Source: Flavobacteriaceae bacterium (GTDB lineage: Bacteria; Bacteroidota; Bacteroidia; Flavobacteriales; Flavobacteriaceae). Taken from it: a stretch of 64,000 nt of DNA. Location of the stretch: assembly GCA_029938265.1 (NCBI GenBank), contig JAOZVI010000001.1, forward strand, positions 1-64,000. The letters run 5' to 3'. Under the pieces are notes generated by a model that did not search any database, had not been told where the DNA came from, and was given only the letters and a program-made list of their open reading frames with translations. Shown piece after piece: positions 1 through 64,000 of the stretch. The translations under genes and the position numbers were made by a program. Each line of letters starts with the position of its first letter. Position 1 is the stretch's first letter.

Positions 1-1
1 T

Positions 2-61
2 GTAATTAAAAATTCAGATGATATTACCGTTGATGAATTACCACCAAGTGGATTTATGTAG
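2..61 (+). CDS. C-terminal end of a gene cut by the window edge
   Basis: An open frame enters from the left edge and stops at TAG 59-61, giving a 19-residue tail that ends in DELPPSGFM. A stretch such as DDITVDELP resembles the segment after the AAA+ domain in sigma-54-dependent response regulators, but that is a weak impression from 19 residues. The gene converges on the minus-strand radical SAM operon that ends at 165. No clear terminator is visible between them. Confidence 0.35.
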   Translation, partial: VIKNSDDITVDELPPSGFM

Positions 62-164
62 CTTTCACAAAGGAGTTCATGAAAAATCTGTATCAAATTT
101 TTCTAACTTATTTTACTTTATATCAGAGTGTTAACTGTTTTTTGAGGAAGTCTTAATTAATGTA

Positions 165-1463
165 TTAAATACTAGTATTTCTCAATACATAATTAAACCT
201 ACTGTATATCATAAAGTTAACAATGTTTCTCATATTTGTTTTCAAATCAAATGCACGCTTAGTAATAGAAGAAATACTATAAAGGTCTCTATTTGCCTTT
301 ATAGTTGCCTGGCTTAATTGTTCAGCACTCATTAATTTTGGTTTAAAAGTAGCCTGATTGTATCTAAAATCTGGATGATTCCACCAATGTCCATCATAAA
401 GTAATCTATTTTCCTTTTTAAATTGCTCAAATATTTTAGTTCTTGGGTACGGCATTAAAATATTAAAAAATGCTAGTGTTAACTTATTTTTAATGGCAAA
501 TTCTACTGTTTGTTCAATAGTATCAACAGTATCAAAATCATTACCAACCATAAAACTTCCCCAGGTTAAAAATCCGTAGTCTCGTAAAATACTTAATCCT
601 TCTTTATAGCTATTAAAACCCTGAATATTTGGTGATTTATTATACCATTTAAGGGAATTAATATTGATAGATTCAAAACCGATTAAATTACCTATACATC
701 CACTATCTGCCATAAGTTTAAGCAATTCCTTGTCTTTAACCATATCAATACTTGATTGACTTGCCCATTTAATTTTCAGTGGAATAAGTTCCTTAAGAAA
801 AATCTTAAGTTCTGGTTTATTGGCAACCATATTATCATCCACAAAGAGTATGGTTTTTAGCTTATCCTTTTCAATTTCATATAATACGTCATCTATTTTT
901 CGACATTTATGTGAATGATCAAAGAATTGTGAAATACTACAAAATGCGCAATTGAATTTACATCCTCTACTAAATTGTAGAAGTGAAACGGGAAGATAAT
1001 TTTTTCCTTTGAAAATATTTCTATTGGGAAAACATCCTTCTTGTGGAGTTCCGAAAGGTGCCTTATAAATCTTCTGTAGCTTCTGAAGTTTAATATCACG
1101 CATCAATTGTTCCCATATGGGTTCAACATCGCCTAATACAATTGAATCAGCGTATTGAGAGGCTTCCTCTGTCATTAAAAAAACATGCATACCTCCCATT
1201 ATTACTTTAACACCACGCTTTCTGTATTCATTAGATATTTTATAGGATCTTCTGGCGCTAAACGAATCTACCGTAATACAAACAAGGTCTGTTTTTTCAT
1301 CAAAAGGAATCTCTTCAATACGATCATCATATAATACTGCTTCATCAGGCTCCTTAATAAGTCCCGCTATTATAGCTAGTTGCAAAGGCTCCATACTCCC
1401 CTCATTTAGATTATAAGCCGAAATAATATCTCCTAAACCTGGTCTAATTAAAGTTATTTTCAT
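165..1463 (-). CDS. B12-binding-domain radical SAM protein (1 of 3)
   Basis: A 432-residue protein with an N-terminal Rossmann-like cobalamin-binding-type domain (about 1-130; GGMH near 91) followed by a radical SAM barrel. The 4Fe-4S ligands are C168, C172 and C175 in CKFNCAFC, and the usual VDDN motif follows near 208. I see no DxHxxG cobalamin His, which many B12-radical SAM enzymes lack. It is the last gene of the six-gene operon, 28 nt after the previous one. It shares the segment IPLKxKWASQ with the 440-aa neighbour, so the two look like duplicates. Members of this class methylate or rearrange unactivated carbons or form rings; the substrate here is unknown. Confidence 0.88.
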   Translation of the reverse strand: MKITLIRPGLGDIISAYNLNEGSMEPLQLAIIAGLIKEPDEAVLYDDRIEEIPFDEKTDLVCITVDSFSARRSYKISNEYRKRGVKVIMGGMHVFLMTEEASQYADSIVLGDVEPIWEQLMRDIKLQKLQKIYKAPFGTPQEGCFPNRNIFKGKNYLPVSLLQFSRGCKFNCAFCSISQFFDHSHKCRKIDDVLYEIEKDKLKTILFVDDNMVANKPELKIFLKELIPLKIKWASQSSIDMVKDKELLKLMADSGCIGNLIGFESININSLKWYNKSPNIQGFNSYKEGLSILRDYGFLTWGSFMVGNDFDTVDTIEQTVEFAIKNKLTLAFFNILMPYPRTKIFEQFKKENRLLYDGHWWNHPDFRYNQATFKPKLMSAEQLSQATIKANRDLYSISSITKRAFDLKTNMRNIVNFMIYSRFNYVLRNTSI

Positions 1464-1491
1464 CTGTAAATGATTTATTTATTTAAGTCAT

Positions 1492-2814
1492 CTAAAAAAT
1501 ATTTGGTGTTACTCTTTTTTTCACATATCGTCGGTAATGAAAATTTATCCCTAGCGAGAATATTAGCATTGATGGATTTTTCCATAAATTTCTATTAAGA
1601 AGAACCCTATATAATATACTTTTTATAGAGAAAACCTCATTATTGATCCACCAATACATTTCCGTTAATTTTTCAGGAGCTATCTTTTTAGGAATGTGAA
1701 CACATTGAGTTCCGTCAAACTTTCGAAGGTCATCTGTTAACATCCTATTTTGTTTAGCTAACTCTTTATATAATTCTGTTCCAGGAACTGGTGTTAAAAT
1801 ATAAAACCGTGGGATTGGTATTTTGTTTTTATAAATGAACTTACTGGTTTCCCGGATTGAATCTTCAGTATCAAAATCAGTACCAATAATCATTTCTATA
1901 CTGACAGTAATTCCCGATTTAGCTAGAATCCTAATGTTTTTTTCATGATCTTTGGCTTTTAGCCATGGTTTATCTAAACTATCTATCGCTTCTTGTTGAA
2001 TACTTTCTACACCAAAACTCATAAGGTCACAACCAGACTCTCGTACTATTTTCAATAGTTTAGTATTCTGAGCCAAATGAATGATACACTGGCTTGCCCA
2101 TTTCATCTTTAAAGGAATAATTTTTTGGCAAAGTTCTTTAAGGTATTTTGGATTTGAGACAATATTATCATCTATTAAATAAAATCGATTGAACCCTAAA
2201 CGCTTTACTTCTTTTATGTCTTGAATTACTTCATCAACAGGACGGTATAAATATTTTCCTTCATACAAACAGGCAATTGAGCAAAACGAACATGTAAAAG
2301 TACAACCCCGTCCTGCTTGAACAGGCAACATTGAACCAATTTTCTTTTTAGTCAGTAAATCGTATCTGGGTATTGGTAAGTTTTTTAATTCATTAATTGG
2401 ATAATTATACAGAGGTTTAACTGTACCATTTTCCTCATAATCCTGTAACATTTTTGGATAAGAAATTTCAGCATCGCCAATAACAACAGAATCAACATAT
2501 TTCATAGCCTCTTTATAAGCGATAGAAGCCATATAACCACCCATGACAACTAATTTTCCTCTCTTTTTAAATTCTGCGGCAATTTCCAACCCTCTAAAAG
2601 TAGCATGTCCCATACTTCCTATAGCGACAATATCAGCTTCTGTATCGAAATTAATTTCATCAACAACTTCAATAAGTAACTCCACTTGCCAATGAGCGGG
2701 GGTATAAGCTGCCAATAGAGGAAATGCCAATCCTGGAAGGTTTATTTTCCGCTGTTTGCATAATTTCCCATTATCAGCATACTGCGTAGGTTGTATAAAA
2801 AGTATTTTAGGCAT
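1492..2814 (-). CDS. B12-binding-domain radical SAM protein (2 of 3)
   Basis: A 440-residue protein with an N-terminal cobalamin-binding-type domain (GGYM near 92) and a radical SAM core with C171, C175 and C178 (CTFTCSFC). IDDN follows near 215 and a GTDFDTEDS loop lies near 304-312. It is closest to the 432-aa downstream protein (shared IPLKxKWASQ and a TDFDTxDxI loop), which points to a local duplication followed by divergence. Its start overlaps the preceding radical SAM gene by 8 nt, so translation is probably coupled. The substrate is unknown; BchE/HpnJ-type enzymes are the general class. Confidence 0.88.
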   Translation of the reverse strand: MPKILFIQPTQYADNGKLCKQRKINLPGLAFPLLAAYTPAHWQVELLIEVVDEINFDTEADIVAIGSMGHATFRGLEIAAEFKKRGKLVVMGGYMASIAYKEAMKYVDSVVIGDAEISYPKMLQDYEENGTVKPLYNYPINELKNLPIPRYDLLTKKKIGSMLPVQAGRGCTFTCSFCSIACLYEGKYLYRPVDEVIQDIKEVKRLGFNRFYLIDDNIVSNPKYLKELCQKIIPLKMKWASQCIIHLAQNTKLLKIVRESGCDLMSFGVESIQQEAIDSLDKPWLKAKDHEKNIRILAKSGITVSIEMIIGTDFDTEDSIRETSKFIYKNKIPIPRFYILTPVPGTELYKELAKQNRMLTDDLRKFDGTQCVHIPKKIAPEKLTEMYWWINNEVFSIKSILYRVLLNRNLWKNPSMLIFSLGINFHYRRYVKKRVTPNIF

Positions 2815-4177
2815 AATATTCGGCTTCTTTAATTCTCTTTTTGTATTGCTTTGTTACACGATACCCTCCCACAAACATCTTAAAAAGCATTAATGGGCTA
2901 TATGTTGTTAAATATTTTAATATTACTTTTGGGCTATATAAAATTGAAGTATAAGCTTTTAGTATTTCTTTATAGAAATCAGCAACAGATAATTTTGTTG
3001 GTCGAACCGAAATATGCGCCAGATCCCACTGTTCATAATTCAATTTTTCAATAATAATTTGGTCTGCAGCAAAACTAACTTCTGTTTTTGGAAGGGGTGT
3101 TAAAGGCTGTAAATTTACAAAATGGATCCCCAGCAATTTAATCACATCAACCATATTTTTGAAATCGCTTTTATCCCATTCCGGGGGAATAATAATAGTA
3201 GCAAAAACATCCATATTTTCCTTATGTAGAACAGCCATGGTTTGATTGTATATTGAAACTGAAATATTTTTATTGTATTTATCCAATTCCTTATCCGAAA
3301 AACTTTCGAAACCAACTATTACGGTCTTTAAACCAATTTGAGCAAGTTGGTGCATAATATTAGGGTTTTTTGCTATAAAATCAGCTCGACCATAAACCAA
3401 AAAATGCTTATTTATTTTTCGCTTTTTTATCTCTGAAATAAATTCCTGCAGCCATTTTATATCAATCAAAAAATCGTCGTCAACTATATAAATTTCCTTT
3501 TCCTCTATTTGTTCAAGCTCTTGAATTACATTCTGCACTGGTCTTTGATAATAGAGCCCATTTGTAATTACTCTGCAAAAGCAAAAAGAACATTTATATG
3601 GACAACCAAATGATGTTTTGATTAGTGCCACATTCTTATGAAAAATGTAAAAATATTTGTCACGATACTTTGAAACAGAACTTCTGTCAGGGAAAGGAGT
3701 AGTAAAATCCAAATCAGGAAGTGTCAAATCTTCCAATTTATCTCCTTTTCGCAAAACGCCTTGTGGCAGTTCTGTATTTTTATCAATATGATTTAGTAAA
3801 TCTGTAAATATCACAGAAGCATTTCTTATAACACGGAAATCAATCATATCGTTTTCAAAATCCTCAGGACATACTTCACAATGTACTCCGCCAACAATAT
3901 TAATAATATCTTTTGATATACTCTTGGCTATAGTACAGTACCTAATAATTGTTGAAACATTAGTAATATACCCGGTAACACATAATACATCAGGGCTATA
4001 CTCTACAATAAAAGATTCTATAGTTCTTTTTTCAAGAATCATATCTACAATTACAACTGAATCACAATCCCGCTTAAGTGCATACAAAATTTCTAATTCT
4101 AAAGGCTCGACAATCATCAGATGTTGCAAACCAATTGTTTCTGAAGAAGGTTTTGGCCTTACCATTAATATTTTCAT
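2807..4177 (-). CDS. B12-binding-domain radical SAM protein (3 of 3)
   Basis: A 456-residue protein. Residues 1-130 form a cobalamin-binding-type domain with GGVHCEVCPEDF near 96-107, as in many B12-radical SAM proteins. The cluster motif is CPYKCSFC (C192, C196, C199), followed by VDDD near 233. It is clearly more divergent than the other two radical SAM proteins of the operon: it lacks the shared IPLKxKWASQ segment and has TPLPKTE near the C-terminus of the barrel. The start codon overlaps the stop of the upstream GNAT gene by 4 nt (ATGA). Reaction and substrate cannot be read from the sequence. Confidence 0.88.
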   Translation of the reverse strand: MKILMVRPKPSSETIGLQHLMIVEPLELEILYALKRDCDSVVIVDMILEKRTIESFIVEYSPDVLCVTGYITNVSTIIRYCTIAKSISKDIINIVGGVHCEVCPEDFENDMIDFRVIRNASVIFTDLLNHIDKNTELPQGVLRKGDKLEDLTLPDLDFTTPFPDRSSVSKYRDKYFYIFHKNVALIKTSFGCPYKCSFCFCRVITNGLYYQRPVQNVIQELEQIEEKEIYIVDDDFLIDIKWLQEFISEIKKRKINKHFLVYGRADFIAKNPNIMHQLAQIGLKTVIVGFESFSDKELDKYNKNISVSIYNQTMAVLHKENMDVFATIIIPPEWDKSDFKNMVDVIKLLGIHFVNLQPLTPLPKTEVSFAADQIIIEKLNYEQWDLAHISVRPTKLSVADFYKEILKAYTSILYSPKVILKYLTTYSPLMLFKMFVGGYRVTKQYKKRIKEAEYYA

Positions 4178-5181
4178 AATAATACCTCCTTTATTGCATT
4201 TGTGTTTTCTAGTTTTCGCTTATATTCCATTAAAGGGCTGCTAAAAATTAGTAATTTGTTTAGTGCCCAATTACTGTGGCGAGCCTCCATAAATCTAGAT
4301 TGTGGCATACCTCCCATTCGCATTTTAGGGATTTCTGCTGTTTGCCCTAACTCTATAAATTCTGATTTACTCTCAATACCATCCTTTATCAAACTTGCAA
4401 GTAATCCCAAATAGGCACCATTTGTTTTATTCTGATTATAATCAATTCCTCCCAAAAAGAAATAATATATATCATTATTTATAAGACTTATATTCCATCC
4501 AATAATTAAATCCTCTTTAAAACAAACCAGTAGATTAAATTCCTTAGGAAGATTTTGGAAAAACTTAAGACTAAGTTTCTCTAATTTACTACGGCTGCGC
4601 TTATACACCTCTATATATAACTTATGCATTTCTTTAGTAAAATCTTTACACTTCATTTTTCGGAACTGTAAATCTTTATTGGCCATATTTATTTGATTCA
4701 ACCTACGTCTGTAGTTTGAGCGAAGTGAGGCCTTATAATTCTCCCATTTGACAAAACGGTTTCTTAATATAATAGTTGGTAAAGTATTCCCTAAAGCATA
4801 TAAACCCGCTTTTGGCTTTTCCTCAAGATTTAAAAACAGAACAAATCCTTTTTCCTCATTATAAATATGATTTTTTAAAGCTTCTATTGCACTTTTATTC
4901 CCAAAAATTCCGGCACTCGACACCGAACAAGGAACTCCTACAATATTCATTTTTATTGGACTTTTAATATTGATAAATGTAAAAATATCAAGTCGTATAG
5001 AGTAAATAATAGCAGCCGAAACCATTTTATCATCTTCAAGACATAAATAATAGCGCTGATTACAGTGATTAAACTTTTCGGTATATTTAAGAAATTTTAT
5101 TTGTTGAAAATAGTTATCAGCAAGCTCATCCCATTGTAATGGAAGATTAATGGAATCTTGAATATTTAAATATTCCAACAT
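4174..5181 (-). CDS. GNAT/FemAB-like acyl- or aminoacyl-transferase
   Basis: A 335-residue soluble protein. The central segment SNYRRRLNQ (about 154-162) and the downstream core with a FLGGID strand and GLLASLIKDGIE helix resemble the Acetyltransf_6/FemAB-like branch of the GNAT fold, which transfers acyl or aminoacyl groups to amines. No signal peptide is seen. Its start codon shares one base with the stop of the preceding GNAT gene, and its stop overlaps the next radical SAM start by 4 nt, so it belongs to the same transcript. The family assignment rests on fold-like patterns rather than a unique motif, and the acceptor is unknown. Confidence 0.65.
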   Translation of the reverse strand: MLEYLNIQDSINLPLQWDELADNYFQQIKFLKYTEKFNHCNQRYYLCLEDDKMVSAAIIYSIRLDIFTFINIKSPIKMNIVGVPCSVSSAGIFGNKSAIEALKNHIYNEEKGFVLFLNLEEKPKAGLYALGNTLPTIILRNRFVKWENYKASLRSNYRRRLNQINMANKDLQFRKMKCKDFTKEMHKLYIEVYKRSRSKLEKLSLKFFQNLPKEFNLLVCFKEDLIIGWNISLINNDIYYFFLGGIDYNQNKTNGAYLGLLASLIKDGIESKSEFIELGQTAEIPKMRMGGMPQSRFMEARHSNWALNKLLIFSSPLMEYKRKLENTNAIKEVLL

Positions 5182-6269
5182 TATAACTTTGTTTCAAATA
5201 TTGCAAACTTTCGGTAAACCTCTGGCTCCTTTCCATAACAACGTTGAAGAATTCGTTTTACAAAAGCTATTGAAGCACGATTTTCTTCAAAAATAAATCC
5301 TCCTTCACAATACTTATAACCTTTCTCAATAAGTGTAGGAAGAGATTTATTAATTAATGCAAGTGCAACTGGACTACGTTGATATTCAGGAATAATTCCA
5401 ATTTCTGTAAAGCGAAATGTATCAATTGATTTTCCAAGTCGGTATTTAAAAACATCAAAAACATTCAAATCACGCTGACCTGAAACCAATTGGTTAAAAT
5501 CGGGATACCACAAAAAGAAACCTATAGGCTTTCCTTTTATTTCAGCAAAGATTAAATTTTCATTATCTAACAGATATTTAAAAGGACTAAACATTTCAAA
5601 ATCCTCTTCCTTATCACGATTTGCCCAATAAGGATGCTCTATAAATGCCTGATTATTAAGTCGAGTGTAAATTGCACTTTCTTCTTTAATATTTCGTTTA
5701 TTCATAAACCTAATATTAAGCCCTTTAAGCTCTCTTTGTATTGTATAAGAGTGTGCCCAAGCTTTATACACTTTCATACTAAAACGAAATGTATACATTT
5801 TGTGACAATTAAGGTCCTTGAAATAATTGGCATAATAATCTGGATTATAAGGAAGTCCAAACATGGGTATTTCATCAAAACGATTTAATAAAATTCCTGC
5901 TCCATAATTTAAATGGCCATTCAAGCCAACAACTACCTTTTTACATTGCGAAAAATGCTTATAAATTTCTTTTTTTATCAAAGCAAAGATCTCTCCTAAA
6001 CCTTTTTGTGCTTCAAAAAATGAAACTTGAATATAGTCCTTTAGTTTATGATCATTAATGAGAGCAAAACGTGCAACGAGATTATTTCCATCCCTTACTA
6101 CAAATTTTTTTATAGAAGAATGTTTGTTAAACGAGCTATTAGAATTCAAAAGCAGCTTTTCAATACTGCTTTCGGTAGCACGAAAATAATTATTTCCCAT
6201 ATAAACATCAGCACTTACCTTTTCAAAATATTTATACGCCGATTTTCCCTCAATAAGCTCTATATTCAT
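5181..6269 (-). CDS. YghO-like GNAT acyltransferase
   Basis: A 362-residue protein resembling the YghO-like group of two-lobed GNAT proteins. The N-terminal lobe has VARFALIND followed by a VSFFEA strand, then the linker pattern GxLNYGAGxLLxxFDExPMxGLPYNPDYY (about 133-165). The C-terminal lobe carries a GIIPEYQRSPVALALINKS segment like an acyl-CoA-binding GNAT motif A, and a late EENR. It is second in the operon, 81 nt after the PLP-fold gene and overlapping the next gene by one base. The substrate is not known; acylation of an amino group made or bound by the neighbouring PLP-fold protein is a guess. Confidence 0.65.
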   Translation of the reverse strand: MNIELIEGKSAYKYFEKVSADVYMGNNYFRATESSIEKLLLNSNSSFNKHSSIKKFVVRDGNNLVARFALINDHKLKDYIQVSFFEAQKGLGEIFALIKKEIYKHFSQCKKVVVGLNGHLNYGAGILLNRFDEIPMFGLPYNPDYYANYFKDLNCHKMYTFRFSMKVYKAWAHSYTIQRELKGLNIRFMNKRNIKEESAIYTRLNNQAFIEHPYWANRDKEEDFEMFSPFKYLLDNENLIFAEIKGKPIGFFLWYPDFNQLVSGQRDLNVFDVFKYRLGKSIDTFRFTEIGIIPEYQRSPVALALINKSLPTLIEKGYKYCEGGFIFEENRASIAFVKRILQRCYGKEPEVYRKFAIFETKL

Positions 6270-6350
6270 ATGTATAAAATTTATAATTTCATGATATGTA
6301 ACACCATATTAATCATGCCATTGTGTGTGTCAAGATTAATCTTAAATGTT

Positions 6351-7502
6351 TTATATAAAATATTCTTCAGGTTTTGGAAAGCCTAAGAACTGCATATATG
6401 ATGATGCTGAATATGATCCTGCATTGCCAAATACTACAATATCACCAATCTTAAGTTCAGGTAATTCTACATTATTTGAAAAAATATCACGTGAATAAGT
6501 TGAACAACCATAAATAGTTGTAGTGACTGTTTTATCAGAAATTAATTGAACTCCATCCCTTATAATCATAATAGGGTGATTAGCGGAATCGGGATAAAGC
6601 AAAGGACGTGAAAACTGAACTGTAGAAGAGTTAAGACCAACCAATAGTTTATTATCTCGTTTCTTTACATCAGTAACATTCGAAACAAAATAACCAGCCT
6701 CACAACCTATTATTCTTCCAGGCTCAATTATAAGTTTAATATCTCTGTTAATTTGTTTTGAAACTTCATTCATTAATTGTGTAATTTGAGTATTGAACTC
6801 TGAAAAATCAAACTGTTTTTTTTTATCCTCAGAAACACCAAATCCTCCTCCAAAATTTAAGTATTCCAAATTGGTAAAATCTCTGGCTATATCAATTAGC
6901 TCTTTATAACAATTAATAAAATAGTCAATGTTAAAAATATCAGTTCCAACATATAAATGCAAACCTGAAATTTTTGATTTATCGCTAATATTATTAATTT
7001 CTTCCTTAGTAAAACCTAATCTGCTATTCTTGCCAATAAAGTAACCTGCACGTGTAGCGTATGGTTTTACATTATCCCCAATATTACAACGTATTCCTAC
7101 TGATTTTTTAGGAAATAATTTCAACCATAATTCAAGTTGATTTGGTGAATCCAAATTTAGTTGAACGCCATAACTTTCTGCTTTTATAATTGATTTTGCT
7201 GATAGTGCAGATGATGTAAGAATTATCTCTTGATCTCTATACCCAACTTTATGAGCAGCTTCAAGGTGCAAAATAGAATTGACAAATATATTAACTTTTT
7301 CTTCTTTTACAATACGAAGAAATTGAGAACTAATATTTGCCATTGAAGCAAAATGAATGGATTTATTTTTATACGAAATGTTCTGAAAAATACGGCACTG
7401 ATTTCTAATCTTCTGACTGTCATAAACATAGTATGAGTCAAATTCATCTTCTGCTTTACTTTCAATAAAAGAAAGAATATCTTTTTCCAAAACCATTTTC
7501 AA
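6351..7502 (-). CDS. Type III PLP decarboxylase-fold protein lacking the PLP lysine
   Basis: A 383-residue protein with the full architecture of the diaminopimelate/ornithine decarboxylase family: an alanine-racemase-like barrel followed by a C-terminal beta domain. Family motifs are recognisable: YVGTD in place of HxGS (184-188), GGGFG (218-222), EPGR (260-263), a CSTYSRD specificity-loop equivalent (C333 and D339), and AGSYSAS with Y364. In the YAVKAN-equivalent position the protein reads FASMAN, so the lysine that forms the PLP Schiff base is Met54 (ATG codon, plus-strand positions 7341-7343). It may therefore be a binding or regulatory pseudoenzyme, or use PLP differently. It is first in the six-gene operon. 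An AAG-to-ATG sequencing error is the trivial alternative. Confidence 0.82.
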   Translation of the reverse strand: MKMVLEKDILSFIESKAEDEFDSYYVYDSQKIRNQCRIFQNISYKNKSIHFASMANISSQFLRIVKEEKVNIFVNSILHLEAAHKVGYRDQEIILTSSALSAKSIIKAESYGVQLNLDSPNQLELWLKLFPKKSVGIRCNIGDNVKPYATRAGYFIGKNSRLGFTKEEINNISDKSKISGLHLYVGTDIFNIDYFINCYKELIDIARDFTNLEYLNFGGGFGVSEDKKKQFDFSEFNTQITQLMNEVSKQINRDIKLIIEPGRIIGCEAGYFVSNVTDVKKRDNKLLVGLNSSTVQFSRPLLYPDSANHPIMIIRDGVQLISDKTVTTTIYGCSTYSRDIFSNNVELPELKIGDIVVFGNAGSYSASSYMQFLGFPKPEEYFI

Positions 7503-7990
7503 TATTTTAGTATTCTTTATTTAATAACTAAATTTACGAATTTATCCATAATAATTTTTAGATATCAGTAATTATATTTTCTACTCCCATTGTATTTGTT
7601 TATATCCGTTTTTTTTTTTTTTGACTTTTGCAATTGAAATAGTATGACACAGTGCTTTGCCTTCAATTATTACAACATCATGAGAAAGAAGAAAAGAAAG
7701 TTGAAAGATATCAACAAAAGGTTGATTTTTAGCACATACCAAAAAGGCCTATTTTCGGGGTTAATGAAATAATTCAAAAAAAATGTGTTTGGCCATCAGT
7801 AAAGTTAATATACTTGGTCACAGTATAATTCCTCTTTATTTATTAGTTGTTGATGCTGCTTTAACATACGTTAAATCACATAAATTATTAGTTTTAATAT
7901 ATGCACTTAGAGTATAGCGCAAGAGAAAAAGAACCAGCTCTAAGTAGAAGAAGTTTCACATTTTAAGTATTCACACTAGTGAAATTATAA
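7503..7990. other. Intergenic stretch without a convincing gene
   Basis: This 488-bp stretch separates the PLP/GNAT/radical SAM operon from the acylase gene. It must hold the operon promoter, but I see no clean minus-strand TAnnTTTG box. It contains a run of 14 T (7609-7622) and two short plus-strand frames: 7643-7774 (43 codons, basic middle) and 7783-7917 (44 codons, hydrophobic). Neither resembles a known peptide family. It could be decayed coding DNA, since the rest of the window is much more compact. Confidence 0.5.
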
Positions 7991-10345
7991 TTATTTTTTC
8001 GGTTCTAAGATCAATTTATCTTTTGATCTTTCGATCTCTTCTTTATTTAACATCATTTTATAGAAACCACCCTCTAAATATTTTTGCGCCTGATTTTTGT
8101 AATGTTTGCTAAATACATTGCCCGATTGACCGGTGGGTAAGATTGCAATACTATTTTCAACATCGCTAAAATCAATGATTCTACGTGTAGAAGGGCCTGC
8201 ATTTACTTCATATTTTCCGATATTATTAATAGAAAAATTTTGGTTATTCAGTACTCCATTCCCACCATTTGTCTTGAAGGGACCAATATTAAAAATATTT
8301 TTTAATATTGGTACTTTATCAAAAGCATGTTTGTGAGTTACTGAAACTGCTTTATCCCATGTCCATTGTTGAATATCTTCTCCAAATTGTTTTTCCAATG
8401 CAGTAATTGTTTCATGAAATGATTTTGTGAAAATTTCATCTCTGTTTTCTTTAATGTCTTTTGTTGTGATATCATTCCACCAAACAGATTTTCTCATTAG
8501 AATTTGTTTGGCAATTTGGCGATGGTATAATTTTGTTCCTAAAAATTGTTGAAACCCTTCCTCTCCCATCTCATCGGCAAAAGTATTCTCAATGAAACGA
8601 TATATAAATTTAGTATAGATTGTTGGTGCTGTCAAACTTGTTTTATAATCCCCTTCCCAATTATTTAAAATATTTATTGCTATTTTTTCGTTCTCAGAGA
8701 GATTCGCTTTTGAAAGATTTTCAATAACAACAGAAACCAGATCCGAAACAACTGCAGACTTATCATCAATAATCATTTTTTTAACATCCTCTTTGTCAAA
8801 ATCATCTTTTGGCTGTAAGATATTTACAATTCTTTTTGCTCTATTTTCAGGTACATAATAGCCGGGATAATACACACCTTGAATAGCATCAGGCTGATTA
8901 TTTGCTGAATACACATAACCCCAAGGTGGGTTTATCGCTTGTGGATTGTTCTTAAAGTCAATATAATTAATTTGATCATCAATACCGTTTCCTCCATCAA
9001 GAATAAATTTAGTATTTAAATCAGTATCTCGGGTATAAAGTTTTGCTGAAGCAAACCATGCAATATTATTTTTTGAATCTCCATACATTATATTTAAACC
9101 GGGTGCGATGATCTTAGATGCTCCTTTTTTAAATTCATTTAAAGAATTAGCATGAGATATTTGATAAGATGCATACAGAATTTCATTTTTTAATTCGGGA
9201 TTTGTATAGATCCAATCCATAGCAATATTCTTTTCTTCACCTATCATATCAATAAAATCATTCATGATGGGTCCGTGTTTTCCTACCTTTACTTCAAAAA
9301 CAACATCTTCACCATCTTTAACTTTAATTGTTTCTCTTCGTTTTTGGTATTCTGCTTTATCGGGTTCTTCATAAAAATCAACATCATCATTTGCTAACAT
9401 GGTCAAACCATAAGCATAATTTCTATTGTGACCTAATAATGGAAAAGGTGTCAATCCCAGATTAAATCCATAAATTTCAAAATCAGGGGTTACAATATGC
9501 GATTGAAACCAAACAGCAGGTTGTGCAAAACCAATATGTGGATCATTTGCGAAAATTACCTTATTGTTTTTAGTTTTTTTAGCCCCAATAACCCAACTAT
9601 TACTTCCAATAAATGGCGGTATTTTCGTGTTTTGAAAAATATCATTAGCGGAAGCAGAAATTGAACTTGCAATATCGTTCTTACTTTTTTGATTATAATT
9701 TTCAATCAAAGTAGCTTTAGGATTTGTCTTTATATCTAAATCTGCTAAATAAGTTGCACCCAATTTATCTTTAATATTTGTTAATAACGGATCTGTTTTA
9801 TGCGCCATTGCGAAACTAAAGCCCATATAACCAAATACATTATAAATATCATTAAGGGTATAATTTTCTTTGTCTATCCCTATTAATCTAAACTCTATGG
9901 GAGTTGTTCCTTCTTCAATAAACTGATTGATTCCATTTAGATAAGCCATTGAAAGTTTATAATATTGACTTGTGGTATCTAATTCATTTATTGCATTTTT
10001 AGATGCTGTCTCAATACCTAAACCTCTAAAAAATTTATCTGTTTTAATCAGTTCTTTTCCAAATAACTCTGACAGTCTTCCCGGAGCAATTCTTCTCAAT
10101 AATTCCATTTGCCACAATCTGTCCTGGGCATGTACATAGCCCAATGCCACATATGCATCATTTTTATTTTGAGCATAAATATGGGGTACACCAATGTCAT
10201 CATAATAAACTGTTACTTTATCTTCTAAATTGTTTAATTGAAGTTTTCCACTATAAACAGGCTTATTTCTTTGTATAAAAAACCAACTTCCAATAGCTAA
10301 TAATAAAATAATTACTAAAAGTATCTTAAGAATTCTTTTGATCAT
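7991..10345 (-). CDS. Penicillin acylase family Ntn-hydrolase
   Basis: A 784-residue precursor of the penicillin/acyl-homoserine-lactone acylase family, which hydrolyses amide bonds of acylated small molecules in the periplasm or at the cell surface. A hydrophobic N-terminal segment (about 5-24) acts as signal or anchor. The alpha chain covers about 30-245. The autocleavage site lies in GSNSW, with Ser248 expected to become the N-terminal nucleophile of the beta chain. The family pattern FANDPHIG follows near 265-272. It has its own promoter-like box (10363-10370) and stands alone between the intergenic stretch and the act operon. The natural substrate is unknown. Confidence 0.9.
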   Translation of the reverse strand: MIKRILKILLVIILLLAIGSWFFIQRNKPVYSGKLQLNNLEDKVTVYYDDIGVPHIYAQNKNDAYVALGYVHAQDRLWQMELLRRIAPGRLSELFGKELIKTDKFFRGLGIETASKNAINELDTTSQYYKLSMAYLNGINQFIEEGTTPIEFRLIGIDKENYTLNDIYNVFGYMGFSFAMAHKTDPLLTNIKDKLGATYLADLDIKTNPKATLIENYNQKSKNDIASSISASANDIFQNTKIPPFIGSNSWVIGAKKTKNNKVIFANDPHIGFAQPAVWFQSHIVTPDFEIYGFNLGLTPFPLLGHNRNYAYGLTMLANDDVDFYEEPDKAEYQKRRETIKVKDGEDVVFEVKVGKHGPIMNDFIDMIGEEKNIAMDWIYTNPELKNEILYASYQISHANSLNEFKKGASKIIAPGLNIMYGDSKNNIAWFASAKLYTRDTDLNTKFILDGGNGIDDQINYIDFKNNPQAINPPWGYVYSANNQPDAIQGVYYPGYYVPENRAKRIVNILQPKDDFDKEDVKKMIIDDKSAVVSDLVSVVIENLSKANLSENEKIAINILNNWEGDYKTSLTAPTIYTKFIYRFIENTFADEMGEEGFQQFLGTKLYHRQIAKQILMRKSVWWNDITTKDIKENRDEIFTKSFHETITALEKQFGEDIQQWTWDKAVSVTHKHAFDKVPILKNIFNIGPFKTNGGNGVLNNQNFSINNIGKYEVNAGPSTRRIIDFSDVENSIAILPTGQSGNVFSKHYKNQAQKYLEGGFYKMMLNKEEIERSKDKLILEPKK

Positions 10346-10362
10346 AAATATTGAATTTTATC

Positions 10363-10370
10363 CAAATATA
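10363..10370 (-). promoter_or_regulatory. -7 promoter box for the acylase gene
   Basis: On the minus strand this reads TATATTTG, a perfect match to the Bacteroidota -7 consensus TAnnTTTG, 18 nt upstream of the acylase start codon. I found no clear -33 TTTG at ideal spacing. Confidence 0.5.
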
Positions 10371-10497
10371 GATTAAATAAAAAAAACCTCAATAAGATCG
10401 AGGTCAAAAAGTTGATTTTTTAGTTAGTAGTAGAATAATTATGTAACAAATATAACAAAAAATATTCTCTTCTAACTTATTTTTTGTTTTTTACCAT

Positions 10498-10532
10498 AAA
10501 AAAATCACTAAAAAATTTAGTGATTTTTTTTT
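10498..10532 (-). terminator. Terminator of the act operon
   Basis: A perfect 11-bp inverted repeat (AAATCACTAAA at 10502-10512, TTTAGTGATTT at 10516-10526) with a 3-nt loop sits 31 nt beyond the actF stop. The A-run before it becomes a T-run on the minus strand. The T-run on the other side means it could also work on the plus strand. Confidence 0.8.
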
Positions 10533-10562
10533 AAATATTGTAAATTCAAATAAGATCTGTAT

Positions 10563-11879
10563 TTAATAGTGATATATTTCACTTTCTTTCATAAACGGAT
10601 TTCCTTTTGCATGTAAAGGTGCTTTTGTTAAAGCTGTAAAAACTACAAAAATGAAAAGTCCGAGGAAAAATGCAAGTGAAGCAATTTCAGGAATTCCAAA
10701 ACTCCAATGATTTCCAACTGTAGCAGGAGATATTAATTGAAATATATCCATATAATGACCTATTAAAATAAGCATTCCTGCAGTTAAAACAAACCAAGGA
10801 GTACGTTTAAAATCACTATCCATCAAAATCAAAAATGGGAAAACAAAGTTTATTACGATCATCCCAATAAAAATTGGTTGATAAGAACCTAATAATCTAG
10901 GCATGAAATAAGCCGTTTCTTCGGGAATATTAGCATACCATTGCAACATAAATTGATCAAAGAAAAAATATGCCCAAAAAATGCTAAAACCAAACATATA
11001 TTTTGCAAGATCATGTATGTGACTATCATTTACAAATGGTATAAATCCTTTATGTTTCAAATAAATTGTAACCATTGCAATTACTGTAATTCCTGATACG
11101 ATCATACTAGAAAATACATAGAAAGAATATAATTGACTGTACCAGTGAGGATCTAATGACATTAACCAATCAAATGACATAAATAGTTCAAAAATTGCAA
11201 AGATTACAATAAAGATTATCGCAAAATTGAAATTTTTCTTATAAATAGAAATATCATTGGATGTATCTAAAGCAATTGAATTTTTACGCAATATCCATCT
11301 GAAAATATTATAAGCAAATAAATAGATAAAACCCCTTATCATCCATCCTGACGTATTTAACCACCAACTTTTACCATCAATTATAGCATCATAGTTTTCA
11401 CTTGTTGGGTCAAAAGTACCATCAGCCATCCAAGCATACATATGATTAAAATGCATTCCTGAAGCTAAAATAAAGATAAAAAGTAAAATTGAACCCGGTA
11501 AAATATAAGCTGTTATTGCTTCCATCACTCTAAAAAGTACAATAGACCATCCTGCCTGCGCTGCCCATTGAATAGCATAAAAAACCAAAACAAGTACTGC
11601 TATCATCAAAAAGAAAAAAGCAGGTATAAAGAAAGCTGTCCACGGTCTGTTTTGTGCCTGATGTAAAGCGTGTTCTAAATGACTTTGCTCTTCTTCAGCA
11701 CTTATTTGGGCAGTAGCCTCATGAGTATCAGTTTCATGTGCTTCATCAGCATGATGCAACATTTCTTTAACGTCATCAGTTGTTTTTGGTGCAGTAAAAA
11801 AACCGTATCCCATACCTAAAGCACCCAATATTATTAATACTAAAGAAAACGTTTTTAATTTGCTTGAAAATGTATACAT
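10563..11879 (-). CDS. actF: Alternative Complex III subunit ActF (membrane quinol oxidoreductase subunit)
   Basis: A 438-residue polytopic membrane protein with about ten hydrophobic helices, matching the NrfD-like ActF subunit of Alternative Complex III (quinol:cytochrome c oxidoreductase). A His/Glu-rich, probably disordered insert lies at about 38-80 between the first two helices. The motif FELFMSFDWLMSLDPHWYS (about 226-244) is typical of ActF. With ActC it forms the membrane arm that binds menaquinol. It is the last gene of the operon, followed by a strong terminator. No cytochrome oxidase gene follows, although coxBA often do in related genomes. Confidence 0.92.
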   Translation of the reverse strand: MYTFSSKLKTFSLVLIILGALGMGYGFFTAPKTTDDVKEMLHHADEAHETDTHEATAQISAEEEQSHLEHALHQAQNRPWTAFFIPAFFFLMIAVLVLVFYAIQWAAQAGWSIVLFRVMEAITAYILPGSILLFIFILASGMHFNHMYAWMADGTFDPTSENYDAIIDGKSWWLNTSGWMIRGFIYLFAYNIFRWILRKNSIALDTSNDISIYKKNFNFAIIFIVIFAIFELFMSFDWLMSLDPHWYSQLYSFYVFSSMIVSGITVIAMVTIYLKHKGFIPFVNDSHIHDLAKYMFGFSIFWAYFFFDQFMLQWYANIPEETAYFMPRLLGSYQPIFIGMIVINFVFPFLILMDSDFKRTPWFVLTAGMLILIGHYMDIFQLISPATVGNHWSFGIPEIASLAFFLGLFIFVVFTALTKAPLHAKGNPFMKESEIYHY

Positions 11880-11918
11880 TTTTCTAGATATTTTACTTTT
11901 GTTTAATTTTTATAATCC

Positions 11919-12479
11919 TTATTTCAACAATTCAGCTCTTAAACTTTCAACATACTGCACAACTTGCCAACGTTCATTGTTAGTCAATTGAGAAGCATGT
12001 GATCCCATCATATTTCTACCATGCATAATTACATGATAAATACTGCCTTGTGTTATTTCTCTATCTTTATAATTAGGTACTCCTAAAAATGTTTCATTAA
12101 TCATTAATATACCTTGACCATCTCCTTTATCTCCATGGCAAATTGCACAAAATATTGTGTATAATTCTTTTCCTTTGAGTAAATTTTTATCCGTTAATTT
12201 AATTGGTGACATCATAGAATCTTTTGCCATTTGATAACCGGGTTCAGTATTTGGATATTCATAGGGCACAATACCTCTTGAAATTGTTCCCTCTACAGGG
12301 AGTTGTGCTGAAATACCATTTTTAAAAATAGGGTTTTTTGTATAGGTATCATAAGCAACGGCATCATACATATCTGTATCGCCCATATATTGTACTTTTC
12401 TATTTGTATTACTATCGTTGCACGAAGTAAAAACAATTACAAGTACTAAAAAGTAAGTTATTTTTATAAAATTCTTCAT
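11919..12479 (-). CDS. actE: Alternative Complex III subunit ActE (lipoprotein cytochrome c)
   Basis: A 186-residue monoheme cytochrome c. The N-terminus is a lipoprotein signal with lipobox FTSC (Cys20), so it is anchored on the periplasmic face. The haem motif is CAICH (C111, C114, H115) followed by GDKGDGQG, and the likely sixth ligand is a Met in HGRNMMGSH near 153-161. It is the electron exit side of the complex, passing electrons from ActB/ActA to soluble cytochrome c or an oxidase. It lies 39 nt before actF and 43 nt after actD. Confidence 0.93.
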   Translation of the reverse strand: MKNFIKITYFLVLVIVFTSCNDSNTNRKVQYMGDTDMYDAVAYDTYTKNPIFKNGISAQLPVEGTISRGIVPYEYPNTEPGYQMAKDSMMSPIKLTDKNLLKGKELYTIFCAICHGDKGDGQGILMINETFLGVPNYKDREITQGSIYHVIMHGRNMMGSHASQLTNNERWQVVQYVESLRAELLK

Positions 12480-12522
12480 CGCTTTTATATATTGCTGAGC
12501 AAATTTTTAAATTCTAATATTA

Positions 12523-13044
12523 TTATTTTTCAGTTACTTTTAATTCAATTGCTCCTGTTTGTTTTAAAAAGTCGGCCAATTGATCTTCATTACCATCCAT
12601 AGAAACTTCCATTACAAATTTATCATCAGTTGTTCTTGGATCAGGATTACTTGCTGTTTGAAATGGCCAGATCTTACTTCGCATATAAAAAGTAATTACC
12701 ATTAGGTGAGCGGCAAAGAAAACTGTCAGCTCAAACAATATTGGTACAAATGCAGGCATATTTTCAGCAAAACTAAAATTTGGTTTACCTCCAATATTTT
12801 GTGGCCAATCTACAATCATCATATAATTTAACATCCAAATAGCAAAGACAAACCCAATTACACCATAGATGAATGATGTGATGGCGATACGGGTTCCTTT
12901 TAATCCCATGGCTTTTTCAAGACCATGAACCGGAAATGGAGTATATACTTCCTCAATATGATGATTTGCTTCACGAGTTTGCCTTACAGCTTCTAAAAGC
13001 ACATCGTCATCATCATACATTGCTTGAATTACTTTATTACTCAT
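12523..13044 (-). CDS. actD: Alternative Complex III subunit ActD (DUF3341)
   Basis: A 173-residue membrane protein of the ActD/DUF3341 family. It has a soluble N-terminal part with VYTPFPVHGLEKAMG (about 34-48), the DUF3341 hallmark, two transmembrane helices (about 55-78 and 104-125), and a C-terminal soluble domain ending in a predicted ferredoxin-like fold (DDKFVMEVS to the end). ActD is a structural subunit next to ActC and ActF with no known cofactor. It lies within the act operon with short gaps on both sides. Confidence 0.92.
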   Translation of the reverse strand: MSNKVIQAMYDDDDVLLEAVRQTREANHHIEEVYTPFPVHGLEKAMGLKGTRIAITSFIYGVIGFVFAIWMLNYMMIVDWPQNIGGKPNFSFAENMPAFVPILFELTVFFAAHLMVITFYMRSKIWPFQTASNPDPRTTDDKFVMEVSMDGNEDQLADFLKQTGAIELKVTEK

Positions 13045-13083
13045 TTTAAATTATTTTATCAATTATAAAAATTGTTAATTTTT

Positions 13084-14472
13084 TTATTTATTATTTCTGG
13101 CTCGCTTATATCCATCTCCTGAAGCTTTCAATATTGATTTTACTTCTGCTTGTGCTACTACAGGAAATGTTCTTGCATATAATAAAAACAGTACAAAGAA
13201 AAAACCTATAGTTCCAATATAGATACCTATATCAACAAAAGTTGGTGAAAACTGTGCCCATGTAGAAGGTAAATGACCTCTACTTAAATTGATAACAATA
13301 ATATCAAATCTTTCAAACCACATACCAATATTGATTAATATTGCCATGATAAAGGACACTGTAAAATTTGTTCTTAATTTTTTAAACCACAACAATTGAG
13401 GAAAAATACCATTACAGAATATCAGTATCCAAAAAGCCCACCAGTACGGTCCGGTTGCGGCACCTACAGATAAGTAAGTAAAATCTTCATATGAACTTCC
13501 CGAATACCATCCAACAAAAAACTCTGACAAGTATGCAACCATAACGATACCTCCTGTTAACAAAATTACTTTGTTCATGTTTTCAATATGAAGTCTGGTA
13601 ATATAATCTTCAAGATTAGAAACCTTACGCATAATAATCAATAATGTTTGTACCATAGCAAAACCAGAAAATACAGCTCCAGCAACAAAATATGGAGGAT
13701 ATATTGTACTATGCCATCCAGGTATCACAGAAGTAGCAAAATCAAATGATACTATTGTATGAACTGAAAGTACTAAAGGTGTAGCTAAACCTGCCAACAC
13801 CAATGATACTTCTTCAAAGCGTTGCCAGTCTTTAGCAGTACCACTCCAACCAAAACTCAATAAACTATATATTTTCTTTTGAAATGGTTTTGTAGCTCTG
13901 TCTCTGATCATTGCAAAATCGGGTAATAAACCAGTGTACCAAAATACTAATGATACAGATAAATATGTAGAAATTGCAAATACATCCCATAATAATGGCG
14001 AATTAAAGTTTGTCCATAATGAACCAAATTGATTCGGAATTGGCATTACCCAATAAGCATTCCAAACTCGTCCCATATGAATTACAGGAAAAATAGCAGC
14101 TTGAATTACGGCAAATATTGTCATTGCTTCTGCAGAACGGTTGATACCCATTCTCCATTTTTGACGGAATAATAATAATACTGCAGATATTAATGTACCC
14201 GCATGACCAATACCTACCCACCAAACAAAATTGGTAATATCCCAGGCCCAGTTAATTTTATTGTTTAAACCCCAAACACCTATACCTGTTCCAATGGTAT
14301 ATGCTATTGCTCCTATTCCCCATAGAAGAGCAAAAGAGGCAATACTAAAAACAACCCACCACCAAGTGTTGGCTTTTCCTTCGATAGGCGCAGCTATATC
14401 ATTTGAAATATCATGATAAGTTTTATCTCCTAAAATTATCGGTTCTCTAATTGGTGCTTCGTAATGAGACAT
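13084..14472 (-). CDS. actC: Alternative Complex III subunit ActC (NrfD-like)
   Basis: A 462-residue NrfD/PsrC-family integral membrane protein with about ten helices. The family start MSHYEAPIREPIILGDKTY precedes the first helix at about 37-60. Features such as NFVWWVGIGHAGTLISA (about 82-98), HMGRVWNAYW and SFDFATSVIPGWH are typical of ActC and include residues near the quinol site. It is the main menaquinol-binding membrane subunit. The gene sits between actB and actD in the normal ACIII order. Confidence 0.94.
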   Translation of the reverse strand: MSHYEAPIREPIILGDKTYHDISNDIAAPIEGKANTWWWVVFSIASFALLWGIGAIAYTIGTGIGVWGLNNKINWAWDITNFVWWVGIGHAGTLISAVLLLFRQKWRMGINRSAEAMTIFAVIQAAIFPVIHMGRVWNAYWVMPIPNQFGSLWTNFNSPLLWDVFAISTYLSVSLVFWYTGLLPDFAMIRDRATKPFQKKIYSLLSFGWSGTAKDWQRFEEVSLVLAGLATPLVLSVHTIVSFDFATSVIPGWHSTIYPPYFVAGAVFSGFAMVQTLLIIMRKVSNLEDYITRLHIENMNKVILLTGGIVMVAYLSEFFVGWYSGSSYEDFTYLSVGAATGPYWWAFWILIFCNGIFPQLLWFKKLRTNFTVSFIMAILINIGMWFERFDIIVINLSRGHLPSTWAQFSPTFVDIGIYIGTIGFFFVLFLLYARTFPVVAQAEVKSILKASGDGYKRARNNK

Positions 14473-14526
14473 AATTTTATATAAAATTTATTAATTGTTC
14501 TTTATTTTAAAATCGCTAAATATTAA

Positions 14527-17500
14527 TTAAGCTTCTTTTGTGTTCTTTACTTTTAATTGGTAAAAAACATTTGGTTTTGTTCCCACAAAATCCAATAATT
14601 TAAAACTTCTATCGTCTTTCTCTAATTGGGCAACTTTACTAATTTTATCATTTACATCTCCAAATACTATCGCATCAGTAGGACAAGCATTTGAGCAAGC
14701 TGTTTGGAATTCTCCATCAGCTACAGGTCTTCCTTCTTTTTTAGCATTCAATATGGTTAATTGTGTCATTTGAATACACATAGAGCATTTTTCCATCACA
14801 CCACGAGATCTTACAACAACATCTGGATTCAATACCATCCTTCCTAGATCATTGTTCATGTTAAAATCAAACTCATTATTATCAAAATATTTAAACCAGT
14901 TAAATCTTCTAACTCTATAAGGACAGTTATTAGCACAATAACGAGTACCTACACAACGATTGTAAGCCATTTGATTTTGACCTTGAAGTCCATGAGATGT
15001 AGCTGCAACCGGACAAACAGTTTCACAAGGAGCGTGATTACAATGCTGACACATAACTGGTTGGAACGATACTTCAGGAGCATCTGAAGGTTGAATTTGT
15101 GCATTAAAAAAATCTCCAGTACCAAAAATACCTTCCTCTTTACCTTTTTCAACAGTCATATCACTTGAGTAATAACGATCAATCCGCATCCAGTGCATGT
15201 CTCTACTAACTCTTATTTCATGTTTTCCAACTACAGGTACATTATTTTCTGCATGACAGGCAATGACACAAGCTGCACAACCAGTACATGTTGCTAAATC
15301 AATTGATAGATTAAATCTTGTACCTAAATCATCAAATTTTTCCCATAGATCAACCTTATCCTGGGTTACTTCTTGATGATCTAACGAAAATTTAGGTGGC
15401 GAATTCCATTCATCTTTAGGTTTAGAAACAAAATCAGCTAAAGTTGTTTCTTTAGTGATCTCACCCTCTCTACCCATTATCGTGTGTTGTAATTGAACAC
15501 AGGCAAATTCGTGTTCGCCTGAAACTTTTTCTATGCTTGCATTATGGAATATACCTTTTGCAAATGGAAAAGCATTAACACCAATACTCATTTCTTCTTG
15601 TAATCCTTTTTCTCCATATCCTAAAGCCAAAGCTATAGAACCCGGAGCCTGACCTGGCTGAATATAAACAGGTACTTTTTCAATAGTAACACCATTAGCA
15701 GTAATATTTACCATATCACCATTCAACGCTCCATTATCAACTGTTCGGTTTTCCAATCCCAATCTTTCTGCATCAATTCTGGAAACTAACAAATAATTAT
15801 CCCAAGTGGTTCTTGTAATTGGATCAGGCAATTCTTGTAACCAAGGATTATTGGCCTGTTGACCATCTCCAATTCCTGCTTTTGTATAGACAGTCAATTC
15901 AAGATCACTTCCTTTTATTTTTGAAAGCGCAGAACCTGCTGCACTAATATCTACATCATTAACTAAATTTTCTTCATTAGCTACGGATACTGAAAAAGTA
16001 CCATCGTGTAGTGCTTGATTCCAGGATTTACCTCCTAAAATGTTGTTATTCCAATTCCCTTTTAGATAATCATAATACGTTTCATTACTACCCAACCATT
16101 TTAATAAAGTTTCCTGAAACTGACGTGTATCAAATAATTTATGAATGGTTGGTTGTGTTAAACTATATTGACCTTTTTTGATCAATACATCATTCCATGT
16201 TTCTAAATAATGTGGTATTGCTGCAACATATTGAGAAGCGTTTGTCGTTTCATTGTCACTCATTGCAAAACTTACACTAAGCTTTGTTTTTTTTAACGCT
16301 TCAGTAAATTCTTTTGCATTTGGTAATGTATATGCAGGATTAGTATTGTGCGTAATTATAGCACCAATTTTTCCTGCTTTCATATCAGCTGTCAACTGTG
16401 TAACTTTAGCATCATCTCCATGGCGAATATTTCTTGTATTCACCACATCAATAACACTACTTTGTATTGCTTTGTTGATTTGTAAAGCTAATAATTGTGC
16501 ATTTTTATCTTGAATTCCTGTAACAACAACAGCATTTCCTTCAGCAGCTTTAATTTGTTTTGCAATATCTTGAATAGCGGTATTAAGTGGTGACATTTCG
16601 CGAGTTGCAACACCACTAACAATTGCCTGATATAATTTTATTAATGCATTTACTTGTTGAGAAGGTTTGATCATCACTCTTTTATCGGCATTCGCTCCCG
16701 TTAAAGACATATTCGATTCAAATTGAATATGCTGTGACATTTTTCCATTTTTAGGAATTCTACCTTTTGCATATCCGGTAGAAAAACCTCCACCTTGCCA
16801 ATCTCCTAAGAAATCTGCCCCAACTGAAACAATTACTTCAGCTTTAGAAAAATCGTAATCAGGTAAAGATCTTTTACCATACATTTCTTTCATGGCATCT
16901 AAAGCAGCACTTTCTGATATTGCATCATAAACAACATGCGCAACATTACTATATTGTTCTGAAAATTTCTTTACCAGACTACTTGTTGAAGGACTGGCAC
17001 AAGTTCCGGTTAAAAAAACTATTTTTTCTCCATTTCCTTTTAATTCATTTAATTTAGCAAGTACTTCTGTGTCAAATTTATTCCAGGTAATTGCTTCACC
17101 TTTGGCTTTAGGGCCTTTTAAACGATTGTTATCATATAGCGACAAAACTGATGCCTGTACTCTAGCATTTGTACTGCCAAATGATGATTCTTTATTAGGT
17201 TCAATCTTAATAGGGCGACCTTCTCTAACTTTTATCAAAACATTTGCAAAGTCAATACCATCAGCAATAGTAGTTGCAAAATACTCCGCTACTCCGGGTG
17301 TTATATCATCCGGTTTAATTACATAAGGAATTGATTTAATTACCGGACCCTCACATGCAGCTAATGATGCTACTGCAGTAGAAAAACCAACATACTTTAA
17401 AAAGTCTCTTCTACTTGTAGAACTTGAATCTAATGTGTCTTTATCTCCCAAAAATTGATCAGCAGGGATTTCTTCTACAAATTCTTTTTGTTTTAGCTTT

Positions 17501-17565
17501 TCAACAATAGAGCTGTTTTCTTTAAGCTCTTCAACACTTTTCCAGTATTTCTTGTTTGATGCCAT
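14527..17565 (-). CDS. actB: Alternative Complex III subunit ActB (molybdopterin-like plus ferredoxin domains)
   Basis: I place the start at ATG 17565 (MASNKKYWKS), giving 1012 residues. An upstream ATG at 17649 would overlap actA and add 28 residues unlike the family. A Tat-type signal SRRDFLK (51-57) is followed by a lipobox ending at Cys71. The large N-terminal part is a molybdopterin-oxidoreductase-like domain that in ACIII has no Mo cofactor. The C-terminal quarter has four cysteine clusters of an FdhB/NrfC-type ferredoxin: CTGCAACVIAC, CQHCNHAPCETVC, CVGTRYCANNC and CSMC...CSNAC. It carries electrons between ActC and the haem subunits. Confidence 0.94.
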   Translation of the reverse strand: MASNKKYWKSVEELKENSSIVEKLKQKEFVEEIPADQFLGDKDTLDSSSTSRRDFLKYVGFSTAVASLAACEGPVIKSIPYVIKPDDITPGVAEYFATTIADGIDFANVLIKVREGRPIKIEPNKESSFGSTNARVQASVLSLYDNNRLKGPKAKGEAITWNKFDTEVLAKLNELKGNGEKIVFLTGTCASPSTSSLVKKFSEQYSNVAHVVYDAISESAALDAMKEMYGKRSLPDYDFSKAEVIVSVGADFLGDWQGGGFSTGYAKGRIPKNGKMSQHIQFESNMSLTGANADKRVMIKPSQQVNALIKLYQAIVSGVATREMSPLNTAIQDIAKQIKAAEGNAVVVTGIQDKNAQLLALQINKAIQSSVIDVVNTRNIRHGDDAKVTQLTADMKAGKIGAIITHNTNPAYTLPNAKEFTEALKKTKLSVSFAMSDNETTNASQYVAAIPHYLETWNDVLIKKGQYSLTQPTIHKLFDTRQFQETLLKWLGSNETYYDYLKGNWNNNILGGKSWNQALHDGTFSVSVANEENLVNDVDISAAGSALSKIKGSDLELTVYTKAGIGDGQQANNPWLQELPDPITRTTWDNYLLVSRIDAERLGLENRTVDNGALNGDMVNITANGVTIEKVPVYIQPGQAPGSIALALGYGEKGLQEEMSIGVNAFPFAKGIFHNASIEKVSGEHEFACVQLQHTIMGREGEITKETTLADFVSKPKDEWNSPPKFSLDHQEVTQDKVDLWEKFDDLGTRFNLSIDLATCTGCAACVIACHAENNVPVVGKHEIRVSRDMHWMRIDRYYSSDMTVEKGKEEGIFGTGDFFNAQIQPSDAPEVSFQPVMCQHCNHAPCETVCPVAATSHGLQGQNQMAYNRCVGTRYCANNCPYRVRRFNWFKYFDNNEFDFNMNNDLGRMVLNPDVVVRSRGVMEKCSMCIQMTQLTILNAKKEGRPVADGEFQTACSNACPTDAIVFGDVNDKISKVAQLEKDDRSFKLLDFVGTKPNVFYQLKVKNTKEA

Positions 17566-17629
17566 ATTTATTGTTTGTTTTATTTTATATTGGATTAACA
17601 TCCAATTTATATTCTTTTTATCTAACTTC

Positions 17630-19126
17630 TTAGTAATGACATTTACCACATTCTTTTCCTCCTAGATCAGCGACAGTCCAGTTTTCTAAATCCGGATACT
17701 TTTTAGCTAATTCTTCATGAATTTTTGCATAATAAGCATTGTCTTTTAAATCTATATCGGTTTCTTTATGGCAATCCAGACACCATCTCATGGTTAATGG
17801 TGAATATTGATATACTTCATCCATTTCTTCCACAGGACCATGGCATTCCTGGCATTCTAAACCAGCAACATTTACGTGTTGAGAATGATTATAATACACA
17901 AAATCAGGAAGGTTGTGAATTCTATTCCATTGAATTGGTATTTGCTCATAATTATCTTTATAAGCTAATTTATCAACATCCCATCCTATTGCATCATAAA
18001 TTTTATGAATTTCAGCATCATAGAATGCTTTTTCAGATTCAGATGTAACAGGTCCATTATACTCAGTAATACTTTTATGACAATTCATACAAACATTAGC
18101 TGATGGAATTCCTGAAGTCTTACTGTTTCTTGCAGATGAATGACAATATTCACAATCAATTAAATTATCACCTGCATGTATCGTATGAGAAAAAGCTATT
18201 GGCTGTATAGGTTGGTATCCCTGATCAATACCAATATCCATTAAACTATCAAACAGAACATATGTTCCTAAAAGAGTAACAAAAATAGTAACAGCAATTT
18301 TTAAGAAACCATTTTTACTCTGAACTAAAATCCACACTGCCAGAATCAATATCACCAAAGCCAATGCATAGCTCATCCACCTATTTGAACTTTTTGGAGT
18401 AGCAACTACAATGTCAGCAACCACAGCCGCAACTTCAACAGGTTTTACGTCTCCAACTGTAGTATAGGCCAAAATTGCATCAATATCATCTTCAGATAAT
18501 TGAAGGTATGGCGTCATTGGAATACTGTTGTACTCATTAAAAATATCAATTGCATCCTGATCTCCACTGGCTCTTAATGCAGCATTATCTCTAATCCACA
18601 AATGAAGCCATTCTTTGCTTCTTTTTTCACTAATCCCCTGCAAAGGAGGTCCAATCAATTTTTTATCTAGTTTATGACATGCAACACAATGGGTTTGGAA
18701 TAATTTTTTACCTAAGGCTACTTTTGGATCGGAAGCTTTTGAAGTTGTTGCTGCTAAGTCACCCGTAGGTTTATCATCTGTATAGGCAATTATATCATTA
18801 ATATCCTGCTCACTTAACTGAGGATAAGGAGTCATTGGGATACTATTATACTCATTAAAAATATCAATTGCATCTTGGTCTCCACTTTCCCTTAATGCAT
18901 TATTATCTTTAATCCATGAATGAAGCCATTCATTGCTTCTTTTTTCACTAACCCCTTTTAAAGGAGGACCAATTAATTTTTTGTCTAATTTATGACAAGC
19001 GGCACAATTAGTGTTGTAAAGTTTTTTACCATTTTCCGGATCTCCCTGCTGGGCTGATATACTAAATGATATTAAAAAAAGGAAAGTTAGGCCGGTTATT
19101 AATTTTTTAAATGTATTGCTTTGCAT
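17630..19126 (-). CDS. actA: Alternative Complex III subunit ActA, with duplicated N-terminal cytochrome c domain
   Basis: A 498-residue multihaem cytochrome, first gene of the act operon. It has a signal peptide (about 1-25), two tandem monohaem cytochrome c domains (CAACH at 41-45 and CVACH at 147-151), a transmembrane segment (about 251-292), then the five-haem ActA core: CEYCH (325), CMNCH (346), CQECH (425), CLDCH (449) and CGKCH (493). There are seven CxxCH motifs in total. The two N-terminal domains are nearly identical: 52 of 60 residues match after each haem motif. ActA with ActB and ActE moves electrons from menaquinol to cytochrome c or an oxidase. Confidence 0.93.
   Translation of the reverse strand: MQSNTFKKLITGLTFLFLISFSISAQQGDPENGKKLYNTNCAACHKLDKKLIGPPLKGVSEKRSNEWLHSWIKDNNALRESGDQDAIDIFNEYNSIPMTPYPQLSEQDINDIIAYTDDKPTGDLAATTSKASDPKVALGKKLFQTHCVACHKLDKKLIGPPLQGISEKRSKEWLHLWIRDNAALRASGDQDAIDIFNEYNSIPMTPYLQLSEDDIDAILAYTTVGDVKPVEVAAVVADIVVATPKSSNRWMSYALALVILILAVWILVQSKNGFLKIAVTIFVTLLGTYVLFDSLMDIGIDQGYQPIQPIAFSHTIHAGDNLIDCEYCHSSARNSKTSGIPSANVCMNCHKSITEYNGPVTSESEKAFYDAEIHKIYDAIGWDVDKLAYKDNYEQIPIQWNRIHNLPDFVYYNHSQHVNVAGLECQECHGPVEEMDEVYQYSPLTMRWCLDCHKETDIDLKDNAYYAKIHEELAKKYPDLENWTVADLGGKECGKCHY
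18458..19039 (-). repeat. Tandem in-frame duplication within actA
   Basis: Two direct copies of a cytochrome c domain, about 18775-19039 and 18458-18721, have a period of 318 nt (106 codons). Long stretches are also nearly identical in DNA, for example the segment coding SGDQDAIDIFNEYNSIPMTP. This suggests a recent or homogenised duplication. Confidence 0.85.
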
Positions 19127-19231
19127 TACAAATCCATTTGAGTTATTTAAGTCGATTCAATTTTATGTCTATAACATTGTATAAACATACTATAATCCTA
19201 TGGAAAAAATCCATAAACATATAATTACTTA

Positions 19232-19261
19232 CAAAAATACATTTTCTATGTAATCATCAAA
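19232..19261 (-). promoter_or_regulatory. Promoter of the act operon
   Basis: On the minus strand a -33 element TTTG (19261-19258) and a -7 element TATTTTTG (19239-19232) are separated by 18 nt, close to the Bacteroidota consensus. The actA start lies about 105 nt downstream, leaving a long AT-rich leader. Confidence 0.6.
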
Positions 19262-19335
19262 GTGTTTTTTTATTAACAATATAATTTATAATTATTCTAA
19301 ATAGCAAACTTGTTATCATTCTAAAAAACATTTTT

Positions 19336-19343
19336 TAGATTTG
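19336..19343 (+). promoter_or_regulatory. -7 promoter box for the SPOR-domain gene
   Basis: TAGATTTG matches TAnnTTTG and lies 16 nt before the ATG at 19360. A TTG at 19310-19312 is 23 nt upstream, slightly too far for a perfect -33. The box points away from the act promoter, so this is a divergent promoter region. Confidence 0.5.
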
Positions 19344-19359
19344 TAAAAAATTTATTCTA

Positions 19360-19755
19360 ATGAAATTCATGCCATTAATTTATTTAAGTTTCTTTCTGTT
19401 TTTTTCACTTTCTGGATTTGCGCAACAAACAATAGGAAAAGTTACTGTTAAAACAGATTCAGATATTGATAAAGTTATTTCCAAAAAAAAAGCCTACAAC
19501 AAATCATTAAAAACCATGAATGGTTATAAAATCCAACTATTTTTTGGAGATGAAAAAAAGGCATATGAAGAAAAAGATAAATTTAGAGGTTTGTTTCCTG
19601 ACATTCCTGTTAAAATTATTTTTAGATCACCTGATTGGAAAGTTCAAGCCGGCAATTATTTGAGTCGATTAGATGCTGATAGGGCTTTGATTGATATTAA
19701 AAATGATTTCTCTGGCGCTATCGTGTTAGAAACAGAAATTGACATCAATCAATAA
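19360..19755 (+). CDS. Secreted SPOR-domain protein
   Basis: A 131-residue exported protein. The signal peptide is about 1-21, ending at GFAQQ. The rest is a single SPOR-like domain: GYKIQLFFGD (about 55-64), a central helix with EEKDKFRGLFPDIPV, then WKVQAGNYLSRLDADRAL near 89-106. SPOR domains bind denuded peptidoglycan glycan strands. It is transcribed divergently from the act operon and in the same direction as ruvB, which has its own -7 box. Confidence 0.8.
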   Translation: MKFMPLIYLSFFLFFSLSGFAQQTIGKVTVKTDSDIDKVISKKKAYNKSLKTMNGYKIQLFFGDEKKAYEEKDKFRGLFPDIPVKIIFRSPDWKVQAGNYLSRLDADRALIDIKNDFSGAIVLETEIDINQ

Positions 19756-19773
19756 CAATTAACCCATTTAATT

Positions 19774-19781
19774 TACCTTTG
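19774..19781 (+). promoter_or_regulatory. -7 promoter box for ruvB
   Basis: TACCTTTG, a perfect TAnnTTTG match, is 5 nt before the ruvB ATG at 19787. The transcript would be nearly leaderless, so it may mark a promoter for a very short leader or be coincidental. Confidence 0.4.
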
Positions 19782-19786
19782 CTTTT

Positions 19787-20809
19787 ATGAATGAAAATTT
19801 AGATGCTACAAATAAAGATTTCAGCAAAGAAGAATTTGATATTGAAAAAAAATTACGCCCCATTACATTTGATGATTTTGCAGGGCAAGAACAAGCGCTG
19901 GAAAATCTAAAAATTTTTGTCGAAGCCGCTAATTTAAGAGGTGAAGCATTAGATCATACTTTATTTCATGGGCCTCCGGGATTAGGTAAGACTACTTTGG
20001 CACATATATTAGCAAATGAATTAAATACCAACATTAAAGTAACTTCCGGACCTGTTTTAGACAAACCAGGTGATTTGGCTGGTTTACTTACAAATTTGGG
20101 TAATCGTGATGTTTTATTTATTGATGAAATACATCGGTTAAGCCCGGTAATTGAGGAATATCTTTACTCAGCAATGGAGGATTATAAGATCGATATTATG
20201 ATCGAATCTGGTCCAAATGCCAGAACAGTTCAAATTAATCTTGAACCTTTTACTTTAATTGGTGCCACTACACGTTCGGGTTTACTTACAGCACCTATGC
20301 GTGCCAGATTTGGAATAAGCAGCAGGTTAAATTATTACAAAACTGAATTATTAACCAATATCGTCCAACGAAGTGCTCAAATATTAAATGTACCCATTAA
20401 TATGGAAGCTGCGATAGAAATTGCAGGCAGAAGTAGAGGAACACCAAGAATAGCCAATGCATTGCTCAGAAGAGTTAGAGACTTTGCACAAATAAAAGGT
20501 GATGGAAATATTGAAATAAATATTACTCAATTTGCCTTAAATGCTTTATTAGTTGATACCCATGGATTGGATGAAATGGATAATAAGATATTAATAACCA
20601 TCATTGATAAATTTAAAGGAGGTCCGGTAGGGATCAGTACTTTATCAACAGCAGTTGGTGAAAATGCTGAAACAATTGAAGAAGTTTATGAACCATTTTT
20701 AATTCAGGAAGGATTCATCATGCGAACTCCAAGAGGTAGAGAAGTAACTGAACTAGCATACAAACATTTGGGTAAAATTAAAGGAGATTTCCAAGGAGGA
20801 TTGTTTTAA
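19787..20809 (+). CDS. ruvB: Holliday junction branch migration helicase RuvB
   Basis: A 340-residue AAA+ motor with the expected RuvB length. Walker A is GPPGLGKT (62-69), Walker B is DEIH (113-116), sensor 1 is GATTRSG, and the arginine-finger region follows in APMRARFG. The C-terminal winged helix ends in [17 protein letters not shown]. RuvB hexamers with RuvA (24513-25094) move Holliday junctions during recombination repair. ruvA and ruvB are separated here by queG and maeB, and no ruvC lies in the window. Confidence 0.98.
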
Positions 20810-20876
20810 GTATCGATGTTATAATAGTTTTAAACAAGATATTCATATAAAAACATTAAATCATTAAAAAAAGATT

Positions 20877-21095
20877 ATGAGCTTATTTTCAAAAGAAAAA
20901 CCTGCAGAACAAGTTTTTGTAAAAGGTAAAAAATTAAGTTGTAACATTTGCGGACATGATAAGTTTATCCATCGAGAAGCGCAATTGAACACTAAAGCTT
21001 TTAGCATGATGAATATAGATTGGGCTAATAAATCGGCAAATTGCTATGTGTGTGATAATTGTTCAAATATTCAATGGTTTCTGGATAAACAATAG
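20877..21095 (+). CDS. Small two-CxxC zinc-ribbon protein
   Basis: A 72-residue protein with CNIC (about 22-25) and CDNC (about 59-62), the four likely zinc ligands of a ribbon, flanked by charged residues; it ends in NIQWFLDKQ. I know similar small proteins in flavobacteria only as hypothetical. Its TAG stop lies in the same reading frame as queG, which begins at once after it, so the two are probably translationally coupled. Confidence 0.75.
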   Translation: MSLFSKEKPAEQVFVKGKKLSCNICGHDKFIHREAQLNTKAFSMMNIDWANKSANCYVCDNCSNIQWFLDKQ

Positions 21096-22025
21096 ATTCT
21101 GAAAAATAAATTACACGATACAACCCTAATCAAAACCGAAGCTCAACGCCTCGGTTTTTCTTCCTGTGGTATTTCTAAAGCTGAGTTTTTAGAAGAAGAA
21201 GCTCCAAGATTAGAAAATTGGCTTAAAAATGATTTTCATGGTAAGATGCAATATATGGAAAACCATTTTGACAAAAGGCTTGATCCTACAAAATTAGTTC
21301 CAGGAGCAAAATCGGTTATCAGTTTAAAATACAATTATTTCCCAAAAGAAATCCAAAATAAAAATGCTTACCAAATTTCAAAATATGCTTACGGCGAAGA
21401 TTATCATTATATCATTAAAAAGAAACTTTATAAACTTTTAAATTTTATTAATGAAAATATTGGAGATGTTGATGCCAGAGTTTTTACAGATTCAGCACCA
21501 GTTTTAGAAAGAGCATGGGCAAAAAAAAGTGGTTTGGGTTGGATTGGTAAGAACACTATGTTGATCTCTAGACAAAAAGGTTCCTTTTATTTTTTAGCGG
21601 AGATTATTTTAGATCTGGAACTAAACTATGATAATGAATTTAAAACAGATCATTGTGGAAAATGCACAAAATGTATTGATGCCTGCCCTACTGATGCCCT
21701 CTTGCCAAATCATTCTATTGACGGAAGCAAATGTATTTCCTATTTCACAATAGAAATAAAAGATGAGATACCAACTTCTATGAAAGGAAAGTTTAAAGAT
21801 TGGATGTTTGGATGTGATATCTGCCAGGATATATGTCCGTGGAATCGATTTTCTCTTCCTCATAATGAACCTAAATTTTTACCCCCTTCAGACTTGTTGC
21901 TAATGACTAAAAATGATTGGGAAGAATTAGATCAAAAAGTCTTTAATCGAATCTTTAAAAAATCAGCTGTGAAGCGTACAAAATACTCGGGTTTATTACG
22001 TAACATTAGTTTCCTAAAAAACTGA
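21096..22025 (+). CDS. queG: Epoxyqueuosine reductase QueG, non-standard start codon
   Basis: QueG is the cobalamin and 4Fe-4S enzyme that performs the last step of queuosine tRNA modification. The first in-frame ATG is at 21246, but the frame upstream codes typical QueG sequence ([26 protein letters not shown]). The protein must therefore start earlier. No ATG, GTG or TTG exists between the TAG at 21093-21095 and this region; the candidates are ATT 21096 or CTG 21099, giving 309 or 308 residues. Two ferredoxin clusters are intact: [12 protein letters not shown] and [11 protein letters not shown]. It is probably translated by coupling to the zinc-ribbon gene in the same frame. Confidence 0.88.
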
Positions 22026-22056
22026 TTTTTGTTATATTCTGTCCTTTCAAATAGAC

Positions 22057-22064
22057 TACCTTTG
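22057..22064 (+). promoter_or_regulatory. -7 promoter box for maeB
   Basis: TACCTTTG matches TAnnTTTG and lies 32 nt upstream of the maeB ATG, in the gap after queG. The nearest TTG upstream (22029-22031) is 25 nt away, farther than ideal. Confidence 0.5.
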
Positions 22065-22096
22065 TGTATTATTTATTCATATTAAAATATTAAATA

Positions 22097-24373
22097 ATGG
22101 CAGCAAAAATTAGAAAAAAAGACGCTTTAAATTACCATGAATTTCCAACACCTGGAAAAATTGCAGTAATTCCAACTACCAAATACACATCTCAACGAGA
22201 TCTATCCTTGGCATATTCGCCGGGAGTTGCAGTACCATGTTTAGAAATTGAAAAAAATCCAGAAGATGTATATAAATACACTTCAAAAAGCAATTTGGTT
22301 GCAGTAATATCAAACGGAACAGCTGTTCTGGGCTTAGGAGACATCGGTGCAGATGCTTCAAAACCCGTAATGGAAGGAAAGGCATTATTATTTAAGATCT
22401 TTGCCGATATCGACGTTTTTGATATTGAAGTTGATGAAAAAGATATCGAGAAATTTATTGCAACAGTAAAAGCCATTTCTCCCACTTTTGGTGGAATTAA
22501 TTTAGAAGACATAAAAGCACCTGAAGCTTTTGAAATTGAACGTAGATTAAAAGATGAATTGGATATTCCTGTAATGCATGATGACCAGCATGGTACCGCC
22601 ATTATTTCTACAGCAGCTTTAAAAAATGCACTTGAAATAACCAATAAAAAAGTAGCCAATGTAAAGGTTGTTGTTAGTGGAGCCGGAGCAGCAGCAGTTT
22701 CTTGTACCAGACTCTATAAAAAAATTGGCGTTAAAAGTGAGAATATTGTAATGTGCGATAGTAAGGGTGTCATTAGGGCAGACAGAGAAAACCTTACACC
22801 ACAAAAAGCCGAATTTGCAACCAAAAGAGATTTAAATACTCTTGAAGATGCAATGGTAGATTCTGATGTTTTAATTGGTTTATCTAAAGGTGGCGTTGTT
22901 AATCCGGAAATGTTATTAACAATGGCCAAAGATCCTATTGTATTTGCAATGGCCAATCCAGATCCAGAGATTGATTACGATTTAGCAATCAAAACGAGAA
23001 AGGATATCATTATGGCTACAGGTAGATCTGATCATCCAAATCAAGTTAATAATGTACTTGGTTTTCCATTTATTTTTAGAGGAGCTCTTGATGTAAGAGC
23101 TACAAAGATCAATGAAGAAATGAAAATGGCTGCAGTACATGCTCTGGCTGATCTGGCTAAAGAAATGGTTCCGGAACATGTTAATATTACCTACCACGAA
23201 AAAAACATTCATTTTGGTAAAGATTACATTATTCCAAAACCATTTGATTTGCGATTGATCTCTAAAGTCCCTCCGGCAGTGGCAAAAGCTGCTATGGATT
23301 CAGGAGTTGCTAAAAAACCGATAACTGATTGGGGTGCCTATATTGAAGGACTTGAAGAACGATTAGGTACAGGAAATAAGCTAATGCGTCAAATAACCAG
23401 CCGAGCTAAAGCCCAACCAAAAAGAGTAGTTTTTACAGAAGCTGACCATTTGGATGTTCTAAAAGCTGCTCAAATAGTTCATGAAGAAGGTATTGCAAAA
23501 CCTATTTTATTGGGTAATAAAAAAATAATTTCCCGCTTGATGAATGATATAAATTTTGAGGCAACAATTCCAATAATTGATCCTTTATCTAAAAGTGAAG
23601 AAAAAAGGAGAAATGAATTTGCAGATATTTACTGGGATCAAAAAAAACGCAAAGGAATTACAAAAATCGAAGCCTGCAAACGCATGCGCAATCGTAACTA
23701 TTTTGCTTCAATGATGGTAAACAACAATTTAGCAGATGCATTGGTTACTGGATATTCAAATAGCTATCCTATAGTAGCAAAACCAATAATTGAATTAATT
23801 GGTAAGCAAAAAGGTATCAAAAAAGTCTCAGCAACTAATATGATGTTGACCAGTCGTGGACCTTTATTTATATCAGATACAGCATTAAATATTAATCCAA
23901 ATTCTGAAGAATTAGTAGAAATTGCCAGATTGACTAATGATACCATGAAAATATTTGGTTTAAAGCCAATCTTGGCATTTGTTTCTCATTCAAATTTTGG
24001 CTCATCCAAATCTAATTCTGCTAAAAAGATACACGATGCCGTTTCAATTATTCATGAATCTTTTCCACAGATAGATATTGATGGTGAATTACAAGTTGAT
24101 TTTGCATTGAATAGTAAAATGCGCTCTGAAAAATTTCCTTTTTCAAAAATTGAAGGTAAAAAAGTAAACGGACTTATCTATCCAAATTTAGAGTCGGCTA
24201 ACATCAGTTATAAATTGTTAAAAGAACTCAATAAAATTGAATCGGTAGGACCGCTGATCATGGGACTTAATAAATCTGTTCATCTATTGCAACTACATGC
24301 CAGTGTTGATGAGATGGTGAATATGGTTAGTGTTGCTGTTGTAGATGCTCAGGAAAAAATGAAAAATAAATAA
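22097..24373 (+). CDS. maeB: NADP-dependent malic enzyme with phosphotransacetylase-like domain
   Basis: A 758-residue MaeB-type malic enzyme that oxidatively decarboxylates malate to pyruvate with NADP. The catalytic half (about 1-425) has SLAYSPGVAVPC near the start, the metal-site segment HDDQHGTA near 156-163, and an NAD(P)-binding loop SGAGAAAVS near 194. The C-terminal half (about 430-758) is a phosphate acetyl/butyryltransferase-like domain that in the MaeB family is regulatory, sensing acetyl-CoA. Length and order match the family. It sits between queG and ruvA-sprA, a synteny familiar from flavobacteria. Confidence 0.96.
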   Translation: MAAKIRKKDALNYHEFPTPGKIAVIPTTKYTSQRDLSLAYSPGVAVPCLEIEKNPEDVYKYTSKSNLVAVISNGTAVLGLGDIGADASKPVMEGKALLFKIFADIDVFDIEVDEKDIEKFIATVKAISPTFGGINLEDIKAPEAFEIERRLKDELDIPVMHDDQHGTAIISTAALKNALEITNKKVANVKVVVSGAGAAAVSCTRLYKKIGVKSENIVMCDSKGVIRADRENLTPQKAEFATKRDLNTLEDAMVDSDVLIGLSKGGVVNPEMLLTMAKDPIVFAMANPDPEIDYDLAIKTRKDIIMATGRSDHPNQVNNVLGFPFIFRGALDVRATKINEEMKMAAVHALADLAKEMVPEHVNITYHEKNIHFGKDYIIPKPFDLRLISKVPPAVAKAAMDSGVAKKPITDWGAYIEGLEERLGTGNKLMRQITSRAKAQPKRVVFTEADHLDVLKAAQIVHEEGIAKPILLGNKKIISRLMNDINFEATIPIIDPLSKSEEKRRNEFADIYWDQKKRKGITKIEACKRMRNRNYFASMMVNNNLADALVTGYSNSYPIVAKPIIELIGKQKGIKKVSATNMMLTSRGPLFISDTALNINPNSEELVEIARLTNDTMKIFGLKPILAFVSHSNFGSSKSNSAKKIHDAVSIIHESFPQIDIDGELQVDFALNSKMRSEKFPFSKIEGKKVNGLIYPNLESANISYKLLKELNKIESVGPLIMGLNKSVHLLQLHASVDEMVNMVSVAVVDAQEKMKNK

Positions 24374-24379
24374 ATTCAT

Positions 24380-24407
24380 ATTAGTTTTTCAACCCTAAAA
24401 AACTAAT
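24380..24407 (+). terminator. First hairpin after maeB
   Basis: ATTAGTTTTT (24380-24389) pairs with AAAAACTAAT (24398-24407). It is AT-rich and lies just before the stronger hairpin at 24416-24460. Confidence 0.4.
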
Positions 24408-24415
24408 TCTAGCCT

Positions 24416-24467
24416 AAATCTTCATCATCCATTTATTCAAAATCAGGATGATGAAGATTTATTTTTA
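24416..24467 (+). terminator. Terminator after maeB
   Basis: A perfect 15-bp inverted repeat: AAATCTTCATCATCC (24416-24430) and GGATGATGAAGATTT (24446-24460), with a 15-nt loop and a T-rich tail. This would end the maeB transcript before the ruvA promoter. Confidence 0.75.
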
Positions 24468-24483
24468 TTTCATATATTATCAT

Positions 24484-24491
24484 TACATTTG
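24484..24491 (+). promoter_or_regulatory. -7 promoter box for ruvA-sprA
   Basis: TACATTTG, a perfect TAnnTTTG match, is 21 nt before the ruvA ATG and just after the maeB terminator. Confidence 0.5.
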
Positions 24492-24512
24492 ACTTATTAA
24501 TTCTTTTGTTTT

Positions 24513-25094
24513 ATGATTACATCCATTAAGGGAAAATTGGTAGAAAAAAACCCTACATACACAGTGATAGAATGCAACGGAATTGGGTATTTCATTCGCA
24601 TTTCTTTACAAACATTTTCAAATATCCCTGATATAGAGTCCGTTAAGCTATTTACTCATTTATCGATTCGCGAAGATGCTCATATTCTTTATGGGTTTTA
24701 TGAAAAAATTGAACGCGAGATCTTTAGGTTATTAATTTCTGTTTCCGGAGTGGGTCCAAGTATCGCTATAACAATGTTATCATCTATGACATCTAAACAG
24801 GTTCAGCAAGCCATTGCATCTGAAGATGTTGCTTCCATTCAATCTGTAAAAGGAATTGGTGCAAAAACCGCCCAGAGAGTGATTGTTGATCTTAAAGATA
24901 AGATCTTAAAAACTTTCAACATTTCGGATGAGTTATTAACATCTAACAATACAATAAAAAATGAAGCGTTATCTGCTTTAGAAGTTTTAGGATTTTCTCG
25001 TAAAAATATTGAAAAGACCCTTCATGGTATTATACAAGAAACCCCTGAAATTGCTTTAGAAGAATTAATAAAACAAGCGTTAAAAAATTTGTAA
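24513..25094 (+). CDS. ruvA: Holliday junction DNA helicase subunit RuvA
   Basis: A 193-residue RuvA, normal in length. It has an OB-fold N-terminal domain (MITSIKGKLVEKNP...), tandem helix-hairpin-helix motifs (VSGVGPSIA near 78 and VKGIGAKTAQRV near 113), and a C-terminal three-helix domain that contacts RuvB (EALSALEVLGFS). It tetramerises on Holliday junctions and loads RuvB. sprA begins 2 nt after the ruvA stop, so the two are probably one transcript. Confidence 0.97.
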   Translation: MITSIKGKLVEKNPTYTVIECNGIGYFIRISLQTFSNIPDIESVKLFTHLSIREDAHILYGFYEKIEREIFRLLISVSGVGPSIAITMLSSMTSKQVQQAIASEDVASIQSVKGIGAKTAQRVIVDLKDKILKTFNISDELLTSNNTIKNEALSALEVLGFSRKNIEKTLHGIIQETPEIALEELIKQALKNL

Positions 25095-25096
25095 AT

Positions 25097-28000
25097 TTGA
25101 TTATCCTCAAACAATTTACATATAGATCTATTATTGTCTTTATCTTCCTGTTTTCATATACAGCTGTACTTACAGCTCAAAATCTACGCCGAAATAATCA
25201 AATAAAACAAAGTGATTCAACTGCTATTACTAAAAATGATACCGTTCCACCTTTACAATACAATTTTAATAATTCACAAAAAGGTGGTTTATTTTTAAAT
25301 GACCCTACACAATATGAAGTTATTTATGATCCGGATTCTGGTCATTATATTTTTTATGAAAAAATTGGTGATTTTTTAATTAAACACCCCTCTTATATGA
25401 CCGAAGAAGAATATAAAGAATATCGTTTAAATCGCGATATGCTTGAATATTCAAAAACAAAAATAAGCGCAATAGATGGAAAAAAAGAAGGAAGTAGAGA
25501 TGCTCAAAAAAATTTACTACCAACTTATTATGTAAATAATAATTTTTTTGAAAGTATTTTTGGAGGTAATACGATTGAAGTTAATCCACAAGGTTCTGTT
25601 CTTTTAAAAATGGGTTTAATTAATCAAAGAGTAGAAAATCCACATCTATCTGAAAAGAACAGACAAAGTACAACCTTTGATTTTGATCAGGAAATTAGTG
25701 CAAGTTTAAATGCCAGAGTTGGTAAAAGATTAAGAGTTACCGCAAATTTTGACACACAATCAACTTTCAACTTTCAAAATTTAATTAAAATTGAATACAC
25801 GCCAACAGAAGATGACATCATCAGGAAAATTGAAATCGGTAATGTAAGTATGCCATCCCGAAATTCATTAGTTACAGGTGTGCAAAACCTATTTGGTGCC
25901 AAAACCGAATTACAATTTGGAAAGACAACAATTACAGGAATTTTTTCACAACAACGTTCACAGTCAAAAATAGTTCAAGCACAAGGAGGTTCTTTAATCA
26001 ATGAATTTGAAATAAGAGCAAGTGAATACGATAGTAACAGACACTATTTTATTGCTCATGCTTTTAGAGATAACTATGAAAATGCCTTATCTAATTTTCC
26101 TTTAATTAATTCATCAAATACAATAACTCGTATAGAAATTTGGGCAACCAATAGAAACTCTACTACAGAGAACACAAGAAACATTGTTGCATTAACTGAT
26201 ATTGGTGAAAATGATCCAAATAACATAGGACCTGCAAATGTAATACCAAATCCTGGTGCAAAAGACCCTTCTAATGATGCAAATAATCTAAATAATTTAT
26301 TAACATTAGATGGCCCTATCAGAGATATCGCAACTGTAAATGCAGCACTTTCACCCTATAATATGCAGCAAGGAAGAGACTATACAATTTTAGAAAATGC
26401 TCGAAAATTAATTCAGGGAATTGATTTTACTTTTAATGCTCAATTGGGTTTTATTTCTTTAAACAAACGCCTAGTAGATAGCGATGTACTTGCCATTGCA
26501 TATGAATACACTGATGGAAATAATGTGTATCAAGTTGGTGAACTTGCCGGAGATGGCGTTATTGCACCAGACAATCTGGTAGTCAAACTTTTACAAAGCG
26601 AAATCATTAACACTTCATTGCCTCTTTTTGATTTAATGATGAAAAATGTTTATGGTATCCCTGGTGCTTTTCAGTTACAAAAAGAAGGGTTTAGGTTTGA
26701 GATCATGTATCAGGATGATGAAACTGGTGTTCCTGTGAATATTTTACAAAATGCAAAAACACCGGGGCTACAGGACAGAACATTGTTAAACCTTTTAAGA
26801 TTAGACCGGTTAGATCAAAATAATAATATTCTTCCTGAGGGAGATGGGTTTTTTGACTATGTAGAAAGTATTACAATTAATTCGCAACAGGGATATGTTG
26901 TTTTTCCATTGGTAGAACCTTTTGGTCAGGATTTAGATGATATTTTAGATCCCGAAGATGATATTTATATTTTTGATGAATTGTATGACCGAACACAAAC
27001 AGAAGCACAAAATGATTTTCAAAATAAAGATAAATTTATTTTTAAAGGTTATTTTAAATCGGAAGGCAGAAATGGTATTCCTCTAGGGGCTTTTAATGTT
27101 CCAAGAGGGTCTGTTAAAGTTACAACTGGTGGAAGGGAACTAATTGAAGGAGTTGATTATGTTGTAGATTATAATATTGGTAATGTTCAAATCATCAACC
27201 CTACTCTAATTTCTTCAAATGCACCCATACAAGTTGCTGTAGAAAATAACATTGGATTTACACAACAACGACGAAGGTATATGGGGCTTAATGTTTTACA
27301 CGTTTTTAATGAAGATTTAGCTTTTGGAGGAAGTATAATAAATTTAAATGAAAAACCATTAACACAAAAAGCTCAATATGGTGCTGAACCTGTAAATAAT
27401 ACTATTTTTGGTCTTCATGCAAACTATACAAAAGAAGTTCCTTTATTAACAAAGTGGACCAACAAACTTCCAAATATTGATACCGATGCTCAATCATACA
27501 TTTCTATTCGTGCCGAAGCTGCACATTTATTACCTGGCTCTCCAAGCGGTATTAATCTAGACGGTGCTGCAACTTCATATGTTGATGACTTTGAAGGCTC
27601 TCAAATACCCATAGATATTAAATCTCCTAAACAGTGGTATTTAGCTAGTACACCTCAAGGGCAAAGTGGCGACTTAAATTTTAATAATGGCAATATAGCA
27701 TCCGGCTTACCCGATGAACTTCGTACAGGTGCTAAACGCTCAAAACTATCATGGTATAATATTGATCAAATATTTTATGGTTCATCTTTAAAACCAAGTA
27801 ATATTGATAATAATGAGCTTTCAAGAGCTGAAGTTAGACGAGTAACCTATAATGAGTTATTTCCGGAAGTTGATCTTGATGTAACCCAATCAAATATTAT
27901 TAGAACATTTGATTTTGAGTATTTCCCTGCCGAAAGAGGAACCTATAATTTTGATGATAATTTAGATAGTGAAGGAAAATATACCAACCCAGAAGAAAGA

Positions 28001-31000
28001 TGGGCAGGTGTTATGCGCTCATTAACAACTACTAATTTTCAACAGGCCAATGTTGAATATATACAATTCTGGCTATTAGATCCTTATGAAAACTATTCGA
28101 TAAAACCTGAAGAAGGAGGATTACCCACACCACCAAATCCTACTGATTTTAATGGCGAACTTTACTTTAATTTAGGAAGCATATCAGAAGATATTTTAAA
28201 GGATGATCGCAAAATGTTTGAAAATGGTTTGCCCTCGGACGGAATTCAAATACCTGGTGATAATATTGAAACCACACCCTGGTCCTCAATACCCAAAAAC
28301 CAATCTTTGATCTATGCTTTTACAGAAGATGATAACTCCAGAACTAACCAGGATTTAGGCTTTGACGGAATTAATGATGAAGATGAAGCTGTTAGATTTG
28401 GTTCAAATTTTGGTGACGACCCGGCTGCAGATAATTTTAATTATTTTAGAGGAACCGATCTAGACAACCAGAATGCTTCAATTTTAACAAGATACAAGAG
28501 ATTTAATTTAACTCAAGGAAATTCGCCAACGCCTAACAATTCTACTGAAAGTTATCCTACTTCAGCTACCTCATTCCCTGATATTGAAGATATCAATAAA
28601 GATCAAACTATGAGTGCCGTTGAGAGCTATTATCAATATAAGGTATCATTAAATGTAAATGATCTGATAGTTGGAAAAAATTATATCGTTGATAAAAAAG
28701 AGGTCGCGGTAAAATTAGCAAATAACGAAACACAAAATGCTACCTGGTATCAATTCAGAATACCAATTACAACTCCTGAAGATCCTAATAATATTATCAA
28801 TAATATGACAGGATTTACTTCTATTCGTTTTATTCGAATGTTTGTCACTAAATTTAAAATCCCTATAGTTTTACGTTTTGGCGAATTACAATTAGTAAGA
28901 GGTGACTGGAGAAGATACACAAAGACAATCAATGAAGCTATTGATCCACCACAAGAAATTACACCAATCGAAAATCAAAATTTTGAAGTAGGTGTTGTAA
29001 ATATTGAAGAAAATGCTGATCGAAAACCTATACCTTATGTACTTCCTCCAGGCATTAAACGAGAAAGACTACAAGGTACTACAACCATACAACAACAAAA
29101 TGAACAATCTTTATCTGTTAAAATTACCGACCTAAATCCTGGTGATACAAGAGCAGTTTTTAAAAATACAAGCTTTGATATGCGTATGTATAAACGACTA
29201 AAATTGTTTATACATGCTGAAAGTATTTTAAGTCAAATACAAGTTAGAGATGATGATCTACTTGCTGTTATTAGATTAGGAAGCGATACTGATGATAATT
29301 ATTATCAAGTAGAAGTTCCTCTAAAAATTACCGGTTTTAGTGCAGTAAGCCCTGAAGAAATCTGGCCTGATGAAAATAATTTAAATGCAAAACTAGAAGA
29401 TTTTGGAAATTTAAAATTAGAAAGATTAAACTCTGGTGGATCAGTAAATGATCTTTATCCTGCACCACAACCCGGCGAACCTGCAGAATACAGAATTAGG
29501 ATTAAAGGAAATCCAAACCTTTCCAATATCAGAACTCTGATGTTAGGGGTTAAAAATATATCTAATACATTGAAAAGTATGGAAATTTGGTATAACGAGC
29601 TACGTGTTTCCGAATTTGACAATGAAGGAGGATGGGCTGCCATTGTTAATGCTGATGCAAATTTTGCAGATTTTGCCGATATTTCTTTATCAGGAAGCAT
29701 GCACACTAAAGGTTTTGGATCAATTGACCAAAGAGTAAACGAACGCAGCCAAGAAGATGTTAAACAATACGGAATAGTTAGTAATGTAAACATTGGACAG
29801 CTATTACCCAAAAGAATAAATTTGAGTTTTCCAATTAATTTTAGTTTTTCTGAAGAATTCAGAGATCCTAAATACGACCCTCAATATCAAGATGTTCTTT
29901 TTAATAATGGCAATACCGATAGTGATATAGCAAGAGATTATACGCAACGAAGAAGTCTCAACTTGATCAATGTCAGAAAAAATCAGACACAGTTTAGCGG
30001 AAAACCACATTTTTATGATATTGAAAACTTATCACTTTCTTATGCATATAATGATATGTATCACCGTGATTATAATATTCAAAGATATATTGATCAAAAA
30101 CTAAGAGCCACAGCCAATTACAGCTATAGTTTTAAACCAATGTCTATAGAACCGTTAAAGAATTGGGGCTTATTGACTGATAAAGATTATTTAAGATTTA
30201 TTAAAGAAATCAATTTCAATCCTTTACCAACATCAATATCAGTTAATTCAAACATTATAAGAAATTACAATGAGCAATTATCAAGATCATTAGTTGAAGG
30301 TTTACCAGATTTACCTACGCTAAAGCAACGAAATTACATGTTTGATTGGGATTATCATATCGCTTATAATTTAACCAAATCTTTTCAATTTACATTTAGA
30401 GCTTTAAACAATTATGTTTATGACAATTATGATAGAGAGGAGGATATACAGCTTTATGATAATTTATTTACAATTGGAAGACCAGAGCATTACCACCAAA
30501 CTCTTGACGGAACATACAAAATACCTTTTGACAAGTTTAAATTCTTAGATTTTATTAATGCTACTTATAGCTATACTGCTGATTACGATTGGCAGGCACC
30601 ATCAATATCTAATATAGGTTTTGTGGGTAATACCATTCAAAATGCCAATACACATACATTTTCTGCAGATCTTACTATGGATAGATTCTATAAGCAAATA
30701 GGTGCCGATAAATGGTTTACTAAGAAGAAAAATAGTAAAAATTCCAATAACATCAACGAAGATAAAACTTCTGCAAAAAAAGTGAGTAAAAAACAAACTC
30801 CGGGACAAAAAATTGGAAGGATAGGTGTTGATATTTTAACATCTATTAAAGATATTCGTTTGTCATATGCTGAAAATAATGGAACTTTTTTGCCGGGTTA
30901 TATTCCAAATTCAGGATTTTTAGGAAGAGAAAAATATAACAATAGTTTTGCACCAACTTTTGGGTTTGTTTTTGGTAGTCAAGCTGATATTTTAGATATG

Positions 31001-32164
31001 GCATTAGAGAATAACTGGTTAATATCAAGAGGTGTTAATGAAAATGTTTACAGTAAGAATTACAGAAAATCACATTATGATAAATTTGATTACTCTATAA
31101 GTATTAGGCCAACAAAGGATTTTGATATTGAATTATTTGGCAATCGTATTTACACTAAAAGTTTTACTCAACCACTTGACATAGTTGATGATATTTTTGA
31201 CAATTCACCCATAAATGCAGTAGGTAATTTTAGTATTTCATACTTTATGCTTAATTCTACTTTTGAAGATAATAACGTTGTTTTTCAAAAATTTAAAGAC
31301 AATAGAGTTATAATTTCAAATCGTTTATCCAATGAAACCGGAGGAGATATTAATGGTTATGGAAACACCAATCAAGATGTGGTACTTCCTGCATTTTTAG
31401 CTGCATATTCCGGCAGGGATGCTAGTTCAATTGAATTAGATGCATTTAGAAATACACCCATTCCAAACTGGAGAGTTACCTATAAAGGTTTAATGAATAT
31501 CGGCTTTTTTAAACAAAATTTCAGAAGTTTTACACTAGAGCACAGTTATCGTTCGGTTTATTCAATTCTTTCATTTTCTAATAATTTAAAATTCGATGGA
31601 ACAGATCCTATTGGAGATAATAATCGTGATATTGCAGGAAACTTCAATACAAGAATTTTATATAATGGTGTAAGTCTTATCGAAGAGTTTGCCCCTTTAA
31701 TAAAAGTTGATTTTAAGATGAAGAATTCAATTTCACTTAGAGCAGCTTTTAATAAGGATAAAGCACTTAATTTAAATTTTAATAACAATACTGTAACCGA
31801 AAATAACGGTAGTGAAATTATCGTTGGAATGGGTTATCGGATTAAAAACGTTAGTATGAAATTTAAAACCGGAACCAAAATTACTAAATTTCAAGGTGAT
31901 ATCAATTTTAAAGCAGATTTAGGAATAAGAGATAATCTTACACAAATACGTTCGTATGGTATTTCTGATGATGTCAATAATGATCAGATAACAGGAGGAC
32001 AAAATTTGATATCATTTAAATTTCTAGTTGATTACTCATTAAATAAAAATTTATTAACATCTTTTTACTTTGACTATAATAAGTCTAAATTTGCAATATC
32101 AACTACTTTCCCCAGAACATCAATTAATGGCGGAATTAGTATAAGATATATAATAGGAAATTAA
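25097..32164 (+). CDS. sprA: SprA, type IX secretion outer-membrane translocon
   Basis: A 2355-residue protein, the giant length typical of SprA (Sov in Porphyromonas). SprA forms the very large outer-membrane beta-barrel through which T9SS substrates exit, and is needed for gliding in flavobacteria. The N-terminal signal peptide ends near AQNLRR. Recognisable SprA segments include the early YDPDSGHYIFYEKIG region, the repeated GDWRRY and YNELRVSEFDN segments, and a C-terminal run of beta strands ending in SIRYIIGN. The start is TTG 25097, 2 nt after the ruvA stop; no ATG fits the signal peptide better. The ruvA-sprA-gcvH order is common in the family. Confidence 0.95.
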   Translation: MIILKQFTYRSIIVFIFLFSYTAVLTAQNLRRNNQIKQSDSTAITKNDTVPPLQYNFNNSQKGGLFLNDPTQYEVIYDPDSGHYIFYEKIGDFLIKHPSYMTEEEYKEYRLNRDMLEYSKTKISAIDGKKEGSRDAQKNLLPTYYVNNNFFESIFGGNTIEVNPQGSVLLKMGLINQRVENPHLSEKNRQSTTFDFDQEISASLNARVGKRLRVTANFDTQSTFNFQNLIKIEYTPTEDDIIRKIEIGNVSMPSRNSLVTGVQNLFGAKTELQFGKTTITGIFSQQRSQSKIVQAQGGSLINEFEIRASEYDSNRHYFIAHAFRDNYENALSNFPLINSSNTITRIEIWATNRNSTTENTRNIVALTDIGENDPNNIGPANVIPNPGAKDPSNDANNLNNLLTLDGPIRDIATVNAALSPYNMQQGRDYTILENARKLIQGIDFTFNAQLGFISLNKRLVDSDVLAIAYEYTDGNNVYQVGELAGDGVIAPDNLVVKLLQSEIINTSLPLFDLMMKNVYGIPGAFQLQKEGFRFEIMYQDDETGVPVNILQNAKTPGLQDRTLLNLLRLDRLDQNNNILPEGDGFFDYVESITINSQQGYVVFPLVEPFGQDLDDILDPEDDIYIFDELYDRTQTEAQNDFQNKDKFIFKGYFKSEGRNGIPLGAFNVPRGSVKVTTGGRELIEGVDYVVDYNIGNVQIINPTLISSNAPIQVAVENNIGFTQQRRRYMGLNVLHVFNEDLAFGGSIINLNEKPLTQKAQYGAEPVNNTIFGLHANYTKEVPLLTKWTNKLPNIDTDAQSYISIRAEAAHLLPGSPSGINLDGAATSYVDDFEGSQIPIDIKSPKQWYLASTPQGQSGDLNFNNGNIASGLPDELRTGAKRSKLSWYNIDQIFYGSSLKPSNIDNNELSRAEVRRVTYNELFPEVDLDVTQSNIIRTFDFEYFPAERGTYNFDDNLDSEGKYTNPEERWAGVMRSLTTTNFQQANVEYIQFWLLDPYENYSIKPEEGGLPTPPNPTDFNGELYFNLGSISEDILKDDRKMFENGLPSDGIQIPGDNIETTPWSSIPKNQSLIYAFTEDDNSRTNQDLGFDGINDEDEAVRFGSNFGDDPAADNFNYFRGTDLDNQNASILTRYKRFNLTQGNSPTPNNSTESYPTSATSFPDIEDINKDQTMSAVESYYQYKVSLNVNDLIVGKNYIVDKKEVAVKLANNETQNATWYQFRIPITTPEDPNNIINNMTGFTSIRFIRMFVTKFKIPIVLRFGELQLVRGDWRRYTKTINEAIDPPQEITPIENQNFEVGVVNIEENADRKPIPYVLPPGIKRERLQGTTTIQQQNEQSLSVKITDLNPGDTRAVFKNTSFDMRMYKRLKLFIHAESILSQIQVRDDDLLAVIRLGSDTDDNYYQVEVPLKITGFSAVSPEEIWPDENNLNAKLEDFGNLKLERLNSGGSVNDLYPAPQPGEPAEYRIRIKGNPNLSNIRTLMLGVKNISNTLKSMEIWYNELRVSEFDNEGGWAAIVNADANFADFADISLSGSMHTKGFGSIDQRVNERSQEDVKQYGIVSNVNIGQLLPKRINLSFPINFSFSEEFRDPKYDPQYQDVLFNNGNTDSDIARDYTQRRSLNLINVRKNQTQFSGKPHFYDIENLSLSYAYNDMYHRDYNIQRYIDQKLRATANYSYSFKPMSIEPLKNWGLLTDKDYLRFIKEINFNPLPTSISVNSNIIRNYNEQLSRSLVEGLPDLPTLKQRNYMFDWDYHIAYNLTKSFQFTFRALNNYVYDNYDREEDIQLYDNLFTIGRPEHYHQTLDGTYKIPFDKFKFLDFINATYSYTADYDWQAPSISNIGFVGNTIQNANTHTFSADLTMDRFYKQIGADKWFTKKKNSKNSNNINEDKTSAKKVSKKQTPGQKIGRIGVDILTSIKDIRLSYAENNGTFLPGYIPNSGFLGREKYNNSFAPTFGFVFGSQADILDMALENNWLISRGVNENVYSKNYRKSHYDKFDYSISIRPTKDFDIELFGNRIYTKSFTQPLDIVDDIFDNSPINAVGNFSISYFMLNSTFEDNNVVFQKFKDNRVIISNRLSNETGGDINGYGNTNQDVVLPAFLAAYSGRDASSIELDAFRNTPIPNWRVTYKGLMNIGFFKQNFRSFTLEHSYRSVYSILSFSNNLKFDGTDPIGDNNRDIAGNFNTRILYNGVSLIEEFAPLIKVDFKMKNSISLRAAFNKDKALNLNFNNNTVTENNGSEIIVGMGYRIKNVSMKFKTGTKITKFQGDINFKADLGIRDNLTQIRSYGISDDVNNDQITGGQNLISFKFLVDYSLNKNLLTSFYFDYNKSKFAISTTFPRTSINGGISIRYIIGN

Positions 32165-32183
32165 ATAATTAAACTTTTAAAAA

Positions 32184-32564
32184 ATGAACATACCTTTAAA
32201 TTTAAAGTACACTGCCGACCACGAATGGATTAAAATTGATGGTGAAATTGCAACTATTGGGGTTACCGATTTTGCTCAAGGCGAATTGGGCGATATTGTT
32301 TATGTTGATGTTGAAACACTCGATGAAACAATTGAAAAAGAAGAAGTTTTTGGTAGCGTTGAAGCAGTTAAAACGGTTTCAGACCTACTAATGCCTCTAA
32401 GTGGTGAAATTATTGAATTTAATGATGCTCTAGAAGATGCCCCAGAAAAAATAAATTCAAGCCCTTATGAAGAAGGTTGGATCATTAAAATTAAATTATC
32501 TGATGCTAACCAAGTAGATGATCTATTAGATGCTGAAGCGTATAAAGAAATTATTGGAGGATAA
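32184..32564 (+). CDS. gcvH: Glycine cleavage system H protein
   Basis: A 126-residue lipoyl-carrier protein that shuttles the aminomethyl group between the P, T and L proteins of the glycine cleavage system. The lipoylation site is Lys63 in GSVEAVKTVSD. DHEWIKIDGEIATIGVTDFAQ near the N-terminus and the C-terminal EEGWIIKI are diagnostic. Length is normal. No other gcv gene lies in the window. The VanZ-like gene starts inside its last 35 nt. Confidence 0.97.
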   Translation: MNIPLNLKYTADHEWIKIDGEIATIGVTDFAQGELGDIVYVDVETLDETIEKEEVFGSVEAVKTVSDLLMPLSGEIIEFNDALEDAPEKINSSPYEEGWIIKIKLSDANQVDDLLDAEAYKEIIGG

Positions 32565-32922
32565 TGCCATAACCTTGGCAATAATCATGACCTTGGTTAT
32601 TGCCTTTTTAAGTTTAAGTGTTGCTCCAAAGATCAATTTAGGATTGAATATTAAATCTAGTGATAAAATCTTACACACAATTGCTTATTTTTCTTTAAGT
32701 TCAATTTGGTTTTTTGCACTAAGAGATAAATTTAAAAATAAGTCATTCAAAACCTATCTAATAATTTCATTAATTTTTTATGGCATCATTCTTGAGGTTT
32801 TGCAAGGTAAGTTAACCAGTTATCGGTCAGCCGACTTCTACGATGCTATTGCCAATACTTTAGGAATTGTAATAGCTACAGTTTTTTTTAAAAAGTTTTT
32901 AAACTGGTTTAATAGTATTTAA
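32530..32922 (+). CDS. VanZ-like membrane protein
   Basis: A 130-residue protein with about four transmembrane helices and the VanZ-family pattern: SVAPKI...DKILHTIAYFSLSSIWFF (about 33-65) and LEVLQGKLTSYRSADFYDAIANTLG (about 93-117). I take ATG 32530, which overlaps gcvH by 35 nt in another frame; ATG 32587 would lose most of helix 1. VanZ proteins are linked to teicoplanin resistance in Gram-positives, but the function in Bacteroidota is unknown. Confidence 0.8.
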   Translation: MLKRIKKLLEDNAITLAIIMTLVIAFLSLSVAPKINLGLNIKSSDKILHTIAYFSLSSIWFFALRDKFKNKSFKTYLIISLIFYGIILEVLQGKLTSYRSADFYDAIANTLGIVIATVFFKKFLNWFNSI

Positions 32923-32985
32923 AAAAATACTTGTAATTGTAATAATTAATTCCTTAAATTAGCAAACGATTAAAATCTATAGAGA

Positions 32986-33705
32986 ATGGAACCAAAAAAA
33001 AATCCAAAAGCAAATCTTGAAAACCATAGTAAGCAATTTATGTTATTAGGTTTAGCAATTGCCTTATTATTGATCTACGTAGGAATCGAATGGAAAACAT
33101 TTGACAGAACAATTGAAGATTTAGGTATTTCTAATATGGCTGCCGAAGAAGAGATTGATATTCCGATTACAGAAAGAATCCAGGAAGTTAAACCTCCTCC
33201 ACCTCCACCTCCAGCTCCAGAAAAAATTGAAATTGTTGAAGATGAAGCAGAAATTATTGAAACTGTCTTAGAAACAACAGAAACAGAAGAATCTGAAGCA
33301 ATTGAAATTACTGAAATTGAAGAAGTGGTTGAAGAAGAGGAAATGGATGAGGATGTGCCTTTTGCTATCATTGAAGAAGTGCCTATTTACCCAGGCTGTA
33401 AAGGAACTAATGCACAGAAGAAAAAATGTTTGCAAGAAAAGATTCAAAAACTTGTAAGTAAAAATTTCAACACTGGTTTGGCCAATGATCTAGGTTTAAG
33501 TCCGGGAAGAAAAAAAGTATATGTTCAGTTTAAAATTGATAAAAAAGGTGATATCGTTGATATCAGGGCTAGAGGACCTCACAAACGTTTAGAAAAAGAA
33601 GCAGTTAGAGTTGTTGGAAAAATCCCTAAAATGACTCCCGGTAAACAACGTAACAGACCAGTTGGTGTAAAATATACTTTACCTATTACCTTAGTTGTTG
33701 AATAG
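32986..33705 (+). CDS. tonB: Energy transducer TonB
   Basis: A 239-residue TonB-type protein. It has one N-terminal inner-membrane helix (about 18-35), a proline-rich periplasmic spacer (seven consecutive Pro near 70-76), an acidic Glu/Thr/Ile-rich stretch (about 80-125), and a C-terminal TonB domain from about 128. The domain has the flavobacterial start PIYPGC with a second Cys (KKKC), and ends in NRPVGVKYTLPITLVVE. It couples proton motive force to outer-membrane receptors. No exbB/exbD or receptor adjoins it. A terminator follows. Confidence 0.9.
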   Translation: MEPKKNPKANLENHSKQFMLLGLAIALLLIYVGIEWKTFDRTIEDLGISNMAAEEEIDIPITERIQEVKPPPPPPPAPEKIEIVEDEAEIIETVLETTETEESEAIEITEIEEVVEEEEMDEDVPFAIIEEVPIYPGCKGTNAQKKKCLQEKIQKLVSKNFNTGLANDLGLSPGRKKVYVQFKIDKKGDIVDIRARGPHKRLEKEAVRVVGKIPKMTPGKQRNRPVGVKYTLPITLVVE

Positions 33706-33730
33706 GCTACATGTTAAAAATTTATTATTC

Positions 33731-33765
33731 AAACCATCTAATTTATTTTAGATGGTTTTTTATTT
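33731..33765 (+). terminator. Terminator after tonB
   Basis: A perfect 11-bp stem, AAACCATCTAA (33731-33741) with TTAGATGGTTT (33748-33758), a 6-nt loop and a T-rich tail, 26 nt after the tonB stop. Confidence 0.8.
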
Positions 33766-33771
33766 TATTTG

Positions 33772-33779
33772 TACATTTG
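33772..33779 (+). promoter_or_regulatory. -7 promoter box for deoC
   Basis: TACATTTG matches TAnnTTTG and is 18 nt before the deoC ATG, directly after the tonB terminator. Confidence 0.5.
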
Positions 33780-33797
33780 GATTCATAATAAAACTAA

Positions 33798-34694
33798 ATG
33801 ATAAAAGATTTTTCCAAAATTCCAACTTACGATACACTAGGTGTAAATGAAAGAGTAGATCGCTTTAGCAAACGAAGTATTAAAAACTCTTCAAAAATTG
33901 AAGGTTTGAAATTAGCGTTAAGCATGATTGACTTAACAACCTTAGAAGGTAACGATACCAAAGGTAAAGTTGAACAACTATGCTACAAAGCTATGCATCC
34001 TCATAATACTTTACAAGGATTACCAACAGTTGCCGCAATTTGTGTTTATCCACCTTTTGTAAGTGTTGCAAAAAAAGCACTGCAAGGTTCTAAGATAAAT
34101 GTTGCATCGGTTGCTACTGCTTTTCCAAGTGGTCAATCTGATTTAAAAATAAAATTGGCTGATACAAAATTTGCTGTTGATCAAGGAGCTGATGAAATTG
34201 ATATGGTTATTTCAAGAGGTAAATTTTTAAGTGGAGATTATCAATATGTATATGATGAAATTGTTGCGGTTAAAGAAGCTTGTGGCAAGGCTCATTTAAA
34301 AGTTATCTTAGAAACAGGTGAATTAGAAACTTTAGATAATGTTAGAAAAGCTAGCGAAATAGCCATCCAAGCCGGAGCAGATTTTATAAAAACATCTACT
34401 GGCAAAATTCAACCGGCAGCAACTTTACCTGTAACTTACGTAATGCTAGACACAATAAAAGATCATTTTATTAAAACGGGTAAAATGATTGGAATGAAAC
34501 CAGCTGGTGGAATTTCAAATTCTAAAACTGCTTTTCAATATCTTATAATGCTAAACGAAATTTTAGGTGAAAAATGGATGAATAATAAATATTTTCGTTT
34601 TGGTGCCAGTAGCTTGGCAAATGATATTTTAATGCAATTAGTAAAATCTGAAACAGGATTTTATCAATCTGCAAATTATTTTTCAAAAGATTAA
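33798..34694 (+). CDS. deoC: Deoxyribose-phosphate aldolase
   Basis: A 298-residue class I aldolase that splits 2-deoxyribose-5-phosphate into acetaldehyde and glyceraldehyde-3-phosphate. The Schiff-base Lys is Lys198 in FIKTSTGK; EIDMVI (about 133-138) carries the catalytic Asp, and the second Lys is in GMKPAGGIS near 234-242. The family is usually 220-260 residues; an N-terminal extension of about 35 makes this a long form. The ALDH that follows 2 nt later can oxidise the acetaldehyde, so the pair forms a deoxynucleoside breakdown unit. Confidence 0.95.
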   Translation: MIKDFSKIPTYDTLGVNERVDRFSKRSIKNSSKIEGLKLALSMIDLTTLEGNDTKGKVEQLCYKAMHPHNTLQGLPTVAAICVYPPFVSVAKKALQGSKINVASVATAFPSGQSDLKIKLADTKFAVDQGADEIDMVISRGKFLSGDYQYVYDEIVAVKEACGKAHLKVILETGELETLDNVRKASEIAIQAGADFIKTSTGKIQPAATLPVTYVMLDTIKDHFIKTGKMIGMKPAGGISNSKTAFQYLIMLNEILGEKWMNNKYFRFGASSLANDILMQLVKSETGFYQSANYFSKD

Positions 34695-34696
34695 TT

Positions 34697-36157
34697 ATGG
34701 TACAAAAAAATAAAACTTTTAAAGCTTCATGGTCATATGACCCTGCACCAGAAAGTACAGATCATATTCAGATCAAAAAAAAATATGATTTATATATCGA
34801 TGGTAAATTTGTAAAACCAGAAAATGGAAAGTATTTTGAAACTATCAATCCTACCAATGATGAGGTAATTGCAGAAGTTGCTTTAGCAGAAAAAGAAGAT
34901 GTTGATAAAGCAGTAAGAGCTGCTAGGAATGCTTTTAAAAGCTGGTCGAAAATTGAGCCTAAAGAAAGGGGCAAATATATTTATAGAATTGCCAGATTAA
35001 TTCAGGAACGATCTAGAGAATTTGCAGTAATTGAAAGTTTAGATGGTGGAAAACCAATACGCGAATCTCGTGATATTGATATACCTTTAGCTGCAAATCA
35101 CTTTTTTTATTACGCCGGCTGGGCAGATAAATTGGAATATGCTTTTCCTAACAGAAATCCTAAACCACTTGGCGTAGCAGGGCAAATTATTCCTTGGAAT
35201 TTTCCTTTATTGATGGCAGCATGGAAATTAGCTCCTGCACTGGCAACCGGTAATACTGTGGTTTTAAAACCTGCAGAAACTACGCCACTAACAGCTTTAA
35301 AATTAGCGGAAATAATTCGCGACAGCGGTTTACCAAAAGGAGTGGTAAATATCATAACAGGTGCAGGTAAAACCGGTGCAGAAATTGTTAACCACCCCGA
35401 CATTGATAAAATATCTTTTACCGGATCTACAGCAGTAGGAAAATATATACAAAAAGCTGTTGCTGGAACCCATAAAAAAATTACTTTAGAACTGGGAGGT
35501 AAAAGTGCCAATATTATTTTTGAAGATGCTGCAATTGACCAAGCTGTAGAGGGCATAATTGATGCTATATTTTTTAATCAAGGTCATGTTTGCTGTGCTG
35601 GTTCAAGACTTTTTATTCAGGAATCAGTTGCCGATACAGTTATTCAAAAATTAAAGGATAGAATGGCAACTTTAATTGTTGGTGATCCATTGGACAAAAA
35701 TACTGATATAGGTGCCATTAATTCGAAAAGGCAATTAAAAACTATAGAGAATTACATAAAAATTGGCTTAGATGAAGGTGGAGAAATTTACCAGACTGAT
35801 TGTAAATTACCTAAAAAAGGAAATTGGTGTGCTCCTACCTTGTTTTTAAATTTATCACAATCGCATACTATTGTACAAGAAGAGATATTTGGTCCGGTAT
35901 TAGCCATTCAAACTTTTAGAACTATTCAAGAAGTCATTGAAAAAGCCAATAATACACCTTACGGATTAGCAGCAGGTGTTTGGACCCAAAAAGGAGCAAA
36001 ATTATTTCATTTATCTCAAAAACTTAAAGCAGGTGTGATCTGGGGAAATACTTTTAATAAATTTGATGCGACTTCTCCTTTTGGAGGTTATAAAGAAAGT
36101 GGCTTTGGACGTGAAGGAGGTTTGCACGGATTAAAACCTTATGTGAAATTCGAATGA
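34697..36157 (+). CDS. NAD(P)-dependent aldehyde dehydrogenase
   Basis: A 486-residue ALDH superfamily enzyme with a complete active site: the general base Glu265 in ELGGKSAN and the nucleophile Cys299 in FNQGHVCCAGSR. The cofactor motif FTGSTAVG and PWNFPLLMAAWKLAPAL are present, and the C-terminal FGGYKESGFGREGG is intact. It lies 2 nt after deoC, suggesting oxidation of acetaldehyde from deoxyribose. A truncated ALDH homologue follows 65 nt later. Confidence 0.94.
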   Translation: MVQKNKTFKASWSYDPAPESTDHIQIKKKYDLYIDGKFVKPENGKYFETINPTNDEVIAEVALAEKEDVDKAVRAARNAFKSWSKIEPKERGKYIYRIARLIQERSREFAVIESLDGGKPIRESRDIDIPLAANHFFYYAGWADKLEYAFPNRNPKPLGVAGQIIPWNFPLLMAAWKLAPALATGNTVVLKPAETTPLTALKLAEIIRDSGLPKGVVNIITGAGKTGAEIVNHPDIDKISFTGSTAVGKYIQKAVAGTHKKITLELGGKSANIIFEDAAIDQAVEGIIDAIFFNQGHVCCAGSRLFIQESVADTVIQKLKDRMATLIVGDPLDKNTDIGAINSKRQLKTIENYIKIGLDEGGEIYQTDCKLPKKGNWCAPTLFLNLSQSHTIVQEEIFGPVLAIQTFRTIQEVIEKANNTPYGLAAGVWTQKGAKLFHLSQKLKAGVIWGNTFNKFDATSPFGGYKESGFGREGGLHGLKPYVKFE

Positions 36158-36222
36158 CAAAAAACATTAAGTTTAAGGCATTGAAATTCATATTTTAATA
36201 ATTAAATTTTTAATAAAAATCC

Positions 36223-37083
36223 ATGTCAAGATTGAATATTAACAAAACATACAAATTATATATAGGAGGTAAATTTCCGAGAACTGAATCGAGTAGATAT
36301 TATCCTATCACAAATACTAAAGGAGATCTTATTGCAAATATGTGTCTGGCTTCTAGAAAAGATTTTAGAAATGCCGTTGTTATTGCCAGAAAAGTACAAG
36401 AATCGTGGGCAAGTACTTCAGCTCTAAACAAAGGACAGATCTTATATAGAATTGCTGAAATGCTTGAGGGGAGAAAAGAGCAATTTATCGAAGAATTGGT
36501 TTTACAAGGAACTACAAAAAAAGCAGCTCAAATTGAGGTTGAAACCTCAATTGACAGATTGGTTTATTACGCAGGTTGGAGCGATAAGTACCAACAGTTT
36601 TTCAGTACTGTAAATCCGGTTAGCAGTGCACACTTTAATTTTACCAACTTAGAACCTACAGGAGTTGTTTCAATTATTGCACCTGAAAATCAGGGTTTAT
36701 TAGGCCTAATATCAGTTATTGCTCCTGCAATAATTGGTGGTAATACAGTTATTGTTTTAGCCAGCGAAAATATTCCACTTTCAGCCATTTCCTTTGCTGA
36801 AGTTTTAAATTCATCTGATGTACCGGGTGGTATTGTAAATATCCTTACCGGAAAAAGAGAAGAATTGATATCTCACATGGCTTCTCATATGGATGTTAAT
36901 GCAATTATTTATTGCGGAACAGATAAAAACGATATCAAAACAATTAGCGAACTTGCCAGTAACAACGTAAAACGAACCATTTTTTATAAAAAGAGTGATT
37001 GGCTAAATAACAACAATGAATCACCTTACTTTATTGAAAAAACACAAGAAGCTAAAACTACATGGCACCCCGTAAAAGTATAG
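36223..37083 (+). CDS. Half-length ALDH homologue without catalytic domain
   Basis: A 286-residue protein aligned with the N-terminal part of ALDHs: YKLYIGGKF, an Ala/Trp helix with VQESWAST, LVYYAGWSDKYQ (compare FFYYAGWADKLE in the neighbour), GVVSIIAPENQGLLGL and VPGGIVNILTG. It then departs from the family: no ELGGK general base, no catalytic Cys and no C-terminal domain. The frame is open and well formed, so it is not obviously a decaying copy. It may be a scaffold or partner of the full ALDH. Similar short ALDHs next to deoC-ALDH occur in flavobacteria as far as I recall. Confidence 0.75.
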   Translation: MSRLNINKTYKLYIGGKFPRTESSRYYPITNTKGDLIANMCLASRKDFRNAVVIARKVQESWASTSALNKGQILYRIAEMLEGRKEQFIEELVLQGTTKKAAQIEVETSIDRLVYYAGWSDKYQQFFSTVNPVSSAHFNFTNLEPTGVVSIIAPENQGLLGLISVIAPAIIGGNTVIVLASENIPLSAISFAEVLNSSDVPGGIVNILTGKREELISHMASHMDVNAIIYCGTDKNDIKTISELASNNVKRTIFYKKSDWLNNNNESPYFIEKTQEAKTTWHPVKV

Positions 37084-37141
37084 TTAGATGCTTAAATCAA
37101 TAAAAAATTATTTTATATTCAAATATTTAAAAATATAAATT

Positions 37142-37723
37142 ATGAATGATCAAGATTATTTTGCTCATGAAACAGCTGTTATTGATGATAATTGTATCAT
37201 AGGAAAAGGAACAAAAATTTGGCATTTTAGTCATATCATGTCTGATTGCAAAATAGGGGAAGGTTGTAATATTGGACAAAATGTTGTTGTATCTCCAAAG
37301 GTTGTTTTAGGAAAAAATGTGAAAGTACAGAATAATGTTTCAATTTATACAGGTGTTATTTGTGAAGATGATGTTTTCTTAGGGCCATCTATGGTGTTCA
37401 CCAATGTAATTAATCCAAGAAGTGCTGTTATTCGTAAGGAAGAATATATGCAAACCATCGTTAAAAAAGGGGCCAGCATTGGCGCTAATGCAACTATAGT
37501 TTGTGGTAATGATATTGGTAAATTTTCATTTATAGGGGCAGGGGCGGTTGTTGTGAAAGAAGTTAAGCCTCATGCTTTAGTTGTTGGAAATCCTTCAAAA
37601 CAAATTGGTTGGATAAGTGAATATGGTCAAAGATTAAAATTTGATGAAAAAGGAGAAGCAATTTGTTCTGAAAGCAAAGAAAAATATTTTTTAAATAATG
37701 GCGTTGTAAATAAAATCGGTTAA
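37142..37723 (+). CDS. Hexapeptide-repeat acyltransferase (WlbB-like)
   Basis: A 193-residue left-handed beta-helix acyltransferase. The repeats start at AVIDDNCIIGKGTKIWHFSHIM and include KIGEGCNIGQNVVV and VKVQNNVSIYTGVICEDDVFLGPSM, with the long loop FTNVINPRSA. The C-terminus GNPSKQIGWISEYG matches the WlbB/FdtC group, which N-acetylates amino sugar nucleotides for surface polysaccharide. The catalytic His is likely in KIWHFSH. No sugar-nucleotide genes adjoin it here. Confidence 0.88.
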   Translation: MNDQDYFAHETAVIDDNCIIGKGTKIWHFSHIMSDCKIGEGCNIGQNVVVSPKVVLGKNVKVQNNVSIYTGVICEDDVFLGPSMVFTNVINPRSAVIRKEEYMQTIVKKGASIGANATIVCGNDIGKFSFIGAGAVVVKEVKPHALVVGNPSKQIGWISEYGQRLKFDEKGEAICSESKEKYFLNNGVVNKIG

Positions 37724-37728
37724 TTTTG
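37721..37728 (+). promoter_or_regulatory. Possible -7 box for the remB-like gene
   Basis: TAATTTTG matches TAnnTTTG and overlaps the stop codon of the acyltransferase gene. The remB-like start is 63 nt downstream. No good -33 is seen. Confidence 0.3.
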
Positions 37729-37791
37729 TAAAATAATTTTAACACAATTCCTTAATATTATCATTGTCTTTACAACATGAACTATTAACAG

Positions 37792-39897
37792 ATGAGAAAA
37801 ATACTACTACTAATTATTGTTGTCTTTATTTCTTTAAATATAAATGCTCAAATTGAAAAACCTCCTATATATCCTGGTTGCGAAAATATTGATATTAAGC
37901 AAATAGAAAAGTGTTTCTTTAATAAATTAGAATATAATGTTCATCAAAATTTTAAGACCCCTCAAAACGTAAAAGATGATCGTTTTCAAGGAAAAATAAA
38001 TATTGTATTTTCAATCACAGATAGAGGTATATTCAAAGTAATTTATGTTAAATCTGCTTATAAAGAATTAGAAGAAGAAGCTTTAAGAGTTTTTTCAAAT
38101 CTACCTCAGGTAATTCCTGCTAATTACGATGGAAGATCTGTTGATAAGCGCTATGCACTGCCTATAAATATACCTATTGAACCATACGAAGAAATTGAAA
38201 TATCTCAATATGTTGTTCCTCCGGTTGCAACCACTGTAATTGAACCCAAAGTAATAATAAAAGAAGATATAATAATTGAAGATAATTTTACTTCAATAAA
38301 TAAAGATACATTATTTCCAGAATTTTATAGTGAGTTAAATATACCCCTTACCCATCAGGAATACGATGAAATTATCTACTATCTGGATAAAGGCGAAAAT
38401 ACACATACTACTTTTAAACCTTTTTTATACAATGAAGTAAGGCCACAAGTTGACTTAAATGCTAAAAGAAGTGCAATTTTAAAAGACAAGAATACTTGGG
38501 CGGGCAGAAAATTATTTAATGAACATTTATTTTTGGTCAAAGGTAAGAATTACTGGTTTACCGTAAATCCTACTTTTGACTTACAAATCGGTAAAGATAA
38601 TTCTGATATTGATTTTACTTATAACAACACAAGAGCTTTTCAAATTCAAGGAGCTTTGGGTAAGAAATTTAGTTTTTCAAGTTCTTATTATGAAAGTCAG
38701 GGAAGATTTGCTCAATATGTTAATAAATGGACAAGACTTTATAATCCGATTATTGGTGCCAGTGCTGTGGTTCCCGGAAGAGGGAAGGCCAAAGGATTTA
38801 AAGAAGGTGGTTTTGATTATCCTGTAGCAGAAGCTTATTTGAGTTATACACCCAATAATTTTTTTAATTTTCAATTCGGTAATGGTAAGAATTTTATAGG
38901 TGATGGTTACCGGACTTTCTTTTTATCTGATGTAGCTTCATCCTACCCTTTTTTTAAAATCAGTACAAAATTTTGGAAGATCAAATATACAAATTTGTGG
39001 ATGTGGATGGATGATATTAGACGGACTTCTTCCGATGATGGAACGAATTTACGCAAATTTGTTGCTATGCACCATTTAAGCTGGAATATTACCAAAAATT
39101 TTAATCTAGGCTTATTTGAAGCAGTCATTACCAATGAAAATAGTTATCCAAATGGTTTTGATATTTCATTTTTTAATCCGATAATTTTTTACAGAGCAGT
39201 TGAATTTTCAAACGGAGGAGATTTTAGTGGGAATGTACAAGTAGGTTTGAATATGAAATATAAAATAAATGATCAAATTTCAATTTATAACCAATTCTTA
39301 GTAGATGAACTGACTGTTAGTAGAGTTTTTGATGGCAGTGGATATATTGGTAACAAATTTGCTATTCAACTAGGTGCTAAGTATTACAATGCCTTTAAAA
39401 TTGATAATTTGATGTTACAGGGTGAATTTAACTGGGCAAGACCATACACTTTCTCTCATGCTGAAACAACCCTAAATTCAGGCCATTATAATCAACCCAT
39501 TTCTCACATGTGGGGTGCTAATTTTTGGGAATTTGTTGGTATCACCAGATATTCAAAAAATCGTTGGTTTGCCAATGCAAAAATAATAATTGGTGAAAAA
39601 GGTTATGATTTTCAAAATTCAGATATTAATTATGGAGGTGATATCTATCGTTCTTATAATGATGAAACTTCTGAAACAGGAAACGAAGTTGGACAAGGAA
39701 ATACTACAAAGATTTTTATAGGTGATATCCAAGCTGGATGGATACTAAATCCTGCTACTAACCTACAGATTTTTAGTGGTTTTACTTACCGAAGTTTTTC
39801 ACCATATCAAACCAGTAGTAAATTTAATGAAGACAACACAACCTGGTTTACAATTGGATTAAGATCAAGTTTATTTAATTGGTATTTTGATAATTAA
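37792..39897 (+). CDS. remB: RemB-like gliding motility outer-membrane protein with TonB-like N-domain
   Basis: A 701-residue exported protein. The signal peptide ends at NINAQ (about 20). Residues about 23-130 form a TonB C-terminal-like domain that starts PPIYPGCENI and ends YALPINIPIE, paralogous to the end of TonB at 32986-33705. The remaining 550 residues look like an outer-membrane beta-barrel rich in aromatic strands (FSFSSSYYESQGRFAQY, NFIGDGYRTFFLSD) and end in FNWYFDN. This matches proteins I know as gliding motility protein RemB in Flavobacterium; the name is from memory. The gene overlaps the convergent DUF5686 gene at the stop codons. Confidence 0.7.
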   Translation: MRKILLLIIVVFISLNINAQIEKPPIYPGCENIDIKQIEKCFFNKLEYNVHQNFKTPQNVKDDRFQGKINIVFSITDRGIFKVIYVKSAYKELEEEALRVFSNLPQVIPANYDGRSVDKRYALPINIPIEPYEEIEISQYVVPPVATTVIEPKVIIKEDIIIEDNFTSINKDTLFPEFYSELNIPLTHQEYDEIIYYLDKGENTHTTFKPFLYNEVRPQVDLNAKRSAILKDKNTWAGRKLFNEHLFLVKGKNYWFTVNPTFDLQIGKDNSDIDFTYNNTRAFQIQGALGKKFSFSSSYYESQGRFAQYVNKWTRLYNPIIGASAVVPGRGKAKGFKEGGFDYPVAEAYLSYTPNNFFNFQFGNGKNFIGDGYRTFFLSDVASSYPFFKISTKFWKIKYTNLWMWMDDIRRTSSDDGTNLRKFVAMHHLSWNITKNFNLGLFEAVITNENSYPNGFDISFFNPIIFYRAVEFSNGGDFSGNVQVGLNMKYKINDQISIYNQFLVDELTVSRVFDGSGYIGNKFAIQLGAKYYNAFKIDNLMLQGEFNWARPYTFSHAETTLNSGHYNQPISHMWGANFWEFVGITRYSKNRWFANAKIIIGEKGYDFQNSDINYGGDIYRSYNDETSETGNEVGQGNTTKIFIGDIQAGWILNPATNLQIFSGFTYRSFSPYQTSSKFNEDNTTWFTIGLRSSLFNWYFDN

Positions 39898-42380
39898 AAA
39901 TAAAAGCCTATTCCTCCTTTAACAGCAAAATTAGTTGCATTTGGAACATCTCTATAATTTCCTCTAAAAGAAAAATCAATTCTTAAAAGCTTAAATATGT
40001 TACCTACACCCACATGGTATTCCCAATACAATCTATCAGGTGCTACATAATCAACACTAGAAGCATTAATGGCTTTATTCTCATCCGAAATTGAGCCTGC
40101 TACACCCCTAATCCCAATAATTTCTCGTAATTGAAATTTTCTTAAAAGTGGAATCTTTGAAAATAATCTTCCATTAAAATTATGTTCTAAATGTAGAGAT
40201 GTATATTGATTGGTTACAAATTCATAATAATCTAATAAATCAAAAATCCTTCGCGCTGTAACATAAGTTTGATTTCCCGGAACTACATTTAATAATAGTA
40301 AAGGAACAGTATTGAACGTTTTACCCATTTCAAAATACAATTTAGATTTTCCAATAAGACCCAATTGTAAGGGTTGTTCATAGTAAAATTGTAACTTATG
40401 ATAATCAAAATTACTATCAAAAACACCTTTTATTCCTTTGGTATAACTTAAATAAAATGTGGGAAATCTTCCTTGTCTGTTACCTCCTTGGTCAACTCCT
40501 AATCCCCAGGGCTTACGACCAGGTGTATATTTAAAAGCAATACTTAATTCGGTTTGTTTTACTTCAGATTGTATATTGCCATTTTCATCATAATAATCAA
40601 CACTAAACACTTCTGTATTAGCAGATTTTAATGTTTTAAAAGTTGATCCTACCCTTATCTCAAGATTTTTTAAAGGTTCAATTGATAATTTAGCATTTGT
40701 TATATGAACATCAGAAAGTTTTTCATTATCTCCCCTTGTAAATATTGATGTAGTATTAAAATTTCTTTCCAAAACATCATTTGATGTCGTCATACTTACC
40801 CCTAATTGTTCTATATCACGCCGGTTTCCTAACGAAACTATTATTCTATTTCTTTTCGTAAGTAACCATTTCCCTTCAACTCCGTATTTAAATTTTTTAT
40901 CTTTAAAACCATAAGCTACAAATCCATTTACACGCCAGGGATCTGATTTTGTGAAATACGTTCTTCCTCCTAATCTCAATCTCAACCCTTCAATATCATT
41001 ATAGCCAACAGTGGAGAAAATCGGACCCCAATCAAAACCATTCATAAAATTCCAATACCCAGAAGTCAATATTTCTGAAATATCTGTCAATTCTTTAAAA
41101 CGTTTAACTGTTTGTAATGTATCCAACATTTCATAAATACCAACCTCATCTTTATTTAACCTTTCTAGTCGATTTTGATTCCAGTAATCATCATTTTTAT
41201 GATAAATTTCTTCACTATGGCTTACATCTGGTTTATAATATTCATTCGGTCTTTTTACATTAAATACGTGATTATCATAAAGCGTTGTTCTTTTTCCGTA
41301 AACACCTTTAGATATATCTTTACTATTCAATGAAAAATCACTCATAAAATGATCTCTTTTCAATAAAAATATGCTGTCATTTATTACCTCAAATTCTTGT
41401 TCAATATAAATATCTTTTACCCAATTTATGTTGGCACTTTTGCTTGCATCCATTTGAATTTCTTTTATTGCAAAAGTTGTATCATTTACCCAAAAATCAC
41501 CTTTAAAAGTTAATTCGTTTTTCCGGCGAGGATAAAAGATAATGTTAAAACACCATTTACTATCAATATAGGCACTATCAACAAGAGCATAATTGTAAAA
41601 CTGAGGACCAAGTTTAGAGAGTGGGCTTGTAAAACTCTTATTGAAAAATTTTATATAATTATCATAGATATTATATTCTACATATAACTGTTTTATAAAC
41701 GCTATAAGTCCTTGATTATCCTGAAAACCTGAATTTTTATTTGCAATAAGTTTTTCATTAATTTTTTTTGGTACTGTATTATTTCCGTAAATTTTATATA
41801 CTGTTTCATTAATAAAAATTGGCAGATATGCTTTTCCTGTAACAGTTGATGTATCAATATGGTCAAAAATAAATTCCATTCCGTTAAAAACCTTATTGTT
41901 TTTTAGTTTTTCATCAACATTATTTAAATCAAATTCTATCTTCTCATATTTATCTAACTCATATTGATTGTATAAATGAAGTCCGTTTTCTCTTTTTTTT
42001 CTCCAAATCTTTTTTAAGATGGCTATAGCCGGATTACCTTTATTTTTAATTCTACCAGAATAAACTGTTACTTCTTTTAGCGTTCCAAAATCTTCTTTTA
42101 AAGTAATATCTATATTTAAATTTTCTCTCTTTAATGGAATTATTTTACTTTTATAACCCAAAAAGGAAACTACTAAATTTGGATAAAAAGTGTCTGATTG
42201 TATATAAAATTTGCCATTCTCATCAGATACCACACCAATAATAGAACCTTGAAAAATCACATTTGCAAAAGGTATAGGTTGCTTATCTTCCCCAATAACA
42301 ACACCGCTTACTTTAACTTGTGCACTTAAGTTAAAAAGCGTAAATAATACTATTAAAGGAAGTATCTGTTTATTGAGCAT
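39894..42380 (-). CDS. DUF5686 outer-membrane protein with carboxypeptidase-regulatory-like domain
   Basis: An 828-residue protein with a signal peptide ending near LSAQ (about 20). A CarboxypepD_reg-like beta-sandwich follows (about 22-105; VSGVVIGEDKQPIPFANV), then a DUF5686-type region containing repeated beta strands and ending in VKGGIGFYF, a C-terminal Phe typical of outer-membrane barrels. Function is unknown; such proteins are common in Bacteroidota. It is transcribed in the same direction as pdhB, but a hairpin lies between them. Confidence 0.82.
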   Translation of the reverse strand: MLNKQILPLIVLFTLFNLSAQVKVSGVVIGEDKQPIPFANVIFQGSIIGVVSDENGKFYIQSDTFYPNLVVSFLGYKSKIIPLKRENLNIDITLKEDFGTLKEVTVYSGRIKNKGNPAIAILKKIWRKKRENGLHLYNQYELDKYEKIEFDLNNVDEKLKNNKVFNGMEFIFDHIDTSTVTGKAYLPIFINETVYKIYGNNTVPKKINEKLIANKNSGFQDNQGLIAFIKQLYVEYNIYDNYIKFFNKSFTSPLSKLGPQFYNYALVDSAYIDSKWCFNIIFYPRRKNELTFKGDFWVNDTTFAIKEIQMDASKSANINWVKDIYIEQEFEVINDSIFLLKRDHFMSDFSLNSKDISKGVYGKRTTLYDNHVFNVKRPNEYYKPDVSHSEEIYHKNDDYWNQNRLERLNKDEVGIYEMLDTLQTVKRFKELTDISEILTSGYWNFMNGFDWGPIFSTVGYNDIEGLRLRLGGRTYFTKSDPWRVNGFVAYGFKDKKFKYGVEGKWLLTKRNRIIVSLGNRRDIEQLGVSMTTSNDVLERNFNTTSIFTRGDNEKLSDVHITNAKLSIEPLKNLEIRVGSTFKTLKSANTEVFSVDYYDENGNIQSEVKQTELSIAFKYTPGRKPWGLGVDQGGNRQGRFPTFYLSYTKGIKGVFDSNFDYHKLQFYYEQPLQLGLIGKSKLYFEMGKTFNTVPLLLLNVVPGNQTYVTARRIFDLLDYYEFVTNQYTSLHLEHNFNGRLFSKIPLLRKFQLREIIGIRGVAGSISDENKAINASSVDYVAPDRLYWEYHVGVGNIFKLLRIDFSFRGNYRDVPNATNFAVKGGIGFYF

Positions 42381-42393
42381 ATGATAACATAAT

Positions 42394-42418
42394 AAAAAAA
42401 CCTTTCTTTATTGAAAGG
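42394..42418 (-). terminator. Short terminator after pdhB
   Basis: CCTTTC (42401-42406) pairs with GAAAGG (42413-42418) around TTTATT, and the A-run before it gives seven T on the minus strand. The stem is short (6 bp). Confidence 0.5.
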
Positions 42419-42477
42419 AAAATTATTAATTGCAAATTAATTATTTTTGATTTAATTGCACTTTTATATTTTAAAAA

Positions 42478-43458
42478 TTACTGTTTATACAATACCTTCT
42501 TAACAGCCTTTACAACATCATCGGCATTAGGTAACCATTCTTTTAATAAAACAGGTGAAAAAGGAGCGGGTGTATCAGCAGTTGTAATTCTTTGAATTGG
42601 AGCGTCTAAATAATCAAATACGTTTTCTTGTACTTGATATGTAATTTCACTTGAAACACTTGCAAAAGGCCATGCTTCTTCAAGAATTACCAAGCGGTTT
42701 GTTTTTTTTACAGAATTAAAAATTGTATCAAAATCCATTGGCCTCACAGTACGCAGATCAATTATTTCAACAGAAATACCTTCTCTATCTAAAATATCAG
42801 CTGCTTTGAAAGCTTCTTTTATTATTTTACCAAATGAAACGACTGTAACATCTGTCCCTTCTTTTTTTACATCAGCAACACCAATTGGCAAAATATATTC
42901 GCCTTCAGGAACTTCACCTTTATCACCGTACATTTGTTCTGATTCCATAAAAATAACCGGATCATCATCACGAATTGCTGCTTTTAACAAGCCTTTTGCA
43001 TCATATGGAGTAGATGGTACAACAACTTTTAAACCAGGTGTATTGGCATACCAATTTTCAAATGCTTGTGAATGTGTTGCAGCCAATTGGCCAGCAGAAC
43101 CTGTTGGTCCTCTAAAAACAATGGGGCAATTAAATTGTCCGCCAGACATTTGACGTATTTTTGCAGCATTATTAATAATTTGATCTATGCCAACTAAAGA
43201 AAAATTGAAGGTCATATATTCAACTATTGGTCGGTTACCATTCATAGCAGACCCTACTGCAATTCCGGAAAAACCTAACTCCGCAATTGGTGTATCAATA
43301 ACTCGTTTTGCACCAAATTCATCTAACATTCCTTTTGATGCTTTATAGGCACCATTATATTCAGCAACTTCTTCACCTAGTAGATAAACTGATTCATCTC
43401 TACGCATTTCTTCACTCATTGCCTCCGCTATCGCTTCTCTAAATTGTAATACTTTCAT
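42478..43458 (-). CDS. pdhB: Pyruvate dehydrogenase E1 component beta subunit
   Basis: A 326-residue transketolase-like subunit (325-335 is usual). The start MKVLQFREAIAEAMSEEMRRDE, the EYMTFNFS and GPTGSAGQLAATHSQ segments and EEAWPFASVSSEI are diagnostic of the E1 beta subunit. With E1 alpha it binds thiamine diphosphate and decarboxylates pyruvate. The alpha subunit and E2 are not in the window, so the complex is encoded at split loci. Confidence 0.95.
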   Translation of the reverse strand: MKVLQFREAIAEAMSEEMRRDESVYLLGEEVAEYNGAYKASKGMLDEFGAKRVIDTPIAELGFSGIAVGSAMNGNRPIVEYMTFNFSLVGIDQIINNAAKIRQMSGGQFNCPIVFRGPTGSAGQLAATHSQAFENWYANTPGLKVVVPSTPYDAKGLLKAAIRDDDPVIFMESEQMYGDKGEVPEGEYILPIGVADVKKEGTDVTVVSFGKIIKEAFKAADILDREGISVEIIDLRTVRPMDFDTIFNSVKKTNRLVILEEAWPFASVSSEITYQVQENVFDYLDAPIQRITTADTPAPFSPVLLKEWLPNADDVVKAVKKVLYKQ

Positions 43459-43505
43459 TTTTCTATATATATCTGTTTGCTTAATCTAAATATTTTGAAG
43501 GTTTG

Positions 43506-43513
43506 CAAAATTA
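43506..43513 (-). promoter_or_regulatory. -7 promoter box for pdhB
   Basis: On the minus strand it reads TAATTTTG, a TAnnTTTG match, 47 nt upstream of the pdhB start. No clear -33. Confidence 0.4.
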
Positions 43514-43600
43514 AGGAAATTTTATAAAACATTTATCTGCTTAAATAAATTTAAAATTAAATTTTATTATGCATGCATAGTATTTATCAAAAAAATATAT

Positions 43601-43608
43601 TACCTTCG
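43601..43608 (+). promoter_or_regulatory. -7-like box for etfBA
   Basis: TACCTTCG differs from TAnnTTTG at one base and is 27 nt before the etfB ATG. Confidence 0.35.
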
Positions 43609-43635
43609 TAACTTATAATATTTAATATAGTAAAA

Positions 43636-44382
43636 ATGAAAATATTAGTATGTATTAGTCATGTTCCTGACACGACTTCTAAAATTAATTTTACTGAAGA
43701 TAACACTAAATTTGACAGTAATGGAGTTCAATTTGTTATAAATCCTCATGATGAGTTTGTGTTAACTCGTGCTATGTGGTTTAAAGAAAAACAAGGTGCC
43801 TCAATAACTGTTGTAAATGTTGGAAATATTTCTACTGAACCAACACTGCGCAAGGCTTTAGCCATTGGTGCAGATGATGCAATTAGAGTCAATACTGAAG
43901 CTACTGATGGTTTCTACGTTGCAAAACAATTGGCAGAAGTTATCAAAAATGGTGGTTATGATCTGATCATGGCCGGTAAAGAATCAATGGATTATAACGG
44001 GGGTATGGTTCCCGGAATGACCGCTTCAATTTTAGATTATAATTTTGTTAATGCGTGTATAGGTATTGAAATTGAAGGAAATAAAGCTACAGTAACTCGT
44101 GATATTGATGGTGGGAAAGAAATATTAAGCACTGAACTACCTCTAGTGATCGGTGGTCAAAAAGGCCTGGTTGAAGACAAAGATCTGAGAATCCCTAATA
44201 TGAGAGGAATTATGATGGCTCGAAAAAAACCATTGAAAGTTGTTGAACCTGTAGATTTCGATCCAACTACAGTTATTACTGATTTTGAAAAACCAACTCC
44301 AAAATCAAATTGTAAAATTATTGATGCCGATAAGGTTGAAGAATTAGTTGATTTATTACACAATGAAGCTAAAGTGATTTAA
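43636..44382 (+). CDS. etfB: Electron transfer flavoprotein subunit beta
   Basis: A 248-residue ETF beta subunit that binds AMP and accepts electrons from acyl-CoA dehydrogenases. The start MKILVCISHVPDT, the DEFVLTRAMWFKE helix, the conserved GKESMDYNGGMVPGMTASILD (about 115-135) and PNMRGIMMARKKPL near 186-199 are typical. Followed 17 nt later by etfA; no dehydrogenase or ETF:quinone oxidoreductase lies next to them. Confidence 0.96.
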   Translation: MKILVCISHVPDTTSKINFTEDNTKFDSNGVQFVINPHDEFVLTRAMWFKEKQGASITVVNVGNISTEPTLRKALAIGADDAIRVNTEATDGFYVAKQLAEVIKNGGYDLIMAGKESMDYNGGMVPGMTASILDYNFVNACIGIEIEGNKATVTRDIDGGKEILSTELPLVIGGQKGLVEDKDLRIPNMRGIMMARKKPLKVVEPVDFDPTTVITDFEKPTPKSNCKIIDADKVEELVDLLHNEAKVI

Positions 44383-44399
44383 TTAATAAAAAATAAAAT

Positions 44400-45365
44400 A
44401 TGTCTGTTTTAGTATTTGCCGATAATTCGGGTGGAAAATTTAAAAAAAATGCATTAGAAGTTACTTCTTATGGAAAAAAAGTAGCCGAAATAGCTCAAAG
44501 CAATTTGGTTGTTTTAACCATTAATGCAAGTGACGTTTCGGAATTATCAAATTTCGGTGCAGAAAAAATAATAAAGGTTAATGATGACAAATTAAAGAAC
44601 TTTAATGCTAAAGCCTATGCTGATGTTATCAAACAAGTTGCCTTAAAAGAAGGTTCTGATACTATTATCATCGATTCTAGTACTGATGGAATATATCTCG
44701 CTCCCATAGTTGCTGTAAATTTAGATGCGGGTTATGCTTCAAATACTGTTAGCGTTCCAAATTCAATTGCTCCTTTTATAGTTAAACGTAAAGTTTTTTC
44801 ATCAAAAGCATTTGATCACACTGAAATTAAAACAACCAATAAAGTTATTGGTCTATCAAAAAATTCATTTGGTTTGGTAGAAAATAAGGTTAATACCGTT
44901 GAAGAAGAATTTAGTCCTTCATTATCTGATAAAGATTTTAATGTAGTTGTTACTTCAGTAGAAAAAACAACCGGAAAAGTAACTATTGCTGATGCTGATA
45001 TTGTTGTTTCAGGAGGTAGAGGATTAAAGGGCCCTGAAAACTGGGGAATGATAGAAGAGTTAACCGAAGTTTTAGGAGCAGCGATTGCCTGTTCTAAACC
45101 TGTTGCTGATTTAGGATGGAGACCGCATAGTGAACACGTAGGACAAACCGGTAAACCTGTTGCATCAAATTTATATATTGCAATTGGTATATCAGGTGCC
45201 ATTCAACATTTGGCTGGTGTTAATTCATCAAAAGTTAAAGTTGTAATTAATACTGATCCTGAAGCTCCTTTTTTCAAAGCTGCTGATTATGGTATTGTTG
45301 GTGATGCATTTGAAGTTGTTCCTAAATTAATTGAAAAATTAAAAGAATTTAAAGGAAATCAATAA
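44400..45365 (+). CDS. etfA: Electron transfer flavoprotein subunit alpha
   Basis: A 321-residue ETF alpha subunit, FAD-binding. The C-terminal domain has the FAD motifs VSGGRGLKGPENW (about 202-214), the DLGWRPHSEHVGQTGKPVASNLYIAIGISGAIQH region and a closing INTDPEAPFFKAADYGIVGD. It pairs with etfB in an operon and transfers electrons from beta-oxidation or amino-acid oxidation to the quinone pool. Confidence 0.96.
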   Translation: MSVLVFADNSGGKFKKNALEVTSYGKKVAEIAQSNLVVLTINASDVSELSNFGAEKIIKVNDDKLKNFNAKAYADVIKQVALKEGSDTIIIDSSTDGIYLAPIVAVNLDAGYASNTVSVPNSIAPFIVKRKVFSSKAFDHTEIKTTNKVIGLSKNSFGLVENKVNTVEEEFSPSLSDKDFNVVVTSVEKTTGKVTIADADIVVSGGRGLKGPENWGMIEELTEVLGAAIACSKPVADLGWRPHSEHVGQTGKPVASNLYIAIGISGAIQHLAGVNSSKVKVVINTDPEAPFFKAADYGIVGDAFEVVPKLIEKLKEFKGNQ

Positions 45366-45399
45366 GTAAATCATATTTTTTAGTAAATTGTGCCTTTAA

Positions 45400-45452
45400 A
45401 AGACTGTTTGAATTTTTGGACCAAATATGTCCTTAATTTTAACAGTTTTTTT
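45400..45452 (+). terminator. Probable terminator after etfA
   Basis: A short inner stem GGAC/GTCC (45418-45432) is flanked by imperfect outer pairing of ACTGTT and AACAGT, then seven T. The structure is imperfect. Confidence 0.4.
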
Positions 45453-45483
45453 AATTTATATTAATTAATCTTTCATTAAATAA

Positions 45484-46101
45484 GTGAGTTTAGTTCGATT
45501 AAATATTAAAGGAATTTCCTACAGTCAAACACAAAGCGGGGCTTATGCCTTAGTTTTGAGTGAAATGGAAGGAGAACGCACCTTGCCAATCATAATAGGT
45601 GCTTTTGAAGCTCAATCAATTGCTATTGCATTAGAAAAAGAAATCAAACCGCCAAGACCTCTAACACATGATCTGTTTAAAACTTTTGCCGACAGGTTCA
45701 ATATCATTATCAAACAGGTAATCATTCATAAATTAGTAGATGGTGTGTTCTATTCTAGTTTAATCTGCGAATTTGATAAAACAGAAGAAATAATTGACGC
45801 CAGAACTTCAGATGCTATAGCTCTTGCCATAAGGTTTAACGCTCCTATCTTTACTTTTGAAAATATTTTAGACAAAGCAGGTATTATTCTAAAACTTAAA
45901 GATCAAACCAAATTAGAACAATCAAAATTTAAAATGGAAGATTTAGTAGCTGATATTGAAGAAAATGAAGATGTAGAAGAATCAACATTTGATAAAGAGA
46001 GTTTAGAAGAATTAAATAGGCAATTAGAACAAGCTGTTTCAAATGAAAATTATGAATTGGCTGCTAAAATAAGAGATGAGATCTCAAAACGCGAAAAATA
46101 A
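45484..46101 (+). CDS. Bifunctional-nuclease-family (DUF151) protein with UVR motif
   Basis: A 205-residue protein. Residues about 1-135 are a BFN/DUF151 domain (LPIIIGAFEAQSIAIALE, then DARTSDAIALAIRFNAPIF), known from proteins with DNase/RNase activity. Residues about 165-205 form a UvrB/UvrC-type UVR motif (LEELNRQLEQAVSNENYELAAKIRDEI), a coiled-coil interaction motif. The start is GTG 45484; no ATG gives a full domain. The same fusion is usual in flavobacteria. It is followed 18 nt later by nupG. Confidence 0.87.
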   Translation: MSLVRLNIKGISYSQTQSGAYALVLSEMEGERTLPIIIGAFEAQSIAIALEKEIKPPRPLTHDLFKTFADRFNIIIKQVIIHKLVDGVFYSSLICEFDKTEEIIDARTSDAIALAIRFNAPIFTFENILDKAGIILKLKDQTKLEQSKFKMEDLVADIEENEDVEESTFDKESLEELNRQLEQAVSNENYELAAKIRDEISKREK

Positions 46102-46119
46102 AAACTACACCTCTACATT

Positions 46120-47364
46120 ATGAATATTAAATTTCGTTTAACAATCTTAAACTTTTTTGAATTTTTTGTTTTTGGATCCTGGTTAATTTCTCTGGGTGGT
46201 TATTTAGGCGGACAGCTTCATTTTTCAGGAGCTCAAATAGGAAAAATTTTCATGACCTTAGGTCTGGCATCAATAATAATGCCGGCCATTGTTGGTATAA
46301 TAGCTGATAAATATCTAAATGCTCAAAAGCTTCTGGGGATTATTCATATTTTAGGATCTGGTTTTTTATTTTACTTATCACTTATAAATGATTATGACAC
46401 TTTCTTTTGGGTAATGCTGGCTTATCTTATGCTATACATGCCTACTATCGGATTAGCTAACGCTGTATCATATAGTGTTCTTGAAGATAACAATTATGAT
46501 ATTGTAAAAGTTTTCCCACCCATACGTGTTTGGGGTACAATAGGCTTTATTATTGCTATGTGGGTTGTTGATTTTCTTGATTGGACTCAGAGTCCAAATC
46601 AATTTTATTTTGCAGCTGTGTTTTCTTTATTATTGGGTATTTACTCTTTTACATTACCCAATGTACCGTGTTCCACATCAAAAAGCAAATCACTAACTGA
46701 ACGATTAGGTTTAGATGCATTTGTTTTATTTAAAGAATATAAAATGGCAGTATTCTTTATTTTCTCAATGCTTTTAGGAGTTGTTTTACAAATTTCTAAT
46801 GCCTGGGCTTCAGAATTTTTAAGAAGCTTTACAGCAGATTTTCCTGATTCTTTTGCTGTAAAACATTCTAATATACTAATTTCATTATCTCAAATATCCG
46901 AAACAATCTTTATCTTAACCATACCTTTCTTTTTAAAAAGATTTGGTATAAAAGCCGTAATGTTAATGAGTATGTTTGCCTGGTTTTTACGATTTTTTCT
47001 ATTTGGAATTGGAAATCCTGAAGGAATAGGTTTGGCTTACTTAACAATATCTATGATCGTTTACGGTATGGCATTCGATTTCTTTAATATTTCAGGATCC
47101 TTATTTGTTGAGAATGAAACAGATCCAAAATATAGAAGTAGCGCTCAGGGGTTATTTATTTTACTAACCAATGGTTTAGGTGCATTAATCGGTGGTTATA
47201 CAAGTGGGCTTATTGTTGATCATTTTACGAATAATAATGGTGACAGAGACTGGAATAGTATTTGGTTTATTTTTGCAGGTTATGCCTTATTATTAACTAT
47301 TGTTTTTGCTTTAGTCTTTAAATACAAGCATAAACCGGAAGCAATTAAAGACATAAATCACTAA
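46120..47364 (+). CDS. nupG: Nucleoside:H+ symporter NupG
   Basis: A 414-residue major-facilitator transporter with about twelve helices, strongly like E. coli NupG throughout: [12 protein letters not shown] near the start, [48 protein letters not shown] and [13 protein letters not shown]. It imports nucleosides with protons. Just upstream of thyA (gap 35 nt), it fits the nucleoside-salvage theme of the window (deoC, thyA, dNK). Confidence 0.93.
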
Positions 47365-47399
47365 ATTATACAATACTACAAAAAGTAGAAAAGCATAAA

Positions 47400-48224
47400 A
47401 TGAAGCAATATTTAGATTTAATTCAACACGTAATAGATAATGGTGCTGTAAAAGAGGATAGAACGGGAACAGGAACTAAAAGTGTTTTTGGATATCAAAT
47501 GCGTTTTGATTTAAACGAAGGTTTTCCTATGGTAACCACTAAAAAATTACACTTAAAATCAATTATTTACGAATTATTATGGTTTTTAAAAGGTGATACA
47601 AACATTGGATATTTACAAGAAAACGGTGTAAAAATATGGGATGCCTGGGCTAATGAAAATGGTGATTTAGGTCCTGTTTACGGATACCAATGGCGAAATT
47701 GGAATGGTGATGGAATTGACCAAATTGCTGATGTAATTAAAACCATTAAAAGCAACCCTGACAGTCGTCGTATGTTGGTGTCTGCATGGAATCCAAGTGT
47801 TTTACCCGATACTTCAAAATCTTTTTCTGAAAATGTTGCAAACAATAAAGCAGCACTTCCTCCATGCCATGCCTTTTTTCAATTTTATGTAACAAATGGC
47901 AAATTATCTTGTCAACTCTATCAAAGAAGTGCTGATATATTTTTAGGAGTTCCTTTTAATATTGCTTCATATGCCTTATTAACAATGATGATTGCACATG
48001 TTACAGGTCTTAAATACGGTGATTTTGTTCATACTTTTGGTGATGCTCATATTTATAGTAATCACAAAGAGCAAATAGCATTACAATTATCTCGTGAACC
48101 AAAAAAACTCCCTAAAATGGAATTAAATTCAAATATTAAAAATATTTTTGATTTTTCATTTAAAGATTTTAACTTAGTGGATTATTTCCCGCACCCCCAT
48201 ATAAAAGGTGCCGTATCAGTTTAA
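47400..48224 (+). CDS. thyA: Thymidylate synthase
   Basis: A 274-residue classical ThyA that methylates dUMP to dTMP using methylene-tetrahydrofolate. The nucleophile is Cys156 in [23 protein letters not shown] near 21-31, [11 protein letters not shown] (91-101) and [14 protein letters not shown] are intact. It is about ten residues longer than E. coli ThyA because of an insert at about 136-150. folA (48844) downstream recycles the dihydrofolate it makes. Confidence 0.98.
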
Positions 48225-48236
48225 AATAAAATAACT

Positions 48237-48446
48237 ATGGATGCACTACAACTAAAAAACAGTATCATTAAAGAAATCTCTCAAATTGATGATGTAAAAT
48301 ATCTACAAAAAATTCAAGATTTGATCAATTCCTTTTATCAAAATTCAGATAAGCAGCTTTCGTTTTTAAGTAATAACAAAACTGACGTTAATAATGATAA
48401 AGAGAATTTTACTGATTATATTAAGGAATGGATAAAAGATATGTAA
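48237..48446 (+). CDS. Small hypothetical protein, antitoxin-like in style
   Basis: A 69-residue, charged, probably helical protein (LKNSIIKEISQIDDVKYLQKIQDLINSFY), 12 nt after thyA. The N-terminal helix pattern resembles small flavobacterial antitoxin-like proteins, but no toxin-like gene is adjacent; the next gene codes a 2TM protein. Co-directional spacing supports a real gene. Function unknown. Confidence 0.6.
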   Translation: MDALQLKNSIIKEISQIDDVKYLQKIQDLINSFYQNSDKQLSFLSNNKTDVNNDKENFTDYIKEWIKDM

Positions 48447-48456
48447 AAAAACTCTT

Positions 48457-48828
48457 TTGAAAACAAACGATCAACATCAAATATACGAAGCTACCCGAAA
48501 GCGAACCAAAAAGAGAAAGAATCTTTATTTTCATTTTGTGCTCTTTTTAATCGGTTCGGTTTTTTTTATTTTTTTAAATAAGTTCTTACATATTTATGAC
48601 CAATATGATTGGTTTTTATGGGCTGTCATGTTGTGGTTTTTCTTCTTGGTTATCCACTTCTTCAACTTCTTTGTATTCAACCGATTCTTTGATAAAGAAT
48701 GGGAACGTATTCAGACTGAAAAACTCATAGAAAAGCACAATTCAAAAGTTGAAAAGTTGGAAAAAAGTTTAGAAAAAAAAGATTTTTTCTCTAAAATTAG
48801 TTCCGAAAACGATCAAATTACAAATTAA
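48457..48828 (+). CDS. 2TM-domain membrane protein
   Basis: A 123-residue protein with two transmembrane helices (about 24-44 and 53-75), matching the 2TM domain found in flavobacteria: EATRKRTKKRKNLYFHFVLFLIGSVFF, then FFDKEWERIQTEKLIEKH. A short coiled-coil tail follows. The start is TTG 48457. It sits between thyA and folA with short gaps. Function unknown; the domain sometimes accompanies LytTR regulators. Confidence 0.75.
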   Translation: MKTNDQHQIYEATRKRTKKRKNLYFHFVLFLIGSVFFIFLNKFLHIYDQYDWFLWAVMLWFFFLVIHFFNFFVFNRFFDKEWERIQTEKLIEKHNSKVEKLEKSLEKKDFFSKISSENDQITN

Positions 48829-48843
48829 AAATACTTCAATTTA

Positions 48844-49326
48844 ATGATTACAATTATAGCTGCTGTGGCAAAAAATAATGCGCTGGGCAAAAACAATAAA
48901 TTGATCTGGCATTTACCGGCTGACCTGATGCGTTTTAAAAAAGTTACCAGCGGACATCATATAATTATGGGTAGAAAAACGTTTGAATCGTTAGGAAAAC
49001 CACTGCCTAATAGAACTACTATCATAATAACCCGAAATAAAAACTATAAAACAGAAGGATGTGTTGTTGTAAATTCATTAAATGAAGCATTACAAATTGC
49101 AAAAGTTGATGAAAATCCTTTTATTTTAGGTGGTGCTGAAATTTATAAACAAGCTATAAAAATAGCCGATATTTTAGATCTGACCATAGTTCACCAAGAT
49201 TTTAAAGCCGATGTTTTCTTTCCTGAGATCAATAAAAATATTTGGAAAGAAACCTCAAGACAAGATTTCAAAGCCAATGAAAATAATAAATACGACTATA
49301 GTTTTGTTACCTATGCAAGAAAATAA
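48844..49326 (+). CDS. folA: Dihydrofolate reductase
   Basis: A 160-residue DHFR reducing dihydrofolate with NADPH. The start MITIIAAVAKNNALGKNNKLIWHLPADLMRFKK carries the active-site Asp (in PAD) and the Trp of loop 1. GRKTFESLGKPLPNRTTIIITRN and FILGGAEIYKQAI are conserved. It completes the thyA-folA thymidylate cycle. The stop is 15 nt from the convergent sppA stop, with no room for a normal terminator. Confidence 0.97.
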   Translation: MITIIAAVAKNNALGKNNKLIWHLPADLMRFKKVTSGHHIIMGRKTFESLGKPLPNRTTIIITRNKNYKTEGCVVVNSLNEALQIAKVDENPFILGGAEIYKQAIKIADILDLTIVHQDFKADVFFPEINKNIWKETSRQDFKANENNKYDYSFVTYARK

Positions 49327-49341
49327 TTCTTTAATTTAAGT

Positions 49342-51126
49342 TTATTTTATTTCAATATAAAAAGGAATTCGTGCCTGTATTCCTTTGAGTTGAGAGAAAT
49401 TTTTTATCTGTTTATAGATCTTATAATTTTCAACACCCAATTCTTCTTCAAGTAATTTATCCTTATTTACACCTAAAAAAGGTACCTGCGATTTAATATC
49501 TTTAAAATCTTTTTTATAATTCGGATAGTTTCTAACCCTGTAATTATCCAAATTAGCCAATCCTGCAGCAGCATTGATAGCATCTTCTAAACTACCTAAT
49601 TCATCAACTAAACCATTTTCTAGAGCCTGTTTACCTGTCCAAACTCTTCCTTGAGCAATACTATCAACCTGAGCAAAGGTCATTTTTCTTCCTTCAGCAA
49701 CTTTATTAACAAAAGTCTTATAGAAATCTTCTATACTCTCTTTAGTGACATTATAAAATTCAGGTGTAATAGGCTCAAAAACACTATAACCTGTTGATTG
49801 TTTATTTGTACCTACCTGCTCAGCATTAATACCAATATTATCAGATAATTTACTAATATTTGGAACTGCCCCAAAAACACCAATTGAACCTGTAATCGTA
49901 GTTGGTTCAGCATAGATCTTATCCGCATTACAGGCAATATAATAACCTCCGGATGCAGCCAGGTTCCCCATAGAAACTACTAAAGGTTTTTCTTTTTTTG
50001 TCAATTCCAATTCTCTCCAAATAATGTCGGAAGCCAAACCACTACCTCCCGGAGAATTCACTCTTAACACTATAGCTTTAACATCTTTGTTTTCTCTTGC
50101 TTTACGAAGAGCTTTGATTATCATTTCCTGACCAATATACTTCTCACTACCCTCACCATATTTAATTTCACCCTGGGCATATATTACAGCTACTCTGTCT
50201 TTTGCAGTTGATTTGATTTTTCCTTTACCCGAATCAATATAATCTTTTAAAGAAATTAGTTTTAATTTATCATCTTTATTTATATCTACTAAACCTTTTA
50301 AGATATCTCGATACTCATCCTTGTAGATCTCTCCTGAAATCATATCATTTTCAATTGCTAAATCTGAATTTCTTGTTAATAATTCATCAGCAATATAATT
50401 TAATTCATCATTTGTTTTATTACGAGAATACCCAATGTCTTCTATAATTTCATTCCAAATTGAATTTAAAAATGATTGTGTTTGTTCTCTGTTTTCTGAA
50501 CTCATCTTATTAGTTAAAAATGGTTCAACAGCACTTTTATATTTTCCATGCCTTATTACTTCCATTTTTACACCATACTTATCTTGAAAATCTTTGTAAT
50601 AAATAATTTCACCACCTAAACCTTTAAAATCAACAGCACCAACAGGATTCACAAAAACAGAATCAGCTGAAGAACTTAAATAATAATTTTTTTGATCATA
50701 AAAATCAGCAAAAGCTGTGATGAATTTTCCGGTTTCTTTAAACTCTAATAACTTGTTTCTAAGCGACTGTAACTGAGCAAAGCCTGCATCAATTTGCAAA
50801 GCTTCAATACTAATACCCTCAATATTATCATCGGATTTTGCATTTTCAATAGCATTGATAATATTATTCAATCCCATTTTATCATCTCCCAGATCAAAAA
50901 TCATTTCAAAAGGATCGTTACTTTTTGGAGCATAGTCCTTAATGGTTTTATCGAGTTTTAAAGTTAAAATTGAATTGCTTTTAACCGTGATCTCATCATC
51001 TTGGCTAAAAGCCGCTCCTATAGCAGCAAATACCAAAAACATGATAAATACTGAAATAAATATACCTAAAATTACTGCTAATAATTCTCTTAAAAATGTC
51101 ATCTGTGAAATATTAAAATTTATCAA
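49342..51126 (-). CDS. sppA: Signal peptide peptidase SppA, long form
   Basis: A 594-residue, E. coli-type (67K) SppA with two tandem S49 domains. A membrane anchor lies at about 15-36. The N-terminal half carries the catalytic Lys region GKYKSAVEPFL near 201-211. The C-terminal half has LRVNSPGGSGLAS and the Ser in NLAASGGYYIACNADK. It degrades cleaved signal peptides in the inner membrane. It is transcribed alone, divergently from the folK fusion, with a TAnnTTTG box upstream. Confidence 0.95.
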   Translation of the reverse strand: MINFNISQMTFLRELLAVILGIFISVFIMFLVFAAIGAAFSQDDEITVKSNSILTLKLDKTIKDYAPKSNDPFEMIFDLGDDKMGLNNIINAIENAKSDDNIEGISIEALQIDAGFAQLQSLRNKLLEFKETGKFITAFADFYDQKNYYLSSSADSVFVNPVGAVDFKGLGGEIIYYKDFQDKYGVKMEVIRHGKYKSAVEPFLTNKMSSENREQTQSFLNSIWNEIIEDIGYSRNKTNDELNYIADELLTRNSDLAIENDMISGEIYKDEYRDILKGLVDINKDDKLKLISLKDYIDSGKGKIKSTAKDRVAVIYAQGEIKYGEGSEKYIGQEMIIKALRKARENKDVKAIVLRVNSPGGSGLASDIIWRELELTKKEKPLVVSMGNLAASGGYYIACNADKIYAEPTTITGSIGVFGAVPNISKLSDNIGINAEQVGTNKQSTGYSVFEPITPEFYNVTKESIEDFYKTFVNKVAEGRKMTFAQVDSIAQGRVWTGKQALENGLVDELGSLEDAINAAAGLANLDNYRVRNYPNYKKDFKDIKSQVPFLGVNKDKLLEEELGVENYKIYKQIKNFSQLKGIQARIPFYIEIK

Positions 51127-51145
51127 TTATTAATTCTGAAAAATA

Positions 51146-51153
51146 CAAAATTA
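51146..51153 (-). promoter_or_regulatory. -7 promoter box for sppA
   Basis: Minus-strand TAATTTTG, a TAnnTTTG match, 19 nt upstream of the sppA start codon. Confidence 0.45.
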
Positions 51154-51257
51154 AAGTTACTAATTTGACGTTCATCACATCAATATGTTACATATTCAAA
51201 AATAAAAGCACAAATATAAACTTTTATCCTTTTGTTTTATTTTCTTTGTAATTAATC

Positions 51258-52385
51258 ATGAAAATTGTAAAAACCACTTATTTATCACTAGGCACAAATC
51301 AAGGCGAAAAACTGCAAAATTTACAAGATGCCGTTGATGCTATTGGTAAAAATATAGGCCATATTATTAAAATATCATCTGTATATAGCACAAAATCATG
51401 GGGGTTTTCAGGTAATGATTTTTTTAATATATGCGTTGAAGTTACTACTAATATGGTTCCTGAGCATTTGATAAATACTATACTTGAAATTGAGAAAACA
51501 CTCGGCAGAGAACGTTCCAATATTAAAACTTACCAATCGCGAAAAATTGATATTGATATTTTATTATATGATGAAGAGATTATTCTTTTAAAAAATTTGA
51601 TCGTTCCTCATCCCCGAATGCTAGATCGTAAATTTGTATTGATTCCGCTTTCTGAAATAGCCGCAAATATAATTCATCCTGTAAAAAAAATATCAATTCA
51701 AAAGTGTTTACAAAACTGTACTGATTCTACAGAAGTTATCAAAACAGAATTAAATATCAAACGTCCTATTTCGTTAATTGAAAAATATAATTATATCGCC
51801 ATTGAAGGTAATATTGGTTCAGGAAAAACATCGCTTGCCAAAAAAATGGGAGATGATTTTAATGCAAAATTAGTTTTGGAAAGATTTGCTGATAATCCAT
51901 TTTTACCCAAATTTTATACCGATAAAGATCGCTATGCTTTTCCTTTAGAGATGAGTTTTTTGGCAGACAGATACCATCAACTTACTGATGATCTAGCTCA
52001 ATTTGACCTTTTTAAGAGTTTTATAGTATCAGATTATTTTATATTTAAATCGCTCATTTTTGCACAAATTACTTTGCCAAAAGAAGAATATAATCTGTAT
52101 CGAAAAATGTTTGATATTATGTATAAAGAGATCACTAAACCGGATATTTATGTTTATTTATATCAAAACACCAACAGACTTATTGATAATATTAAAAAAA
52201 GAGGCAGAACTTATGAACAGAATATCAAACCTGATTATTTAGAAAGTATTCATAAAGGTTATTTGAATTTCATAAAAACCCGAGATAATTTAAATACACT
52301 GATCATTGATATTACTGAGATAGATTTTGTAAATAATCAGACTGACTATCAAATTATTATAGATAAGATCGTAGGCAATGACTGA
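51258..52385 (+). CDS. folK: FolK fused to a deoxynucleoside kinase
   Basis: A 375-residue two-domain protein. Residues 1-150 are HPPK (FolK), which pyrophosphorylates hydroxymethyldihydropterin in folate synthesis: YLSLGTNQGEKLQNLQ, LGRERS, RKIDIDILLYD and VPHPRMLDRKFVLIPL are diagnostic. Residues about 178-375 are a deoxyadenosine/deoxyguanosine-type kinase with P-loop GNIGSGKTS (184-192), LERFADNPFLPKFY and RGRTYEQNI. The join is at about 155-175, in frame with no gap. The fusion ties folate synthesis to deoxynucleoside salvage; I know it from other Bacteroidota. Confidence 0.93.
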   Translation: MKIVKTTYLSLGTNQGEKLQNLQDAVDAIGKNIGHIIKISSVYSTKSWGFSGNDFFNICVEVTTNMVPEHLINTILEIEKTLGRERSNIKTYQSRKIDIDILLYDEEIILLKNLIVPHPRMLDRKFVLIPLSEIAANIIHPVKKISIQKCLQNCTDSTEVIKTELNIKRPISLIEKYNYIAIEGNIGSGKTSLAKKMGDDFNAKLVLERFADNPFLPKFYTDKDRYAFPLEMSFLADRYHQLTDDLAQFDLFKSFIVSDYFIFKSLIFAQITLPKEEYNLYRKMFDIMYKEITKPDIYVYLYQNTNRLIDNIKKRGRTYEQNIKPDYLESIHKGYLNFIKTRDNLNTLIIDITEIDFVNNQTDYQIIIDKIVGND

Positions 52386-52395
52386 TCTTGTTTAC

Positions 52396-52731
52396 TTACT
52401 GTCCAATACCCATTTTTTCAGCAAAATAATCGCAAAAATCTTTCATGGTTGCACCCATTTTTTCATCACCGGTAGCAGTTTTAAATGATTCTGACATCGA
52501 TAAAAGTATCTGATGATAGAATTGCTTCATTTCATCGATGGGCATATTTTTAGTCCAAAGATTTATTTTATAAGTATCTTTATTATTACTATCCCAAAGT
52601 GATAAAAATGCAGCTTTTGCCTCCATATTTTCGACATCTCCATCATCAGCACTCCAAAATATTTCTTCGGGTACTTTATTTTCATCTAAACCAACTTTTA
52701 TTTTTATTTCTGATCTTTGTTTTATTGCCAT
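52396..52731 (-). CDS. gldC: Gliding motility protein GldC
   Basis: A 111-residue GldC, normal length. The start MAIKQRSEIKIKVGLDENKVPEEIFWSADDGDVE and the C-terminal MGATMKDFCDYFAEKMGIGQ match GldC of gliding flavobacteria. No signal peptide is seen, so it is likely cytoplasmic. gldC supports efficient gliding in Flavobacterium johnsoniae, but its activity is unknown. It lies 26 nt after gldB in the same operon, as is usual. Confidence 0.95.
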   Translation of the reverse strand: MAIKQRSEIKIKVGLDENKVPEEIFWSADDGDVENMEAKAAFLSLWDSNNKDTYKINLWTKNMPIDEMKQFYHQILLSMSESFKTATGDEKMGATMKDFCDYFAEKMGIGQ

Positions 52732-52757
52732 AATTAATAATTATATTTTTTAATCTT

Positions 52758-53717
52758 TTAATTCTTTCTTGGTTTATACTTAGATTTTTTAAAAATTATT
52801 TCGTTTTGTGTGACCAACATTTCTTGAATCGTAACATCATTATTTTTAATATATGATTGTACAATTTGCCAACCAAACCACACTCCTATTCTACCAGGAG
52901 AATCTTTATCATTTGCAATATAAAACTTTGAAAATGGTGCTTCATTGATAAATCTTTCTGATAATTCAGCATCAGTGTCAAATAACAATGATTTATCAAT
53001 AAAATATTTCCAGACTTCCAATTCATTATCAACTGCCCATTGAAACTGTTGTGCTTCATAACCCATAATTTCCGCCTGATTTTTATTCGGTAAGAACCTA
53101 TTCATTAATTCCATTTTTTTTCCTTCCTGAATCATTCTGGCAACAAATCTATTATCATTAGAAGGAGGTACGATCTGCTCTGCAAACTTTTCTGCAACAG
53201 CAATAGTAATATATTCTTCCGTATATGACTGTTTAACATATTTGGGAAAATCACTATAAAATTTATGATCTTTTCCAAGAAATACATCCAAAGAAATTAG
53301 TAATAAGCTATCTGCCAAGATCACTCTGTTATCAGAATCTATATTAGTAAGAAGGGTGATTGTTACCGGTTCTTTAAAATTCGGATAGTAATATTTGATG
53401 TGTTTGAACAACGAACTGAGTTGTTTTTTTTCTTCCGAAAAATCTTTATATAATTTCTGAGTTTCTTCAAAAAGCTCTAATTCATCTTTATTGGACATCT
53501 TATTTACCCAGACAGAATCAGGATTCTGTGGTGGAAAAAGATATGGAAATTCAGCTTTTAATTCTGATACTTTTTCAGGTGAAGTTGTGTAAAATTTCTG
53601 ATCAAATCGTATTATTTCAGTTTTTACTTCAATATCTGAAACATTCACTTTTTGCTTTTCATTTTTTGAACAGCTTAAAAAACTCACTAAAAAAAGAATA
53701 ATAATAAAATATCGCAT
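52758..53717 (-). CDS. gldB: Gliding motility lipoprotein GldB
   Basis: A 319-residue lipoprotein with lipobox ending FLSC (Cys16). The pattern RFDQKFYTTSPEKVSELKAEFPYLFP near 37-62 and NRFLPNKNQAEIMGYEAQQFQWAVDNELEVWKYFI are typical of GldB. It is required for gliding and, as part of the core gld set, for T9SS function; it is membrane anchored. First gene of gldB-gldC, transcribed divergently from nadE with overlapping promoters. Confidence 0.95.
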   Translation of the reverse strand: MRYFIIILFLVSFLSCSKNEKQKVNVSDIEVKTEIIRFDQKFYTTSPEKVSELKAEFPYLFPPQNPDSVWVNKMSNKDELELFEETQKLYKDFSEEKKQLSSLFKHIKYYYPNFKEPVTITLLTNIDSDNRVILADSLLLISLDVFLGKDHKFYSDFPKYVKQSYTEEYITIAVAEKFAEQIVPPSNDNRFVARMIQEGKKMELMNRFLPNKNQAEIMGYEAQQFQWAVDNELEVWKYFIDKSLLFDTDAELSERFINEAPFSKFYIANDKDSPGRIGVWFGWQIVQSYIKNNDVTIQEMLVTQNEIIFKKSKYKPRKN

Positions 53718-53725
53718 TAATTATT

Positions 53726-53733
53726 TATTTTTG
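53726..53733 (+). promoter_or_regulatory. -7 promoter box for nadE
   Basis: TATTTTTG matches TAnnTTTG, 30 nt before the chosen nadE start (53764). It lies only 7 nt from the oppositely facing gldB box. Confidence 0.5.
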
Positions 53734-53740
53734 TTGCTGG

Positions 53741-53748
53741 CAAAACTA
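53741..53748 (-). promoter_or_regulatory. -7 promoter box for gldBC
   Basis: Minus-strand TAGTTTTG matches TAnnTTTG, 23 nt upstream of the gldB start codon. Its polymerase footprint must overlap that of the nadE promoter. Confidence 0.5.
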
Positions 53749-53763
53749 ATAAATACTTTTAAG

Positions 53764-54555
53764 ATGAACGCAGAAAAGGTTGCAAATCATATCGTAAATT
53801 GGTTAAAAACTTATGCAGAAAATGCAAAAGTCAACGGATTTGTTATTGGAATATCAGGTGGAATAGATTCTGCAGTAACCTCAACACTCTGTGCTGAAAC
53901 AGGATTTTCAACTCTTTGTGTTGAAATGCCAATTCATCAAGGTGAAAATCAGATAAACAGAGGAAAAGAACACATTAGCCAATTAAAAGAAAGGTTTAAA
54001 AATATTACTTCTGAAGAAGTTGAACTGACTTCAGTTTTTGAAAATTTTAAAAGTGCAGTACCCAGAGTTGAAGATTCTTCAAAAGTTGATCTTTCTTTAG
54101 CCAATACACGTGCAAGACTGAGAATGACAACTCTTTATTATTTTGCCGGATTTAACGGTTTATTAGTTGTAGGAACTGGCAATAAGGTTGAAGATTTTGG
54201 TGTTGGTTTTTATACAAAATACGGCGATGGAGGTGTTGATCTAAGTCCGATAGCCGACTTGATGAAGTCTGAGATCTTTGAATTGGCTGCTTATTTAAAA
54301 GTGCCTGATTCTATTCAAAATGCACAACCAACCGATGGTTTATTTGGTGATTCACGTACTGATGAGGATCAGTTAGGTGCAAGCTATGACGAATTAGAAT
54401 GGGCGATGAATGTAATTGATAAAGGAAAAACAACGGATGATTTTGTGGGAAGACAAAAAGAAGTTTTTGACATTTATACCAAACTTCATCGAGCTAATAA
54501 ACACAAAATGATACCTATTCCTATTTGTGAAATTGATCAACTTATAAAGATCTAG
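53764..54555 (+). CDS. nadE: NAD synthetase (ammonia-dependent)
   Basis: NadE converts deamido-NAD to NAD using ATP. I chose ATG 53764 (MNAEKVANHIVNW, 263 residues), because the 11 residues upstream are unlike the family and overlap the promoter. The PP-loop SGGIDSAV near 35-42 is intact; GTGNKVEDFGVGFYTKYGDGGVDLSPIADL is the conserved core. There is no glutaminase domain, so it needs free ammonia. The stop is 4 nt from the convergent dnaG stop. Confidence 0.96.
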   Translation: MNAEKVANHIVNWLKTYAENAKVNGFVIGISGGIDSAVTSTLCAETGFSTLCVEMPIHQGENQINRGKEHISQLKERFKNITSEEVELTSVFENFKSAVPRVEDSSKVDLSLANTRARLRMTTLYYFAGFNGLLVVGTGNKVEDFGVGFYTKYGDGGVDLSPIADLMKSEIFELAAYLKVPDSIQNAQPTDGLFGDSRTDEDQLGASYDELEWAMNVIDKGKTTDDFVGRQKEVFDIYTKLHRANKHKMIPIPICEIDQLIKI

Positions 54556-54559
54556 CACA

Positions 54560-56542
54560 TTATCCTACAACAATATTTAATTTTTCGGAAATCAATTTCT
54601 TTAGATTATTATAATCTTGAACCATTGATAAGTTTTCAATACTTTTAGTTTCAAAATCTTCATCTTCATCATTAAATTGAGGAATTTCATTCTTTAAAGA
54701 ATCTATCTTTTCATCAATTAAGATCTTTCGCAATCTGTATATTACATCGGAAACCAATTTTTGAAGCGGTTTGATTTTTTGCTTAACATAGATTTCTTTT
54801 CTCTCCCAATCACTCAAAACATATTTTTCTTCATCCATAATTAAATTACTAACAGCCTTTCCCATTTCAAGATCTAAATGTTGTGTAAAAGTTTCACTTG
54901 TAATTTCATTATTTTGGTTTAATTGATAAATGATCTCGTAATATATTTTTTTAAATATCTCATTTGTAAACTCAATTTCATCATCGTGTAAATGCGTATA
55001 AATTTCATTTGATACTTTATTCTTATATACTTCTTTCTTAATACTTCTATTTCCTTCGTCATCGATTACAGAAACATAATCGATAAAATCGACCTCTTCA
55101 TTACCATAAAGCAATAAGATTTCAATAATTTTCTTTTCTAAAATATACTGCGGATCAATTTTTTGTGTTTGTTGGGTCTCTTTCTTAACTCCGGTAATTC
55201 TAGGCTGCATTTGCCTAATCTTATCTGAAGCAATTTTTTGCTCTTTTTTTATAATCTGAGCCAGTTCATCAAACAACACTTTTTCTGAAATATCCATAAT
55301 CCTTGAACATTCCTGAATGTAGATCTCGCGTTGAATGTTATTAGGAATCTTAGAAATACTAAAAACAATATCTCTGATCAATGATGCTCTTTTAATCGGG
55401 TCATTTTGAGAATCCTCAAGTAATAGTGAAGCTTTGAACTGAATAAAATCTTTAGAATTCTTTTCGAGATAATCTTTTAATTGATCCGGAGAAGTTTTCT
55501 TGGCAAAACTATCGGGGTCTTCTCCATCTGAAAAAGTAACAACTTTTACATTCATTCCCTGCTCAAGTATCAGATCAATACCTCTTAAAGAAGCACGAAT
55601 TCCTGCTGCATCTCCATCAAATAATACAGTAATATTTGGTGTAAGTCTATTGATCAATCTAATTTGATCTGAAGTAAGCGCGGTACCCGATGATGCCACA
55701 ACATTCACAATGCCTGACTGGTGCAAAGAAATTACATCTGTATATCCTTCAACCAAATAACAATTATCATTTTGTGCTATACTTTGTTTTGCCTGATAAA
55801 TACCATATAAAATTTTACTTTTATGATAAATTTCACTTTCAGGTGAATTGAGATATTTAGCAACTTTTTTATCTTTTAACAACGTTCTACCGCCAAAACC
55901 TAATACTCTACCACTCATTGAGTGAATTGGAAACAAAACCCTACCTTTAAAACGATCAAATTTTCGATCGTCATTTACTATTGTCAGACCTGTTTTTTCT
56001 AAAAATTCAAGTGAGTATTTTTTTTCTAATGCAGTATCGGTAAAAGCTGTCCATTCATCAAGCGCATATCCTAATTCAAACTTTTTTATGGTCTCAGTTG
56101 TAAAACCTCTTTCTTTAAAATATGAAAGTCCGATAGCAATACCTTTTTCATTATTCAACAATACATCATGAAAATAATTTTTAGCAAACTCGCTAATTAA
56201 AAACATACTTTCACGTTCGCTCTGCTGAATCTTTTGCTCTTCAGTTTGTTGGGTTTCTTCAATTTCAATATTGTATTTTTTGGCTAAATACCGAAGTGCT
56301 TCCGGATAGGAATAATGCTCATGTTCCATTAAAAAAGTAACCACATTTCCTCCTTTACCTGAGCTAAAATCTTTCCAGATCTGTTTCACAGGTGAAACCA
56401 TAAAAGATGGCGTTTTCTCATCAGCAAAAGGACTCAAACCCTTAAAGTTACTTCCTGCTTTTTTTAAATAAACAAAATCACCTATTACCTCCTCTACGCG
56501 AGCAGTTTCAAAAACTTTATCTATTGTGTTTTTTGTAATCAT
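54560..56542 (-). CDS. dnaG: DNA primase, zinc ligands missing
   Basis: A 660-residue DnaG that makes RNA primers for replication. The Toprim core (YLVEGYTDVISLHQSGI, LFDGDAAGIRA) is intact and a C-terminal DnaB-binding helical region is present. The N-terminal domain keeps the CHC2 fold pattern (FKGLSPFADEKTPSFMVSPVKQIWKDFSSGKGGN, about 34-67), but the Cys/His zinc ligands are replaced by Ser, Ala, Asp and Ser. I have seen this loss in other flavobacterial primases. Faces nadE and lies downstream of clpX. Confidence 0.95.
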   Translation of the reverse strand: MITKNTIDKVFETARVEEVIGDFVYLKKAGSNFKGLSPFADEKTPSFMVSPVKQIWKDFSSGKGGNVVTFLMEHEHYSYPEALRYLAKKYNIEIEETQQTEEQKIQQSERESMFLISEFAKNYFHDVLLNNEKGIAIGLSYFKERGFTTETIKKFELGYALDEWTAFTDTALEKKYSLEFLEKTGLTIVNDDRKFDRFKGRVLFPIHSMSGRVLGFGGRTLLKDKKVAKYLNSPESEIYHKSKILYGIYQAKQSIAQNDNCYLVEGYTDVISLHQSGIVNVVASSGTALTSDQIRLINRLTPNITVLFDGDAAGIRASLRGIDLILEQGMNVKVVTFSDGEDPDSFAKKTSPDQLKDYLEKNSKDFIQFKASLLLEDSQNDPIKRASLIRDIVFSISKIPNNIQREIYIQECSRIMDISEKVLFDELAQIIKKEQKIASDKIRQMQPRITGVKKETQQTQKIDPQYILEKKIIEILLLYGNEEVDFIDYVSVIDDEGNRSIKKEVYKNKVSNEIYTHLHDDEIEFTNEIFKKIYYEIIYQLNQNNEITSETFTQHLDLEMGKAVSNLIMDEEKYVLSDWERKEIYVKQKIKPLQKLVSDVIYRLRKILIDEKIDSLKNEIPQFNDEDEDFETKSIENLSMVQDYNNLKKLISEKLNIVVG

Positions 56543-56581
56543 TTAAAAAAATATAAACAATTTGTTTATAGCAGTGTAAAG

Positions 56582-56615
56582 ATAAAAAAAAACACTGTTA
56601 AAAATAACAGTGTTT
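56582..56615 (-). terminator. Terminator after clpX
   Basis: A perfect 11-bp stem AAACACTGTTA (56590-56600) and TAACAGTGTTT (56605-56615) with a 4-nt loop; the A-run at 56584-56592 gives nine T on the minus strand. It sits 14 nt after the clpX stop and separates it from dnaG. Confidence 0.85.
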
Positions 56616-56628
56616 AGTTTTAGTGTTT

Positions 56629-57870
56629 TTAAGAAACCGCTTTTAGCTTTTTGATCGTAGATTTTGTGAGTTTTTCTTGCGCATATTTTTTAGTAACCCT
56701 TAGTTTAGTTTCTCCAGAACCCGGTAGTTCAAACATTGCATCTGTGAGTATTTCCTCACAAAGAGAGCGAAGCCCCCTTGCTCCTAATTTATATTCAACT
56801 GCTTTATCAACAATAAAATCAAGCGCTTTTTCATCAATGCTAAAATCAATTCCATCTAATTCAAACAATTTGTTGTATTGTTTGATAATAGCATTTTTTG
56901 GTTCAGTTAAAATTGATCGGAGTGTTTCCTTATCTAAAGGTTTTAAATATGATAAGACTGGTAGTCTTCCAATAATTTCAGGAATTAAACCAAACGATTT
57001 TAGATCAGTAGGTAATACATATTGCAATAAATTCTCTTCGTCAACTTTATCATCAGAAATTGAAGCGCTATATCCAACCGCCTGCATATTTAATCGTTTA
57101 CCAATAACTTTATCTATACCACTAAAAGCGCCACCGGCAACAAATAGTATATTTTTGGTATTTACTTCAACAAATTTTTGATCGGGATGTTTTCTACCTC
57201 CTTTTGGCGGAACATTAACTACGGTTCCTTCCAACAATTTAAGCAAAGCTTGTTGAACACCTTCACCTGACACATCTCGGGTTATAGAAGGATTATCACC
57301 TTTACGTGCAATTTTATCGATTTCATCAATAAAAACAATACCTCTCTCTGCTTTTTCTACATTATAATCGGCTGCTTGTAATAAACGAGTTAAAATGGTT
57401 TCAACATCTTCCCCAACATAACCGGCCTCAGTTAAAACTGTAGCGTCAACTATAGCAAACGGTACATCTAACATTCTGGCAATAGTTTTTGCAATTAGTG
57501 TTTTTCCTGTTCCGGTTTCACCAACCAAAATGATATTGCTTTTTTCAATTTCAATATCATCCTTAATGTTTACCTGCTTTTGTGTCAGCCTTTTATAATG
57601 ATTATATACTGCAACCGACATTACTTTTTTTGCATGATTCTGACCGATAACATATTGATCTATAAAGTTTTTAATATCAATAGGTTTACCCACTGAAAAA
57701 TCGGAATCTGATTGTTTCTCATTTGATTCAGCAAGTTCTTCTAGAACAATTCCATGAGCCTGTTCAATACATCTATCACAGATATGTGCATCAACTCCTG
57801 CAATTAGCAAATTTGTCTCATCCTTTTTCCGTTTACAAAACGAACATTCTAATTCTTCTTTTTTCGTCAT
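56629..57870 (-). CDS. clpX: ATP-dependent Clp protease ATP-binding subunit ClpX
   Basis: A 413-residue AAA+ unfoldase. The N-terminal zinc domain has C9, C12, C31 and C34. Walker A is GETGTGKT (117-124), Walker B is [12 protein letters not shown], and the sensor region with RLPVLSYL and GARGLRSL is intact. IGF-type ClpP-binding loop residues should lie in the region near 258-262. It feeds substrates to ClpP, encoded just upstream (52 nt), in the same operon. Confidence 0.97.
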
Positions 57871-57922
57871 CTTAAAAAGTTGATTTGTATATTTTTATAA
57901 AGAGTTAAAATCTTAAACTCAA

Positions 57923-58585
57923 TTATTTATTCCGAGTTAAAATCTCGTCAATCATTCCGTATTTTTTAGCTTCCTCAGCTTTCATCCAATAATCTCTATC
58001 AGAATCTTCCTGTACTTTTTCAATTTTTTGACCTGAATGTTTTGCAATTATTTGGTACAATTCTTCTTTAAGTTTTAATATTTCACGTGCAGTGATCTCA
58101 ATATCTGAAGCTTGACCTTGTACACCACCCATTGGTTGATGAATCATTATTCGCGAATGTGGTAGAGCTGAACGTTTGCCTTTTTGACCGGAACACATTA
58201 AAACTGCTCCCATTGAAGCTGCCATACCTGTACAAATAGTGGCTATTTCAGGTTTTATAAATTGCATAGTATCATATATACCTAATCCGGCATAAACGCC
58301 ACCACCCGGTGAATTGATATAAATTGAAATATCTTTTGAGGCATCAACACTTTCTAAAAATAACAATTGAGCTTGAATAATGTTAGCTACATGATCGTCA
58401 ATTGCAGTACCCAAAAATATAATTCTATCCATCATTAAGCGTGAAAACACATCCATTTGTGCTACATTTAACTGACGTTCTTCAATAATATAGGGTGTTA
58501 CACTACTAACGATCTTATCAATATACATACTATTAAAGCCCTGATCTTTAACAGCAAATTTTTTAAATTCTTTTCCGTAATTCAT
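57923..58585 (-). CDS. clpP: ATP-dependent Clp protease proteolytic subunit ClpP
   Basis: A 220-residue serine protease. The catalytic Ser124 lies in GMAASMG and His149 in MIHQPMGG; the spacing of 25 matches E. coli ClpP (Ser/His), and the Asp is in DSDRDYWM near 194. N-terminal residues 1-25 are probably a propeptide. It forms the tetradecameric chamber for ClpX, which follows. Preceded by tig with a terminator between. Confidence 0.97.
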   Translation of the reverse strand: MNYGKEFKKFAVKDQGFNSMYIDKIVSSVTPYIIEERQLNVAQMDVFSRLMMDRIIFLGTAIDDHVANIIQAQLLFLESVDASKDISIYINSPGGGVYAGLGIYDTMQFIKPEIATICTGMAASMGAVLMCSGQKGKRSALPHSRIMIHQPMGGVQGQASDIEITAREILKLKEELYQIIAKHSGQKIEKVQEDSDRDYWMKAEEAKKYGMIDEILTRNK

Positions 58586-58675
58586 AAATGTATTTTTATA
58601 GTAATTTGAGGGTAAATATACTTAAAATTAGTAAACTAAATTTAAAATTTGTGAATTTGAATAAATGGTACTCTT

Positions 58676-58714
58676 ATAAAAATACCTCACAGAATATTTT
58701 GTCTGTAAGGTATT
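58676..58714 (-). terminator. Terminator after tig
   Basis: Stem AATACCTCACAGA (58681-58693) with TCTGTAAGGTATT (58702-58714), one mismatch, 8-nt loop, and an A-run giving T on the minus strand. It sits 44 nt after the tig stop. Confidence 0.7.
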
Positions 58715-58757
58715 GTTTACCATCTTTAAAAAAGTTTACTCATTTAAAAGTATCTTT

Positions 58758-60080
58758 TTATTTATAAACTTCTTTAATAAAGTTCTCATAAGTGATCTCT
58801 TTAGATTTTAGATTTACGTTTTCTTTAAAGAAATTTAATAACTTTTCACTCATTAATTGATCTGATAAACGCTTTGCTTCTTCCTGATTGGCCAGAACTC
58901 TATTTGCAATTTCATCTAATTCTTTTTCTTCAGGATTAGAATTTCCAAATTGAGCCATCTGTTCTCTAATAAATTTCTTGGAGAATTCTTTTAGGTCTTC
59001 ATAAGAAACATTAAGATCATTGTCTTTACTTAATTTATTCTCGATCAATTGATAACGCAATCCTTTTTCTGAATTTTTATATTCTTCAACAGCTTGTTCT
59101 GAAGTCAAAGGTTTTTCCCCGGCAACAGCTAACCATTTTTGTAGAAACTCAGCCGGAAGATCAAACTTTGTGTTTTCAATTAAACTTTCAGTTACAGCAT
59201 TTAACAAATGTTGATCAGATTGTTGTTTAAATTGTTTTTCGGCATCTTCCTTTAATTTTGATCTGAATTCACCTTCATTCTTCACAATACCCTCACCAAA
59301 AATTTTATTAAATAATTCTTGATTAATTTCAGATAATTCTGTTTCAGTAATTTCCTCAATCGTAAAAGTTAATGGAATATCCAATCCGTGTATTTCATCA
59401 TGTGAAACTCCTAATACATTCATTAACATATGATCATCAGCAAATAATCCTTTAGTTTTTAAAGAAATAACATCACCAACTTTTTTGCCGATTAATTTTT
59501 TTTGATTGACTTTACCTTTGATCTTATCTAATTTGAAAGTCGACTTTTTATCAATTTCTTTTTCTTCATTTACAAGGGTTCCGGTAATATTTGAATTTTC
59601 AATAATTGTTTCTTGTGTAATTAATTTACCGTACTGTTCTTGAATATTCACAATTTGATCATCGATCATTTTATCATCAGCAATAATTTTGTACTCTGTA
59701 ATTGCTTTTTTAGGCTTTAGATTTATTTCAAAATTAGGAGCAAGTCCCAACTCAAATTCAAAAGAAAAATCATCTGAATCCCATGTAAAATTATCTTGTT
59801 GTTTTGGTAGAGGATTGCCCAAGACATCTAACTTCTCTTCAACCAAATATTTACTTAATGTGTCTTGCAACAGTTTATTCACTTCTTCAATGATCACTGA
59901 TTTACCATACTGTTTTTTTACCAAGCTCATGGGCACATGACCTTTTCTGAATCCGGGTATATTGGCCTTTTTACGATAATCGCTTAAAACACTATCAACT
60001 TTCTTTTGGTAATCTTCGTTTTTGATATCAATTCTTACAATTGAATTCAGTTCGTCAATTTTTTCTTTCGTTATGTTCAT
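58758..60080 (-). CDS. tig: Trigger factor
   Basis: A 440-residue ribosome-associated chaperone and peptidyl-prolyl isomerase. The ribosome-binding N-domain is about 1-130, with the signature IPGFRKGHVPMSLVKKQYG at 37-55. The middle PPIase region is degenerate and the C-terminal helical arms follow. Length is normal. Its promoter (60118-60147) is recognisable, and clpP-clpX are next in the same direction, as in many bacteria. Confidence 0.95.
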   Translation of the reverse strand: MNITKEKIDELNSIVRIDIKNEDYQKKVDSVLSDYRKKANIPGFRKGHVPMSLVKKQYGKSVIIEEVNKLLQDTLSKYLVEEKLDVLGNPLPKQQDNFTWDSDDFSFEFELGLAPNFEINLKPKKAITEYKIIADDKMIDDQIVNIQEQYGKLITQETIIENSNITGTLVNEEKEIDKKSTFKLDKIKGKVNQKKLIGKKVGDVISLKTKGLFADDHMLMNVLGVSHDEIHGLDIPLTFTIEEITETELSEINQELFNKIFGEGIVKNEGEFRSKLKEDAEKQFKQQSDQHLLNAVTESLIENTKFDLPAEFLQKWLAVAGEKPLTSEQAVEEYKNSEKGLRYQLIENKLSKDNDLNVSYEDLKEFSKKFIREQMAQFGNSNPEEKELDEIANRVLANQEEAKRLSDQLMSEKLLNFFKENVNLKSKEITYENFIKEVYK

Positions 60081-60117
60081 TTTACTGATATATTTTACTT
60101 TTCAAATTTTGAAGCTG

Positions 60118-60147
60118 CAAAATTAATAAATTTAAAACACATATCAA
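60118..60147 (-). promoter_or_regulatory. Promoter of tig
   Basis: On the minus strand TTG (60147-60145) and TAATTTTG (60125-60118) are separated by 19 nt, matching Bacteroidota -33 and -7 spacing; the tig start is 37 nt downstream. Confidence 0.6.
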
Positions 60148-60209
60148 CAATGTTTATTTCAAAACACTTCAAACAGTGGTTAATGATGTGTTAAATTTTA
60201 ATATAATTG

Positions 60210-60258
60210 GGGTAAAAAACAAAAATGACTTTTCTTTTTTCTTAAGAAAAGCCATTTT
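60210..60258 (-). terminator. Terminator after the small membrane protein gene
   Basis: Stem AAAATGACTTTTCTT (60222-60236) with AAGAAAAGCCATTTT (60244-60258), one mismatch, 7-nt loop, and an adjacent A-run (T on the minus strand). It follows the gene ending at 60284. Confidence 0.7.
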
Positions 60259-60283
60259 AGCTATATAAAATATGAATTTAAAC

Positions 60284-60625
60284 TTATTCTTTATCGATTA
60301 CTTTGTATAAAATTGATTGCACTATTGATAATAAAATACTGAAAAGAAGGGCAGCCCAAAAACCTGATACTTCAAATCCATCAATTAATTTATCTGCCAA
60401 AAGTACGATCAATGCATTTATAACAAATAAAAATAATCCTAATGTTAAAATAGTAACGGGCAGCGTTAAAACAACCAAAATTGGTTTTAGAATTGCATAA
60501 AGAAGACCAAGAATAACGGCAACCCATATCGCTGTAACATAGGTGTCTACAGTTACTCCGGGTAAAATATACTCAATAGCAAGAACAGCAATCGCTGTCA
60601 ATAATATTTTTAAAATAAATTGCAT
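60284..60625 (-). CDS. Four-helix membrane protein of the phage-holin-IV-like family
   Basis: A 113-residue protein with four hydrophobic helices (about 1-18, 28-47, 51-73 and 88-108). The pattern IWVAVILGLLYAILKPILVVLTLPVTILTLGLFLFVINALIVLLADKLI is the hallmark of the PF04020-type (DUF) holin-like family, widespread and not phage-linked. It may be in one transcript with pdxJ and the hydrolase (38-nt gap). Function unknown. Confidence 0.85.
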   Translation of the reverse strand: MQFILKILLTAIAVLAIEYILPGVTVDTYVTAIWVAVILGLLYAILKPILVVLTLPVTILTLGLFLFVINALIVLLADKLIDGFEVSGFWAALLFSILLSIVQSILYKVIDKE

Positions 60626-60663
60626 AAAATTTAGTTTTTAAAGTTTATAATGAGCCAAATTAA

Positions 60664-61431
60664 TCATTTTTTTAAAAAAATTATAATTTTGTTAAAAAAA
60701 TCGTTCGGGTTTTCTGCGTGTAACCAATGTCCTGCATTCGATATTGTTTCAATATAAGAGTTTGGAAAATGATTCTTAATCAGTACTTTATCTTCTTCTA
60801 AAATATAATCTGAATTCTCCCCTCTTAAAAATAATGTCTCTCCTTCAAATTGCGTGAATGGTGACAGAGCTTCTCCAACTTCTTCAACATTATCAGTTAA
60901 ACTTTGTAAGTTTATACGAAATGCAAAACTATCTTTTGTTTTACGATAAACATTTTTAAGTAAAAATTGTCTGATCCTGGATTCAGAAATATAGTTTTTT
61001 AAAATTTCATCTATCTCATTTCTCGATTTAATTATAGAAAAATCTACTGAATGAAGTGCTTTAAAGATAAATTGATGGTGAAGCGGATAAAATTTTGGTG
61101 CAATATCAGCAACTATTAATTTATTAACTTTTTCAGAAAACTCCACAGCAAACAGCATTCCAACTTTACCGCCCATTGAATGACCCATAATATTTACCTT
61201 AGACAACTTATAATATGAAATATAATAAAGCAGGTCTTCAACCATCAGCTCATAAGAAAAATCATCACTATGGAAACTTCTCCCATGATTTCTATGATCA
61301 ATTATATGCACTTGGAAGTCGCTGGAAAACTTATTGGCTAACGTTTTCCAATTATCACCCATACCAAAAAAACCATGTAAGATCAATAGCGGTTCTCCAG
61401 AACCTAATATAATTGAGTGTAACAATTGCAT
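60664..61431 (-). CDS. Alpha/beta hydrolase (YbfF-like)
   Basis: A 255-residue alpha/beta hydrolase. The oxyanion HGFFGMGDNW (about 19-28), DHRNHGRS (45-52), nucleophile GHSMGG (about 82-87, Ser84), and terminal His in GHWLHAENP near 238 give an intact triad. It resembles YbfF-type esterases. No signal peptide, so cytoplasmic. Its start codon shares one base with the pdxJ stop, so they are translationally coupled. The substrate is unknown. Confidence 0.88.
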   Translation of the reverse strand: MQLLHSIILGSGEPLLILHGFFGMGDNWKTLANKFSSDFQVHIIDHRNHGRSFHSDDFSYELMVEDLLYYISYYKLSKVNIMGHSMGGKVGMLFAVEFSEKVNKLIVADIAPKFYPLHHQFIFKALHSVDFSIIKSRNEIDEILKNYISESRIRQFLLKNVYRKTKDSFAFRINLQSLTDNVEEVGEALSPFTQFEGETLFLRGENSDYILEEDKVLIKNHFPNSYIETISNAGHWLHAENPNDFFNKIIIFLKK

Positions 61432-62144
61432 TATTTTAACTTTTGCAAATACATACTAACAACGTTTTGCAAGCCAAAATATAAAGCCTCAGCAATTAAT
61501 GCATGACCTATAGAAACCTCTAACAAATTAGGTATTTTACTAGAAAAATATTGAATGTTTTCTAAATTTAAATCATGGCCAGCATTTAATCCCATTCCCA
61601 GATCACCAGCTTTAATTGCGGCTTTAATAAATGGTTTGATACCTTTTTTGTTTCCATTAGCAAAATCAACAGCATAAGATTCGGTATATAATTCAATTCT
61701 ATCCGTTCCTGTTTTTGCAGCTGCTTCAATCAATTTCAGATCAGTTCCCATAAAAATGGAAGTTCTTATATTATTTCTTTTAAACTCAGCAACAACTTCT
61801 TTTAAAAACCCTTGATTTGTAACCGTATCCCACCCTGCATTTGATGTAATTGCATCAACAGCATCAGGCACTAAGGTAACTTGGGTTGGTTTGGTTTTTA
61901 ATACCAGATCAATAAATTTTGGTATTGGATTACCTTCAATATTGAATTCGGTAGTGATAACCGGTTTAAGATCATAAACATCCTGATATCTGATATGACG
62001 TTCATCCGGGCGAGGATGCACTGTTATTCCTTGTGCTCCAAATTCCTGTAAATCAATTGCAGATTGTACAACATTAGGGTAATCACCTCCTCTGGCATTG
62101 CGTAAAGTCGCAATTTTATTAATATTAACACTTAATTTTGTCAT
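61431..62144 (-). CDS. pdxJ: Pyridoxine 5'-phosphate synthase
   Basis: A 237-residue PdxJ that condenses aminoacetone-phosphate and deoxyxylulose-5-phosphate into PNP, the DXP-dependent route to PLP. The start [35 protein letters not shown] (about 36-53), QVTLVPD and [13 protein letters not shown] are diagnostic. Its own -7 box is at 62186-62193. It supplies PLP, which type III decarboxylase folds such as the 6351-7502 gene normally need. Confidence 0.97.
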
Positions 62145-62185
62145 AGTTCTATAAATAAAGAAAAATCATATATATTAATTATCTG

Positions 62186-62193
62186 CAAAATTA
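62186..62193 (-). promoter_or_regulatory. -7 promoter box for pdxJ
   Basis: Minus-strand TAATTTTG, a TAnnTTTG match, 41 nt upstream of the pdxJ start. Confidence 0.45.
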
Positions 62194-62237
62194 ACCTATT
62201 TCAATATTATTTTTAGTTATTTTGTACATAGTTTATA

Positions 62238-62897
62238 ATGCAAGCATTAGATTACATATCAAAGGATATTAAACCTATTCGTTTAATCGACAATGTTAAA
62301 AAAGTTAAATTGCTTTTTGAACAAGTTACCTTCACACATTTACCTGTAATTAATAAAAATATATTTTGTGGTAGTATTGCTAGAAATGATATAGAATTTA
62401 TCGGAAAAACCGATCGAAAAATTGAAGAATTAAGAAAATATTTAAAACCTCTTTATATTTTAGAAAATGTAAACTGGTTTGAAGTGCTTCAAACATTTGC
62501 TAATAATAATTGTAATTTATTACCGGTTTTGAACATGCAAAAAAAATATGTGGGTTATTATGAACTAAATGACTTTATAACTATTTTTAATGGTACTCCA
62601 TTTTTACATGAAGAAGGTGTAATTTTAACCATATCAAAAGGGATCAATGATTATTCATTCAGTGAAATCTCACAAATTGTTGAAACAAATAATGCCACTC
62701 TATTTGGAGCTTTTGTTTCAAAAATTGAAGATGAAACTGCTACAATAACGTTAAAATTAAGCCCACATGACATTAACAATACCATGCTTTCTTTTAGACG
62801 ATATGGTTATTTAATCTTATCAGAAACGCACGAAGATAAATATTTAGATAATTTAAAAGATCGATCAGATTATTTAGAAAAATACTTGAATATTTAA
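62238..62897 (+). CDS. CBS-domain protein
   Basis: A 219-residue protein with two CBS-like repeats in about 1-120 (FTHLPVINKNIFCGSIARNDIEF and CNLLPVLNMQKKYVGYYELNDFITIF) and a C-terminal ACT-like or unknown domain ending in HEDKYLDNLKDRSDYLEKYLNI. CBS pairs bind adenosine nucleotides. It lies 12 nt before nadK, so may sense nucleotides relevant to NADP supply; this is an inference. Transcribed divergently from pdxJ. Confidence 0.85.
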   Translation: MQALDYISKDIKPIRLIDNVKKVKLLFEQVTFTHLPVINKNIFCGSIARNDIEFIGKTDRKIEELRKYLKPLYILENVNWFEVLQTFANNNCNLLPVLNMQKKYVGYYELNDFITIFNGTPFLHEEGVILTISKGINDYSFSEISQIVETNNATLFGAFVSKIEDETATITLKLSPHDINNTMLSFRRYGYLILSETHEDKYLDNLKDRSDYLEKYLNI

Positions 62898-62909
62898 TTG
62901 GTTTTAATC

Positions 62910-63791
62910 ATGAAAGTTGGAATTTACGGACAAACAAACATTGAAACTACTATAAATTACATCAAAATATTGGTGGATACTTTAAGCAAATACGATACAA
63001 CCATTGTATTTGAAAAGAATATTTATAATTACTACAAAGACCAATTTAAAACCAAAACTTTTGAAACATTCTCAAATTATGATGATTTAAGCGCTTCATT
63101 TGATCTGTTTTTTAGTGTTGGTGGTGACGGAACTTTCTTACGATCAGTTACTTTTGTAAGAGATTTAAATATCCCTATTGTAGGTATAAATACTGGGCGA
63201 CTTGGCTTTTTGGCAACTATACAAAAAGAAAAAATTCAAGAGTCCATTGCTCAATTAATGCTAAAAAATTATACAATAAGTGACCGTACTCTATTAAGTG
63301 TATGTGCTGATAATGAAAATAAAGCGTTAAATGAATCTAATTTTGCATTAAATGAAGTTGCAATAAGTCGGAAAAATACTGCTTCAATGATAACAGTTAA
63401 AACCTATCTCGATGATGAATATTTAAGCACATATTGGAGCGACGGTTTGATAGTTTCAACACCTACCGGATCTACAGGTTATTCATTAAGCTGTGGCGGA
63501 CCAATAATTTCACCTACTTCAAAAAATATTATTTTAACGCCCATTGCACCACATAGTTTAAGTGTGCGTCCTTTGGTAATTCCGGAAGAAACTAAAATCG
63601 AGCTAAAATTGAGTAGCCGTACAAATGAAGTATATATTTCTCTAGATTCTCGTTTAACAACTATTAGCGATACAACAAAAATTTTTATCCGTAAATGTGA
63701 TTTCACAATTAAAACAATACTTTTAAACGAACAATCATTTATCAAAACTCTTCGCGAAAAACTTCTTTGGGGTGAAGATAAACGTAATTAA
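62910..63791 (+). CDS. nadK: NAD kinase
   Basis: NadK phosphorylates NAD to NADP. I choose ATG 62910 (MKVGIYGQTN, 293 residues); the TTG at 62898 would add four atypical residues. GGDGTFLR (about 71-78), the conserved GRLGFLATI, and TPTGSTGYSLSCGGPIISP are intact. In the same transcript as the CBS protein. The next gene begins after a promoter box. Confidence 0.96.
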   Translation: MKVGIYGQTNIETTINYIKILVDTLSKYDTTIVFEKNIYNYYKDQFKTKTFETFSNYDDLSASFDLFFSVGGDGTFLRSVTFVRDLNIPIVGINTGRLGFLATIQKEKIQESIAQLMLKNYTISDRTLLSVCADNENKALNESNFALNEVAISRKNTASMITVKTYLDDEYLSTYWSDGLIVSTPTGSTGYSLSCGGPIISPTSKNIILTPIAPHSLSVRPLVIPEETKIELKLSSRTNEVYISLDSRLTTISDTTKIFIRKCDFTIKTILLNEQSFIKTLREKLLWGEDKRN

Positions 63792-63878
63792 ATATACTGT
63801 CTATACAACAATTTTACGCTTAAAATACTGTTATTCAAAAAAGACCATTCAAATCATTTAAAAGCAAATGTATTTTTA

Positions 63879-63886
63879 TATATTTG
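63879..63886 (+). promoter_or_regulatory. -7 promoter box for the DUF6089-like gene
   Basis: TATATTTG, a perfect TAnnTTTG match, 13 nt before the ATG at 63900. Confidence 0.5.
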
Positions 63887-63899
63887 CAAACTGTTTTTT

Positions 63900-64000
63900 A
63901 TGAAGAAATTATATATAATTATATTGACGATTTTTATGTTTAGTTATACAACTATTTCATCTCAAATCAATGAGTTAGGTGTATTTTTAGGCGGAAGTAA
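63900..64000 (+). CDS. Start of a DUF6089-like secreted protein (cut by window edge)
   Basis: Only 33 residues lie in the window: a signal peptide (MKKLYIIILTIFMFSYTTISSQ) and INELGVFLGGSK. The mature start resembles DUF6089-family outer-membrane proteins of flavobacteria, commonly next to nadK. The right end is outside the window. Confidence 0.65.
   Translation, partial: MKKLYIIILTIFMFSYTTISSQINELGVFLGGS

Follow-up and report, generated by a model that had tools for sequence, protein, structure and literature searches.

The window, that is the whole stretch of 64,000 nucleotides analysed here (positions 1 to 64,000 of contig JAOZVI010000001.1 from a Flavobacteriaceae bacterium), contains a group of genes that lie on one strand and are separated by short gaps. 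The first gene encodes a homologue of type III decarboxylases that has no lysine at the Schiff-base position (hereafter K-less). It is followed by a GNAT gene, a FemAB-like GNAT gene and three genes for B12-binding radical SAM proteins (Table 1). Since the last of these genes is situated at the contig end, the operon may continue past the window.

The reading frame of the K-less gene spans 6351-7502 on the minus strand and has 383 codons when counted from TTG at 7502, with the stop at 6351. Orthologues start at the residue equivalent to Met3, and because of this the start codon is probably ATG at 7494-7496, which would give a protein of 381 aa with the Schiff-position methionine as Met52. Note that residue numbers in this work count from the TTG at 7502, as in the original prediction, where this residue is Met54.

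Table 1. Coordinates of the K-less gene, its active-site features and the other genes of the operon
Feature	Position	Strand	Basis or remark
K-less type III (AR-fold) decarboxylase homologue, 381 aa from the probable start	6351..7496	(-)	ORF call, Pfam, alignment, Foldseek, VIA-align
Met54, Schiff-base lysine position	7341..7343	(-)	ATG codon; alignment, orthologue codons
Phe73, equivalent of ODC Asp88	7284..7286	(-)	column D/E in 25/25 Lys-bearing homologues
His79, equivalent of ODC Glu94	7266..7268	(-)	column E in 25/25 Lys-bearing homologues
GGG, Gly218-220, phosphate-binding glycine loop, kept	6843..6851	(-)	alignment
EPGR 260-263, ring-nitrogen and phosphate site, kept	6714..6725	(-)	invariant in 14 K-less members
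TYSRD (335-339), clade signature in place of the catalytic Cys-Glu/Asp motif	6486..6500	(-)	alignment
GNAT acyltransferase-like, constant partner adjoining the K-less gene in Bacteroidota	5181..6269	(-)	
FemAB-like / Acetyltransf_6 GNAT protein	4174..5181	(-)	
B12-binding radical SAM, HpnR-like, intact CxxxCxxC	2807..4177	(-)	
B12-binding radical SAM, intact CxxxCxxC	1492..2814	(-)	
B12-binding radical SAM, intact CxxxCxxC	165..1463	(-)	at contig end

A hidden precursor peptide upstream of the K-less gene was considered, and nothing supports it, because positions 7503-7990 hold short chance ORFs only and the copy at locus L086 has almost no intergenic space. The Rfam scan of positions 1-12000 gave no RNA element match, and the promoter and terminator scan stayed at chance level. 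Further upstream, past a penicillin amidase gene (7991-10345) and a few kb from the K-less operon, there are genes (10563-17649) that resemble a respiratory operon for alternative complex III (Act-type).

Fold and the Schiff-base position

Both Pfam domains of the superfamily are found in the window protein above the gathering score: Orn_Arg_deC_N with 72.9 bits (cut-off 23.4) and Orn_DAP_Arg_deC with 53.6 bits (cut-off 23). The C-terminal sheet domain is present, giving a two-domain architecture. Among NCBIfam models the best is LysA TIGR01048, whose 169 bits remain under the cut-off of 297.9; TIGR03099 (dCO2ase_PEP1) reaches 109 bits against a cut-off of 478, and no NCBIfam model was returned above its cut-off for the three clade members tested. 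Confidence in the AlphaFold model is moderate (mean pLDDT 69). Its best matches in both Foldseek (E 4e-20) and VIA-align are diaminopimelate decarboxylase (DapDC) structures, and VIA-align against 3C5Q gives Z 28.5 and rmsd 4.8 over 324 aligned residues. The fold is thus that of solved superfamily members. Judged by sequence and model, the window protein is a homologue in the type III (AR-fold) Orn/DAP/Arg decarboxylase superfamily.

PLP enzymes of fold type III are defined by their lysine. Where lysine-bearing homologues have YAVKA- or similar, the window protein has FASMAN, and the ATG codon for Met54 (plus-strand 7341-7343) was found as originally predicted, together with the GGGFG, EPGR and C-terminal AGSY motifs. 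The orthologous clade with methionine at this position, proposed as a check, does exist: the codon is ATG in 10/10 intact Bacteroidota genes, the window's included. None of the close orthologues carries the lysine that would have spoken against the prediction. Intact Bacteroidota orthologues are 44-73% identical to the window protein. Pairwise dN/dS among the ten intact genes is 0.04-0.16, with dS beyond saturation in all pairs. These values indicate that the window gene and its orthologues are under purifying selection. Because there is a methionine-bearing orthologous clade under purifying selection with no lysine-bearing orthologue, our results agree with the earlier suggestion that selection acts on a non-standard role.

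One could suppose that Met54 is a sequencing error or belongs to a decaying pseudogene of a single genome. Decay does occur in this clade: the remnant copy L079 (G836:C477, ~2360-3030) has lost its N-terminal half and contains two in-frame stops, so that at least one lineage no longer has the function. However, ten independent intact genes all have ATG, they appear to be under purifying selection and they belong to full-length operons, which reduces the chance of error or decay at the window gene to practically nil.

Replaced and kept active-site residues

Active-site columns were compared with 25 Lys-bearing homologues. The ODC residue numbers given for window columns are homology assignments, which we take from the alignments and general knowledge of the family. 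Roles of the ODC residues used in the column comparison are from PMC5518511.

The lysine is not the only residue that has changed; this simpler description is ruled out by co-substitution at the K69, D88, E94, C360 and D361 columns. Specifically, in the clade Lys69 is replaced by Met or Val, Asp88 by Phe, Cys or His, Cys360 by Thr and Asp361 by Tyr or Phe, and the Glu94 column has His with two exceptions, the Gloeothece member (Asp) and L104 (Glu). In the window protein Thr335 occupies the column where 25/25 Lys-bearing homologues have Cys, and Tyr336 the next one, where these homologues have Glu, Thr or Met. Thr335-Tyr336 thus takes the place of the partner subunit's catalytic Cys and the acidic residue after it, and the C/D specificity loop that had been described as kept is lost. 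Cys333 is two residues off the catalytic column, at a position where relatives have Ser, Asn or Arg.

GGG, E-x-G-R and Tyr, which make up the phosphate and ring-nitrogen site, are retained. Arg154, Gly235-237, Glu274, Gly276-Arg277 and Tyr389 in ODC numbers, i.e. R138, G218-G220, E260, G262, R263 and Y364 of the window protein, are found in 14/14 K-less members, in which only 47 columns are invariant. Moreover, TxSRD, His79 and Tyr184 are nearly invariant over three phyla; L104 has GSG for GGG and VLQND for TYSRD. The His-to-Tyr change at position 184 was considered as a part of the loss and discarded. Tyr in place of the second His of HxYxG[ST] is common to Lys-bearing BtrK-like proteins, so Tyr184 is not specific to K-less proteins.

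The earlier statement that the rest of the fold is conserved therefore has to be restricted to the phosphate/ring-nitrogen site, since five residues of the lysine or catalytic side are jointly replaced by conserved new ones. As read from the alignment, the chemical side of the site is rebuilt as a set and the cofactor-phosphate side is held constant. This pattern argues against canonical decarboxylation as well as against simple decay.

Relatives and gene neighbourhoods

The GTDB contig scan revealed two orthologues, 67 and 70% identical to the window protein, in a Bacteroidetes MAG and an uncultured Chitinophagaceae. Seven further intact copies and one decayed copy were found in relatives of these two genomes and of G795. 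In the sampled genomes the gene is uncommon and has a patchy distribution: 59 relatives of the window's genome contain no orthologue, and in the remaining 394 genomes of the Bacteroidota sample a single additional K-less protein, L104, was recognised at the score threshold applied. GNAT was also tried as a phylum-wide marker of the operon and rejected, as it gave just distant family members besides the window's own. The host also encodes, on a different contig, a LysA that does bear the lysine (YAVKAL), and the window protein is ~28-30% identical to it.

In tblastn against plasmids, relatives were found to which the window protein is closer than to LysA. FATMAN is present in the relatives from Mesorhizobium huakuii 583 plasmid p_3 (33.5% identity, annotated 'alanine racemase'), Sinorhizobium meliloti GR4 pRmeGR4a (32.7%, annotated 'diaminopimelate decarboxylase') and S. 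medicae T10. The relative on a plasmid of the cyanobacterium Gloeothece verrucosa PCC 7822 has FATVTN with Val (GTA) at the Schiff-base position. A solitary Bacteroidota protein (L104; L118, G151:C42:21974-23083), which has the same fold but is more divergent, reads YAAMCN, with Met. Viral contigs contained no relative, and matches in phages were just ordinary decarboxylase-like proteins of 21-26% identity.

In the maximum-likelihood tree of 39 rows the 14 K-less proteins form one group (100/99). When columns around the Schiff-base, D88/E94, H197 and C360 sites were removed and L104 was added, the 15 K-less proteins from three phyla, all with Met or Val, were still one group (98/96). The nearest Lys-bearing rows in this column-stripped tree are Bacteroidota LysA, with weak support (80/88). 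The K-less group is separate from LysA, and in both trees also from dCO2ase_PEP1/BtrK-like proteins. Because the K-less proteins group together without the active-site columns, the lysine was most simply lost once and long ago, with caution about the long branches of L091, L104 and L089. We suggest that the K-less proteins form an ancient and so far unnamed clade within the Orn/DAP/Arg decarboxylase superfamily, without the internal aldimine. The clade is undescribed in the open-access papers searched.

The operon is conserved in nine Bacteroidota loci. The first five genes of the window operon recur in L033, L034, L078, L085 and L086; in L033 and L078 these are joined by a methyltransferase and another, different radical SAM protein. 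At L085 (2376-3902) the third B12 radical SAM gene appears to be split in two ORFs by a frameshift or an assembly error. The L087 copy has the first radical SAM gene only, within the stretch read, and at L080 the contig end cuts the second GNAT gene. Between the K-less and GNAT genes of L087 (8756-9439) and L088 (8983-9663), from two related genomes, there is a gene for a secreted-looking protein of ~227 aa that probably contains a beta-helix repeat. The most divergent Bacteroidota member, L077, combines the K-less gene with a GNAT gene (39%) and a SPASM-type radical SAM gene.

Radical SAM genes adjoin also the rhizobial and G795 copies, and all their CxxxCxxC motifs are intact. Rhizobial K-less genes are preceded by a SPASM radical SAM gene and a B12 radical SAM gene; with ApyD, a RiPP-associated radical SAM family, the B12 enzymes of the rhizobia reach 298 and 239 bits, under its cut-off of 750. 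On Sinorhizobium plasmids (L090 4302-5634, L092 4290-5619) a QueA-like (Queuosine_synth) and a weak PqqD-like protein are encoded before the radical SAM genes, an unusual mix for a biosynthetic cluster. The Gloeothece gene lies between an asparagine-synthetase-like and a hypothetical gene and has no radical SAM gene nearby. A protelomerase-family gene is present near this Val-bearing gene (L091 13865-15226; Gloeothece verrucosa plasmid Cy782202, recorded as linear). L104 (G151) stands alone, with no radical SAM gene within ~9 kb. In none of the operons examined is a Lys-bearing homologue linked to the K-less gene.

Because the lysine is absent from relatives in three phyla, and these genes mostly adjoin radical-SAM biosynthesis genes, its loss is best read as no error but as a redesign of the active site that is old and has been selected. 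Radical SAM, GNAT and related neighbours make it reasonable to place the protein in amino-acid- or peptide-derived specialised metabolism. Since neighbours differ between phyla, a single common reaction is not assured.

Possible roles and known systems

Our preferred reading, to which we give a probability of about 0.5, is that the protein has a re-purposed active site: it would bind a phosphate-bearing ligand in the old cup and work with new residues in a radical-SAM pathway. We favour this over a plain scaffold because five catalytic-side residues are replaced together by conserved ones and the phosphate/ring-nitrogen site is kept. The internal aldimine would have been given up, and the ligand held in the former cofactor cup would most simply be a B6 vitamer bound non-covalently, either PMP or PLP as a substrate adduct. 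His79, Tyr184 and Thr335-Tyr336-Ser337-Arg338-Asp339 of the partner subunit may stand in for the lysine. If this is true, the protein catalyses one step in a radical-SAM, GNAT-assisted route to a small amino-acid- or peptide-derived product. It is important to note that the methionine side chain is inert, that His79 is Asp in Gloeothece and Glu in L104, and that folding or dimerisation alone could account for the retention of the glycine loop and EPGR, all of which speak against this reading. A lysine-less site of this kind is feasible because there are precedents: the K36A variant of YggS, a fold-III protein, still binds PLP non-covalently in the same site (PMC9601805), and ColD/E1 are working PMP enzymes with the lysine replaced by His (PMC8987622). 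Our data suggest that the protein is probably an enzyme, and standard lysine-mediated decarboxylation appears very unlikely.

The main rival to the re-purposed site is a non-catalytic binding protein or scaffold that holds a ligand, carrier or partner enzyme and might, for instance, offer the radical SAM or GNAT proteins a substrate or a B6 vitamer. Every catalytic residue of the lysine side is lost, the gene is strictly linked to GNAT and radical SAM genes, and YggS/PLPHP is a fold-III protein apparently without catalytic activity (PMC9601805). However, near invariance of TxSRD, His79 and Tyr184 over three phyla exceeds what a scaffold needs, and we regard such a role as possible but doubtful. 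Of the options named in the original prediction (scaffold, regulator, PLP-independent enzyme), the regulator is the least supported, because there is no linked Lys-bearing decarboxylase and the Cys-side half-site that is given in trans (Cys to Thr, Glu to Tyr) is also lost. Here the K-less protein would be a prozyme, forming a heterodimer with a decarboxylase such as LysA in a manner similar to antizyme inhibitors. Lys-less ODC homologues do exist in eukaryotes, e.g. planarian DjODC6 with Lys69Ser (PMC5574924), the active site of this fold is at the dimer interface and the host genome has its own LysA, yet the low identity to that LysA is a further argument against this, and we consider it improbable.

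Another lysine could in principle form the internal aldimine in an otherwise ordinary PLP enzyme, as YggS K36A binds PLP through neighbouring lysines (PMC9601805). No substitute lysine was found in the clade: K280 is the only clade-invariant lysine and, being equally conserved in Lys-bearing LysA, it is no replacement. As equivalents of D88, E94, C360 and D361 are gone too, this explanation is very improbable. Returning to the re-purposed site, a wider and tentative proposal is that the clade represents a class of fold-III enzymes without internal aldimine, in which a non-covalent B6 vitamer or other phosphorylated ligand and new acid/base residues are used. It would be the fold-III counterpart of ColD/E1 and would act alongside radical SAM enzymes of the B12 and SPASM types in a multi-phylum biosynthetic pathway.

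The clade lets one ask what a fold-III active site does without the internal aldimine. In rhizobial and other genomes it also exposes genes misannotated as 'diaminopimelate decarboxylase' or 'alanine racemase', and the K-less gene serves as a marker of the gene clusters around it.

Diaminopimelate decarboxylase (LysA, TIGR01048; 2QGH/3C5Q, 1KNW, 2YXX) is the best NCBIfam and structural match, sharing the two-domain AR fold, the GGG loop, E-P-G-R and the C-terminal Tyr. Unlike LysA, the K-less clade has Lys, Asp/Glu, Glu, Cys and Glu replaced, at ~30% identity. Carrier-protein-linked decarboxylases of the BtrK type (BtrK, dCO2ase_PEP1/TIGR03099 and plasmid relatives) have the same Tyr for the second His in HxYxG[ST], but they keep Lys, Asp/Glu, Glu and Cys and form their own supported group in the tree. 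Antizyme inhibitors and inactive ODC homologues (AZIN1/2, DjODC6) have the decarboxylase fold with catalytic residues lost; they are eukaryotic, regulatory and tied to antizyme, whereas the window protein is bacterial and operon-borne and has kept the whole phosphate/ring site. Lys-less members of the superfamily are thus already known in eukaryotes. What appears to be new, as not found in the open-access papers searched, is a bacterial clade in three phyla, the pattern of co-substitution and the linkage to radical SAM genes.

PLPHP/YggS is a PLP-binding, apparently non-catalytic fold type III protein that naturally keeps the lysine and has a single domain (PMC9601805); the window protein differs from it by the C-terminal sheet domain. 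The sugar 3-dehydratases ColD/E1/SpnQ are similar to the K-less clade in natural replacement of the PLP lysine, in their case with the cofactor site kept and new chemistry (PMC8987622). They belong to fold type I, have Lys changed to His and use proven PMP, whereas the window protein is of fold type III, has Lys changed to Met and its cofactor is putative.
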